The position numbers and the translations under genes are program-made. A stretch of 64,000 nucleotides of DNA from Spongilla lacustris (lineage: Eukaryota; Porifera; Demospongiae; Spongillida; Spongillidae). This document shows positions 1-64,000 of this stretch, piece after piece; the stretch's first letter is position 1; every line of letters begins with the position of its first letter. The DNA is taken from positions 6,282,253-6,346,252 of the forward strand of contig OX442429.1 in NCBI GenBank assembly GCA_949361645.1. Reading direction: 5' to 3'. The notes beneath the pieces were generated by a model. That model made no database searches. It saw only the letters and a list, made by a program, of their open reading frames with translations, and was not told the origin of the DNA.

Positions 1-223
1 CAGACCAGCTTCTCTCATCATGGCAAACTGTGCCCCACACACCTCCTAGACACACCTCCACTCTCCCTTCACTGGGGAATCTCCCTCCACTGAGCCGAAC
101 AGCTCCATTGGGACAAGGGGAGCCACCATCTGCAGTGGGAGGGGAAGGTGGGAGGGTCATGTAGAGAGGAGGGGGGAGGCAAAGTGTGACAAATCATTGA
201 GGTGCCCAAATGGCAGGCCATAC

Positions 224-2677
224 AAGGGCACAGAACGCCTATGTCTTCCGAGTGTCCACAGCTGATCTGGTCCACACTTCTGTAGCACTGCAGGAGAGAC
301 ATCTCAGTTCCACTACAGGCTAGTTCACCCTTTAAAACGAGGTTGGTCCCCATTCCAAAAGCAGCATTTTTCAAGCCGTAAGCATAACCTAATAGAATGC
401 AATGGGCTTTTATGCAGTATAGCTTACAAAAACACAATTAAGCATATATCATTAAAGCTACAACAGACAATACTAGGCACAAGTGTACACACATCATCTA
501 CATGCATGCAGCATGCCCAGCCTCTCCCCCCCCCCCCCCCCCCCCCCACCTTCCCGTTTTTGTTTTAAATGCATCCATATTATAACATACAACAACTTCC
601 GATATACTTCACAACACGTAAGAATTTGGGGAGGGGGAAGAGGCTCCAGAGGAATTAGGAGGAAGTAAGCCCGATGTATGCAGCATACCTACCATTGATG
701 GTGTAGCCAAGCTGAATGCACACCACCTGTGCCATAACACTGCTCCAGCTGTCTGAGCAGATGGTGCCCCACTGGTCATCTAGGCACATCTCCACCCTCC
801 CTTCAAACTGGTTGGTCCCATCTGCCAGCCTGAGCTCCCCTGTGTTGCACTGGACACTGGAGTCTAGGAGGGAGATATAAGAATACAAGAGTGTGCCACA
901 AATTACAGACTCATTGCCCAGATCCAGAACTAGTACAGTTTGTACAACTTTGGATGTATTACATCACTGCAACATATTAGTGTTGAGTGATGTAATTGAT
1001 CCGAAGATGCTTTGCTTTGGGTATGCACAGACAAGGATATGCAGACAAGGATATGCACACAGGGATCTGCAGACAAGGATATGCACATAGGGATCTGCAG
1101 ACAAGGATATGTACACAGGGATCTGCAGACAAGGATATGCACACAGGGATCTGCAGACAAGGATATGTACACAGGGATCTGCAGACAAGGATATGTACAC
1201 AGGGATCTGCAGACAAGGATATGCACACAGGGATCTGCAGACAAGGATATGCACACAGGGATCTGCAGACAAGGATATGTACACAGGGATCTGCAGACAA
1301 GGATATGCACACAGGGATCTGCAGACAAGGATATGCACACAGGGATCTGCAGACAAGGATATTCAGACAAGGATATGTACACAAGGACACGATGCACATC
1401 AAAGCAATGCCTCTAATTAAATCAGAATGTATGGAGTCATGCCAGCACTTCACAATGGCTTACTCGGACACACAATGGCAGCCAAGTTAGAGACCGAACA
1501 GCTAGCAGGGGTAAAGTTGCTGTGTTGGGTGGAGGTCTCATTGCCTGTGCAGGTCATCGTTCCAACGGTGCCATTGAAACCATTCAAGGTACCAAAGTAG
1601 GAGGCCTTCAGTACTAGGGGAAGCCCTATGGAGATGCAACAGGCATTGCTGCACAAAGCACATTATTACTTTCCATTACTAGTTATAACTAAATATTGCT
1701 TTCCTATTACTAACTATGCTTTCCTATTGCTAATTATGCTTTCCTATTGCTAATTATAACTACATGTAACTTTGTTTTCTTATTGCTAATTGTGATAAAG
1801 GAACTAGCCTTTCCTATTGCAATGTATATATGTATTACATTAAAAGTGGGACTTTCTCTATATAAACAATGAGAAGGTACTTTCCCACTCAACATTGATG
1901 AACATAACTGCACTTAGATGCAGCTATCAAGCATATTGCTAAGCCAATACTTGTTTAGCATATTTTCATAGAAAGATACACATGTACAGTGTACTTCTCA
2001 CATCTGCAGACATTTGCCTAAAGCACTCACGTTGGTCATGTTGTTCGATACAATGCCTACATCTGTGCATGTATCACATGAATATCAGGAGAACAACTAT
2101 GCATGCATCATGTGATGCACCATCTGACTATCAGGAGAGCAGCTATGCCTGTATCATGTGATGCACCATGTGACTATCAGGAGAACAGCTGTGTATCTAT
2201 GCATAAACATGCATGTGCTGGGACTGCAGCACAAAGGGACCCTAAAGGACCAAATGACTGGGGTGGGATGGGGGGGGGGGGGGGGGGGGGGGCAGGTACC
2301 TTCGGGTGCTCCCAGCTGCCTGCACACCACTGCTGCAGCCCTGTTGTCCCACGTATGGTCACACACGGCAGACCACCTGTGGGACATGCACACCTGGACT
2401 GTCCCTTCACTAGGTGTAGCTCCACCCACCAAACACAGCTCTCCACTGCAACACTCAGGTACTGTATGAAGGTGGGATGTGATGGTGGAGAGGAGAGGAA
2501 AGGGTTGGGAGAGGAAAGCAGTTGGTATGGGACAACAATAAAGGAGGTAAACATTCATTACTACTGCAATTCTACCAATCTCATTCAACTCTTGTTTATC
2601 CATCCACAAATCCTTTACTCATCATTACACATAAAAATTGGCCAGTAGCATTATTGCGCACATGCGCGTGCGCACAC

Positions 2678-2738
<61 letters not shown>

Positions 2739-5722
2739 TACGCATACGCATACGCATACGCATACGCATACGCATACGCATACGCATACGCATACGCATA
2801 CGCATACGCATACGCATACGCATACGCATACGCATACGCATACGCATACGCATACGCATACGCATACGCATACGCATACGCATACGCATACGCATACGCA
2901 TACGCATACGCATACGCATACGCATACGCATACGCATACGCAACGCATACGCATACGCATACGCATACGCATACGCATACGCATACGCATACGCATACGC
3001 ATACGCATACGCATACGCATACGCATACGCATACGCATACGCATACGCATACGCATACGCATACGCATACGCATACGCATACGCATACGCATACGCATAC
3101 GCATACGCATACGCATACGCATACGCATACGCATACGCATACGCATACGCATACGCATACGCATACGCATACGCATACGCATACGCATACGCATACGCAT
3201 ACGCATACGCATACGCATACGCATACGCATACGCATACGCATACGCATACGCATACGCATACGCATACGCATACGCATACGCATACGCATACGCATACGC
3301 ATACGCATACGCATACGCATACGCATACGCATACGCATACGCATACGCATACGCATACGCATACGCATACGCATACGCATACGCATACGCATACGCATAC
3401 GCATACGCATACGCATACGCATACGCATACGCATACGCATACGCATACGCATACGCATACGCATACGCATACGCATACGCATACGCATACGCATACGCAT
3501 ACGCATAACCTTTGCACTGTGCATTGAGCAGAAAGTAGCAGTTGTAGCTGGTAGCATCCTGCTGTGGTGTGAGGCACTGGCTCAGAGCTGTCTCTTTGCC
3601 ATCACACCTAATACTGGCAACAGGTGTTCCTTCTGGTATGTATGTAGACCATAAGGAAACCTAAGGGAAAGAACCAAACGCTGTTTTATCCCCATGAAAA
3701 ATCATACTGAGAACAGCAATGCTTAAATATAAAATAGCCATATCTTAAAACTCAGTCACAATACAGGCCATAGTATTTAAATTGCTAAGAAGAAATAATT
3801 TTATTGGAATGAAATAAGCTGAAGACTCAGCAAGATAAGGTAGAAATGTTATGGGAAAAGAAAAGAAGGCACATTCTGAGAGTGTGTGGTAATTTCCACC
3901 ATGATGGTGGGGGTGGTGGGAGGAGGTCTCCTGACTGGGTGGGGGTCATGTCCACCTGGGTGATGGATTTTACCTGTGTTTGCATCACCGCTTGGCGTCA
4001 GAACCAGTCTGGCAGGTTCTGCAGTGACTTAACCAATAGCATAGAGCATGGTACCGTAATGTAGAATCAGAGATACTAGTTTTTTCATCATTAGTTTATT
4101 CTTTCCACTGTATCCCTCAATGAGCATTTTATATTTAATGTCAAAACCAAGTAAACCACTTCCCTGGCCTCAAGGTCTTATGCTATTTGGGCACTTGGAT
4201 CAATTCACCTATAGGACATCTACAACTGTTATTATTAAGCAGATGTGGTATGCATCATTTTCAAACCCCACCCATTTTTATTCCTTAGCCAGACCAATGT
4301 TAAGTACCTTCTGATGTCCATGTATTGCCGCTATAATATGTTTGCAGCAACTCAACACATTAATACATACCTGCTGACACATAACACACTCACATGACAC
4401 ACCCACATGACACACTCACATGACACACCCTCACCTTGGGCTTCTAGATCCATCTGCTCACAGGCAATCCTTGATGTGTTGGCCCATTCCTCCGTGTGGC
4501 TCTGACTGCTGGTGCACACAGACCTCCACACATTAGAGAGGCAGATCTCAATTATGCCCATATATATGGCACATCCCCTCTGAGCCTGATGTTGCTATCG
4601 TTGCACACAGTGCTGGTGATGTTGTCTGTTGGGCCACACCCATTGGAGCAGAACAAAACATCCTTAAGAGCACATGGCTTTGATCCCTCCTCCCTCCCTT
4701 TCCCCCTCTTCCCATCCATCCCATGCATTCAAATGCCACACCGCACCACTCAACATAGATTCTTCATCAGTCATCAAATTATCTACTACACTCACACATA
4801 TCTTAACACTTCATGAAATTTAAACAGAATAATAAGTGGGGAATATGCATATGCATGTATATACAACTAAAAAGCTAGTTACGTGTGGAGTGTGTAGTAG
4901 GTGTGTGTGTTTTTTTTTGCATGTACCTTGATGGTAAGGGTTACATTATTATTATTATTATTATTATTATTAAGACTAGGGGACATTAAATTCAATACAT
5001 TTAACACACCACGTGCAAGCCATACATGCAGCATTGCATGTCAGTGGTGAATAATACTCAAAATAGTGCACACCTGCACATCTATTCACAGTTACACCCT
5101 ATCTGGTCTGCAGATCACACCTGCATCGTCATAATGCTGGCAGTTCTCCACGCCAACTGGGTACTTGCGGCAGTCAAGAAGCAAGGTCTCGTTCCCAATA
5201 CAGTTTACTTGCGACAGAAACACTGGACCCAGTCCTTGACCAAAAAAGGCATTGATAGCAGGAATGGCTCCTACATGAAGTGCATGATGCAAAGAAATTA
5301 TATGGTAAATCTGAGTGCTGTGATGTTAGAAAATAGCATCTTTAAGCCTGGGAAACCATTCATTCTTTCCTAACTAGATAAAGACCAATGACACCACAGG
5401 ACTAGCACACTACATGTACATACATGTATATGTAAATATCCAGATTAAGCTGTCAAAAGCAACAGTTACTTTGCCACACTATCAGGGGATACTTGCTTGG
5501 GAAGAACTCCAAATGGCTAATCAATCATCGCATGGCTGGCTACTTGGCACTCGCACAATGTGTACATCTCTTATGGCTTATCACGTTATAGTATCACTGT
5601 GTAACAACACCAAGAACCATAAGGAATGATGCAATGATGATGTAATGTGAGGATAACAGCTAGCTTGCAGGTGACCCTCACCTCCTGTCCCAAGCTGAAG
5701 CTGGCTGCACACCACTTCTGTG
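224..5722 (-). CDS. SRCR-domain multidomain protein, partial gene
   Basis: Scavenger receptor cysteine-rich (SRCR) domains are extracellular ligand-binding modules. On the minus strand I read eight exons, high to low: 5682-5722, 5098-5270, 4435-4662, about 3508-3632, 2300-2445, 1464-1625, 693-863 and 224-388. They alternate between N-terminal half-domains (for example GRVEMCLDDQWGTICSD and VVCRQLGAPEG) and C-terminal half-domains (for example NCIGNETLLLDCRKYP and CSGTEMSLLQCYRS), so each domain is split over two exons. Most ends have AG acceptors and GT donors. About four domains are visible. The C-half at 1464-1625 is degenerate, with only part of the cysteine pattern. No signal peptide, transmembrane segment, start or stop is visible, so both ends lie outside or were not recognised. 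Family identity is firm, while exon joins and the ligand are not known. Confidence 0.8.
1024..1385. repeat. 28-bp minisatellite in an SRCR intron
   Basis: About 12-13 tandem copies of a 28-bp unit built around ggatctgcagacaaggatat. A few positions vary (for example tatgcac versus tatgtac). The unit contains no stop in most frames and 28 is not a multiple of 3, so several overlapping artificial ORFs run through it on both strands. It lies between two SRCR exons and is probably noncoding. Confidence 0.93.
2669..3507. repeat. (CA)n followed by a ~770-bp (GCATAC)n hexanucleotide satellite
   Basis: A CA-dinucleotide run (about 2669-2733) passes directly into roughly 128 copies of the hexamer GCATAC. 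The array is almost perfect, with one visible interruption near 2941. It reaches almost to the 5' edge (plus-strand sense) of the SRCR exon at about 3508. Long ORFs in several frames, such as alternating Ala-Tyr, Arg-Ile or Cys-Val, are artefacts of the repeat. Confidence 0.97.
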
Positions 5723-7039
5723 CTGTGAATATAATTAAACGTGAAAGGAACCCACAACCTTATCTGATGTTAGGCAGGTCTTTTTTAAATTTTAAAAACA
5801 TAGGCCTATGTGTACCTATGTAGGCCTATCCTGGACTTACATGTACCTACCTGAGACTATCATATCTACATTAGGCCTAAGACCTGCATGTACATCTATC
5901 TAACTACTGGCATGTACTTATGTACATGTAGGACTACCCTGAACCTACATGAATTTTTTACCAGAGGGCGCACGAAAACTGGGGGGGGGGGGGGGGGGGG
6001 GGTTGCAATCCGCTTATGGCTATATGTGAAAACTGAGGGGGGAGGAGGAGGGGGTGCAGTCGAAAGGGTACATTTGTACATGCCCTGTTGTGCTCCACCG
6101 CTTTGTTGACATTTGTCAGCAAGTATTCGGACTTTTTACGTATGATGTAATCTACTCACAGGTATATGTAATTATCAAATGGAAGCGTGTGTGACTGGGG
6201 AGGGAGGGCAGCAATTGCTGCCAGAGGGGTGGCATTTCATATGCCGTGGGGGTGGGGGACAGCCAGCTGCCCCCATGGCCCCACCCCTAAGGCTATGCTT
6301 GATCTGGGGCTGCATGGTACCTACTTAAACTTATTGTGAGTACTGAAAGTTAAGTCCTCCACCTTTCTATTTGTAAATGGCCTTATAGGTATAGTTTTAA
6401 TTCACCGAAGCACTGTAGAAACCATACAGAGAAGTTGCATGTATAAGTCATACAAACCACACACTGTGTGCAGAGTGTGTGTGTGTGTGTGTGGGGGGGG
6501 GGGGGTAATGACAGTGGCCTGTTGGGCAAGCACTAGTCCTGATGCCTTGGTTGAGCTTTGCATTCGACCAACGGGAGGGGGTGGAGTGTGCTTTGTGCAA
6601 GATGCTGAGGGCTTTAGTTTTATGGTAGGGGCATTTGTTCTGATGCATAACTGTCACTTTTCTCCTCTAGGTTTCAATATCAGGAGCTGTTCATTTGTTT
6701 AAATGTCTGTTTGCAACTGTTTCCATGGAGATGTGCTACCATAAAGTATCTATGATGCTACTTAGGACACTTATCTTTTTGCTTGTTTGGTGCTCATTAT
6801 ATATATGACGCTAGACTTGCTTGTAGTTGTGAGCCATCCGATGAAGAAGAAGAGCAGCAGGGTCTTTGTGGTATATGCGAAAGTGAACAATTATTTTAAA
6901 AATAGTTCATTTGTAAACGTAACTCAGTGCAGCATGACCTGTCGACCTGATTACTACGGTAAATGTATTAAAGAAGTTCGATATCTTGACATGAAATAAA
7001 CGTTTAAGATACGGGTTTGAGCTTGCCAACGTGTTCGGC
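5723..7039. other. Noncoding stretch
   Basis: No convincing gene. It contains repeated cctatgtaggcctat-like short repeats (about 5800-5900), a poly-G run near 5980-6002, a G-rich stretch at 6030-6055 and a short TG run at 6477. The ORFs here are low-complexity. Confidence 0.5.
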
Positions 7040-7446
7040 TCTAGGGCCATTCCAAATGTGATTGTAGTTTTCTGTCCGGACCTTTTACCAAAACCTATGC
7101 GGGCGGGCGGCTATTATCCATTATTTACATATAATTATTAAAATGAATATAATAATTATGATGCAATCTTACATCACTCTTATGCAATCTTACGTCATGA
7201 GCAAAAGGCGGCACAACTGAAAATGATGGCGCTGTATATCCAGGCCTGTAGCTGTTGATGTCTGAGAAGCAGCATGCAAGCTTTTTGTAATGTGAATGTG
7301 ACACGTTTACCAACATCTCAAACAAATAAAATTGCAAACATATTCAGATAATTAGAATAATGGACATAATGGTGACATTACGCGGGTGGTCTATAATGAT
7401 GCGGGCGGAGGACGGGAAACTGCAATCACATTTGGAATGGCCTAGA
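7040..7446. mobile_element. MITE with ~80-bp terminal inverted repeats
   Basis: The ends are inverted copies. The left end begins ctctagggccattccaaatg and leads into ttgtagttttctgtccg and atgcgggcgggcgg. The right end reads atgcgggcggaggacgggaaac, then tgcaatcacatttggaatgg, then cctagag. The interior has no coding capacity, so this fits a non-autonomous DNA transposon. A related copy lies at 42021-42466. Confidence 0.75.
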
Positions 7447-9066
7447 GAAACGCCCACGCTGCCGTGGGTCTGCCCATTATTTCGTCTTCGTAGAAAGTAT
7501 CCCTTTTTATTATCTCTGCTTTTACGATATGCTGCCCGTGCGATGATCGCGAGGCTTCATGGCAATTGCCACATAGGTCTAGAAAGGTGGCATAAAAAGT
7601 GCTGCATGGTGGCGTGCACACCAATAAGGCAATATTGAAAGAATGGGTAAATATAAATGGCGGAGCATTGGGACTCCCGTCGTGAGCTATTAGTGGACGA
7701 AGCCGACATCATTCCTATGGCTTTCGGTCATCTGCGGTGCGGTTCAATCTGCGTCTACGGGAGCTATATATACTGGTGCTATAATATATATAAGGGTCAG
7801 GCCGTAGCCTACAGTCCGGTTCTACGGTTTTAACCGGACCACTTTTTTTCCGAATACATTGTTATATTAGTTCACAAATATACATGTCTCCGGGCTGTCC
7901 TGTAGCGGCACGCTTTTAGGACCCCCTTCAGTTCATTCACGCGCTCACGCAAACGTTTTGCCTCCCCAGTATTGTATTCGGGCCAATCACAAAGGGAGTA
8001 ACCGGACCACTTACTATAGCGTGGCTACGGCCCTGATTTTAGTAATACGTCAGAGCCCGGCGTCTCGTGAGCTAGCGCCATTATTTTAAAACATTATTGA
8101 CAAATGACATAATTCTTAATACATGTTACATACTTTTTGAATAAATTAGTGCGGTAGAAATTAAATTTTTGTCTTGATTTTAGTACAAGAATGGCTCATG
8201 GTATAGTATAAATCTATAAAATACAGATTCACAATCAGACCGATTTATCATACTTATTACATGTGTTTAAAAATCAAAAGAGCTAAATGTCCGCCTATGA
8301 ATGGGCAATTTCTCCATATGAGAAAGTAAATACAAGCTTTATGCTCTTTAAAACACTTTCTTTGAAGGCCTCCAGTTTTTTACGATTCCCCATTGATTTT
8401 GTTGTTGTTGGGATTTTCTCTTCCTATTCTTGCGCGATGGACCCAACGATGCTTGCTAGCCATTTGCTACTGCAATACATACACAACATACAAGAGATAT
8501 TGATCGCGCCACTCTATATGTATGTCTGATTCAATAAATGTACTCAAATACTTTAGAATCCAAACCACTTTTGTGGGAAAATTACACAAAAGGTACGCTT
8601 TTTGGACATCATAAGCGCACAAATTCCAGATCTACGACGTCAAACCTCTTCATAGAGACTCCTAAACATTACAACGCCACACTACCTACTATGTACTCTA
8701 TATGTGAACTCACAAAGTGGATTTACAATGTTGCTAGTGTCCAGGAAAATCACACAACCACTACCCGATCAGCTGCAGGTTGCAGCTACGATCGCTGTCT
8801 GCCTCAGCTGAGGCGTCTGTAAAAGAATAGATATATGCTTTTGGGGTGTCAAAAAGGTTGCTCTCATACAGTAAAAAGTTAAACGACATCAAAGAAGCTC
8901 AATAGCTCACACGCCCACTACAAGATTCAATGCGAAGCACGGTCATGTAACGGAACGTGACGTCACGTCACGTAAATGTATATACCGTTTCCAATCCCTT
9001 TATTCTATTATCTATGATGTGAGTACCAAACACTAGCGATATGATTAATGTGAGAACCCAGCTCTT
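7447..9066. other. AT-rich noncoding stretch
   Basis: I see no domain-bearing ORF. Several short ORFs of 60-94 codons occur but none has recognisable composition or splice context. A short tgacgtcacgtcacgt repeat lies near 8960. Confidence 0.45.
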
Positions 9067-9189
9067 ATGTTATTCATGCGCCGCAAACACGAGGGTGTGG
9101 CAACAGTGGCAATAACAAAGACCGATCGCAATGGAAGGCATACGTTCACTACCGTAAGGCACTGTGCACATACTGGTATATCTACTAAC

Positions 9190-9303
9190 ATAGTTTCAAT
9201 CTATCCTAGATGGTTTCTTGGGGAAATTTCTGGAGATACTGCCGCTACCGTTCTTAAAGCCAGTGGAGATGAGAACAACTTTGTGGCGTACAAGCATCCT
9301 TCC
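9190..9303 (+). pseudogene. Possible SH2-domain fragment, cut by the inverted repeat
   Basis: The peptide PRWFLGEISGDTAATVLKAS followed by GDENNFVAYKH resembles the start of an SH2 domain, which binds phosphotyrosine: the W-(Y/F)-x-G-x-(I/L)-S start, a helix, then G-x-x-x-x-F-x-x. The arginine expected in the FLVR motif is not present. The reading frame runs into the repeat starting at 9304 and stops. It may be an exon interrupted by an insertion or an unrelated ORF. Confidence 0.3.
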
Positions 9304-9852
9304 AGCAGTAGTAATAAGGGGGTGTAACCCCACAATAATCCAAAGTGGTACCTGGGAGCCCTCCCCGGTCTGGCAAACCCTTATAACCTAGACGGGTAGA
9401 CCCTCCGGGACCCGACGTCGATTAGAGGCTTCTATCTATAACTCGATAAAACCGCCGGTCTCCGGATCGCTACAAAGCATGATTGAGGGGCGTTAAAAAA
9501 TTATTATCGCTACGATCCCAATTTGTTCATTTGAAGCGAAAAATTTTTAATTTTATCCCAATTAATTTTTATAAAAAAATCGCTTCGCAAAGTTGAGAAA
9601 GATTTTTTACATAGGGTAGACTACGAGAGGCTATCTATGATGTGCATAGTCTATTAATGCTGTAAAACCCCCTGAGAAAACCCCCTGAGAAAACCCGATG
9701 AGAAAACTGCCAAATAATCTATTGCAAGCATTTTGTAGTACATGATTAATAGCTTCTCAGGCTCGTTGGTTAATAGTAGATTGCGGCACCGGGGAGGGCT
9801 CCGCAGTACCACTTTGGATAAGGTGAGGTTACACCCCCTTATTACTACTGCT
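9304..9852. repeat. Inverted-repeat pair at the left edge of the virus-like element
   Basis: Arms at 9304-9369 and 9788-9852 are inverted copies. Arm 1 begins agcagtagtaataagggggt. Arm 2 ends with the complement, acccccttattactactgct. Both contain ccaaagtggtac and the ccctccccggt core. Identity is roughly 85% by eye. About 420 bp of AT-rich noncoding DNA separate the arms. The outer ends start with AG, as many Polinton termini do. This could be a small independent element, a duplicated or inverted terminal repeat, or the left end of the virus-like element. No clear target-site duplication was found. Confidence 0.75.
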
Positions 9853-9907
9853 TGACATTTTGTACCAGCAGAAAAATTATAAAATCACTACGTGGTAGCT
9901 GGGTCAT

Positions 9908-10480
9908 TAAACCGGACACCGGTGAGATACCAGAGCTGACAAGCAGCAGGGTATGGGCATGCTGCCCATTTGGAGTCTACGATAGAAGGCTTTGCGGAAA
10001 ATTGATAAAAATCGGACATTGGTCAGATTCCAGCGCCGACAAGCAATTTTGGAGTAACACGATAGAAGGCTTTGCAGGAAATTGATAAAAATCAGACACC
10101 GGTGAGACACCAGAGCTGACAAGCAGCAGGGTATGGGCAGCATGCCCATTTGGAGTGTACGATAGAAGGCTTTGCAGGAAATTGATAAAAATCAGACACC
10201 GGTGAGACACCAGAGCTGACAAGCAATTTTGGAGTGTACGATAGAAGGCTTTTTGGAAAATTGATAAAAATCGGACACCGGTGAGATCACAGCGTTGATA
10301 AGTAATTTTGGAGTAACACGATAGAAGGCTTTGCCGAAAATTGATAAAAACTGGACACCGGTGAGATCACAGCGCTGATAAGTAATTTTGGAGTAACACG
10401 ATAGAAGGCTTTGCAGGGTATGGGCAGCATGCCCATTTGGAGTGTACGATAGAAGGCTTTACAGGGTATGAGCTTGCAGC
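9908..10480. repeat. 80/100-bp tandem repeat array upstream of polB
   Basis: The marker caccggtgag (or a variant) recurs at about 9917, 10017, 10097, 10197, 10277 and 10357, giving spacings of 100, 80, 100, 80 and 80 bp. The shared unit contains gatagaaggctttgcaggaa and attgataaaaatc. The longer units carry an additional block, gggtatgggcagcatgccca, which holds the palindrome gggca-gc-atgccc. The array ends about 65 bp before the polymerase start codon. A replication origin, enhancer or subterminal terminal-repeat region are possible roles, none shown. Confidence 0.85.
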
Positions 10481-10546
10481 CAATGTGCGGACAATTTTTA
10501 TTTAAAGAATTCTTGAGTAGTATATATTATATCTAAAGCTGGAGCG

Positions 10547-13500
10547 ATGCTCACCGTAACCGAACACATTCAGAAGCTCAAAAAGTTGGCCGCAAATGAC
10601 AAGATCCCTAGTGATCTTCGTCAAGCATTTTTAAATGAGATAAGTGATTTGGAAAGCGTTATAGAGAAACCAGTTGTTGATCACCCATTGCCGCAATTTA
10701 ATAAAAAGCAACCTAAAAAGCGAGACATTATGGATACATATTTAGTTGGTAAGGATAAGCAAAATGTGAGGCAACAAAAGAAAACTGAGAAGTTACATTA
10801 TAAGAATCTTAAAAGAGAAACAATTAAAAATAATGGTATGGATTTCAAATTGACAAAAGATCATAATTTGTTTGCAAGATACTCTATAAACTTTAAACAT
10901 TTTAATAATACTTTTAGGTATGCTCATAATGATACAATGGAATTTATTAAGCCAAAGTTAAACACATTGTTGGAAGAAAAGATGACAGATTTTAAGTCTC
11001 TTAAGGTCAACGTAACTTTGACTGCTACTTTTGTTAAAAAATCATTTGGGGAAATGTTGGTAGATGGTGTTAAAGTAGAGCTGAAGGAAGATGTAAAAGT
11101 GGCATATCTCAGAACAAAGACGCAAGTTTGTGTAAATAATGATGATATTAAATATGCTGTTGATGAATGTATAAGCGAGTTGTTAGAAAAGATTGATGAA
11201 TTTACAAATTTGGGTAGTAACTGGGTATTTAAGCATGCAGATCGAATTGATGTAGGAATAACTAAATACAAACCAATGAGAGGTGGAAGTTATATAAAGA
11301 CTCCTGATTATGTACCTCATAGATGTGTCATAAATGTAGTTAATGATGATGAACAATGTTTTAAATGGTCAATATTAGCATCACAATTTCCACCTGAGAC
11401 ACATCCTGAAAGAGTTAATCAATATAAACAATATGAAAATAAGTTTAATTTTAGTGGAATTAGCTACCCAGTAGAGATAAAAGGTATTAAGAAATTTGAA
11501 GCCCAAAATCCAACTTTATCAATAAATGTGTTTGGTTGTTATGCTGATACTTTCCAAGGAAAACAAAATTTTGAAATTTATCCTATACATATTTCAGAAA
11601 AATATAATGGAATTGAACATGATAAAATGATAGATCTTCTATTGATAGAAGGTAGACATTATGTATGGATTAAGAATTTCACAGGAATTTGCTTCAGATT
11701 GACGAAACATAATGCTAAGAAATTTCCATGCAGAAGATGTCTCCATATATGTTATACTGCAGAAAAACTGCAAAGCCATATAAAAGAATGCCGAGGCATT
11801 TCAAAGGCACCGGCAAGAGTTAAACTTCCAGCCCCAAATACGTTTTGTCAATTTTATGAATATGGTATGTGTATGAAAGTTCCATTAACGATTCATGCAG
11901 ATCTTGAATCATATAATAAAACTACTAATAAACAATGTGGTGAACGAACCGTACAAATTGGGGAACAAGATGCAAACTCTTATTGTTATACTATGGTCTG
12001 GAGAGATGGCAGAAGAGAAGGTCCGTTTCTATATAGAGGTGACTCACCGGTACCTCATTTTCTACAAGAATTAAAGAAATTATCATATCGAGTAAATAAA
12101 ATCTTTGCTAATATAAAACCAATGATAATGACTGCAGAACAAAGTATAACACATCAAGCTGCAACACAATGTTATTTATGTTCTAGTGGTTTTACTCCTA
12201 AAAATAAGAAAACTGCTCATCATGATCACTTGAATGGTTTATATGAGGGCCCTGCTTGTAATAACTGTAATCTGAAAATGAGAATTGTACCAGGCGAAAC
12301 AAAGATACCTGTCATATTTCACAATCTCCGAGGATATGATTCCCATCTATTATTGACAGAAATTGGTAAAGTAACTGATGATTTAACTAATATAAGTTGC
12401 ATCCCGAATAATATGGAAAAATACATGTCATTTAATATGGGTCAATTTCAGTTCATAGATTCTTATCAATTTATGCAAGAATCTCTAGATAATTTAGCTA
12501 AAAATCTTTCTGATGATGAGATGGTACACACAAAAGATTATTTTATGAATACTTATAATGAAGAAATGTATAACCTTATGAGGAGAAAAGGTATATATCC
12601 TTATGAATGGGTTAACAATAAGGAAAAGTTTGATAGCACTGAGTTGACTCCAAAGGAAGCATTTTATAGCAGGTTATCTAGAACAAATATAACAAATGCT
12701 GATTATGATCATGCTAAAAAGGTTTGGGAAAAATGTGGATGCAAAAACTTTGGCGATTACCACGATCTATATCTCATAACTGACGTGATGTTATTAACTG
12801 ATGTCTTTGAGACTTTCAGAAATATGTCCATGAAAAATTATGGTATCGATCCGGCTTATAAATTCTCAACTGCTGGTCTATCTTGGTCAGCAATGTTAAA
12901 ATCTACTCAAGTAAAATTGGAACTACTTTCTGATTATGATATGCACCTGATGTTTGAAAAGGGAATACGCGGTGGCATTTCTACCGTTTGTGCAAAGAGG
13001 CTAATGGAAGCTAATAACAAATATTGTAAGAATTTTGATCCCCAAAAGTTGACAAAATATTTAATGTATTTGGATGCTAATAACCTATATGGTTGGGCGA
13101 TGATGAGAAAGATGCCCGATGGCCAATTTAAATGGATTACTATGAATTTGGAACAAGCATTAGTTAACATTAAGAATACTAATTTTGATTCTGATTATGA
13201 ATGTATTTACGAAGTAGATCTAGAATACCCTAGCGAGTTGCATGACCTTCATAATGACTATCCGTTGGCTCCACAGCGAATGAAAGTTAAAAAAGATGAA
13301 TATAGCCCGTGGCAACTTGAGATGGCAGAAAAGATTGGCAATAATTTAACAGAATATGAAAAGCTTATACCAAATCTTAACAATAAGGATCATTATGTTG
13401 TACACGGCCAAATTTTGAAACTATATCTAGAATTGGGAATGAAACTTACAAAGGTTCATAGAGCTATTCATTTCCACCAGGCCTCATGGCTTAAACCCTA

Positions 13501-14503
13501 CATAGAACAAAATACAAATCTTAGAAAGAAATCAAAGTCAGATTTTGAAAAGAATTTCTTTAAACTTATGAATAATGCTATCTATGGGAAAACCATGGAG
13601 AACGTACGAGGAAGAGTTAATGTGGAATTGGTGCATGCTAATAATAATGAAAGAATGCAAAAATTGTTAAATAGTCCAAACTTTGATTACATGAAAACGT
13701 TTGATAATGACTTAGTTGCTATGCACATGTTTAAGACAACTGTACATTTAGTTAAGCCAATTTATGTAGGAATGGCAATTCTAGATCTCTCAAAGTATTT
13801 GATGTATAACTTCTGGTATAATCATATTAAGAAAATTTATGGAAATAAAGCCCAACTTTTATATACCGATACTGATTCTTTTATATACGAAGTAGAAACC
13901 GAAGATGTTTATGCTGATATGAAAAAGAATGACTCATATTATGACTTTAGTGAATATCCCAAGAACCATCCTTGTTATAACCCTGCTAATGCTAAGGTGC
14001 CAGGATTGTTCAAAGACGAGTCCTGCGGCAGACCAATGACAGCTTTTGCTGGAATAATGTCAAAAATGTATGCATTTACCCGGGATCCTTTTGAGGATGA
14101 GGAAGTTAAAATAATTAATGATAAAGAGGTCTATGTTAAGAAAGATATAAATGTTGAAACTATGTCTGAAAAAGATTTGAAAGGATTGTCTAGCGATGCT
14201 GCCAGGAAGCATACCGTCAAGAAGATTAAGGGTGTAGGAATGGTTGTTGTAAATATGGATGTTGGTTACGAAATGTATAAAGATTGCATTTTGAATGGCA
14301 CTGAATATAGCTTTTCTCAAACCGTATTAAGAAGTAAAAGCCATAAAATTGGTGTATACGAACAAACCAAAAAGGCATTATCTCCGTTAGATACTAAGAG
14401 ATACATACTCGACAATGGTGTTGATACCCTGGCTTTTGGTCATTATAAAATAAAAGAAGCTGCATTGCAAGCTGTGGACGACTTCTTCCAAAATTTCGAC
14501 TAA
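10547..14503 (+). CDS. polB: Protein-primed-type DNA polymerase B, viral/Polinton class
   Basis: An intact 1318-aa ORF that would replicate the element. The 3'-5' exonuclease motifs are present: Exo I D452/E454 in IHADLESY, Exo II N593 and D598 in HNLRGYDSH, and Exo III Y742-x3-D746. The polymerase motifs are also present: motif A D843 in LDANNLYGW, motif B K1006-x3-N in KLMNNAIYGK, and motif C D1108/D1110 in YTDTDSF. Between the exonuclease blocks lies an endonuclease VII-like zinc module: C542/C545, HHDH at 558-561, and C571/C574. Further upstream is a C2HC finger (C395, C398, H411, C415). Residues about 260-380 (C271 in DDEQCFKWS, H371 in GRHYVWI) may form a cysteine-peptidase-like fold, which is inference. 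The ATG at 10547 follows an AT-rich TATA-like stretch. All catalytic residues are intact, unlike the broken neighbouring genes. Confidence 0.95.
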   Translation: MLTVTEHIQKLKKLAANDKIPSDLRQAFLNEISDLESVIEKPVVDHPLPQFNKKQPKKRDIMDTYLVGKDKQNVRQQKKTEKLHYKNLKRETIKNNGMDFKLTKDHNLFARYSINFKHFNNTFRYAHNDTMEFIKPKLNTLLEEKMTDFKSLKVNVTLTATFVKKSFGEMLVDGVKVELKEDVKVAYLRTKTQVCVNNDDIKYAVDECISELLEKIDEFTNLGSNWVFKHADRIDVGITKYKPMRGGSYIKTPDYVPHRCVINVVNDDEQCFKWSILASQFPPETHPERVNQYKQYENKFNFSGISYPVEIKGIKKFEAQNPTLSINVFGCYADTFQGKQNFEIYPIHISEKYNGIEHDKMIDLLLIEGRHYVWIKNFTGICFRLTKHNAKKFPCRRCLHICYTAEKLQSHIKECRGISKAPARVKLPAPNTFCQFYEYGMCMKVPLTIHADLESYNKTTNKQCGERTVQIGEQDANSYCYTMVWRDGRREGPFLYRGDSPVPHFLQELKKLSYRVNKIFANIKPMIMTAEQSITHQAATQCYLCSSGFTPKNKKTAHHDHLNGLYEGPACNNCNLKMRIVPGETKIPVIFHNLRGYDSHLLLTEIGKVTDDLTNISCIPNNMEKYMSFNMGQFQFIDSYQFMQESLDNLAKNLSDDEMVHTKDYFMNTYNEEMYNLMRRKGIYPYEWVNNKEKFDSTELTPKEAFYSRLSRTNITNADYDHAKKVWEKCGCKNFGDYHDLYLITDVMLLTDVFETFRNMSMKNYGIDPAYKFSTAGLSWSAMLKSTQVKLELLSDYDMHLMFEKGIRGGISTVCAKRLMEANNKYCKNFDPQKLTKYLMYLDANNLYGWAMMRKMPDGQFKWITMNLEQALVNIKNTNFDSDYECIYEVDLEYPSELHDLHNDYPLAPQRMKVKKDEYSPWQLEMAEKIGNNLTEYEKLIPNLNNKDHYVVHGQILKLYLELGMKLTKVHRAIHFHQASWLKPYIEQNTNLRKKSKSDFEKNFFKLMNNAIYGKTMENVRGRVNVELVHANNNERMQKLLNSPNFDYMKTFDNDLVAMHMFKTTVHLVKPIYVGMAILDLSKYLMYNFWYNHIKKIYGNKAQLLYTDTDSFIYEVETEDVYADMKKNDSYYDFSEYPKNHPCYNPANAKVPGLFKDESCGRPMTAFAGIMSKMYAFTRDPFEDEEVKIINDKEVYVKKDINVETMSEKDLKGLSSDAARKHTVKKIKGVGMVVVNMDVGYEMYKDCILNGTEYSFSQTVLRSKSHKIGVYEQTKKALSPLDTKRYILDNGVDTLAFGHYKIKEAALQAVDDFFQNFD

Positions 14504-14529
14504 CTTATATATCTTCTTTATATATTAGA
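14502..14529. terminator. AT-rich hairpin after polB
   Basis: Directly at the polB stop, ctaacttatata pairs imperfectly with tatatattag across a short loop. It is the weakest member of the 3'-hairpin series in this element, and its right half overlaps the motif upstream of the next gene. Confidence 0.35.
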
Positions 14530-14530
14530 C
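14521..14530 (+). promoter_or_regulatory. Candidate promoter motif TATATTAGAC
   Basis: It lies 35-44 bp before the ATG at 14565. Similar motifs (ATATTAGAAAT or ATGTTAGAAAT) lie 31-45 bp before three minus-strand genes in the same element. This suggests a viral promoter element, by inference. Confidence 0.35.
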
Positions 14531-14564
14531 AGTAATATAGTGATAAGTATTACTAGACATAGTG

Positions 14565-15389
14565 ATGGCGCATCAACAACAAGTAAATGTGATGGCTGAC
14601 ATTATGCATCCAATGCAATTGCCGAAAAGAGTTGAGGGGGACTGGGTAAAGATATTTTGTGAGCAACATTTGGAAGCACTTAAAAATATTAATTTGGCAG
14701 TAAACTTCATGGAGCCATATATAAATGAAGCTACTAATGAACAATTGCAGCAAAACATTAAATGTCGAAGATGTAGTAAATATTGCCCAGAGGTAATGTA
14801 TGCTAACCTTAAACACGGTGAAGGTAAAAAATCTATATGTTGCATTTGCAGCAAAGATGAGCGTATAATACCTGCTGATGTTGTAACAGGAATAAAAGAT
14901 ATGGCTCGACGAATTCTCCAAAGAAAAAATGTTTATACCAATAGACTTACTAAATATACTTGCGAGTTATGTAATATATCAATGACAAATTCTGCGAAAT
15001 GTTCTCATGAAATTTCAAAACAACATACTGATAATCTAAAACTTAAAAGAGAAAGAGATGACCGTAATATATCTCATGAAGAAATAATTGGTGAATATGA
15101 GGTGCAAATTAGTAAACTAGAATTAGAAATTATAGTACTTGAAGATAAAATTACAGAATTTGAAGATATTAACGTAGAACTTGAAGATAATAACGCAGAT
15201 CTTAAGAAACAAGTAAAAGAATTTGAACAAAAAGTTGTAGAACGTGATGATAAAATATATACGTTAGAAACAGAACTTGATAGAGTACAAAATGAAGCTG
15301 ATCAATTTCGTCGCAAATACGAACAATTATTGGCAGCGAATAATAAGCCTAAGGTTGTAACAAGACCTAATTTTAGACGCTATAAGTAA
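14565..15389 (+). CDS. Zinc-finger and coiled-coil protein of the virus-like element
   Basis: 274 aa from the ATG at 14565, which is preferred over an in-frame GTG one codon upstream. The middle has a four-cysteine pair cluster (CRRCSKYC, then CCICSK). It is followed by a C2H2 finger of the U1/matrin type, CELCNISM...H...H with a cysteine-bearing loop (about residues 128-155). The C-terminal third is rich in E, K, L, I and D with heptad-like spacing (about residues 165-255), so it is a predicted coiled coil, ending in a basic tail. It may bind nucleic acid and oligomerise. No named family was recognised. It follows polB by 61 bp on the same strand. Confidence 0.7.
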   Translation: MAHQQQVNVMADIMHPMQLPKRVEGDWVKIFCEQHLEALKNINLAVNFMEPYINEATNEQLQQNIKCRRCSKYCPEVMYANLKHGEGKKSICCICSKDERIIPADVVTGIKDMARRILQRKNVYTNRLTKYTCELCNISMTNSAKCSHEISKQHTDNLKLKRERDDRNISHEEIIGEYEVQISKLELEIIVLEDKITEFEDINVELEDNNADLKKQVKEFEQKVVERDDKIYTLETELDRVQNEADQFRRKYEQLLAANNKPKVVTRPNFRRYK

Positions 15390-15824
15390 ATGACTTGTCA
15401 ATAAAAATAAAAATAAGTAGTTAGTTTTTTTTACTTTCCCTAATAAAAGGTTACCCATTTTTCATCTTACAGATGACCTTTGTTCATGTCTCAGACATGT
15501 TATTTTTGTCCATATTAAGGTGCGGACACTTCACCGGTAACCATGGGATAATTATTTTTTTACTCGGTATAAGGGAGGAAATCACAGCTGGTCCTAATCA
15601 TTGCTGGATACCTTCTGCCACCTCGCGATGGTCAGTTACCGAGAAACCCACATTATATTTAAAACAGCTTTAATATTTATATAGTATTGATATAAACACT
15701 TTGACCTTGTGGGTTTATATGGCTGCAGGGTATGTTCAAAAATTTATTATGATGTAATGCTAAATAGGTGTTTGGGTGGGGCGGCTAACCGCCCCCTTAG
15801 TGACTTAGCATTTTTTGTTTGAAA
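15390..15824. other. Intergenic region in the virus-like element
   Basis: No gene supported. It holds an AT-rich stretch, an aaacccaca/tgtgggttt inverted pair (about 15645-15715) and the strong hairpin at 15754-15811. Confidence 0.5.
15754..15811. terminator. Two-tier GC hairpin between genes
   Basis: The inner perfect stem is ggggcgg-ctaa-ccgcccc (15778-15795). The outer stem pairs aatgctaa with ttagcatt. It stands out in an AT-rich setting between the genes ending at 15389 and starting at 15825. It is one of a series of palindromes at gene ends in this element. Confidence 0.5.
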
Positions 15825-16364
15825 ATGGCAGTATCTCGAGTGACGGATGAGCTGGCTAAGAAAGAACGTATTGCTCAATGGGATAGACAGCGCGAGCTTA
15901 AACAAGATTTTCTGGATGGATTGCACGAATACGTGAAGCATTGCAGTGAAATGACGCCGAAACTGAAGGTATGCAAGTATTTGCAAAATCTTGTTGGAAA
16001 GACGCCGAACGAAGAAAACGAGAAGGAGTGGAAGAAAGAAGCGGGTCTTGATGCTTATGATTGTGGCAGTTCCAGGTCTAGCAGGGCATCGTCTCGAAGT
16101 TCTGGAATTAGCCTAACGCCAGCAAAACGACGACAAATTGCTGATCAGCTGCCTATGGCTGTGGATACTAGCTACCCGTATTATGCGGAAATGCAACCAC
16201 CAATGCAACCTGGGGTTTGGGACGGAGTGCCCAAAGAAGCTTCTAAAGAAGTTATATCTGATGATGTGAAGAGATCTGTGGAGCAAATTTTGGGGAAAAT
16301 GGATGAGTTTGGCGATATATTGAAGTCGCTCAACGGCCGTGTGCGAGATTTGGAAAATTTCTGA
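15825..16364 (+). CDS. Unknown protein with C-terminal coiled coil
   Basis: 179 aa from the ATG at 15825. The N-terminal half is charged and predicted helical (DELAKKERIAQWDRQRELKQ). A serine/arginine-rich linker follows (SSRSSRASSRSSG), then a P/M-rich segment, then a C-terminal helix with heptad pattern (VEQILGKMDEFGDILKSLNG). An SR-like linker and a C-terminal coil could suit a DNA-binding core or scaffold protein, but no family is recognised. A perfect palindrome overlaps its stop codon. Confidence 0.65.
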   Translation: MAVSRVTDELAKKERIAQWDRQRELKQDFLDGLHEYVKHCSEMTPKLKVCKYLQNLVGKTPNEENEKEWKKEAGLDAYDCGSSRSSRASSRSSGISLTPAKRRQIADQLPMAVDTSYPYYAEMQPPMQPGVWDGVPKEASKEVISDDVKRSVEQILGKMDEFGDILKSLNGRVRDLENF

Positions 16365-16383
16365 ACAATTTCATGAAATTGTT
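16364..16383. terminator. Perfect 20-bp palindrome at stop codon
   Basis: aacaatttcatgaaattgtt begins at the last base of the TGA stop of the gene ending at 16364. It is perfectly self-complementary. Confidence 0.5.
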
Positions 16384-16454
16384 GATTAACTTTGTGTGAT
16401 CGCAAGCCCAATGCTTAACTTTGATATTAAAATCAGTAAAAAATATAAAAAATC

Positions 16455-16595
16455 ATGGATATTTTGTCAAGGGTGCTTGCCGAGGATACGGCCAGAGTAA
16501 TTTTGGATTACTTTGGATACAAGGAGCTGTTAATACGTTTTTGGCTACGCGAGAAACTTGTTGTTCATTACAATATAAAAACAAAAAAAAACTAA
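16455..16595 (+). CDS. Small ORF, 46 aa, unknown
   Basis: Starts ATG at 16455 (MDILSRVLAEDTARVILDYF) and ends at a TAA at 16593-16595. The composition is that of a folded, helical small protein rather than random AT-rich DNA. No family assigned. It lies between the gene ending at 16364 and a convergent minus-strand gene. It is too short to be confident. Confidence 0.4.
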   Translation: MDILSRVLAEDTARVILDYFGYKELLIRFWLREKLVVHYNIKTKKN

Positions 16596-16649
16596 CTACT
16601 TAAATTAATATAATTATTTTAACGTTATTAGGCAGGGCAGAACGCTTAA

Positions 16650-16850
16650 TTAATGCAAATGCATTAAGGAATAAATATCAGCAGGAATATGCTTTATATT
16701 TTCGATATCAATATCGAAAATAGTATCAAATGAGGTTTTTATATAATCTGTATTAACAGTATAACTATTTGACGTTACTTTTATCTCCTTTTGTTCCTCA
16801 ACAGGAAAATCATCAAAAGCTGCGAATTCGGCGTTGAAGGTAGAAGACAT
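16650..16850 (-). CDS. Small acidic protein, 66 aa, unknown
   Basis: Begins with ATG on the minus strand (MSSTFNAEFAAFDDFPVEEQ). It is acidic throughout with no membrane segment or known motif. A candidate promoter motif lies about 37-45 bp upstream, matching those of two other minus-strand genes, which supports it as a real gene. Confidence 0.5.
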   Translation of the reverse strand: MSSTFNAEFAAFDDFPVEEQKEIKVTSNSYTVNTDYIKTSFDTIFDIDIENIKHIPADIYSLMHLH

Positions 16851-16885
16851 TTCTTGCTTTCTTGATATATTTTATACTAAATAAA

Positions 16886-16896
16886 TTTCTAATATA
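16886..16896 (-). promoter_or_regulatory. Candidate promoter motif ATATTAGAAAT
   Basis: Minus-strand ATATTAGAAAT sits about 36-46 bp before the ATG of the 66-aa gene. The same string occurs at the same distance before the 132-aa gene further right. Confidence 0.45.
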
Positions 16897-16937
16897 AAAA
16901 TTTATTTGACGCGTCAGAGCCTCAAGTAAAAAATTAT

Positions 16938-16956
16938 TAGGGGGCAACCCCCCATT
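16938..16956. terminator. GC hairpin ggggg-caa-ccccc
   Basis: A perfect five-pair G:C stem with a 3-base loop, extended by flanking attatta/taataat-type pairing. It is isolated in AT-rich DNA in the gap between two minus-strand genes. Confidence 0.5.
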
Positions 16957-17027
16957 ATTAATTAACGTATCATTTTTTTTTAGCTAAAGCGGGGTTTGGG
17001 ACTCTGACAGATATCCCTGCAGTGCCC

Positions 17028-17046
17028 AAGGGGTAAAACCCCTTTT
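17028..17046 (-). terminator. Hairpin aagggg-taaaa-cccctt at a gene end
   Basis: The stem-loop is directly adjacent to the minus-strand stop codon at 17047. On the plus strand it is followed by a run of T. Confidence 0.55.
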
Positions 17047-17445
17047 TTAGAATCTTAAGAGATATTCGAGGTTTCTATTAAGATAACTTTCTCTTGGGGA
17101 AACGTCATCTTTTATGTTGTAAATTTCTGACATATGTTCTTTAATAAGTATTGATTCAATAGCCGGATGAGCTGCCAAATATGCATCCCGTAGTTTTGTA
17201 GATTCATCAATATCTGCAAGTAATTTTTGTTCCTCATCCTTTAATGCTTGCAACAGCTTTGGGAATTTAACCCCATCGCAAGCAGAAATTAGCTTACTAG
17301 CAGTATTTAACGATTCATGTTGCCTAACAACATTAGAACACATTGTTCCATATTTGTATCTTTGATATTCAGGGGTTAGATTATCATTTATCAGGTCAAA
17401 AGTTACTCCAGCTTCCTCGGTGACTTGTATTTTGTCAGATGCCAT
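17047..17445 (-). CDS. Unknown helical protein, 132 aa
   Basis: The first in-frame ATG is at 17445 (MASDKIQVTEEAGVTF). A longer reading to 17493 would need a TTG start and would overlap the candidate promoter. It is predicted mostly helical (LLQALKDEEQKLLADIDEST) with no membrane segment and no family recognised. A hairpin follows the stop directly and a promoter-like motif precedes the start, so it looks like a complete viral gene. Confidence 0.65.
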   Translation of the reverse strand: MASDKIQVTEEAGVTFDLINDNLTPEYQRYKYGTMCSNVVRQHESLNTASKLISACDGVKFPKLLQALKDEEQKLLADIDESTKLRDAYLAAHPAIESILIKEHMSEIYNIKDDVSPRESYLNRNLEYLLRF

Positions 17446-17479
17446 TTTGTTTTCTCTCGTAATACTTTCTAGTAGAGAA

Positions 17480-17490
17480 ATTTCTAATAT
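17480..17490 (-). promoter_or_regulatory. Candidate promoter motif ATATTAGAAAT
   Basis: Minus-strand motif identical to that at 16886-16896, about 35-45 bp upstream of the ATG at 17445. Confidence 0.45.
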
Positions 17491-17641
17491 CAAAAAGTGA
17501 TTAACTTTTTCGCAATGTGAATATAAAAAAGTTGTTAGATTACTAGCTTATGATAGTTGGCTCAAGATTGCTCTAAATGCATTAGCATTCCCTGCGAGAT
17601 GCAGTGATTATCCACATTAGATAAATATCTATATATTTTGT

Positions 17642-18145
17642 ATGATAAGCACAGGAATGACCGAAATATACGAAGATAATTACGACGGTTGCAGTAAGGC
17701 TCAAGTGCTCGACTCTCAGGGCGTTTCTAGGACAGTTTTTATTCCAATGCATCTAGAGAAGTTGTATATGGATGCTAAAAAAGATTCAGATAGTTATAAT
17801 GATCATACTCCTAGATGCCTGGCTTGTACTGGTTACCTTAAAATGAGTGTTAGGCCAAGAATTGAAAGAAATGAGGCAAAAAAGATGTCTTACAGGGTTT
17901 ATGATCGTGTTATAAAATGTGAGAAATGCCTGAAAGCTTATCTTAAAGAGACTAGAACTTATTATGTTGTCAATTACTCAAAAGCTGAAATCCAACGAGC
18001 AAAAAGTTTGGGCATGCGATACGATGGTTACGTAAAATGCTGGTATATATTTAAAAGCAGCCCTATAAATAATCTAAAGCTAGCAGCAATACATTTTGAT
18101 GAAATAGATTATAGATCGTTGCTAGGCGATGGTTCAATGTTATAG
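17642..18145 (+). CDS. Zinc-ribbon protein with DUF5710-like C-terminus
   Basis: 167 aa. Residues around 60-105 hold two CxxC pairs (CLAC and CEKC) separated by about 35 residues, a zinc-ribbon arrangement. The following segment (YYVVNYSKAEIQRAKSLGMR, then YDGYVKCWYIF) resembles the DUF5710 pattern, a short domain with a (V/I)xYxEKxxAKxLGAxWD...KxWY signature often found with DNA-handling proteins. That similarity is from memory of the family and was not searched. Function unknown. It converges on the minus-strand gene ending at 18171. Confidence 0.6.
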   Translation: MISTGMTEIYEDNYDGCSKAQVLDSQGVSRTVFIPMHLEKLYMDAKKDSDSYNDHTPRCLACTGYLKMSVRPRIERNEAKKMSYRVYDRVIKCEKCLKAYLKETRTYYVVNYSKAEIQRAKSLGMRYDGYVKCWYIFKSSPINNLKLAAIHFDEIDYRSLLGDGSML

Positions 18146-18150
18146 GTGGG

Positions 18151-18172
18151 AAATCTGTCAGAATCCCCCCTC
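18151..18172. terminator. Hairpin between convergent genes
   Basis: gggaaatctg and cagaatccc pair with small bulges around a 1-2 base loop. The structure lies in the 25-bp gap between a plus-strand stop (18145) and a minus-strand stop (18171), so it could serve both transcripts. Confidence 0.45.
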
Positions 18173-18677
18173 ATATGAGATCAGAGGTTATACAGCCTGT
18201 ACTAATAATAGCGGCACTTTTTATAAATGTAGTTATATCATGTGATGATGCCCCATAAAATGATAAAGCTGTACCTCCAGCTATTGGAATATAATGAGTA
18301 CTAAGATCTAGAGGGGCGTTAGATAGGCCATAATTTTGGCCTAAATTTTTTTTGTAATATAATTCGCGAACTGCATTAGTTACGCCGCCCGCAGAACCAA
18401 ATAAAAATGGATCTTCTCCCAAGCTATAAGCCATTGCCCCAGAAACTATAGAAGCCAGGCCAATTTTTAGATAAACTGTTTTATCATTATCAAATTCTGG
18501 ATTTACAAAATTTGGATTTACATTTACTACATTACTATTTGATAAATTAGGACTAACTGTTATAGTTGTATCGATTTTTGGTTGAACAATATTTGTATTC
18601 GGTGCCGTGACTGATGCAGTGCTGCGGCTATTTGTAATTATTGTTGGTGAAGACGTTGATGACGATTGGTTACCCAT
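18171..18677 (-). CDS. Glycine/alanine-rich membrane-like protein with myristoylation signal
   Basis: 168 aa from the ATG at 18677. An upstream reading to 18695 would need TTG. The chosen start gives MGNQSSS, a good N-myristoylation consensus (G2, S6). A long S/T/N-rich low-complexity stretch follows, then two hydrophobic repeats: one near GLASIVSGAMAYSLGEDPF and one near IAGGTALSFYG ... SAAIISTG. The same two-repeat design appears in the proteins at 18952-19404 and 20529-21182. A lipid-anchored virion membrane protein is a reasonable inference. Confidence 0.65.
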   Translation of the reverse strand: MGNQSSSTSSPTIITNSRSTASVTAPNTNIVQPKIDTTITVSPNLSNSNVVNVNPNFVNPEFDNDKTVYLKIGLASIVSGAMAYSLGEDPFLFGSAGGVTNAVRELYYKKNLGQNYGLSNAPLDLSTHYIPIAGGTALSFYGASSHDITTFIKSAAIISTGCITSDLI

Positions 18678-18707
18678 ATTAGGCGCAGATATCAAATGTT
18701 ATCTCAT

Positions 18708-18719
18708 ATTTCTAACATT
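18708..18719 (-). promoter_or_regulatory. Candidate promoter motif AATGTTAGAAAT
   Basis: Minus-strand motif 31-42 bp upstream of the ATG at 18677. It is a one-base variant of the motif before the genes starting at 16850 and 17445. Confidence 0.4.
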
Positions 18720-18774
18720 AAAAAAAAGTTATCTAGAAGTGTCTATTTTTGCTTATCAGAAGTATTAACTAAAT

Positions 18775-18870
18775 CTATTTTTTCAAATATTTATCTATTT
18801 TCCTTAAAATAGGCAACGTATCGGGCATATCATATTCAAATTTGGCTTCGTCAAGACTACACTGATCCAT
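18775..18870 (-). CDS. Possible micro-ORF, 31 aa
   Basis: ATG at 18870 to TAG at 18775 encodes a short charged peptide beginning MDQCSLDEAKFEYDMPDT. It fills the gap between two minus-strand genes. There is no independent support beyond composition and position. Confidence 0.25.
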   Translation of the reverse strand: MDQCSLDEAKFEYDMPDTLPILRKIDKYLKK

Positions 18871-18928
18871 GGTTTGATATATTATTCCAATAAATAGTTA
18901 ACTTTTAGTTATCTCAGGCTGGGGGTTA

Positions 18929-18950
18929 TAGGGGGAAGGCTTTCCCCCTA
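18929..18950 (-). terminator. Hairpin agggggaa-ggct-ttccccct at gene end
   Basis: A perfect 8-bp stem directly adjoining the minus-strand stop at 18952. Confidence 0.6.
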
Positions 18951-18951
18951 A

Positions 18952-19404
18952 CTAGATGTCGGAGGTTGATTTATATTCCATGCTATTAAGCTGGCTGGAG
19001 ATAGCTGCTGATGCAGAGCTTGCAACGTCAAAGAACTTGCTGGATACAAAAGAAGGGTCGACAAATTTTAATACTATATCTGAGACCACTCCATACATGG
19101 CTCCTCTCAGGAATTCAGATTTTAGATCGCCGGCCTGTTCAGATGCTGATGCAACACCAGCGTAAACGGCTCCGGCAGTAGCAGCACCAACTGCATATGA
19201 TTGATAGCTCATAGGATTTGCAGACATTCCAGTAGCAATATCGAGTTTAGGTAGAAGTAAAGTTTTTCCATAGTAATCTCCCATACCAGCCAGAGCTGCC
19301 GTAACCAACCCTGCATAAGTATAATTATAACCCGAATAATAATCAAAACCGTAGCAGATAGCACTAGCTACGACTCCTTGTTTAACTGCTTGCATAAGCG
19401 ACAT
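18952..19404 (-). CDS. Glycine/alanine-rich membrane-like protein, two-repeat family
   Basis: 150 aa, ATG at 19404. Two hydrophobic blocks share a pattern of small residues, Tyr and a Gly-Asp or Ser-Asp near the end. The first runs around GVVASAICYGFDYYSGYNY to AALAGMGDYYG. The second runs around AVGAATAGAVYAGVASASE to GAMYGVVSDIVLKF. The tail is S/A-rich. The same design occurs in the gene products at 18171-18677 and 20529-21182. It probably inserts in membranes, with function unknown. Confidence 0.65.
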   Translation of the reverse strand: MSLMQAVKQGVVASAICYGFDYYSGYNYTYAGLVTAALAGMGDYYGKTLLLPKLDIATGMSANPMSYQSYAVGAATAGAVYAGVASASEQAGDLKSEFLRGAMYGVVSDIVLKFVDPSFVSSKFFDVASSASAAISSQLNSMEYKSTSDI

Positions 19405-19543
19405 TTTAGTATAACTTTTGTTAATAATATCGTTAATGACATTACATATTTAAATTAGGAAATTATGGCGCAATATATATTGTTTTAGATAATAGAGGGG
19501 TTAAAGATGATACCCTTCTAAATTCTAAAGAATTTTCCACCAA

Positions 19544-20568
19544 ATGAATGATGCAAGTATTAAAAAATTATTGCAGGATCGTCCAAAGCTGGAAAAACTT
19601 TGTGCTGATCTCAATATTAGCACGGCTGCTATTAAGCCATATAAAAGTGTCTCTAAGGCAACAGCTAAGAAAAGTAGCTCTAAGTCTATGTTGGATAGCT
19701 TATGTGTATCTGGAGGAAAACCAAAACCAAGCCATAAAATCAAAGATATTGCTGACCGACCTGCCGAAGCGAGCGATACCAAATCCTCCTATTCCTTTGA
19801 TGCCAACCCAAGAGAAACAAATCCTAGTTCCGATAAAAAAGTTACAGAAGGAGATAGAAAAGATGTTGAGGCTGGGAATGCTAAAGCATTCAGAAACCCC
19901 CCTAGAGAACTATTAAGATTTCAAATAAAACCTACAGCTATGATGATATTTGGCCCCCCAGGAAGAGGCAAAAGTTATTTATTAAAAAAGATGTTTTTGA
20001 ATCCACCAACCGACCCCAAAACTGGGATAGAACAATCCGCTATACAAATGATTGTAATTTTTACACCAACCTTTAAAGATTGGGAAGATGTACCTAATGC
20101 CTCAAAATGCCTAAGATCTTGGAGTATAGAAAGCATAAGATCATTAATGCAATATCAATATAATTCTGGGGGAAAAAATCATGTGGCAGTAATACTTGAC
20201 GACATTTTAGCAGTTATTAACTTTGACGACAAATTAATTTTACCAGACATAGACATTATAACATGAGCATTGTCATTTCTGCACAAAATATTACAAAAAC
20301 TATTCATAAAATTATAAGAAATATGATATCTATTTTCGTAACTTTTGATCTACCATCGTTAGAATCTAGTGACGCGGTATATAAAGCTTTTGGTGCTGAT
20401 GTATGGCCAAGTATTAATGCTATGTTTCGTGATATAAAATCGCTAAATTTAAGAGAAACTCATTCTTATGTAATTATAAGAGTTGGGGAGCCAGGTTATT
20501 CTGTAGGCACAGAAGAGGGGGAATTGGATCAAACAGTCCCTAAAGAGGAGGTATCAGAAGCGAGATAG
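19544..20568 (+). pseudogene. Genome-packaging ATPase (A32/FtsK-type), frameshifted
   Basis: The first ORF (19544-20266, 240 aa) has a K/S-rich N-terminal region, Walker A GPPGRGKS (residues 137-144) and Walker B VAVILDDI (D219, D220). The family's conserved downstream block, with the RHYN and SAQN signatures, lies in another frame. The SAQN part is in the ORF beginning at 20263. The two frames overlap in an ATGA at 20263-20266. The reading frame must therefore have changed between about 20225 and 20262. This gives one gene broken by a small indel, or an assembly error. I see no obvious slippery heptamer. In DNA viruses and Polintons this ATPase pumps DNA into the capsid. The 3' end overlaps the convergent gene by 40 bp. 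Confidence 0.8.
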
Positions 20569-21182
20569 TCTGTGGCAATACCAGCAGCAGAACTTATTAA
20601 TGAAATTCCTAAACTTTCTGCAGTGCCGATACCTAGATATGACATAATGCCAACACCTAATGCTGTTGAAGCAGCAAATGTAATAATTTGATTTTTTCCC
20701 CCAGATGGCAATACATCAGGAGGTGCATACTTGTCATAAGGATTTGGCATAGCGATTGATCCATTAAAATAATTTGCAACTTGATCACCAATTAAGTAAG
20801 AGATTCCTGAAATACCCGCTGCCATATTTGGATTATAATTTAGCATATAGCCTCCCGCATATCCCCCGGCCGCAGAGGATATTGTTGCCAAAATTGGTAA
20901 ATTAAAGTTACTTAATGTTCCTAAGCCTTTGCCATTGCCGTCTTGAAATACTGAATTGGGCTGATTAAAACCAAAACTCGGCGTTGCTGTTGTTGAAGAA
21001 CTTTGGCTAAATTTTTTACCTGACGAGGAATCATCTTGATCTAAACTTATATTTATGGGGTTAGTTATTATTGGACTGACTGTATTATTATTCGGAGAAT
21101 AATTTGATAAATTTCGAGTACTATTGTCTGTGGCATTATATGCCTGACTTAGCTCCTGTCTTGATGTATCTACAGTAACCAT
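20529..21182 (-). CDS. Membrane-like protein with N/S/T-rich head, two-repeat family
   Basis: 217 aa, ATG at 21182. The first ~90 residues are polar and low-complexity, rich in N, S, T and Q. They are followed by two hydrophobic Gly/Ala-rich repeats: one near ATISSAAGGYAGGYMLNYN to GISYLIGDQVANYF, the other near AASTALGVGIMSYLGIG to SSAAGIATDYL. This is the same two-repeat design as the products at 18171-18677 and 18952-19404. It diverges from the plus-strand gene at 21244 with a shared 61-bp intergenic region. Confidence 0.65.
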   Translation of the reverse strand: MVTVDTSRQELSQAYNATDNSTRNLSNYSPNNNTVSPIITNPINISLDQDDSSSGKKFSQSSSTTATPSFGFNQPNSVFQDGNGKGLGTLSNFNLPILATISSAAGGYAGGYMLNYNPNMAAGISGISYLIGDQVANYFNGSIAMPNPYDKYAPPDVLPSGGKNQIITFAASTALGVGIMSYLGIGTAESLGISLISSAAGIATDYLASDTSSLGTV

Positions 21183-21243
21183 TGTTTCTAGAGTGTATTT
21201 GAAATATGTATAAATAATTATATGTTAAAATACAGTTGAAAAA

Positions 21244-21606
21244 ATGGCAGCTATAGCGGTAACGCAAGGATTTAGTGCAGCAAATGGAGTTTATCAAAGC
21301 TCAATAGTTCAGGATTCTCTGGCACAGGGAGCTATTCCTCATCGAATGTTATATGCAGTTGTGATGGGAGGGGGCTCCTATCTTATTGCATCATTAGTAA
21401 TGTCAGGAGGCATTTCGGGATTAATTAGGGGTACTCAGGGAGCATTAGTTGACTCTTCACCAATCGGTTGGATTGTAAATCCATTTTTGAAAGGAAAAAC
21501 TGCTGGAGATTATATATCGGGAAATACCTCAAAAGGATTCTTTAGAGATAATGCACCAGCAATAGCAGGAGCAGCCGGAGCAATTGTCGGCTTTATGATC
21601 GGATAG
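21244..21606 (+). CDS. Small hydrophobic glycine-rich protein, 120 aa
   Basis: Starts MAAIAVTQGFSAANG. It has a hydrophobic segment around VVMGGGSYLIASLVMSGGIS and another at the C-terminus (AIAGAAGAIVGFMIG). Two candidate membrane segments suggest a virion or host membrane protein. It is related in composition, but not clearly in pattern, to the two-repeat proteins nearby. A GC palindrome overlaps the stop codon. Confidence 0.65.
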   Translation: MAAIAVTQGFSAANGVYQSSIVQDSLAQGAIPHRMLYAVVMGGGSYLIASLVMSGGISGLIRGTQGALVDSSPIGWIVNPFLKGKTAGDYISGNTSKGFFRDNAPAIAGAAGAIVGFMIG

Positions 21607-21620
21607 GGGGCTAGCCCCCT
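21605..21620. terminator. Perfect palindrome agggggctagccccct at stop codon
   Basis: A 16-bp perfect palindrome starting within the TAG stop of the gene ending at 21606. Confidence 0.55.
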
Positions 21621-21686
21621 AGGACCCCCTTTAGCTAACAAATAGAAAAAATAGATAACGTTTTAGTATCCTGAGACAGCGCCTAA

Positions 21687-24600
21687 ATGACGTTGAGAGG
21701 TAACGCTGGAAGATTGGTGCAAGGTGTTAATAATTTGTCAGGTTTTGTAAAATTAATCGAAGGACCTGGCATTGAAATTATACCAAATAATGCAAAAAAT
21801 TCGCTACAATTTGGTACGGTTACTGCTATGTTAGAATTTGACGATATTTTGGCAAATGGCGATTCTACCGCAAGATCAGCAAAATTTTTGAATAATGCAT
21901 CGGATACTATACCGGCACTTATTGTTCACAACACGTTAGATTTTGGTAACGGTGTAGTTAATCCAGGTGTTACATTGAAATATAGTCCTGGTACTCCAGA
22001 TGGATTAGTTATAGGTCCCACTACCGGAACTGATAAAAAAATATTAAGAAGCGACATAATTGGTGCAAATACGTCATCGGCAATTGCAGTAAAAAGTGGC
22101 ATGACTTTTGATACAGGCCTTATATTAACAGTTGACAACTTAGTTGCAAAAAGTGTAACAAATAATGGGGACATAACAGCTCATAGACTATTACCATATG
22201 ATGCTAATGGATTAACAATAAATTTGGATACTTGTACGATGACTTGTGCTGATACTGTTACAGATCCTAGAGTTAATATATATCCTGGATAAATTGCTTC
22301 GGGGCTATTACTGGTTCTGCTGGCATGACACTTACCGGGGATCTTATTCTTAATGGCATGATTACAACTCCATCATTAATAGTTCCTATTGATTTGACTT
22401 TAAAACCCTCAGGAGATGTTAGAGTTTTTAGTGGTAAAACTTTATTTTGTGACACTCTTAGTCAAAATAATACTAATAGTAATTTTAATATAACAGCAGT
22501 AGGTACTAATAAAAACATAAATATAAACCCCTCAGGTACAGGGCGCACATATTTTGGCGGTAGTGGTATAATGGTTGGATATATATCAAATTATTTTGGT
22601 TATGGTATTACCATTCAACCGGATGCAGGATCGATAAATTTACTTACTAATGTAAATGCTGCAAATATAACTGGGAATAATATTGTTACACCACCAAATA
22701 CAAATTTTAATATAATTCCTGGAACTAGCGGGGTAACAAATATAAATAGTAATTTGATAATTCGTGATAGCTTAACTGTTGATACTATAAATTCTAGAAC
22801 AACAAATAGTAATTTAGCTATAGCGGCTAATGGCACTGGAACTATAAATTTAAATTCACCTACAGTGGGAACTACTATAACTGCAACAACAATTACAGCT
22901 CCTCCTAGTACAAATTTAAATATAAATGCGCTAGGTGGTAGTATAATAACAAATGCAATACGATTAGCTCCTACAACTTCGTTAACAATTGCTCCTGCAA
23001 CTTCACTAACATTTACACCAGGATCGCCAGCTCAATTTAACTGCTCAGTAAACGTTGCAAATGATCTTACTGTAGCTGGTTCATTAAATGCAACTGGATT
23101 AACAAATACTATTACAAATGGCAATCTAGCTTTGGCTGCTAATGGCACTGGAACTATAAATTTAAATTCGCCTACGATTGGCTCAACTATAACTGCAGCA
23201 ACATTTACCGCTCCACCTCTATCAAATCTAAATATAAATGCTGCTGGTGGTAGTATACTTTCAAATGCTCTTAATTGGTCTGCTACTGGCGCATTGGGAA
23301 TAAATTCTGGCGGGACTATGACATTATGGCCAACAAATAATCAATGCATAATAGATGCTACTTTAACTGTGAATAGATCGATAATAGGTTCACGATTTGT
23401 AGGTACTGAATTTGTATCAAATGTGTTAAATACAGGTATAGCTTTATCTCCAAACGGTACAGGGCAGGTTAACGTTTTAGCAGGAAAAACGCTTACTGCA
23501 GACACTATAAGTTCTACAACGGCAAATGGAAATTTGATTTTAACTCCTAATGGAACAGGATCCCAAGTCCAAATAGCAACTGGTAAAACATTGGCTACAG
23601 ACATTATAAATACTAATACAGCCACTGCTATTGCAGTAAAAAATAATATGACTTTTGATGCTACAAAAACATTAACTGTTAATAATATTATTTCTAGATC
23701 TATTTCTAATAATGGTGACATAATATCATCAAGAATAGTAAATTATATAGCTGGTGGCTTAATAATCGATTTGGATAATTCTATTCTTTCTTGCAGTGAT
23801 ACAACGATACCAATTCTTATAGAACCCCACCTTCAAGTAGATGGCACATTAACTTGTACGTCTAATGCAATAGTTTTTAGCGGTTTAGCGACAACTACGT
23901 TAACACCATATAACTCAACTGGATTAACAATTAATTTAAATAATAGCACATTATCATCTGCAGTTCCCATAAACATAGGCTCTATTGTTGCAAATACTAT
24001 AAGTTCTGATGCTGCAACAAATTTGACCATAAATGCACCAGGAGGCACCATAAATACAAACGCAACTAACATCACTGCTTCAGGAGCATTGTCATTAAGA
24101 TCAAATGGCACCTTAAATTTACAGGCTTTTACCGGAAATAGTAGCATTAATATATCAGGTACTGGTTCTGGGGTTGTTAATATGTTAAGTCCATTGTTAG
24201 TAAATACTATAATTCCATATAATTCTGCGGACTTATCGCTAGCTGCCAGTGGTACAAATGGAAATGTCAGTTTAACTGCTACAGGCACTGGAAGTATAAG
24301 ATGTAATTCTCTTTTAAAAGCTTCAACAATAACTTCATTAGATTTATCAAATTTGACCATAAATACAGCAGGTGGCACCATAAATACAAATGCAACTAAC
24401 ATCACTGCTTCAGGAGCATTAACTTTAGCTACTACTAATGCGCGCTTGACACTTAATGCAGGTACAGATATAGTTATGACACCTTTAACTGGAACTATTA
24501 CTTTATCAACAAATAATGCCAATAATATAAATATAAATCCTGGAGGCCTAACATCTTTTGGTGGTAGTGGTATTAACTTACCAAATGGTGGTTCTACACT

Positions 24601-24940
24601 TAATTGGTATGAAGAGGCTACATTATCGAGTGCTTGGATAAATGTAGTAACTAGTACTCCAACAAATACCACAACTTTATATGTTGTTAGAATAGGAAAA
24701 CAAGTTTTTATTACATTAGTATCAAATAATCCTATAATGCCAACAACTGATATCGGTGTGCCTACAATGCAAACAAATTTAGTAAGCAAATATTCGCCTG
24801 TTGCTACATTCACTCAATTTAATGGAAGTTCATATTCTATTCAAATATCTACTGCTGGTGTAATAACATTACAAAATTTTGTAAATAGTGTTGCAATAAC
24901 ACCAATAATGAATTTTTCATATGTTACCGGCGGGAGCTAA
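21687..24940 (+). pseudogene. Long repetitive fibre-like protein, frameshifted
   Basis: Two ORFs form one repetitive protein: 21687-22292 (201 aa) and 22325-24940 (871 aa). The second frame is already open from about 22270 (peptide CFGAITGSAGM just before the second ATG), so a one- or two-base shift separates the parts. Repeats include variants of NLALAANGTGTINLNSP, TNTNATNITASGAL and TFD...LTVxNxxxxSxxNNGDI, the last occurring in both halves. Such Asn/Thr/Gly-rich beta repeats are typical of phage and viral tail-fibre or spike shafts. The C-terminal ~120 residues are non-repetitive (NWYEEATLSSAWINVVTSTP onward) and may be a receptor-binding head. The role in attachment is inferred. Confidence 0.7.
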
Positions 24941-24972
24941 GCCATAAAAAATTCTTGGGCTCTTAAGAATCT
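24941..24972. terminator. Hairpin after fibre gene
   Basis: attctt-gggctctt-aagaat forms a stem-loop at about 24951-24970, 11 bp after the stop codon. Confidence 0.4.
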
Positions 24973-25063
24973 AAATTCTAACCTAATATGCACATTAGTG
25001 CATAATTATTGACCATATTTTACTATATTAAACATAGAATCGTATTTGGGATATTACGCAATC

Positions 25064-25510
25064 ATGCCGAAACATAATGACGTTGGATCAAAGGCTCCAG
25101 AAGTTAATGAACTTACATAAAAAACTAGTGGACTTTTAAGCCCTAGTGGTTTAGCCCTAGCAGCACCCCAGGCAGCTACTGGCATTTTTAAAGAAAAAAT
25201 CTGGAATGCTAATGGTAATTTAGTAGAATATTTTGGTGTAAGACAAGCATTATATATTACAGATGAGCTAGCAATGGTACTTTATTTAAAATGGACAGGT
25301 TTAATACCTGCAGGTACAAGATTAAAACGCGCAGGTGATATAGATGATGATGATGGCGAATATGGCGATTTAGTAACAGGTGTAGAAATTGATGAAAGAG
25401 AAGTAGTATCTCAAATAAAATCTGCCAATCAATTATCAAAACATGAATTGACAACTGATGATATGTTATATTCTATGTCTAGAACAAAAAGTGGTAGACT
25501 TGCAATGATG
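25064..25510 (+). pseudogene. Unknown element protein, in-frame stop, truncated by gap
   Basis: ATG at 25064 (MPKHNDVGSKAPEVNELT) is followed by a TAA at 25118-25120. The same frame then stays open for 130 codons to the gap. It contains ANGNLVEYFGVRQALYITDE, an acidic DIDDDDGEYGD stretch and a polar helical end. It has no recognised family. Position after the fibre gene suggests a structural protein, by inference. The stop may be a mutation or a sequencing error. Confidence 0.5.
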
Positions 25511-25710
25511 NNNNNNNNNNNNNNNNNNNNNNNNNNNNNNNNNNNNNNNNNNNNNNNNNNNNNNNNNNNNNNNNNNNNNNNNNNNNNNNNNNNNNNNNNN
25601 NNNNNNNNNNNNNNNNNNNNNNNNNNNNNNNNNNNNNNNNNNNNNNNNNNNNNNNNNNNNNNNNNNNNNNNNNNNNNNNNNNNNNNNNNNNNNNNNNNNN
25701 NNNNNNNNNN
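25511..25710. other. Assembly gap (200 N)
   Basis: Exactly 200 N, a common placeholder for a gap of unknown size. The virus-like element ends at it on the left, and host-like sequence follows. The element's right end, and any missing genes, could be in the gap or on an unplaced contig. Confidence 0.99.
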
Positions 25711-26076
25711 CGTCAAGTTCTGTCACGTGTTTGACAAAATGAATAAAGCGTGTCGTTGAAGCGGAATATAATTCAGGCCATTGAGGGTGGTAACAGAGAT
25801 AATTATATATACAGTATAATTATTATTATCTCTGGTGGTAATGAGCAATGCAAAGATACAGGCCCATGCAGTTCACTTACCTCAACGTGCGATAGATCCT
25901 ACGTTGCCAACCAGCTAACTGTTCTGCAGAGAACTTAGCATTGCATGATTTTGAGTTGCACTGTTCAGCGAAATTGCCCCAGCCTACTTTTAACTGTCCG
26001 GAGGAACTGCAGCCAGAAGACATTGTACCAACTGAGGCATCAGAAACAACGCATGTTTAGTAATAAGATTATAAGA

Positions 26077-26201
26077 GTGCACAGCAAAAACAGTTTGGTG
26101 TATTTCACTCAAAACGGCAAACTATATCACTCTGAATCAGGATTCTGAGTGATATAGTTTGCGTTTTGAGTGAAATACACTAAAATTTTTTTGCTGTGTG
26201 A
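26077..26201. mobile_element. Hairpin MITE, ~125 bp
   Basis: Near-perfect inverted arms (26077-26138 and 26141-26201) share gtatttcactcaaaac and gcaaactatatcactctgaatc with a 2-base centre. There is no coding capacity. Confidence 0.7.
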
Positions 26202-27284
26202 GTTATATCAGCCTAAGCACGATTTATGAAGCAATGCGAACAGGCAGCATAGATGCGAACAGGCAGCATAGATGCGAACAGGCAGCATAGATGCGAACAG
26301 GCAGCATAGATGCGAACAGGTAGCATAGATACCCCCAGCATTTCTAGAAAGGGGGGGGGGGGGGGGAAGGCGAGGGGCACCGCCAGGATGAAGGCGAGGG
26401 CGCCAATGGTCGACGCCGCCCCGGGGAGGGTGTCCCCCTCCCGCCCAGCCAGGGGGTATGGGGGAGCGCTGTATAAGCTCCCCCATCGGGGCCTTGCCCG
26501 TGCTCCGCCCCATGCAGAAACCAACGCTTTTTGCGTTGAAAGACTCCGAGAAAACTACGCAAAAAAAAAAAAAAAAAAAAAAACGGCGGCCAGGAGGCCT
26601 TTTATGACTAAACTGAGTAGCACTAATATTGTTCATACGTGTACAAAGTTACAACAGTAGTTGGTTGGTGGACGCTGGGAATTTCAATGCTAGCGAAATG
26701 GATGATAATTATTAAAGATTATACTTAGATCTCCTCAGAACAGGTACGCGTTCGCGCTTTTAATATGCATCAGTGTAACTTGTGCTTAGGCGGGGCATAA
26801 AAACAACAGCGATTAAGCTCAGCTTCTATATGTTCGACGCGCCGATCTTTTCCGAAACCCCCACCCCGGCCCCTTCTCCTTTCCAGCGCGGCACTGCTTC
26901 GTGCCCATGCATCGGTACGCAATATAATAATACAATAAAAATTTAATGACCATCAATTTTGCTGGTTTATTCACATTAGATCGCGAAATCGCACTATACC
27001 ACAAGACATACATGTACGAAAAAAGTAGGCCGCTGTTGCCTCTGCACTTCGCGTGATTGATGACATTCTGCTTCACTCAATTATCGCTTCGATGCCATCG
27101 TACATACGTAGTAATATTGGGGCAGGGTTCAATAATTTACTATGGGGGGGGGCCACGACCCCCCGCCCCGGAGACGCCCTCCTAATTTAAGAATTTATAG
27201 CCGTTAATGAAGAGCGGTCACGGCTCATTTACATGTAAAAATCCATCCGCTGCTGCGAGTGTGGGTCTGGGTACAAGAGTATAC

Positions 27285-27402
27285 CGGGCTATAATTTATT
27301 CATAGCTGTGAACAAACGTGTCCGCCATTTTGACGGGCAAAGTCGTCCGCCATTTTTGCCCGTCAAAATGGCGTGCAAGCTAAGAATAAATTATATCGCC
27401 CG
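27285..27402. mobile_element. Hairpin MITE, ~118 bp
   Basis: The arms share cgccattttgacgggcaaa and, at the outer ends, cgggctataatttatt, each as an inverted pair around a short centre. Confidence 0.65.
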
Positions 27403-28121
27403 AGCTACCATATACATGTACAGTGGTGTTCACCGAAGAGGGGGAAAATGCAATAATGCACATTTCTGATAATATCTCATGAATGGTAAATAATTGTATC
27501 ATGCCAATTACATGTTTAGATTCAGCATCTACTTCTGAACAGAGTACATTCACTTTAATTCAATTATAACTTGTAAACAAAACAATGCACCAGAGTAAAC
27601 AACTGCTGGTCAGGTTGGATGTTCAAGCTGTTAAGCTACCAAATTTTTTTTTGTATGTACCCAATACAGGTGAGTACCTATAGTGTTGTGTTGAGCTCTT
27701 AAGTCTCACTCGCTGTGGAGATCGGTAGGAATGTATCGCTTTTCAGAAGGAGGCGGGGTCTTCGTATGAATTCGGACAAATTAGTTTGACTTAAGGGTTA
27801 AAATTTACTTTTTCGAAATAAGAGGTCCCTGAGGTATCCACATAATTTTTTTTATAATTTTTGGCAGCATGCTATCGGCATTAAACAATCCATGAAATGT
27901 TAAAAAGCTTAACATTGAAAGCAATTTTTCACCCGTTTTTAGGATTTCTCCGTATATCATAGTAAACATGTAGTAAGAATCATGCGTTTGTAAGCACTGT
28001 ACGTAACTTTTAAAAGCATTAATACATGTAGAATACTTGATTGAATAAGTACAAACGCTAGGATGGCGGGGTGGCTATTTCATGGCTGGTGGGGCCTGTA
28101 TATATAATAGTGCCCCCCTCC

Positions 28122-28153
<32 letters not shown>

Positions 28154-28261
28154 CACATGCACGGGTCCACCCGTTTACCATAATAAAAGAGCAAGACATT
28201 AATATTCCTACACATGCATAAGTTGAATCTGCAAATGCATAATCAAATTATAAGCACGATT

Positions 28262-28513
28262 TTAAGAGTAATGAACAATTCTGCTGTGCTTAGATGGAGC
28301 GAATTCATCGATAATACCATCAATATTTTTAAAATGGTTTTCCGAAATCATTTTTAAAACTTCCGTTAAGAGAAGCGCCTCTAGCCTTCCTTGCATCATC
28401 GTCGAACGTGACGAGTTTTCGCTGACTCGCTTCAGTGCTGAGAAACACTGAATTGGAATGGCTAAGGCAACTGAGTATGCCTTACATAGGCATAGCTCTG
28501 GAAAAGCGACCAA
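28262..28513 (-). pseudogene. hAT transposase C-terminal fragment
   Basis: The minus-strand peptide with IPIQCFSALKRVSENSSRST, then QGRLEALLLTEVLK, matches the hAT dimerisation-domain signature (C-x-R-x-FSALKRIKxxxRSTM, then ERLxxLxLLxIE), though some core residues are lost. Upstream minus-strand DNA to about 28620 keeps a short related frame (AEVDSILAEVDDDGN). It is a relic of a domesticated or dead element. Confidence 0.55.
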
Positions 28514-28877
28514 TAGGTGATACTTTGGGTTGCACGGTAGAGCAAAAGCGAACCGGCGAGAATGACAAATAGTCTATGTCACTTTGAACATTTCCATCAT
28601 CGTCCACTTCTGCTAATATAGAATCAACTTCTGCATGCGGCAGCTTCAGCTTCTGTCAGTTCTGAATCCAAAACTTTGTTCGGATCAGAGAAATTGAAAT
28701 GACTGCCCACAGTTCTTTATGTAACACCTAAAAGAGTCTAAGTTATATTTATCAAAGAATTCCGCAATCTGGCATTGAAGTTTTGAAAGATGTATTTAAA
28801 GATGTGCAATTAATTGGTGAAAACATTGCAAGTGTCTGAAACATGTTTAAATTGATTTCGTTGGGAGATCAATGCAA

Positions 28878-28936
28878 ATATATCGTGATACAATATCGCG
28901 ATATTCATATCGCGATATATCGCGATATATATGATA
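28878..28936. repeat. Palindromic atatcgcgat repeats
   Basis: Four to five copies of the self-complementary decamer atatcgcgat lie close together in AT-rich DNA. Function unknown. Confidence 0.7.
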
Positions 28937-29138
28937 TTGCTTGCCTGGTCACAACATGTAACTGAAAGTTACATGCATATACGTTATGTACATTTATTCA
29001 TTTAAAAAATGATATGGGAAAATAATATTATATATACTGTACAGCTTTCTAATAGAGGATATGCATCGCAACGCCCCCTAAAGGTCACAAAGGTCGACTA
29101 CATATTTATTTATGAATAGCATATATCTGTTACGGCCC

Positions 29139-32100
29139 CCCGATTTAAAGCGGGTCGGGAGTTAAAATCCGGTCGACCGGATTTTCATCATATGTCACGT
29201 GAAAATTGCTGAGATTGTTGGTGTCTCGTGTCAGTGAGTCTGAATTCGACGCATTCCTATCAGAGAAATTCCCTCCCAATGGAAAGAGAGTAACTAGCGG
29301 CGTGTACTATTCAGCCTTTGGTGGGAGTGTAAAACAATCTCTTCAAAATCCTGTTTCGTGCAACACAAAGATGCGACAGTTCATAAAGAGAAATAAAATA
29401 CAACTAATGAATTTGACGTGCCTTGATGCAGAGGGCGTCCTCGTTGTTCCCACCACCTTGCAGGTACTGTATAGTATCTTGCGCGCAGGGTGTTAGAATT
29501 TATGTGAATTGACTGATACAAATATGTTCAGTCGTCTGGCCATGGTAAGAATGCATAGCGCCTGCCACTTCACCAAGTAAAATTACAGTCGAGTCGAAAT
29601 AAGCCACTGCATGATCTCACAATGCAGATTGTATCAGCATATACAAGTCCTAACCATGTAGCACTGATGATATCTATGCTTTGTCACATACTTGTGTCAA
29701 CTGTTATGCTTAGGCCAGAAAAGGTGACCCCTTGCAGCTTTTTCTCTACTGTATATGGCTATATGGCAGCACATAAGCATGCATGCAATATCTAACTGGA
29801 ATATAAAGTGGAATACTTAAAATGAACAGCATACAAATTCTCTCAATGTTTCTGGCATAAATACATGCACTTCTTTGTAGGATACAGAAGACAACTCTCT
29901 TTTTAGCCAGTACAGAAAAATTGTTTATGTCGAGCAATTCTATTCAACAATCAATGAGGTCCATACCAATGAACTGTTGCATGCAGAATACAAGAAAACA
30001 TTTGAAAAGGTTAGTTGCATGCGAATAATTACTTTGTTGACATACTTTTAAAGCATACAATATACATTGTGTAAGATGTTACAAACCACACTGCATGTTT
30101 TGTTATATTCAACTCCAGAGTCTGTATCGAGGCATTCCAAGGAGTGTGGTGGAGAAATTTGTCAGCATGTGTCCCACTTGCCAGCTTCGCAGCTATCAAA
30201 CATTTATAGCACCACTAAATCCAATAATTGCAAATGGGTTCCTTACCAGACTCCAAGTGAGTGCAAAATGATTGTTTTGGACCTACTAAAACATGTGCAC
30301 AATGCAGTATAGGCACATCAACATTACAAGCATTCTGCAGTATATGTATTTATCTCTTGTATTCATAAATGTGCATGGTGTATGGTATACACCTGTGTCT
30401 ACGTAAAAAATAAATTGTATTTTATTGATAAGTTAAAATTTGGGATCATTATAAATGTGCACATTTATTGATCTCATAGACATGCGGCACTTGCCACATG
30501 GAGAAATGAAGTAGATCCTTCAAAGTGTAGATCATTGGTCCAAATTCAATTTTGCCTATGCCATTGAAAGCAAAACAGCTATAAATGTTGCAAATGTTTT
30601 AAACGTGCAGATTTTTCCCTATTTTGGTGTACCTCGCATACTTCACTCGGACAATGGTCGAGAATTTATAAATAATGTGATTGAAGGTTTACAGGCAATG
30701 CGGCACATAGAAATACAACTAGTGAGTGGTCGACCTCGTCATCCACAGAGCCAGGGGTTAGTGGAACGTGCTCACCAAACACTTCAAAAGAAATTAGGAG
30801 GAGAGATAATGAAGAGCAAGCTGAAGACACCACCATGGAGTGAATGGCTTCCAAAAATAGCCTGTAAGCTCTTTGTTGCTTTAATGCTGTTTGATTATAT
30901 TTGCCTGAGTGGCACTAAACACTTGTTTCTTTTTATCTCTCATATAGATGCTATGAACACACAGACTCATGAAGCAGTGGGAACAAGCCCATATGAATTA
31001 GTATTTGGCCAGAAACCTAGGTCAGTGTTGTTTTCAACTGGAAAATCACCTGGTATCATCTTAGAGGAGTCATTGACTGATAATGGGATCTGCACTAGTA
31101 CTTCAGACTCAGTAAATGAACCAGGCTTAGGGGAGATGAAGGAAGCACTGCAGTCGAAGCCAGTCGTGGAAAGAAATGACTTAACTGATGGAAGAAAATT
31201 CTCAGCTCATAGGGAAGTCAATGCTCAGAAATGCAATGATAAAGTAACAGAAAATGAAGAAGTGGACATGATCATAGCTAGCAGTGAAATAGAGAAGAGG
31301 GAAGCACAGTTGGCAACAATGGAAAAGCATAAGAAGGTATATTCATTGTACTATAATGGCTGTGGTGCAAATGTACTTATACAATGCCATTGTCTTACAT
31401 GTGTATTTGTTCATGCAGTTACGTGTAAAAGGTGACAGAAGGTATCTAAAATGTGCCCAAAAAATGATTCACCGATACAATAAACAGAAAAGTGTTGTGT
31501 CATTTACTGCAGGTGACTATGTTTCAGTTAGGATTCCATGCATTGATTGTACCTCTTCTGACCTTACCTGCCTTCCTGGTGTTGTTGCTGATGTACATGT
31601 AGTAGGAAAGAATCGGAATTTATATCGTATAAGGTTAGATGGCATGTCTACTTGGCTATAAAGATTAAAGAAAAATATATGCCATCTCCAGGTGTGAACA
31701 TGGTGTTCTCCGTACTTGCTATCCGGCAAATGAGCTCCAGGGATACAAAAGATCAATATCTTTTTCAGCAGAGGGATGGAAGTTCATGGAACAGGCTCCT
31801 CTACTTTCCTTGAGAGAGGCTTCAAGACTTCAAGCTTGTACAACAGGTTGCCAGACTCATATGATCCATCCACTTACACAAGACAGCACCAGTAGGTATA
31901 TTAAATAAAGCATGATAAAGATGCAATATTATGTGCTTCATGTCACAATGCATATAAATTCTAGACTGAGTAGTGCATTTTAAATTTACCATGTGCACAA
32001 AGGTGATTCAGACTTGAGAATCCAATTGTTCTCTATGGTTCTTTTTAATTTGTGGAAATCCGGAAGCAGAACATACTGGGACTCGTCAGACAGGAATGAA

Positions 32101-33697
32101 GACATAGATCCTGATGTAAGTTTTCATTCAACTAATGTGAATACTAAACGGTTTTTTTTTCGTTGCATCACATTAAAATATCATTTTTTTCATTATCCTA
32201 TTCATATACTTCAGCTTACTGTTTCCCTTACCAGCCCTGATGAGTATGGTCTCTACATGAATACACGAGTTACTCTCTGGCTTGATTCACATTCTTACAA
32301 TAAAGCACAAACCTTTAAGAGAAGTGTCGGGATTTGTAATTGTCACACCTAATATTCATGATGAGTTTGACAGCTTTCAAGCAGCCCTATCAAATCCTGA
32401 AAGGAGCCACCTAAAGATTTGCCGATTGCTGGAATACTGGAATAGCCATGCCAGGAAAATTTGTTTGCCCAAAATTCATATGTATCACAATCAGTATCTG
32501 CAATTAAAGCCTGCAGATGTAGATGACTTGTGTGAGTGGATTTTGAAGCTCAGAGAATCTTTAGGCAACGAGAGTAGTAGGATCAATGACAAAGAAGATG
32601 ATAAAAAGGTGCATACTGTAACAGTAAATGATGCTACTGATTCCAGCAATGATCAAATAAAAAAGCTCCAAGAAAGGTGGATCCTTTTGGACTGTAGCTG
32701 GTGGTGTCACACTGATGGATTTTGACAGGTAAATTAAGTTGTTATATGCACGGCATGTAATTGTGGTATGAGACATTTTAATTACTATGCTTCACATTAC
32801 AATGCAGGAAAATTCTTGAAAGTCCATCTGGTTGGATCAGTGACACAATTGTCAATGCAACACAGGGCTTATTGAAGCTACGGTATGGCACACCAGGCTT
32901 GCAAAATTCTTTACTAGAATCCACTGGTGCCTTTGTAGTGATTGGAGGCAGGAAAGAATTTATCCAATTGCTTCACTCCAATAACGACCATTGGCTGACA
33001 ATATCAACCATCAATTGCCATCCCGTGGTTAAGGTGTATGACAGCATGACTGAACACCGCGATTCCTCACAGTACAAAGCAGCAGATCTGTTCGATTCTT
33101 AACTCAACCGAGCGTCTTATCAGCTTAGAATTCGTTGCTGTTGATAGGCAAGATAATTCAAACGATTGTGGTGTTTTCGCGTTGGCTTTTGCCACTGCTC
33201 TTAGTGCTGGGGAAGACCCCCAGTACTTGCACTTCAACACTGAAGGTACATCCATGCGGGACCATTTACTACAGTGTTTAGAGAATGGTGCGATACAACC
33301 CTTTCCTTCTGAAATGCTGAAAAGAAGGAGAGCGCGTAGGGACATGAAAATTGACAAGATTGAGGTATTTTGCACGTGCCGGAGTACCGAAGACAAAGAT
33401 ATGTTGGAGTGTGTTAAATGTGGAGAAATGTTCCACCGTACGTGCATCAAGGAGTCCAACAGGATTGAAATGGAAGACTGTAGCATAACGTGGCTGTGCG
33501 ACTCATGCAGCTATTAGCCTGTACGCATTTGATTGTAAATGCTGTAAGTAGTGTTGTCGCGATTTGATATGATGAATTTTCACTTTCATTACCAAACACC
33601 AAGTGTGCACTAATTGATTTTATCAAAATTGTCAGTCTGTGCACTATCCTCGAAAACAACATAGCAGGTCAAAAACACCGACCCGATTTAAATCGGG
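29139..33697. mobile_element. Putative Ginger-type DNA transposon span
   Basis: cccgatttaaagcgggtcgg (29139-29158) is repeated in inverted form with one mismatch at 33678-33697, just outside an integrase gene. The motif is partly self-palindromic, so the match is suggestive rather than decisive. A TGTTACGG string at 29129 could be the true left tip, since Ginger termini often begin TGT. No target duplication was confirmed. Confidence 0.45.
29206..33517 (+). pseudogene. Ginger/KRBA2-like integrase with Ulp1 protease and PHD finger
   Basis: Exons read by eye: 29206-29463, 29881-30009, ~30121-30256, ~30478-30864, ~30951-31335, ~31420-31893, then parts to 33517. In order they give an N-terminal domain, a zinc-binding segment ending in MCPTCQLRSYQ, the integrase core (HSDNGREFINN, SGRPRHPQSQGLVERAHQTL), and a GPY/F-like segment near GDYVSVRIP. 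A Ulp1-type cysteine protease follows (His in NDHWLTIS, Asp in KVYDSM, Cys in SNDCGVFALAFA). The last domain is a PHD finger (CTCRSTEDKD ... CVKCGEMFHRTC ... WLCDSC). Ginger transposons are known to combine such domains. Lesions: an in-frame TAG in the integrase exon, where relatives have Tyr (after HLPHGEMK), and a frame change near 33100 inside the protease. No ATG was found for the first exon. Confidence 0.75.
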
Positions 33698-33699
33698 TC

Positions 33700-34425
33700 C
33701 CGGATTCAAATCGGGCCCATCTAGCTGGGATTGCTTAGAGTGCACCTTTGCTAGGTTGTCCGACATTACGGGCCGTTTTCTAACAAGGCAGTCGTAAATA
33801 CGCAGCGACTATCAAAATGCTTAATACAGCAGATGGCTGCATTAGAAAATAGCAACTCCACTCGGAGGGAATTTTTCATATTTTGAATTTCCCCAAAATA
33901 ATCAAGTTTTCCCCGCATCTGTCGTAAACCCGGTAGGAAACTAAAATAGCCAAAGTGGGTTTAGATTATTTTTATTTTTAAAAATGCAAATTAAAACCAG
34001 TTTCAACACCATGGTGTAATATGAAAGCTGTACGGTACAAAAAAAGATAAATAAAAAAGTGACAACCAGCTCGGACAGCGGCGCAGAAAAGGTATAGTTT
34101 ATTGAATTTTCACCCCGATAATTGCATTCATGCACAAATCACGACGATAAGCCGTCGCCTGCGTGCACTTCGTGTGCTGAACGAGGGGAAAAGCTTTCGG
34201 GGCCATCTCAGAATATAACTGTCTGAGTATACATGTATAGGTCAGTGATGTATAATAATAATTATAATTATAATAGTACGTACTATAGTTTCCCAGATAT
34301 ACTGTATTCTTGTATGTTAATTCCAATATTTACTATGTTTAATAGCGCATATTTGAATATATATATACGGTGCCAAGTTAAATTGACAGTGCATGCGTCA
34401 TGTAAATTAGCCTTCATCCACATGG
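33700..34425. other. Noncoding stretch
   Basis: AT-rich with no gene supported. Short ORFs lack domains. Confidence 0.45.
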
Positions 34426-34930
34426 TAATCAGTGAAGCCTGCAGTAGCAACAATGAGGACTACTATACTGATCAGTGAAGCAGAAAAGAGCACCTATGTG
34501 CAGGCAGTAGCAGCATTGAGGACTACTATACTGATCAGTGAAGCAGAAAAGAGCACCTATGTGCAGGCAGTAGCAGCATTGAGGACTACTATACTGATCA
34601 GTGAAGCAGAAAAGAGCACCTATTTGCAGGCAGTAGCAGCATTGAGGACTACTATACTGATCAGTGAAGCAGAAAAGAGCACCTATGTGCAGGCAGTAGC
34701 AGCATTGAGGACTACTATACTGATCAGTGAAGCAGAAAAGAGCACCTATGTGCAGGCAGTAGCAGCATTGAGGACTACTATACTGATCAGTGAAGCAGAA
34801 AAGAGCACCTATGTGCAGGCAGTAGCAGCATTGAGGACTACTATACTGATCAGTGAAGCAGAAAAGAGCACCTATGTGCAGGCAGTAGCAGCATTGAGGA
34901 CTACTATACTGATCAGTGAAGCACATCAGT
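34425..34930 (+). repeat. 63-bp tandem repeat, eight copies, open in both strands
   Basis: Unit of 63 bp (21 codons) beginning near gatcagtgaagcagaaaaga. The copies are almost identical, and one has tatttgcagg for tatgtgcagg. Because 63 is a multiple of 3, one plus-strand frame (repeat STYVQAVAALRTTILISEAE) is open from 34432 to 35046. A minus-strand frame is open too. The unique plus-strand C-terminus reads HQYNQVMHAEQINLLSLHLM. It could be a repetitive helical protein but is more likely a minisatellite. Confidence 0.9.
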
Positions 34931-35735
34931 ATAATCAAGTCATGCACGCAGAACAAATTAACCTGTTGTCATTGCACCTGATGCTTGACCTGTACCACCC
35001 TCACAACTGGATCCTGAAGACAGCTGAGGAGAAACCAGTGGGATAATTACCTATCACTGCTGTCAGGAGATCTAGCTCTGTGGGCATATCACAATACCCC
35101 ACATGATTCAACTGGAGAGAAACCTTTGTATAGATATACTATTTGGAATAGACTGCATGCAGAGCCCCATTGGAGTCATTGCTCCTTAATTGCTTCCTGC
35201 CCAACTAGAGTTAATGGCTATTGTGAGGAGTTAATATTGTCATTGTCTTCAGCAAGGAAGCTGGCCTACTATACCCAAAGGATTCGCAATCGGATCCGCA
35301 TCAAGTTTACTCATGTGGCAAGAACTGTATCCCTGGCATATGGTCATTATGGAGTGTTGAGTTGCAGTGACACAGATGTTGTATAGCAGGCTTTTAGCAG
35401 CAAAAGTCTATTTGGATTACATGTAGGTCACATACAAGCCCACCAGAGCTTGCCCAGTGGACTTCAAATAATAAGCCATGCATGTCCTCGAGAGGCTACT
35501 GATGGAGGACGGGTCAAGCAAGGAGCTTTAATGCCAAGCTAGTGGAGCCCACTGATGACACCGAATAGAAGCTAGCCTCACATTCCTCAGCCTCACATTC
35601 CAGCGGTTAGATCGTTATTTTGATAATGACCGGCCATAATCTAGTTATGAAAAAATTGAATATTTACGTTCTTAGGCAATTAACAGTGACAATTTGTATA
35701 TCAGTCATTTTCAACCTGCATGTCTTAAAAATGCA

Positions 35736-35904
35736 AAATCACTACAAGATGGCTAACTATCTTGCTCCAGGAAGGGGTGTGGTCAAAACCAGTGGTACCT
35801 TGAAATAGAGTAAGTACACAGGCGTGCTTACTCTACTTCAGGGTACCACTGGTTTTGACCACACCCCTTCCTGGAGTAAGATAGGCAGCCATCTTGAGGT
35901 GATT
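35736..35904. mobile_element. Foldback hairpin, ~77-bp arms
   Basis: The arms (35736-35812 and 35827-35904) share ccaggaaggggtgtggtcaa and aaccagtggtacc inverted around a 14-bp centre. One arm recurs at 38283-38373 in the same orientation as the right arm, showing that it is a dispersed repeat. Confidence 0.8.
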
Positions 35905-35935
35905 TTTAATATGTAACGTGAGGACATGGCTGTAG

Positions 35936-38223
35936 CATAGGCGTAGAGTACGGGGGGGCTCTGGGGCCCGGGCCCCCACCGGCAAAAAGTCGGGGGGGCT
36001 CAGCCCCCACCGGGATAATTGTTCATATCAACATTAATTATTCATTATTCCCGCAATCGTCCGGGACATCTCACTGGTAATTGGTAACAAATGAAGCGAA
36101 TCGACCATTTCTTTAAGATTTATGAGCTGCCAAAAGGTAGTGCTTCTAGTACATGTTCCCAGCAGACTACCCAGAATATAGCACAGCCAGCAGAGCCGAT
36201 CGCGGAGATAGAAGAAGCTGATAGTGGTTTTGGTGGCCTCCAAAAGGAGTAATAAATATGAGGATGAGGGACTTATGTGTGCAGGTAGAAAACTCCAGGT
36301 CCGTTGGAAAGCCAGGTACAATTGGATCGAATATAAACAGGACAAAGACTGCACTGTTTGCACGAAGGCTGTCTCGATGCAAATGCCTCTTCCAACAACA
36401 TCACGGGAGAAGGACTCATATGCAGCTTTTGTTGTTAATGGTTTTTCCAATTGGAAGAAGGCTCTCGATCGCTTTTCTACGCACGAGCGATCAGAACTGC
36501 ACAAGGCAGCTGTTTTATGACTCTCCGTAGCTTCTAAAGGCACTCCAATTAAGCAGCCATCTCATGCAGTGCCCAAAGGCAGAGAGAAATGAATGATGCT
36601 AGATATTCATTAAGCATGATTTTCTCAACGTTGAGATTTTTAGCCCTGCAAGGCCTAGCGATCCGTGGCAAAAGTGATGAGTCATCAAATTTTCGCCAGC
36701 TATTACAATTAAGAGCTCAGGATTCATGCACCTATTTTGCAAAAATGGTTATTTCAACCCCATAGGTATAAATGGTTACACTGCCGTGCTCACAGCTTGA
36801 ACTTAGTTGCACAAGATTCAGTTGATAACAATCCGGAGATACGAAATACAATGGCTCTAGTGCAAAAGTTTGTGGCATTTGCTCGTGGCTCTCCTAAATG
36901 ACTTGCCACCTTTACTAAATTTCAGACCGATGGAACATCTCTACGTCCATTTTGCCCAACACGGTGGATTTTTAGAAAGTCGTCAATCATATCTATTACT
37001 AGCAACTATGTTGCCATAATGGATTGGTTGCACACCTTATGCAGTGATCCTGACAGTCGGAAGCATGCAGCAGAAGCTGCAGGTTTTTTGGAGGCATTCG
37101 GTAAGTTTGACACTTTCTTGAAGTTGGAGATTCTTAGAATTATTATTGAAGATTCCAACATTGCTCTTCAAGCAGTGTGTATGAATTTCCGTCAAGCTGA
37201 AGATACCATTAAGTTGCTGAAGGCTATTCTCCTAAATGCCAGATGTGATGACCGTTTTCAGCTCTTATGGGAAGGTGCACTGAATTCATTGGAAAAATAC
37301 CAACTGCAAGAACCTGTACTTCCAAGAAAGAGAAAAGTGCCTGCTCGACATGATGGACAAGGAGAGCACCATTATCCTGCTACTCCTGAGGATCACTATC
37401 GTGCTCTGTATTTTCAAACACTTGATGACATCATCATGGGTCTCACTACTCGATTTGAACCAACTGAATCATCCATACATCTGTCTAATGTGGAAAAATT
37501 CATTATTGGAGAATGTGATGTGTCCTATATTAAAGATTTTTACAAAGATGATTTTGAGGACTATGCTCGTTTGCAGCTGCATCAAGACATTGTAACAGAT
37601 CAAGCTAAATCAAAAAATATTAAGCTAGAAAATTTTGAATCTGCTCTGCACTGAGCTAATGAAAGACACACCAACACTGGTGCCTTTGGTCTCAGAATTT
37701 GCACAATTGTTGAGAATAATACTTTGCATGCCTGTGTCAACATGCACAGCAGAGAGGTCCTTTTCTGGCCTTCGAAGACTCAAATTCTATCTGCGATCAA
37801 CTAACGGTTGAATCATGTGGCAGTTCTTTCATGCCATTCAGATACAGTGACAAAATTGGACCTAAACCAATTACTAGCTTGACGAGTTCATACAAAAAGC
37901 TCCTGTACGTATGAATACATTTTCTCTTCAAACCTATACATCATCACAGTAACTGATTTCATTACTTTATACTTCTATAGTGCATCAGTATAATATTGTG
38001 TAAGCATCCACTACAATTACATCATTTCATCAAATCAATGCATTGTGTAACCCCAATTGTGCCTGGTAGATCCATATTATAATAAGTATGCATACTTAAG
38101 CACAGTGGATAATAACTTGTATACACAACTGCCGTACGTTTCATTTCTGCTCATAACCAGAAATGAACCAGCTCCCCCCCCCCCCCCCCCTCCCCCCGGG
38201 ATAAATGAAACTCTATGCCTATG
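35936..38223 (+). mobile_element. hAT transposon with 8-bp target duplication
   Basis: Terminal inverted repeats: the left end cataggcgtagagtacgggg, the right end (inverted) cataggcatagagttt, with G- or C-rich tracts just inside. The element is flanked by perfect 8-bp direct repeats, ggctgtag, at 35928-35935 and 38224-38231, the hAT hallmark. Length is about 2.29 kb. It contains a degenerate transposase. It sits inside an older inverted-repeat element, so it inserted later. Confidence 0.9.
36091..37806 (+). pseudogene. hAT-family transposase, degenerate
   Basis: Begins MKRIDHFFKIYELPKG at 36091, typical of ZMYM/ZBED5-like hAT proteins, and stops after about 50 codons. A TTF-type zinc-finger region follows in another frame (RWKARYNWIEYKQDKDCTVC, then SREKDSYAAFVVNGFSNWKK). 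The middle is an open 211-codon stretch at 37019-37654 (ILRIIIEDSNIALQAVCMNF). The dimerisation signature STCTAERSFSGLRRLKFYLR occurs near 37736-37795 in a shifted frame. Multiple stops and frame changes make it inactive. Confidence 0.85.
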
Positions 38224-38282
38224 GGCTGTAGTGAGGGACAACATGCATAGCCATGTGAGGCTATACACCAGCAGTACACAGG

Positions 38283-38373
38283 TGTACCACTGGTTTTGAC
38301 CACACCCCTTCCTGGAGTACGATAGGCAGCCATCTTGAGGTGATTGTTAATATGTAACGTGAGGGCATGGCTG
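38283..38373. repeat. Dispersed copy of the 35.8-kb hairpin arm
   Basis: accactggttttgaccacac, then cccttcctggagta, cgataggcagccatcttgag and gtgattgttaatatgtaacg match 35844-35920 with a few differences. Confidence 0.8.
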
Positions 38374-38739
38374 TTGTGATAGAGAATAAGCATCTGTCTG
38401 CACAGGTGTGCTTGCCTTATACATGTGTATCACTGGAGTTGGTTGCACAACTTCGTCATCCTATAGCAAATGTTTTTAAGGAGCGTAGGTTTAGTCAGCT
38501 CATGTAATCGTCGCGTACATCCGGTAGATGGCACTCCAAATCGCAGGCAATCACAGGAAAATCCTTCTTTGAAGGTTTTTGTCGATCACAGCTCCTTGCG
38601 CTAATCGGTCGATTCTATACATGTAGGCTAATATAGGCTATACACCGCGCGCGCCGGTTATCGGTATGCTGGTAATCTAACCACTTGGAATGTGAGGCTA
38701 GCTTCTATAAGTTCTATTCGGTGCTGATGACGCAGTACC

Positions 38740-39273
38740 TGTGGAAAAGTAAATGCCTGACTTAGTGAGAAGGGAACGTCACTTTGAACGCTACAGTCTT
38801 CAATGAATAGACCCATCCCCGGCGTCGTTATTTGAACCAGAGATAATTTCTGCTTAAAGCCCAGCCGCCCGGCTTTCTTTGAGACGGACGTAATGTATAG
38901 TAATTTATTATCTCCGGTACAATGATAATTAAATCAGGAAGTCAGGTACATGTACACAACTAATTTAAAAAAACAACAACAAATAATGAGCGACGTGAGT
39001 AACCTAATTATTAACGGAGCTAGCCGGCCTTTCATTTTCACGCAATATAATAATATAACCTAATCATTGTCCCAGTATAATACGCATACACACACGTCGC
39101 GTGAACACAGATCACAATACATGCATCACGAAAAGGATCATGTGTGACTGTCACACACACACAGCAGCACTCATGATCATTGATAAATCAAATGCTAATG
39201 CACACGCACACACGCACACACGCACACACGCACACACGCACACACGCACACACGCACACACGCACACACGCAC

Positions 39274-39334
<61 letters not shown>

Positions 39335-39555
39335 GTCACGCAGCAAGCCCGTAGCCAGGTCAGGAAAAGGGGGGGTTCGAAAAAATAAAGTGGACCCAAA
39401 GTGGGCGTGGTTCACCAAAAGGGGGAGGGTGTGGGAGGGAGAAGTGCCCTCCTGGCAAGTAGGAGAGAGATGATTCTAGTCCCCAGCCAAAAACCTTACT
39501 TTGAGGTTAATATCACTACCAAACCTTTTGCAATGCCCAGAGCATGTGATAAGGG
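38740..39555. other. Noncoding stretch with CA microsatellite
   Basis: No gene supported. A cacacg/(CA)n microsatellite of about 130 bp (39200-39332) is the main feature. It is followed by a G-rich 'agcccgtagccagg...gggggg' stretch resembling common invertebrate transposon ends. Confidence 0.6.
39200..39332. repeat. (CACACG)n and (CA)n microsatellite
   Basis: Begins as acacacgc units and becomes pure CA. The ORFs across it are artefacts. Confidence 0.95.
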
Positions 39556-39557
39556 TG

Positions 39558-39718
39558 CACAAGGATCCGACACAATAGAATTTGACTCTTATATGATTCC
39601 AACATCAGATTTAAATAATGGGGATTTAAGATTATTAGAAGTTGATAATAGAATAATTGTTCCTATACAAACACAAGTGCGAGTATTAGTAACTGCCGCG
39701 GATGTTCTTCATTTCGCG
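39558..39718 (+). pseudogene. cox2: NUMT: cytochrome c oxidase subunit II fragment
   Basis: The peptide [20 protein letters not shown], then [20 protein letters not shown] and AADVLH, is the CuA-domain region of mitochondrial COX2, including the conserved [10 protein letters not shown] whose His is a CuA ligand. Similarity ends abruptly at both sides (KGAQGSDT before, FARKLL after, where COX2 has HS-F/W-A). The sequence is AT-rich and has no stop in the standard code. It is a nuclear copy of mitochondrial DNA about 160 bp long, probably fairly recent since the frame is open. Confidence 0.88.
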
Positions 39719-39719
39719 C

Positions 39720-41240
39720 GGAAGCTTTTGAAAACATTGATTTGGCAACACAAAAGAATTAATAGTTTGCAGACACATGTACATCAGTGTACCAAAACAC
39801 TCACAACCGAAAAATAAACAAGATGAGCAATTCAATTTCATGCGACCTTCCAAGGTGAGCTGCCTGATATGAAAAGAGGGGAAGTCTCAGACCTCTACTT
39901 AGATGGTTGACTCATACATAGTTACATAGTTTACTAGTTAAATATTGAAATTTGAATTAATGGCACATGAAAAATACTACTATAGAGCAAAGGGCCCGAT
40001 GTGGAACGCACCCCTACATGTGTATTAAGGAACACTAAACTCATTAAAAATTTAATCAAAGTTATGGGTTTGCAATGATGGATCATACGCAAATCAATGA
40101 ATCTGATTGACCCACTAGTTGTTGGATAAGTATGACATAAAGGATAGTGACGACGTTCAATGCTGATGCGAGCACGATAAAATTCTCCACTAGCATTTGG
40201 CAAGCTAGGATTGCAGTATTGTGCTCCTTTGCAACCTTCTGATTTCATTACAGCTTTCATGCGCTCTAATGCAGCCTTTTCTTCTAGAGCTGCTTTTCTT
40301 TTTCTGCATCGCACTTCTTTCTCAGCTATCACGGTCCTCTTCATATCCTCAGCAGCCTTAAATTCATCAATCCATTGTGCTGAAGTCATGCACTGAGCTG
40401 AACCTTTCAAATGCTTAAATTGAGTACTTGTAGTATGGATAGCGTTGTCCTATGAATCTAAGCTTTCTCCATCTCAATTATCAGTGGTATACTTTCTGAA
40501 CTTTGAGGAGAGGTCCATTCTAAACGACAGCATGTTGCACCTGCTCAGAACATACTGCACATGCAGCCACATACATCAGTGGAGTGGTACTGAATTGATA
40601 ATTTTAGGCATAACTGCAGATCTTCTTCTGTTGTCATTGCAGCAGCCTTGAGATTAACCCGCCTCTTCACCTCTTGTGCCACAACGTCCTCAATAAAGCT
40701 TACAATGGTGATTTTATCAGAAAGTGCTGCCCCTGACACACCACATGGTGCCATGCATGATTGCATCATGGGGTCCAACCATGTCTTCAGGAAGAGCATC
40801 TACCCCACGTAGTGGAGACAGGCCTGTCGTTTATCGGCCATAATTAAGCTACCAGAGGATAGACATTTCATTTTTTAGCAAGTAGCATCCGCCCCCTCCC
40901 CAAAGCAAACCCCTTGCGGTTGAGGGTTTATATAACAACCCTTTGATGTGGTTGTTCCTTATTTGGTACCTTTCCCATACATTGAGGTATGTTTGCCGAA
41001 AAGTGAGTTTTCAGTACCAGGATTCATGAAACATTTCTTATGGTTAGCATAGTTGTAATCTACGTTAAATTCTCTATCCAACAGTGTTTGAATTGTCTCT
41101 CTAGCATGCATAGTTTGTCTGCATCAGTCAAGGGAAGTTGGTTGTTCCTTAATAGGTTCCCTTGCTCTACATTTATATTCAAACACAATTAATTAGTATA
41201 CAGTGACAGAGTGTTTTAACAGAATTCAAGGGCGGATAAT
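39720..41240. other. Unassigned stretch with minus-strand ORF remnants
   Basis: Minus-strand ORFs at 39934-40410 (charged helix: MKRTVIAEKEVRCRKRKAAL) and 40545-40799 (SDKITIVSFIEDVVAQEVKR) have protein-like composition. I cannot place either in a family. They may be exons or transposon remains. Confidence 0.35.
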
Positions 41241-41440
41241 AGAGTCAAGTTCAAGCTTCCTTGGGTGCAATGGGCATAGCGTGTGACAACTTCATCTAAG
41301 TCCACGTCCATGTCATAAATAATGTATATGCAGGAGAGCGAGGCTAGAAAGACGGCTATTTCCCATCGAGGCTCTCCTATAATTGTGCAGTCTTCGAAGA
41401 GCACTAGCACTCCACTCGTTCACGCTCTCTTTTCTTTTGT
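41240..41440 (-). pseudogene. hAT transposase dimerisation-domain relic
   Basis: In one minus-strand frame the peptide SALRRLHNYRRASMGNSRLS leads to SLALLHIHY. In the neighbouring frame it continues DMDVDLDEVVTRYAH. Together these match the hAT C-terminal pattern (FSALRRLKxYxRxSMxxxRLxxLALLHIH...VDxVxxxFA) with one frame change. Confidence 0.55.
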
Positions 41441-41564
41441 CGGGAGCTACCCGGCATAGTCGATCGGCCCGGCGATTATTAATGCGACGGCGTATAGATT
41501 AATTATTAAACCGGCGCAAATTGCTTTTTAATTATTGAGACGTAATTTGACAATTATAGTTAAC

Positions 41565-42745
41565 CAGTGGCGGATACAGGGGGGGGGGCAAACCCGGCCT
41601 ATGCCCCCCCTAACTAACAGGGATACGCCTCCTGTGCATTGTAACGCCGCACTCTTGCAGGCGCTAGACCTGTTGTACGTGACCCCTGACACGTGGCACT
41701 TTTTCTATTGTGCTTTTGAGCGTTCAGTTGGTACATTCGTTCAGCGTTCAGTTCGTACAGCGTTCAGTTCGTGCATTCGTTCAGCGTTCAGTTTGTACAG
41801 CGTTCAGTTCGTACATTCGTTCAGCGTTCAGTTCGTACATTGCGAATTACAATTTCAATTAAAATTCGCAATGTACGAAAAAGTGGAAAGAGCTAATTTC
41901 TCTTTGAGATTTATTTAAAATGTCTATCGCAGCACTATGGGAGAAGACAGATTTAATGCGTTAATGTTATTGTATGTGCACAAAGATATTGAACTTAATA
42001 TTGATGCTATCATTGACAGCTAGGCCATGCAAACTTGATTATTAGTTTCTCGTCCGCCTGTTTTCAAAAAAGGATGCGGGCGGGCGGTAATTATTCATTT
42101 TCATTATTATTTTACAGTACTATTTGATTCATTATTGCTATAGCTAGAAGTGTTAGTAAGGATGTACATCATCGATGTTGAACTGCAAGCTCATCCAAAA
42201 TGCTATAGAAGGCCAATATGAACCCTGCATGTCTAGAGAATGAACTTGGCGAAATAAACGTCAGACCTGTCTCCACTTGAATGACTGTCATGGTGTAAGC
42301 TCTTAAAACGGTCAAATTTATAAGCTGTATATGTCCTCCTCCTGATACGCGTGATATTGTCACTTGATGGTATGAGATACTGAATACAATAATGAAGTTT
42401 GGTGCGGGTTCCAAAAAAGTATGCGGGCGGGGACGAGAAACTAATAATCAACTTTGCGTGGCCCTATAGTCGAAAATACCCTCGGAGGATGCTTCTAATT
42501 GACCCTATTTGTGAAGTGTGACTGTTATAGGTATCTTTTTAAAATCATTTTTATCTGTGAATATATACAAGTTTTATAACTCTTGCAAAAAAAAAAAAAA
42601 AAAAAAAAACCAGTGGCTAGGGTTTTGGGGCGGAGATGATGGTGCTTACTGCGCTTTCCCAGACACCCTGGCAAGTTCGGAGGGGCACGCCCCCATTCCC
42701 ATCCATATATGCCCCCCCTAACACAAAATCCTGTATCCGCCCCTG
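41565..42745. mobile_element. 1.18-kb TIR element with TTAAC flanks
   Basis: The left end cagtggcggatacagggggg and the right end ccccccc...cctgtatccgcccctg are inverted copies over about 16 bp. Both sides are flanked by ttaac (41560-41564 and 42746-42750). The interior has a gcgttcagttcgtacattcg tandem repeat (41725-41845), a nested MITE and a poly-A run at 42587-42608. It is non-autonomous, with no transposase seen. Confidence 0.7.
42021..42466. mobile_element. MITE, same family as 7040-7446
   Basis: Inverted ends: taggccatgcaaacttgatt then attagtttctcgtccgcc and atgcgggcgggcgg on the left, with the complement at 42425-42466. It shares with the 7-kb copy the ggccatnc start, the agtttctcgtcc-like block and atgcgggcgggcgg, but differs in the interior. 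Confidence 0.75.
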
Positions 42746-43103
42746 TTAACAAATACAGGTTAACCGTTACGTTGTGTTATACATGTACGTACGTTATTAG
42801 TCATGATCAGGGAAGCCTAATCGCCTAAATCCGCCTTAGAGAGCTGCCTGCACGGCGGCACCGTAGTACTTCCACGTAAGCGGAGTGCAGGACCTTTATC
42901 CTCTGAGGGGGGGTTCGTTCGAACCCCCCGAACCCCCCCCCTGGCTACGGGCCTGCGCAGATAACCTACGGTTTACTAAGAAAAACACGTACCTACAATA
43001 TAACTATTATTTGGCCAGGATTATGCAACCACCCGGATGGCGTAGCGTGACTGCCTCTGACGCGTGAGTACTATATATTTATGTGAAACTATCGCGAGGT
43101 CGG

Positions 43104-60320
<17,217 letters not shown>

Positions 60321-60660
60321 TGTTGTGATGAGAGGCTATTTTTACACCTCCCCTTGCCCATGTATGTAAATACACAGATGCATCACGGTGATGCAAGCAC
60401 TGGCAGCACACAAAATTAATATTCCTAAAAAGACAAGCCTCTGTGTGTTACCATGCCAATGCGTGATTTTGGATGTTTATATATGTCTGTGTTGTGACTG
60501 TACATACCTTGTGTTACATGGCTGTACTTCACATCCCATTCTGTGTCCATTGTTATATAATTAGAGCAGTGTACAACATGATTATTCGGGTACAGGCCTA
60601 TATGTCGTGTTGTTCTCGAGGCGCATAGAATATAATTACAAAGAATATGTCGAGCAGCTA

Positions 60661-60815
60661 CAGTGGAACCTCGAAATGCGGACACCATCGGGACCCACCT
60701 CAAGTGTCCTGATAATCGAGGTGTCCTTTATCCTGGGGTTGGAACCTTTCAAAGTCACTTGTTTGGTACCTATATGTATCAAGGTGTCCGTATTTCAGGG
60801 AGTCCGGTTCCACTG
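60661..60815. mobile_element. pogo/Tc1-like MITE, TA target duplication
   Basis: Starts cagtggaacctcg and ends ccggttccactg. It is flanked by TA on both sides (60659-60660 and 60816-60817). The CAGTGGAACC terminus is typical of pogo-type elements. At 155 bp it is non-autonomous. Confidence 0.75.
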
Positions 60816-61120
60816 TACATGTACATGACCTATGGAATTGGAAAAGTATTGTGGACACCGAAAAGGGGAGTGTACTGCAACCAATGATTGATAACTACTG
60901 GTACAGTTAATTGTTCTCATAACTATTAATACACTGGTTTGATAACTACTGGTACAGTTAATTGCTCTCATAACTATTAATACACTGGTTTGATAACAAC
61001 CAACAGTAATCATGCAATTGCTTGCCTACTCTTTTAGGAATTCAAGTCATAGCCAATTCAGGATACAAAATTTGACACACAATATAACAAGATCCACCAA
61101 ACAGACAACACTACACTACA

Positions 61121-62727
61121 TCACTCCAGCTTCAGAATACTTCTCTTCTCCAGGTCCTCCATCTCCTTGAGCACAAAGGCCACATTGTACCTTAGTTCAT
61201 GGAACCTGCTCACAGGCACCTGAGTGCATAATACAACACGGTTTTAAAATATCTTGAATTAGATTCCAATTCCCCCACCTCAAACGTTTTGATGCTGCCG
61301 TCGCTTAGGGTCATCTCCAGCAGGATACCTGGCTCCAGTACCCTGTTCAGCACACTGTACCAATGAAGCAGAGATTGAAAGGACCTTACAGTATACCACA
61401 TACACTGACTCCCACACACAGGCAGTACCCCTACTTGTACTAAAACCACCTAGAAAACATGTAACTGTACTAAAAAGACTTTTTTTTTTTTTTGACAATT
61501 AAAATATGCATGTACCAAATTCAACATGTCACAACTTCAATATAATGTAAGTTTCCAACGTGCAAGCCTACTTTTGATTGAATTGTTTAGGTTACAGCAA
61601 TGAGCTTATCTGGGCCCTGGAAAGTATATAGCTTACTAGCCGCAGTAACAGAATCCAATCAACAGAATTACTACCACACCACATTTTGAAACCATGCCCC
61701 CCCCCCCCCCCCCCCCACCACCTCCCCAGACCTACCATCCCAGGTGTACACTTGCATGTGACATATGCTGTCCATCCTTATTACCTACACATCCATATCC
61801 CATATACGTACCCATATCCCATGTGACCCATGTCACCTACATGTATGTACCCATATGACCCTCATCCCCTCATCACCTACATGTATGTACCCATATCCCA
61901 TGTGACCCTCATCACCTACATGTATATACCCATATCACCTACATGTATGTACCCATATGACCCTCATCACCTACATGTATGTACCCATATCCCATATGAC
62001 CCTCATCACCTACATGTATGTACCCATATCCCATGTGACCCTCATCACCTACATACCTGTTGGAGATAGCAACGTCAACACGCCACCTCAGCGAGTCCAG
62101 TCGAGGTAGCCGAACACTTCTTGTGACAAGGCTCTGTTCCAACAGTGCTCGCCTTCACGGAAGATTAAAAACAATAAAGATAGGCTCTATTTAGAATTAA
62201 GATGCACCAAAAAGCTTTTCTGTACACAGACACAGGCTCACCATTTAAATACAACCACGCATGCAGATACTAACAAACCACACAAACACCACACATACAC
62301 ACAAAACATACACTCACACAAGTGTGTACACACACACTCCCAGGTATTATGACAAAGAGGATATTCTATCTTTACCTATACGTTCAAAGGGGGCTATAAT
62401 TATGAATGCCCAATAACAAAGTTAATAATAAGTGGACATATAGCCATACGTTGCAAAGGACTTCTATTCATATAAGGTGCTACATATTAAAGCCTGGGGA
62501 CCATATAAAGTGCTACATATTAAAGCCTGGGGACCATATAAAGTGCATTGGATAAACACACAACAATGAAATTAAAAATCCCCTACCAAACATGCCATAA
62601 GCCTCATTCTTAGATAGACAACTTTGCTTACAGAGCAAGATGGACTCAATGATAAGGAAGCAGACTTAATCTAATGTGTGGATTGTAGAATGTAACAATA
62701 GGATTATGGAGCACACACACACACACA

Positions 62728-62826
<99 letters not shown>

Positions 62827-63601
62827 ATTCATACCTCGACCCAAAGGCTGCACTGCTTAGGTCCAAAACCATCTCTGGAGGGAATCTGAAAATGGAAGAT
62901 GTAGTTAATGCCCACTGCTCCATTCCATGTGTGGCTCATACATGTAGATCAAGGGTTTATACAATGTTATCAAGTTATTAAATGTATGCATGGTGACTTA
63001 TGACATGAAAACAGGATCAGACACCTCTCCCTCACCCCTCATCCCCCCTCCCAGGGCTCCCACTCTTGCAAGCACACTTACTTAGACAACGTGAGGTCCT
63101 CTTTAAACACCTGTAAAAGGCAGAAGCAGAACCAGTACATATGCTAACATCAAATTGTTTGGCCCCACACCATCTCATAGAGCCTTGGCCCCCTCATCAC
63201 ATGACCCTGCCCTCATCACATGACCCTCATCCGATGACCCTCACCACATCACTTCATACAGCCTGACCACCTGACCCTCACACATGACTTTTAACTCATG
63301 ATAGGAGCTCACATGTTAGTACAATGGTAAATGTGTTGGGCACCCACACCATCTCACCCACACCATCTACATCCCACCCAAACCACACCCATACCATCTC
63401 ACCCACACATCTCACCCATACCACCATCTCACCCACACCATCTCACCTCAGCCTTCAGTTTGGGCTGTCTAAGTGCAGACTGAAGGATGGTGTGCATTCC
63501 AGCAAAGATGGCCCTTAACACGTCCTGTGGACATTTGTCTGTTTCCAGCTTAGCCAATGCTTCCTCATCATCTGATCCAGACTGCAGGTACTCCACTACA
63601 A
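61121..63601 (-). CDS. COMMD5: COMM domain-containing protein 5, N-terminus outside window
   Basis: Six minus-strand exons with matching phases: 63447-63601, 63082-63110, 62835-62885, 62057-62152, 61279-61354 and 61121-61219 (TGA at 61121-61123). The product reads LRAIFAGMHTILQSALRQPK, then PPEMVLDLSSAAFGSR, then LDSLRWRVDVAISN, then EMTLSDGSIKTFEV, then SRFHELRYNVAFVLKEMEDL. This follows human COMMD5 in order: the helical HN region, then the C-terminal COMM domain with W-R-V-D-V and the F-x-x-L-R-Y-N-V-A motif. COMMD proteins form the Commander complex, which acts in endosomal recycling and in regulating cullin-RING ligases and NF-kB. The first coding exon lies beyond 63601 and was not found to the window end. 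It is convergent with LONRF, 800 bp apart. Confidence 0.92.
61800..62055. repeat. ~37-39-bp repeat in COMMD5 intron
   Basis: Five to six variable copies of cctcatcacctacatgtatg followed by tacccatatcccatgtgac, ending at the donor of the exon 62057-62152. Confidence 0.88.
62711..62823. repeat. (CA)n microsatellite in COMMD5 intron
   Basis: About 110 bp of CA with one CC interruption near 62732, a few bases from the donor of the exon 62835-62885. Confidence 0.96.
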
Positions 63602-64000
63602 CTGTGTGTGTATGTGTGTGTGTGTGGGGGGGGAGGGTGGGGGGACAGGGGAGAGGGGAGAACATAAGAGCTTTCCTTCTTTGAGCGGTATAGAACTTAC
63701 ACATATGTATGTAGCTTTGTATAGATGTTAAATATACTAGCTCCACCCCTACCCCTACCCCTTTCTGCTGCATCCTTCTAACCCTCATTGTAGCATATAT
63801 AATGCCATTACAGTCTCGTCACTATGGCAAAATGTTTGTTGTAGCAGCCCATCTAAATTTTTAAGTATCTTCAAACCAATCGCCATACATAGTTCATGCA
63901 AAAGCCCACCAGTGCACTGTGTGATAACCGCATAGTAATATAACTGAGGCCAATGACTAAATTCGTAAACCTTGCAACTAACTCCAAATCATGACTGGCA
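63602..64000. other. COMMD5 intron, no exon recognised
   Basis: Contains a TG/G-rich tract (63603-63660). I found no reading frame resembling the N-terminal part of COMMD5 on the minus strand. Confidence 0.45.

Follow-up and report, generated by a model that had tools for sequence, protein, structure and literature searches.

Maverick-Polintons are described, in the available parts of two papers, as 15-20 kb long with termini of (AGT)2 or (AG)3 (PMC8097293, PMC4028283). Vertebrate Mavericks leave a 6-bp target site duplication (available part of PMC8097293), and an adenovirus-like cysteine protease is given for 74% of Polintons (available part of PMC4028283). Polintons and adintoviruses are called largely synonymous in the accessible text of PMC10120064, in whose data, as presented there, cnidarian capsid genes are the only metazoan ones outside the main Maverick-Polinton cluster.

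We analysed a 64,000-nt stretch of Spongilla lacustris DNA (the window), in which an integrated Maverick-Polinton-type element occupies positions 9304-25510 with its first ~16.2 kb, up to a 200-N assembly gap. Very probably, this block is the left part of one integrated 26-28 kb copy of an animal (probably sponge) virus of that type, partly decayed and cut by the gap, for which we propose a cycle below. A sequence-only reading had described a partly decayed virus-like element of the PolB/packaging-ATPase kind, AT-rich and joined to host DNA on its left without a gap, and these points held: GC content is 32-38% over 10001-25000 (1-kb steps) versus 36-51% in the flanks, the left host junction has no gap, the five bases ahead of it read CTTCC, and position 9304 is exactly base 1 of the element, where the terminal inverted repeat begins AGCAGTAGTAATAA. 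The intact PolB, the fibre-like protein, the zinc/coiled-coil protein and the membrane-like set on both strands (small glycine-rich hydrophobic proteins) that it had named are likewise present. Listed open reading frames cover 86% of 10547-24940; when 10547-25510 was simulated (100 first-order Markov runs), the longest stop-free stretch was at most 169 codons. The features are as follows, with copies elsewhere in the genome named by scaffold.

9304-9593, plus strand: left terminal inverted repeat, matching both terminal repeats of the C5 copy at 98.3% identity over 290 nt each
9788-9852, minus: inverted partial copy, internal to the element, of the terminal repeat's first 66 nt (89% identity)
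9909-10416, plus: subterminal tandem repeats of about 80 nt (higher order 180 nt), other copies having related repeats in the corresponding position
10547-14503, plus: family B DNA polymerase (PolB), 1318 aa, intact frame, Pfam PF03175 (DNA_pol_B_2) 1.9e-15
14565-15389, plus: C2H2/coiled-coil (zinc) protein, 274 aa, zf-met 0.066, under cut-off
15825-16364, plus: charged protein, 179 aa, first ~42 aa matched in the C5 and C4 copies in a comparison covering that part
17047-17445, minus: 132-aa protein, open frame
17642-18145, plus: 167-aa protein, for which Pfam gives weak hits to a zinc ribbon (Mut7-C) and DUF5710 at 6e-4 and 1.3e-4, neither reaching the curated cut-off
18171-18677, minus: Ser/Thr-rich protein with hydrophobic tail, 168 aa, 96% identity to the C25 copy over 134 aa
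18952-19404, minus: glycine-rich hydrophobic protein, 150 aa, 97% identity to the C25 copy
19544-20266, plus: packaging ATPase, N-terminal piece with Walker A and B, intact relatives matching Pfam Zot/Pox_A32
20263-20568, plus: packaging ATPase, C-terminal piece in a different frame (gene broken), from the frame listing and relatives
20529-21182, minus: glycine-rich hydrophobic protein, 217 aa, 97% identity to the C5 copy over 210 aa
21244-21606, plus: hydrophobic protein, 120 aa, 97.5% identity in the C5 and C25 copies
21687-22292, plus: fibre-like protein, 201 aa, 93% identity to C25 and 88% to C5
22325-24940, plus: fibre-like protein with internal repeats, 871 aa, called fibre by its appearance
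23200-24930, plus: exchanged fibre module, DNA match to the copy at C4:6.25 Mb
25274-25510, plus: next (last) gene, a piece ended by the gap, about 240 aa in other copies
25511-25710, no strand: 200-N assembly gap; the remainder of the element, which measures about 10 kb elsewhere in the genome, is expected here

PolB is of the viral/organellar B-family type. In a 25-row alignment, D452/E454, Y597-D598 and Y742/D746, which we take to be the exonuclease motifs, and D843, N1009/G1014 and D1108-D1110, presumably the polymerase motifs, are invariant or nearly so. Residues 531-576 hold an endonuclease-VII-like zinc motif (PF02945 7.9e-5, just under cut-off). PolB relatives at E<=0.001 numbered 6271 among 7992 scored candidates. 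The PolB query had no match among PDB sequences and, as a single query, no relative in IMG/VR, where a PolB alignment led to one locus, contig 3300007522_001028 (15.1 kb, 13.5 kb compared). This contig combines a PolB 34% identical to that of the sponge element with an ATPase-like frame, a long fibre and capsid-like frames; its capsid and penton candidates (439 and 298 aa) gave no significant match to sponge element proteins.

The packaging ATPase that the first reading had listed is present, but split into two frames. Its A32/FtsK-type identity comes from four intact relatives of 299-341 aa, which match Zot at 7.4e-5 to 1.3e-4 (over cut-off) and Pox_A32 at 2.8e-4 to 5.5e-3 (under cut-off). 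The idea that these relatives represent two species was dropped, as equal PolB lengths (1318 and 1228 aa) suggest mostly another assembly of the same species; an ATPase alignment found no relative in IMG/VR. The last gene is open over 199-258 aa in 14 of its 16 matches. In its window version a stop lies in frame 51 codons upstream; in five other copies the frame there is free of stops over 90-106 codons. Both this gene and the ATPase are broken in the window copy, which is partly decayed. This gene was also considered as the capsid gene and ruled out, given its full length elsewhere and a separate capsid gene. The C2H2/coiled-coil gene lies behind PolB in near copies and, at 32-33% identity, in two copies with 65% PolB identity. 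Nine proteins were compared with PHROGs, and none received a function.

The search for further copies that had been suggested found many in the genome, on many scaffolds, many of them broken and forming several subfamilies. Four, on four scaffolds, were delimited at 26.0-27.7 kb, all with 5-bp target duplications (TAACA, CAACA, CGTGC, AGCTA) and with terminal inverted repeats of about 290 (C5), 441 (C4), 391/411 (C3) and 1020 nt (C25). The 95.1% identity of the C3 repeats was rejected as a sign of age, the 20 differing columns of 411 being a 20-base difference in arm length, an indel. Past the point where the window copy is cut, other copies have genes for a predicted capsid protein of 551 aa, for a probable penton and for an rve integrase (329-330 aa, rve 2.2e-11, D-D-E present). 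Of 19 loci at which PolB has a long match, 13 keep the order and strand of PolB, capsid and integrase. Structural matches of the 551-aa protein are dominated by double-jelly-roll capsid proteins; although confidence in the model is low and its second jelly roll aligns loosely, this points to a protein of that kind. It has 16 sequence relatives found, the named ones only in the sponge Ephydatia muelleri, with antibody-type chance matches alone among PDB sequences and, by alignment, no relative in IMG/VR. Its 251-aa neighbour, 82-98% conserved among eight aligned copies, is probably the penton; the model (pLDDT 39.8) is too poor to name a fold, and weak Foldseek matches are to giant-virus minor capsid proteins and a MELD-virus protein. 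Pfam showed no protease in 14 frames of the window, nor in the 10 frames searched of the 13 listed for one right half.

The sponge element shares with Maverick-Polintons a DNA_pol_B_2-family PolB, an rve integrase, a packaging ATPase, a predicted jelly-roll capsid with a probable penton adjoining its gene, long uninterrupted frames, terminal inverted repeats beginning AG, and purifying selection. It differs, as far as the available descriptions go, in its length of 26.0-27.7 kb against 15-20 kb, in its terminal motif AGCAGTAGT against (AGT)2 or (AG)3, in the protease, which the frames searched did not yield and which 74% of Polintons have (PMC4028283), and in its 5-bp rather than 6-bp target duplication, for which we file it as a variant of the wider group and not as a canonical Maverick. 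Unlike Maverick-Polintons, it also has a capsid with 16 sequence relatives found and a large fibre with exchanged ends.

Adintoviruses are a proposed family. They differ from the sponge element in the protease, which was not found in its frames searched. Like it, they are animal-associated and Polinton-related, with PolB, integrase and capsid genes (in part from the available text of PMC10120064 and PMC11244446).

In the cycle that we propose, the virus integrase would insert the DNA and leave the 5-bp duplication, and the element's own PolB would copy it from the terminal inverted repeats, perhaps by protein priming. The A32/Zot-type ATPase would then pack the DNA into an icosahedral shell of jelly-roll capsomers, their fold taken from the low-confidence model, to give putative virions on which the long fibre protein may be placed for attachment. 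Fibre ends would be swapped by recombination of related elements in one cell, presumably during co-infection.

Copies of the element family carry each other's fibre genes. The 871-aa protein had no Pfam match, and the 201-aa protein has second, weaker matches (44-46%) within the fibre region. Set against the copy at C4:6.25 Mb, the fibre end in the window has a DNA identity of 90-100% in 16 of 17 100-nt steps (80% in the other), while the PolB of that copy is 61% identical to the window PolB. PolB and fibre-tip identity were not correlated (Spearman rho -0.44, p 0.33, 7 loci), which proves nothing alone; this set did not include the window, subfamily B, any locus lacking a long PolB match, or C15, whose tip match falls into two parts. 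The same mosaic could have arisen among integrated copies, by gene conversion or unequal exchange, rather than by virus recombination during co-infection. This is a serious possibility though well short of an even one: the compared copies all lie within one genome, and scaffolds C16 and C4 could exchange DNA in the germ line. Yet the exchanged stretch stops near the fibre 3' end and the following gene has other affinities (97-99% to two C5 copies), which indicates that separate cassettes moved, a pattern with which conversion remains compatible.

PolB and capsid, the two genes tested, both have low dN/dS and are under purifying selection. Such constraint might reflect a gene set domesticated by the host, for example capsid genes used in defence. 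We consider this improbable: the constraint falls on one replication and one capsid gene, and repeated new insertion is suggested by the target duplications, by terminal repeats that are nearly identical and by several subfamilies scattered over many unrelated sites.

The integrated virus copy also accounts for what had seemed most unusual in the block. No capsid or integrase gene was found within 9304-25510 (frame listing and Pfam), as the sequence-only reading had observed, and that absence would fit a separate virus lineage whose core is PolB, ATPase and fibre; such a lineage is nevertheless highly unlikely, since copies with 89-97% PolB identity, among them the C5 copy with the window's terminal repeat, carry both genes past the matching point. 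Both look absent in the window because the gap cuts the element before their place in other copies. The right half of the C5 copy had no match within 25711-64000, and among the matches listed no capsid lies on the window's scaffold. The gene set is therefore not unusual for want of these genes, and the little-known lineage that had been suggested is a little-described one: a variant, new here, within the known kind of Maverick-Polintons. Contamination or misjoined viral sequence, which the gap at 25511 and the unseen right junction beyond it might suggest, is just as improbable, contradicted by the gapless left junction, the matching duplications in the four delimited copies and the many, often broken, relatives across scaffolds.

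What is new is the capsid family with named relatives only in E. muelleri, the 5-bp duplications, the protease not found in the frames searched, and the fibre exchange. An element of a familiar kind can pass for a categorically new one when a scaffold gap interrupts it; here, a puzzling half element becomes readable as a case of a virus family that has inserted recently and whose capsid genes are under selection, in an animal that is probably early-branching. It may add a further animal capsid family beside the cnidarian ones in the available part of PMC10120064. We tentatively suggest, as something a little less probable than not, that sponges have their own integrating, capsid-bearing Polinton lineage with a capsid family distinct from the known ones of other animals, in which same-cell recombination passes whole fibre ends between lineages about one third apart in polymerase DNA, much like the tail-fibre exchange of tailed phages. 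If this suggestion is true, a DNA virus of one of the most ancient groups of animals exchanges its receptor proteins as modules. With the fibre mosaic, it becomes directly testable whether Polinton elements continue to encounter one another and to recombine as viruses.

The virus-like block at 9304-25510 of the window comes from a Polinton-type virus that integrates; it is the left part of one inserted copy, cut off and partly decayed. All frames named in the sequence-only reading are present in the window, with the following landmarks:

10547-14503, PolB, open over 1318 codons (Pfam DNA_pol_B_2, 1.9e-15)
19544-20266 and 20263-20568, ATPase, in two frames
25511-25710, assembly gap of 200 N, where the element sequence stops

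PolB carries an endonuclease-VII-like zinc motif with a Pfam score just below cut-off, and positions that we take to be its exonuclease and polymerase motifs vary little or not at all across 25 aligned sequences. Four intact relatives of the ATPase matched Zot above and Pox_A32 below the Pfam cut-off, which points to the packaging-ATPase superfamily. Pfam gave no match worth naming for the fibre-like protein and most small window proteins, and PHROGs assigned a function to none of the nine window proteins tested. Six of the nine flanking frames tested match Pfam domains (three SRCR, LON-substrate-binding, PHD and the rve of another element), as would be expected of animal DNA. SRCR and the other exons identify the host as an animal, and the named relatives of the capsid protein encoded by other copies make it probably a sponge. 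A separate rve integrase fragment from another transposable element lies in the right flank (30515-31435), and nested inverted repeats with a 19-bp tandem repeat lie immediately right of the gap (26080-26330).

The window is C16:6282253-6346252 of an assembly of 248.56 Mb and 51 contigs, and related copies occur on other scaffolds (C1 to C25). Searching the genome with PolB gave at least 50 matches including fragments, with 35 of 83 candidates scored. Among the matches listed, near copies (89-97% identical) lie on C5, C4, C3, C25 and C10, a second group (61-65%) on C15, C1 and C4, and a third (~45%) on C25, C9, C24, C10 and C4. Open frames in the ~45% subfamily reach 1685-1997 aa (C25:3051675, C24:4023707, C10:4676925, C4:3496669), far exceeding PolB itself in length, and may reflect an N- or C-terminal fusion. 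For the last gene, of which 79 aa precede the gap, the genome search gave 16 matches, 14 of them in open frames of 199-258 aa. Past this gene, four copies (C4 and C3 among them) encode a 568-600 aa protein, then a 546-551 aa protein on the opposite strand, the putative capsid protein (called the capsid below). Further on come a protein of 251-254 aa and small proteins, then an integrase and a protein of ~200 aa. The integrase measures 330 aa, or 329 in C4, whose version matches rve (Pfam, 2.2e-11) and, in the PDB, retroviral integrases; the C3 gene is broken.

Four copies (on C5, C4, C3 and C25) have defined ends, AGCAGTAGTAATAA. The terminal inverted repeats are ~290 nt in C5, where both arms carry one and the same sequence, which matches window 9304-9593 at 98.3%; 441 nt in C4, with one difference between arms; ~1020 nt in C25, with arms 99.5% identical; and 391/411 nt in C3, where the differing columns are only as many as the arms differ in length. 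From end coordinates, the elements measure 26,713 (C5), 25,961 (C4), 25,998 (C3) and 27,713 bp (C25), and all four delimited copies are flanked by 5-bp direct repeats (TAACA, CAACA, CGTGC, AGCTA). The right half of the C5 copy has no match in window 25711-64000 and the capsid matches listed include none on the window's scaffold, C16, so the remainder of the window copy has either been lost or not been assembled.

Gene order was compared at 19 loci with a one-piece PolB match of at least 690 aa, among the matches listed. At 13 of them PolB is followed by the capsid, on the opposite strand, and then the integrase, in constant order:

Standard order, capsid 88-100% identical: C5 3.79, C4 4.74, C3 7.20, C25 4.61, C10 0.93, C15 5.88, C1 21.8 and C4 6.24 Mb
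Standard order, capsid 51-52% identical: C25 3.05, C24 4.02, C10 4.68, C4 3.50 and C9 3.50 Mb
Exception: the window itself, cut by the gap
Exception: C3 5.26 Mb, order kept, locus broken
Exception: C1 1.3 Mb, PolB and nearest capsid (47%) on one strand
Exceptions: C21 4.07, C24 1.93 and C3 5.31 Mb, no capsid within 25 kb among the matches listed

C1 9.24-9.27 Mb, where the PolB pieces are shorter, likewise deviates. Both this locus and C1:1.29-1.32 Mb have a 46-47% capsid and strands relative to PolB and integrase unlike other loci, suggesting either a third arrangement or nested elements. A stop-free capsid covering at least 530 of 551 residues was found in 17 of 52 matches (11 at 88-100%, 6 at 47-52%); many of the remainder are fragmentary or contain stops, and the capsid gene of the C5 9.37 Mb copy is split by ~4.4 kb of inserted sequence.

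Altogether, the element works like a Polinton, a conclusion that rests on its gene order and integrase together with the terminal repeats and target duplications. We do not class it as a canonical Maverick, since no protease was found in the frames searched and its duplication is 5 bp, whereas PMC8097293 gives 6 bp for vertebrate Mavericks. Among the open-access full-text literature matches listed, none concerned Polinton, Maverick or adintovirus elements in sponges. The IMG/VR contig IMGVR_UViG_3300007522_001028 (1-13543) encodes a PolB 34% identical, an ATPase-like frame, a fibre of T4 gp36/S74-chaperone type, a 439-aa candidate capsid protein and a 146-aa protein with what we presume is a phospholipase-A2-like motif; it is apparently a different Polinton-like virus.

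The copies are also mosaic. Compared up to 15900 and from 18000 onward, the window copy is nearest to C5 in PolB (97%), the zinc/coiled-coil protein (96%), a 217-aa protein (97%) and the last gene (97-99%). The two ATPase pieces give a mixed picture (81 and 88% to C5; 78 and 92% to C25). At the fibre end (24600-24900), DNA identity is 95-99% with C25 and C3 but only 47-61% with C5 and C4 4.75 Mb. For the gene after the fibre, identity reaches 97-99% with two C5 copies and lies at 44-68% with the 13 other matches. These unlike affinities indicate that fibre end and next gene moved as separate cassettes. The strongest mosaic is C4 6.24-6.26 Mb: PolB is 61% identical (DNA 65-76% in 300-nt steps over the portion present), fibre DNA is 90-100% identical in 16 of 17 100-nt steps across window 23200-24900 and 80% in one, and identity drops to 55-76% in the gene after it. 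We regard these alignments as demonstrating recombination between related elements, either as co-infecting viruses or as integrated copies.

By the Nei-Gojobori method, dN/dS is 0.021-0.092 for capsid in all 28 pairs and 0.077-0.155 for PolB in 14 of 15 pairs; the nearly identical PolB pair C3-C25 (dS 0.017) gives 0.33. PolB dS between window and C5 is 0.15 even though the C5 copy has no difference between its ends. Most copies therefore split before insertion, unless conversion homogenizes the ends. With that same proviso, the copies were inserted independently, from a replicating population that was varied and had its capsid in use.
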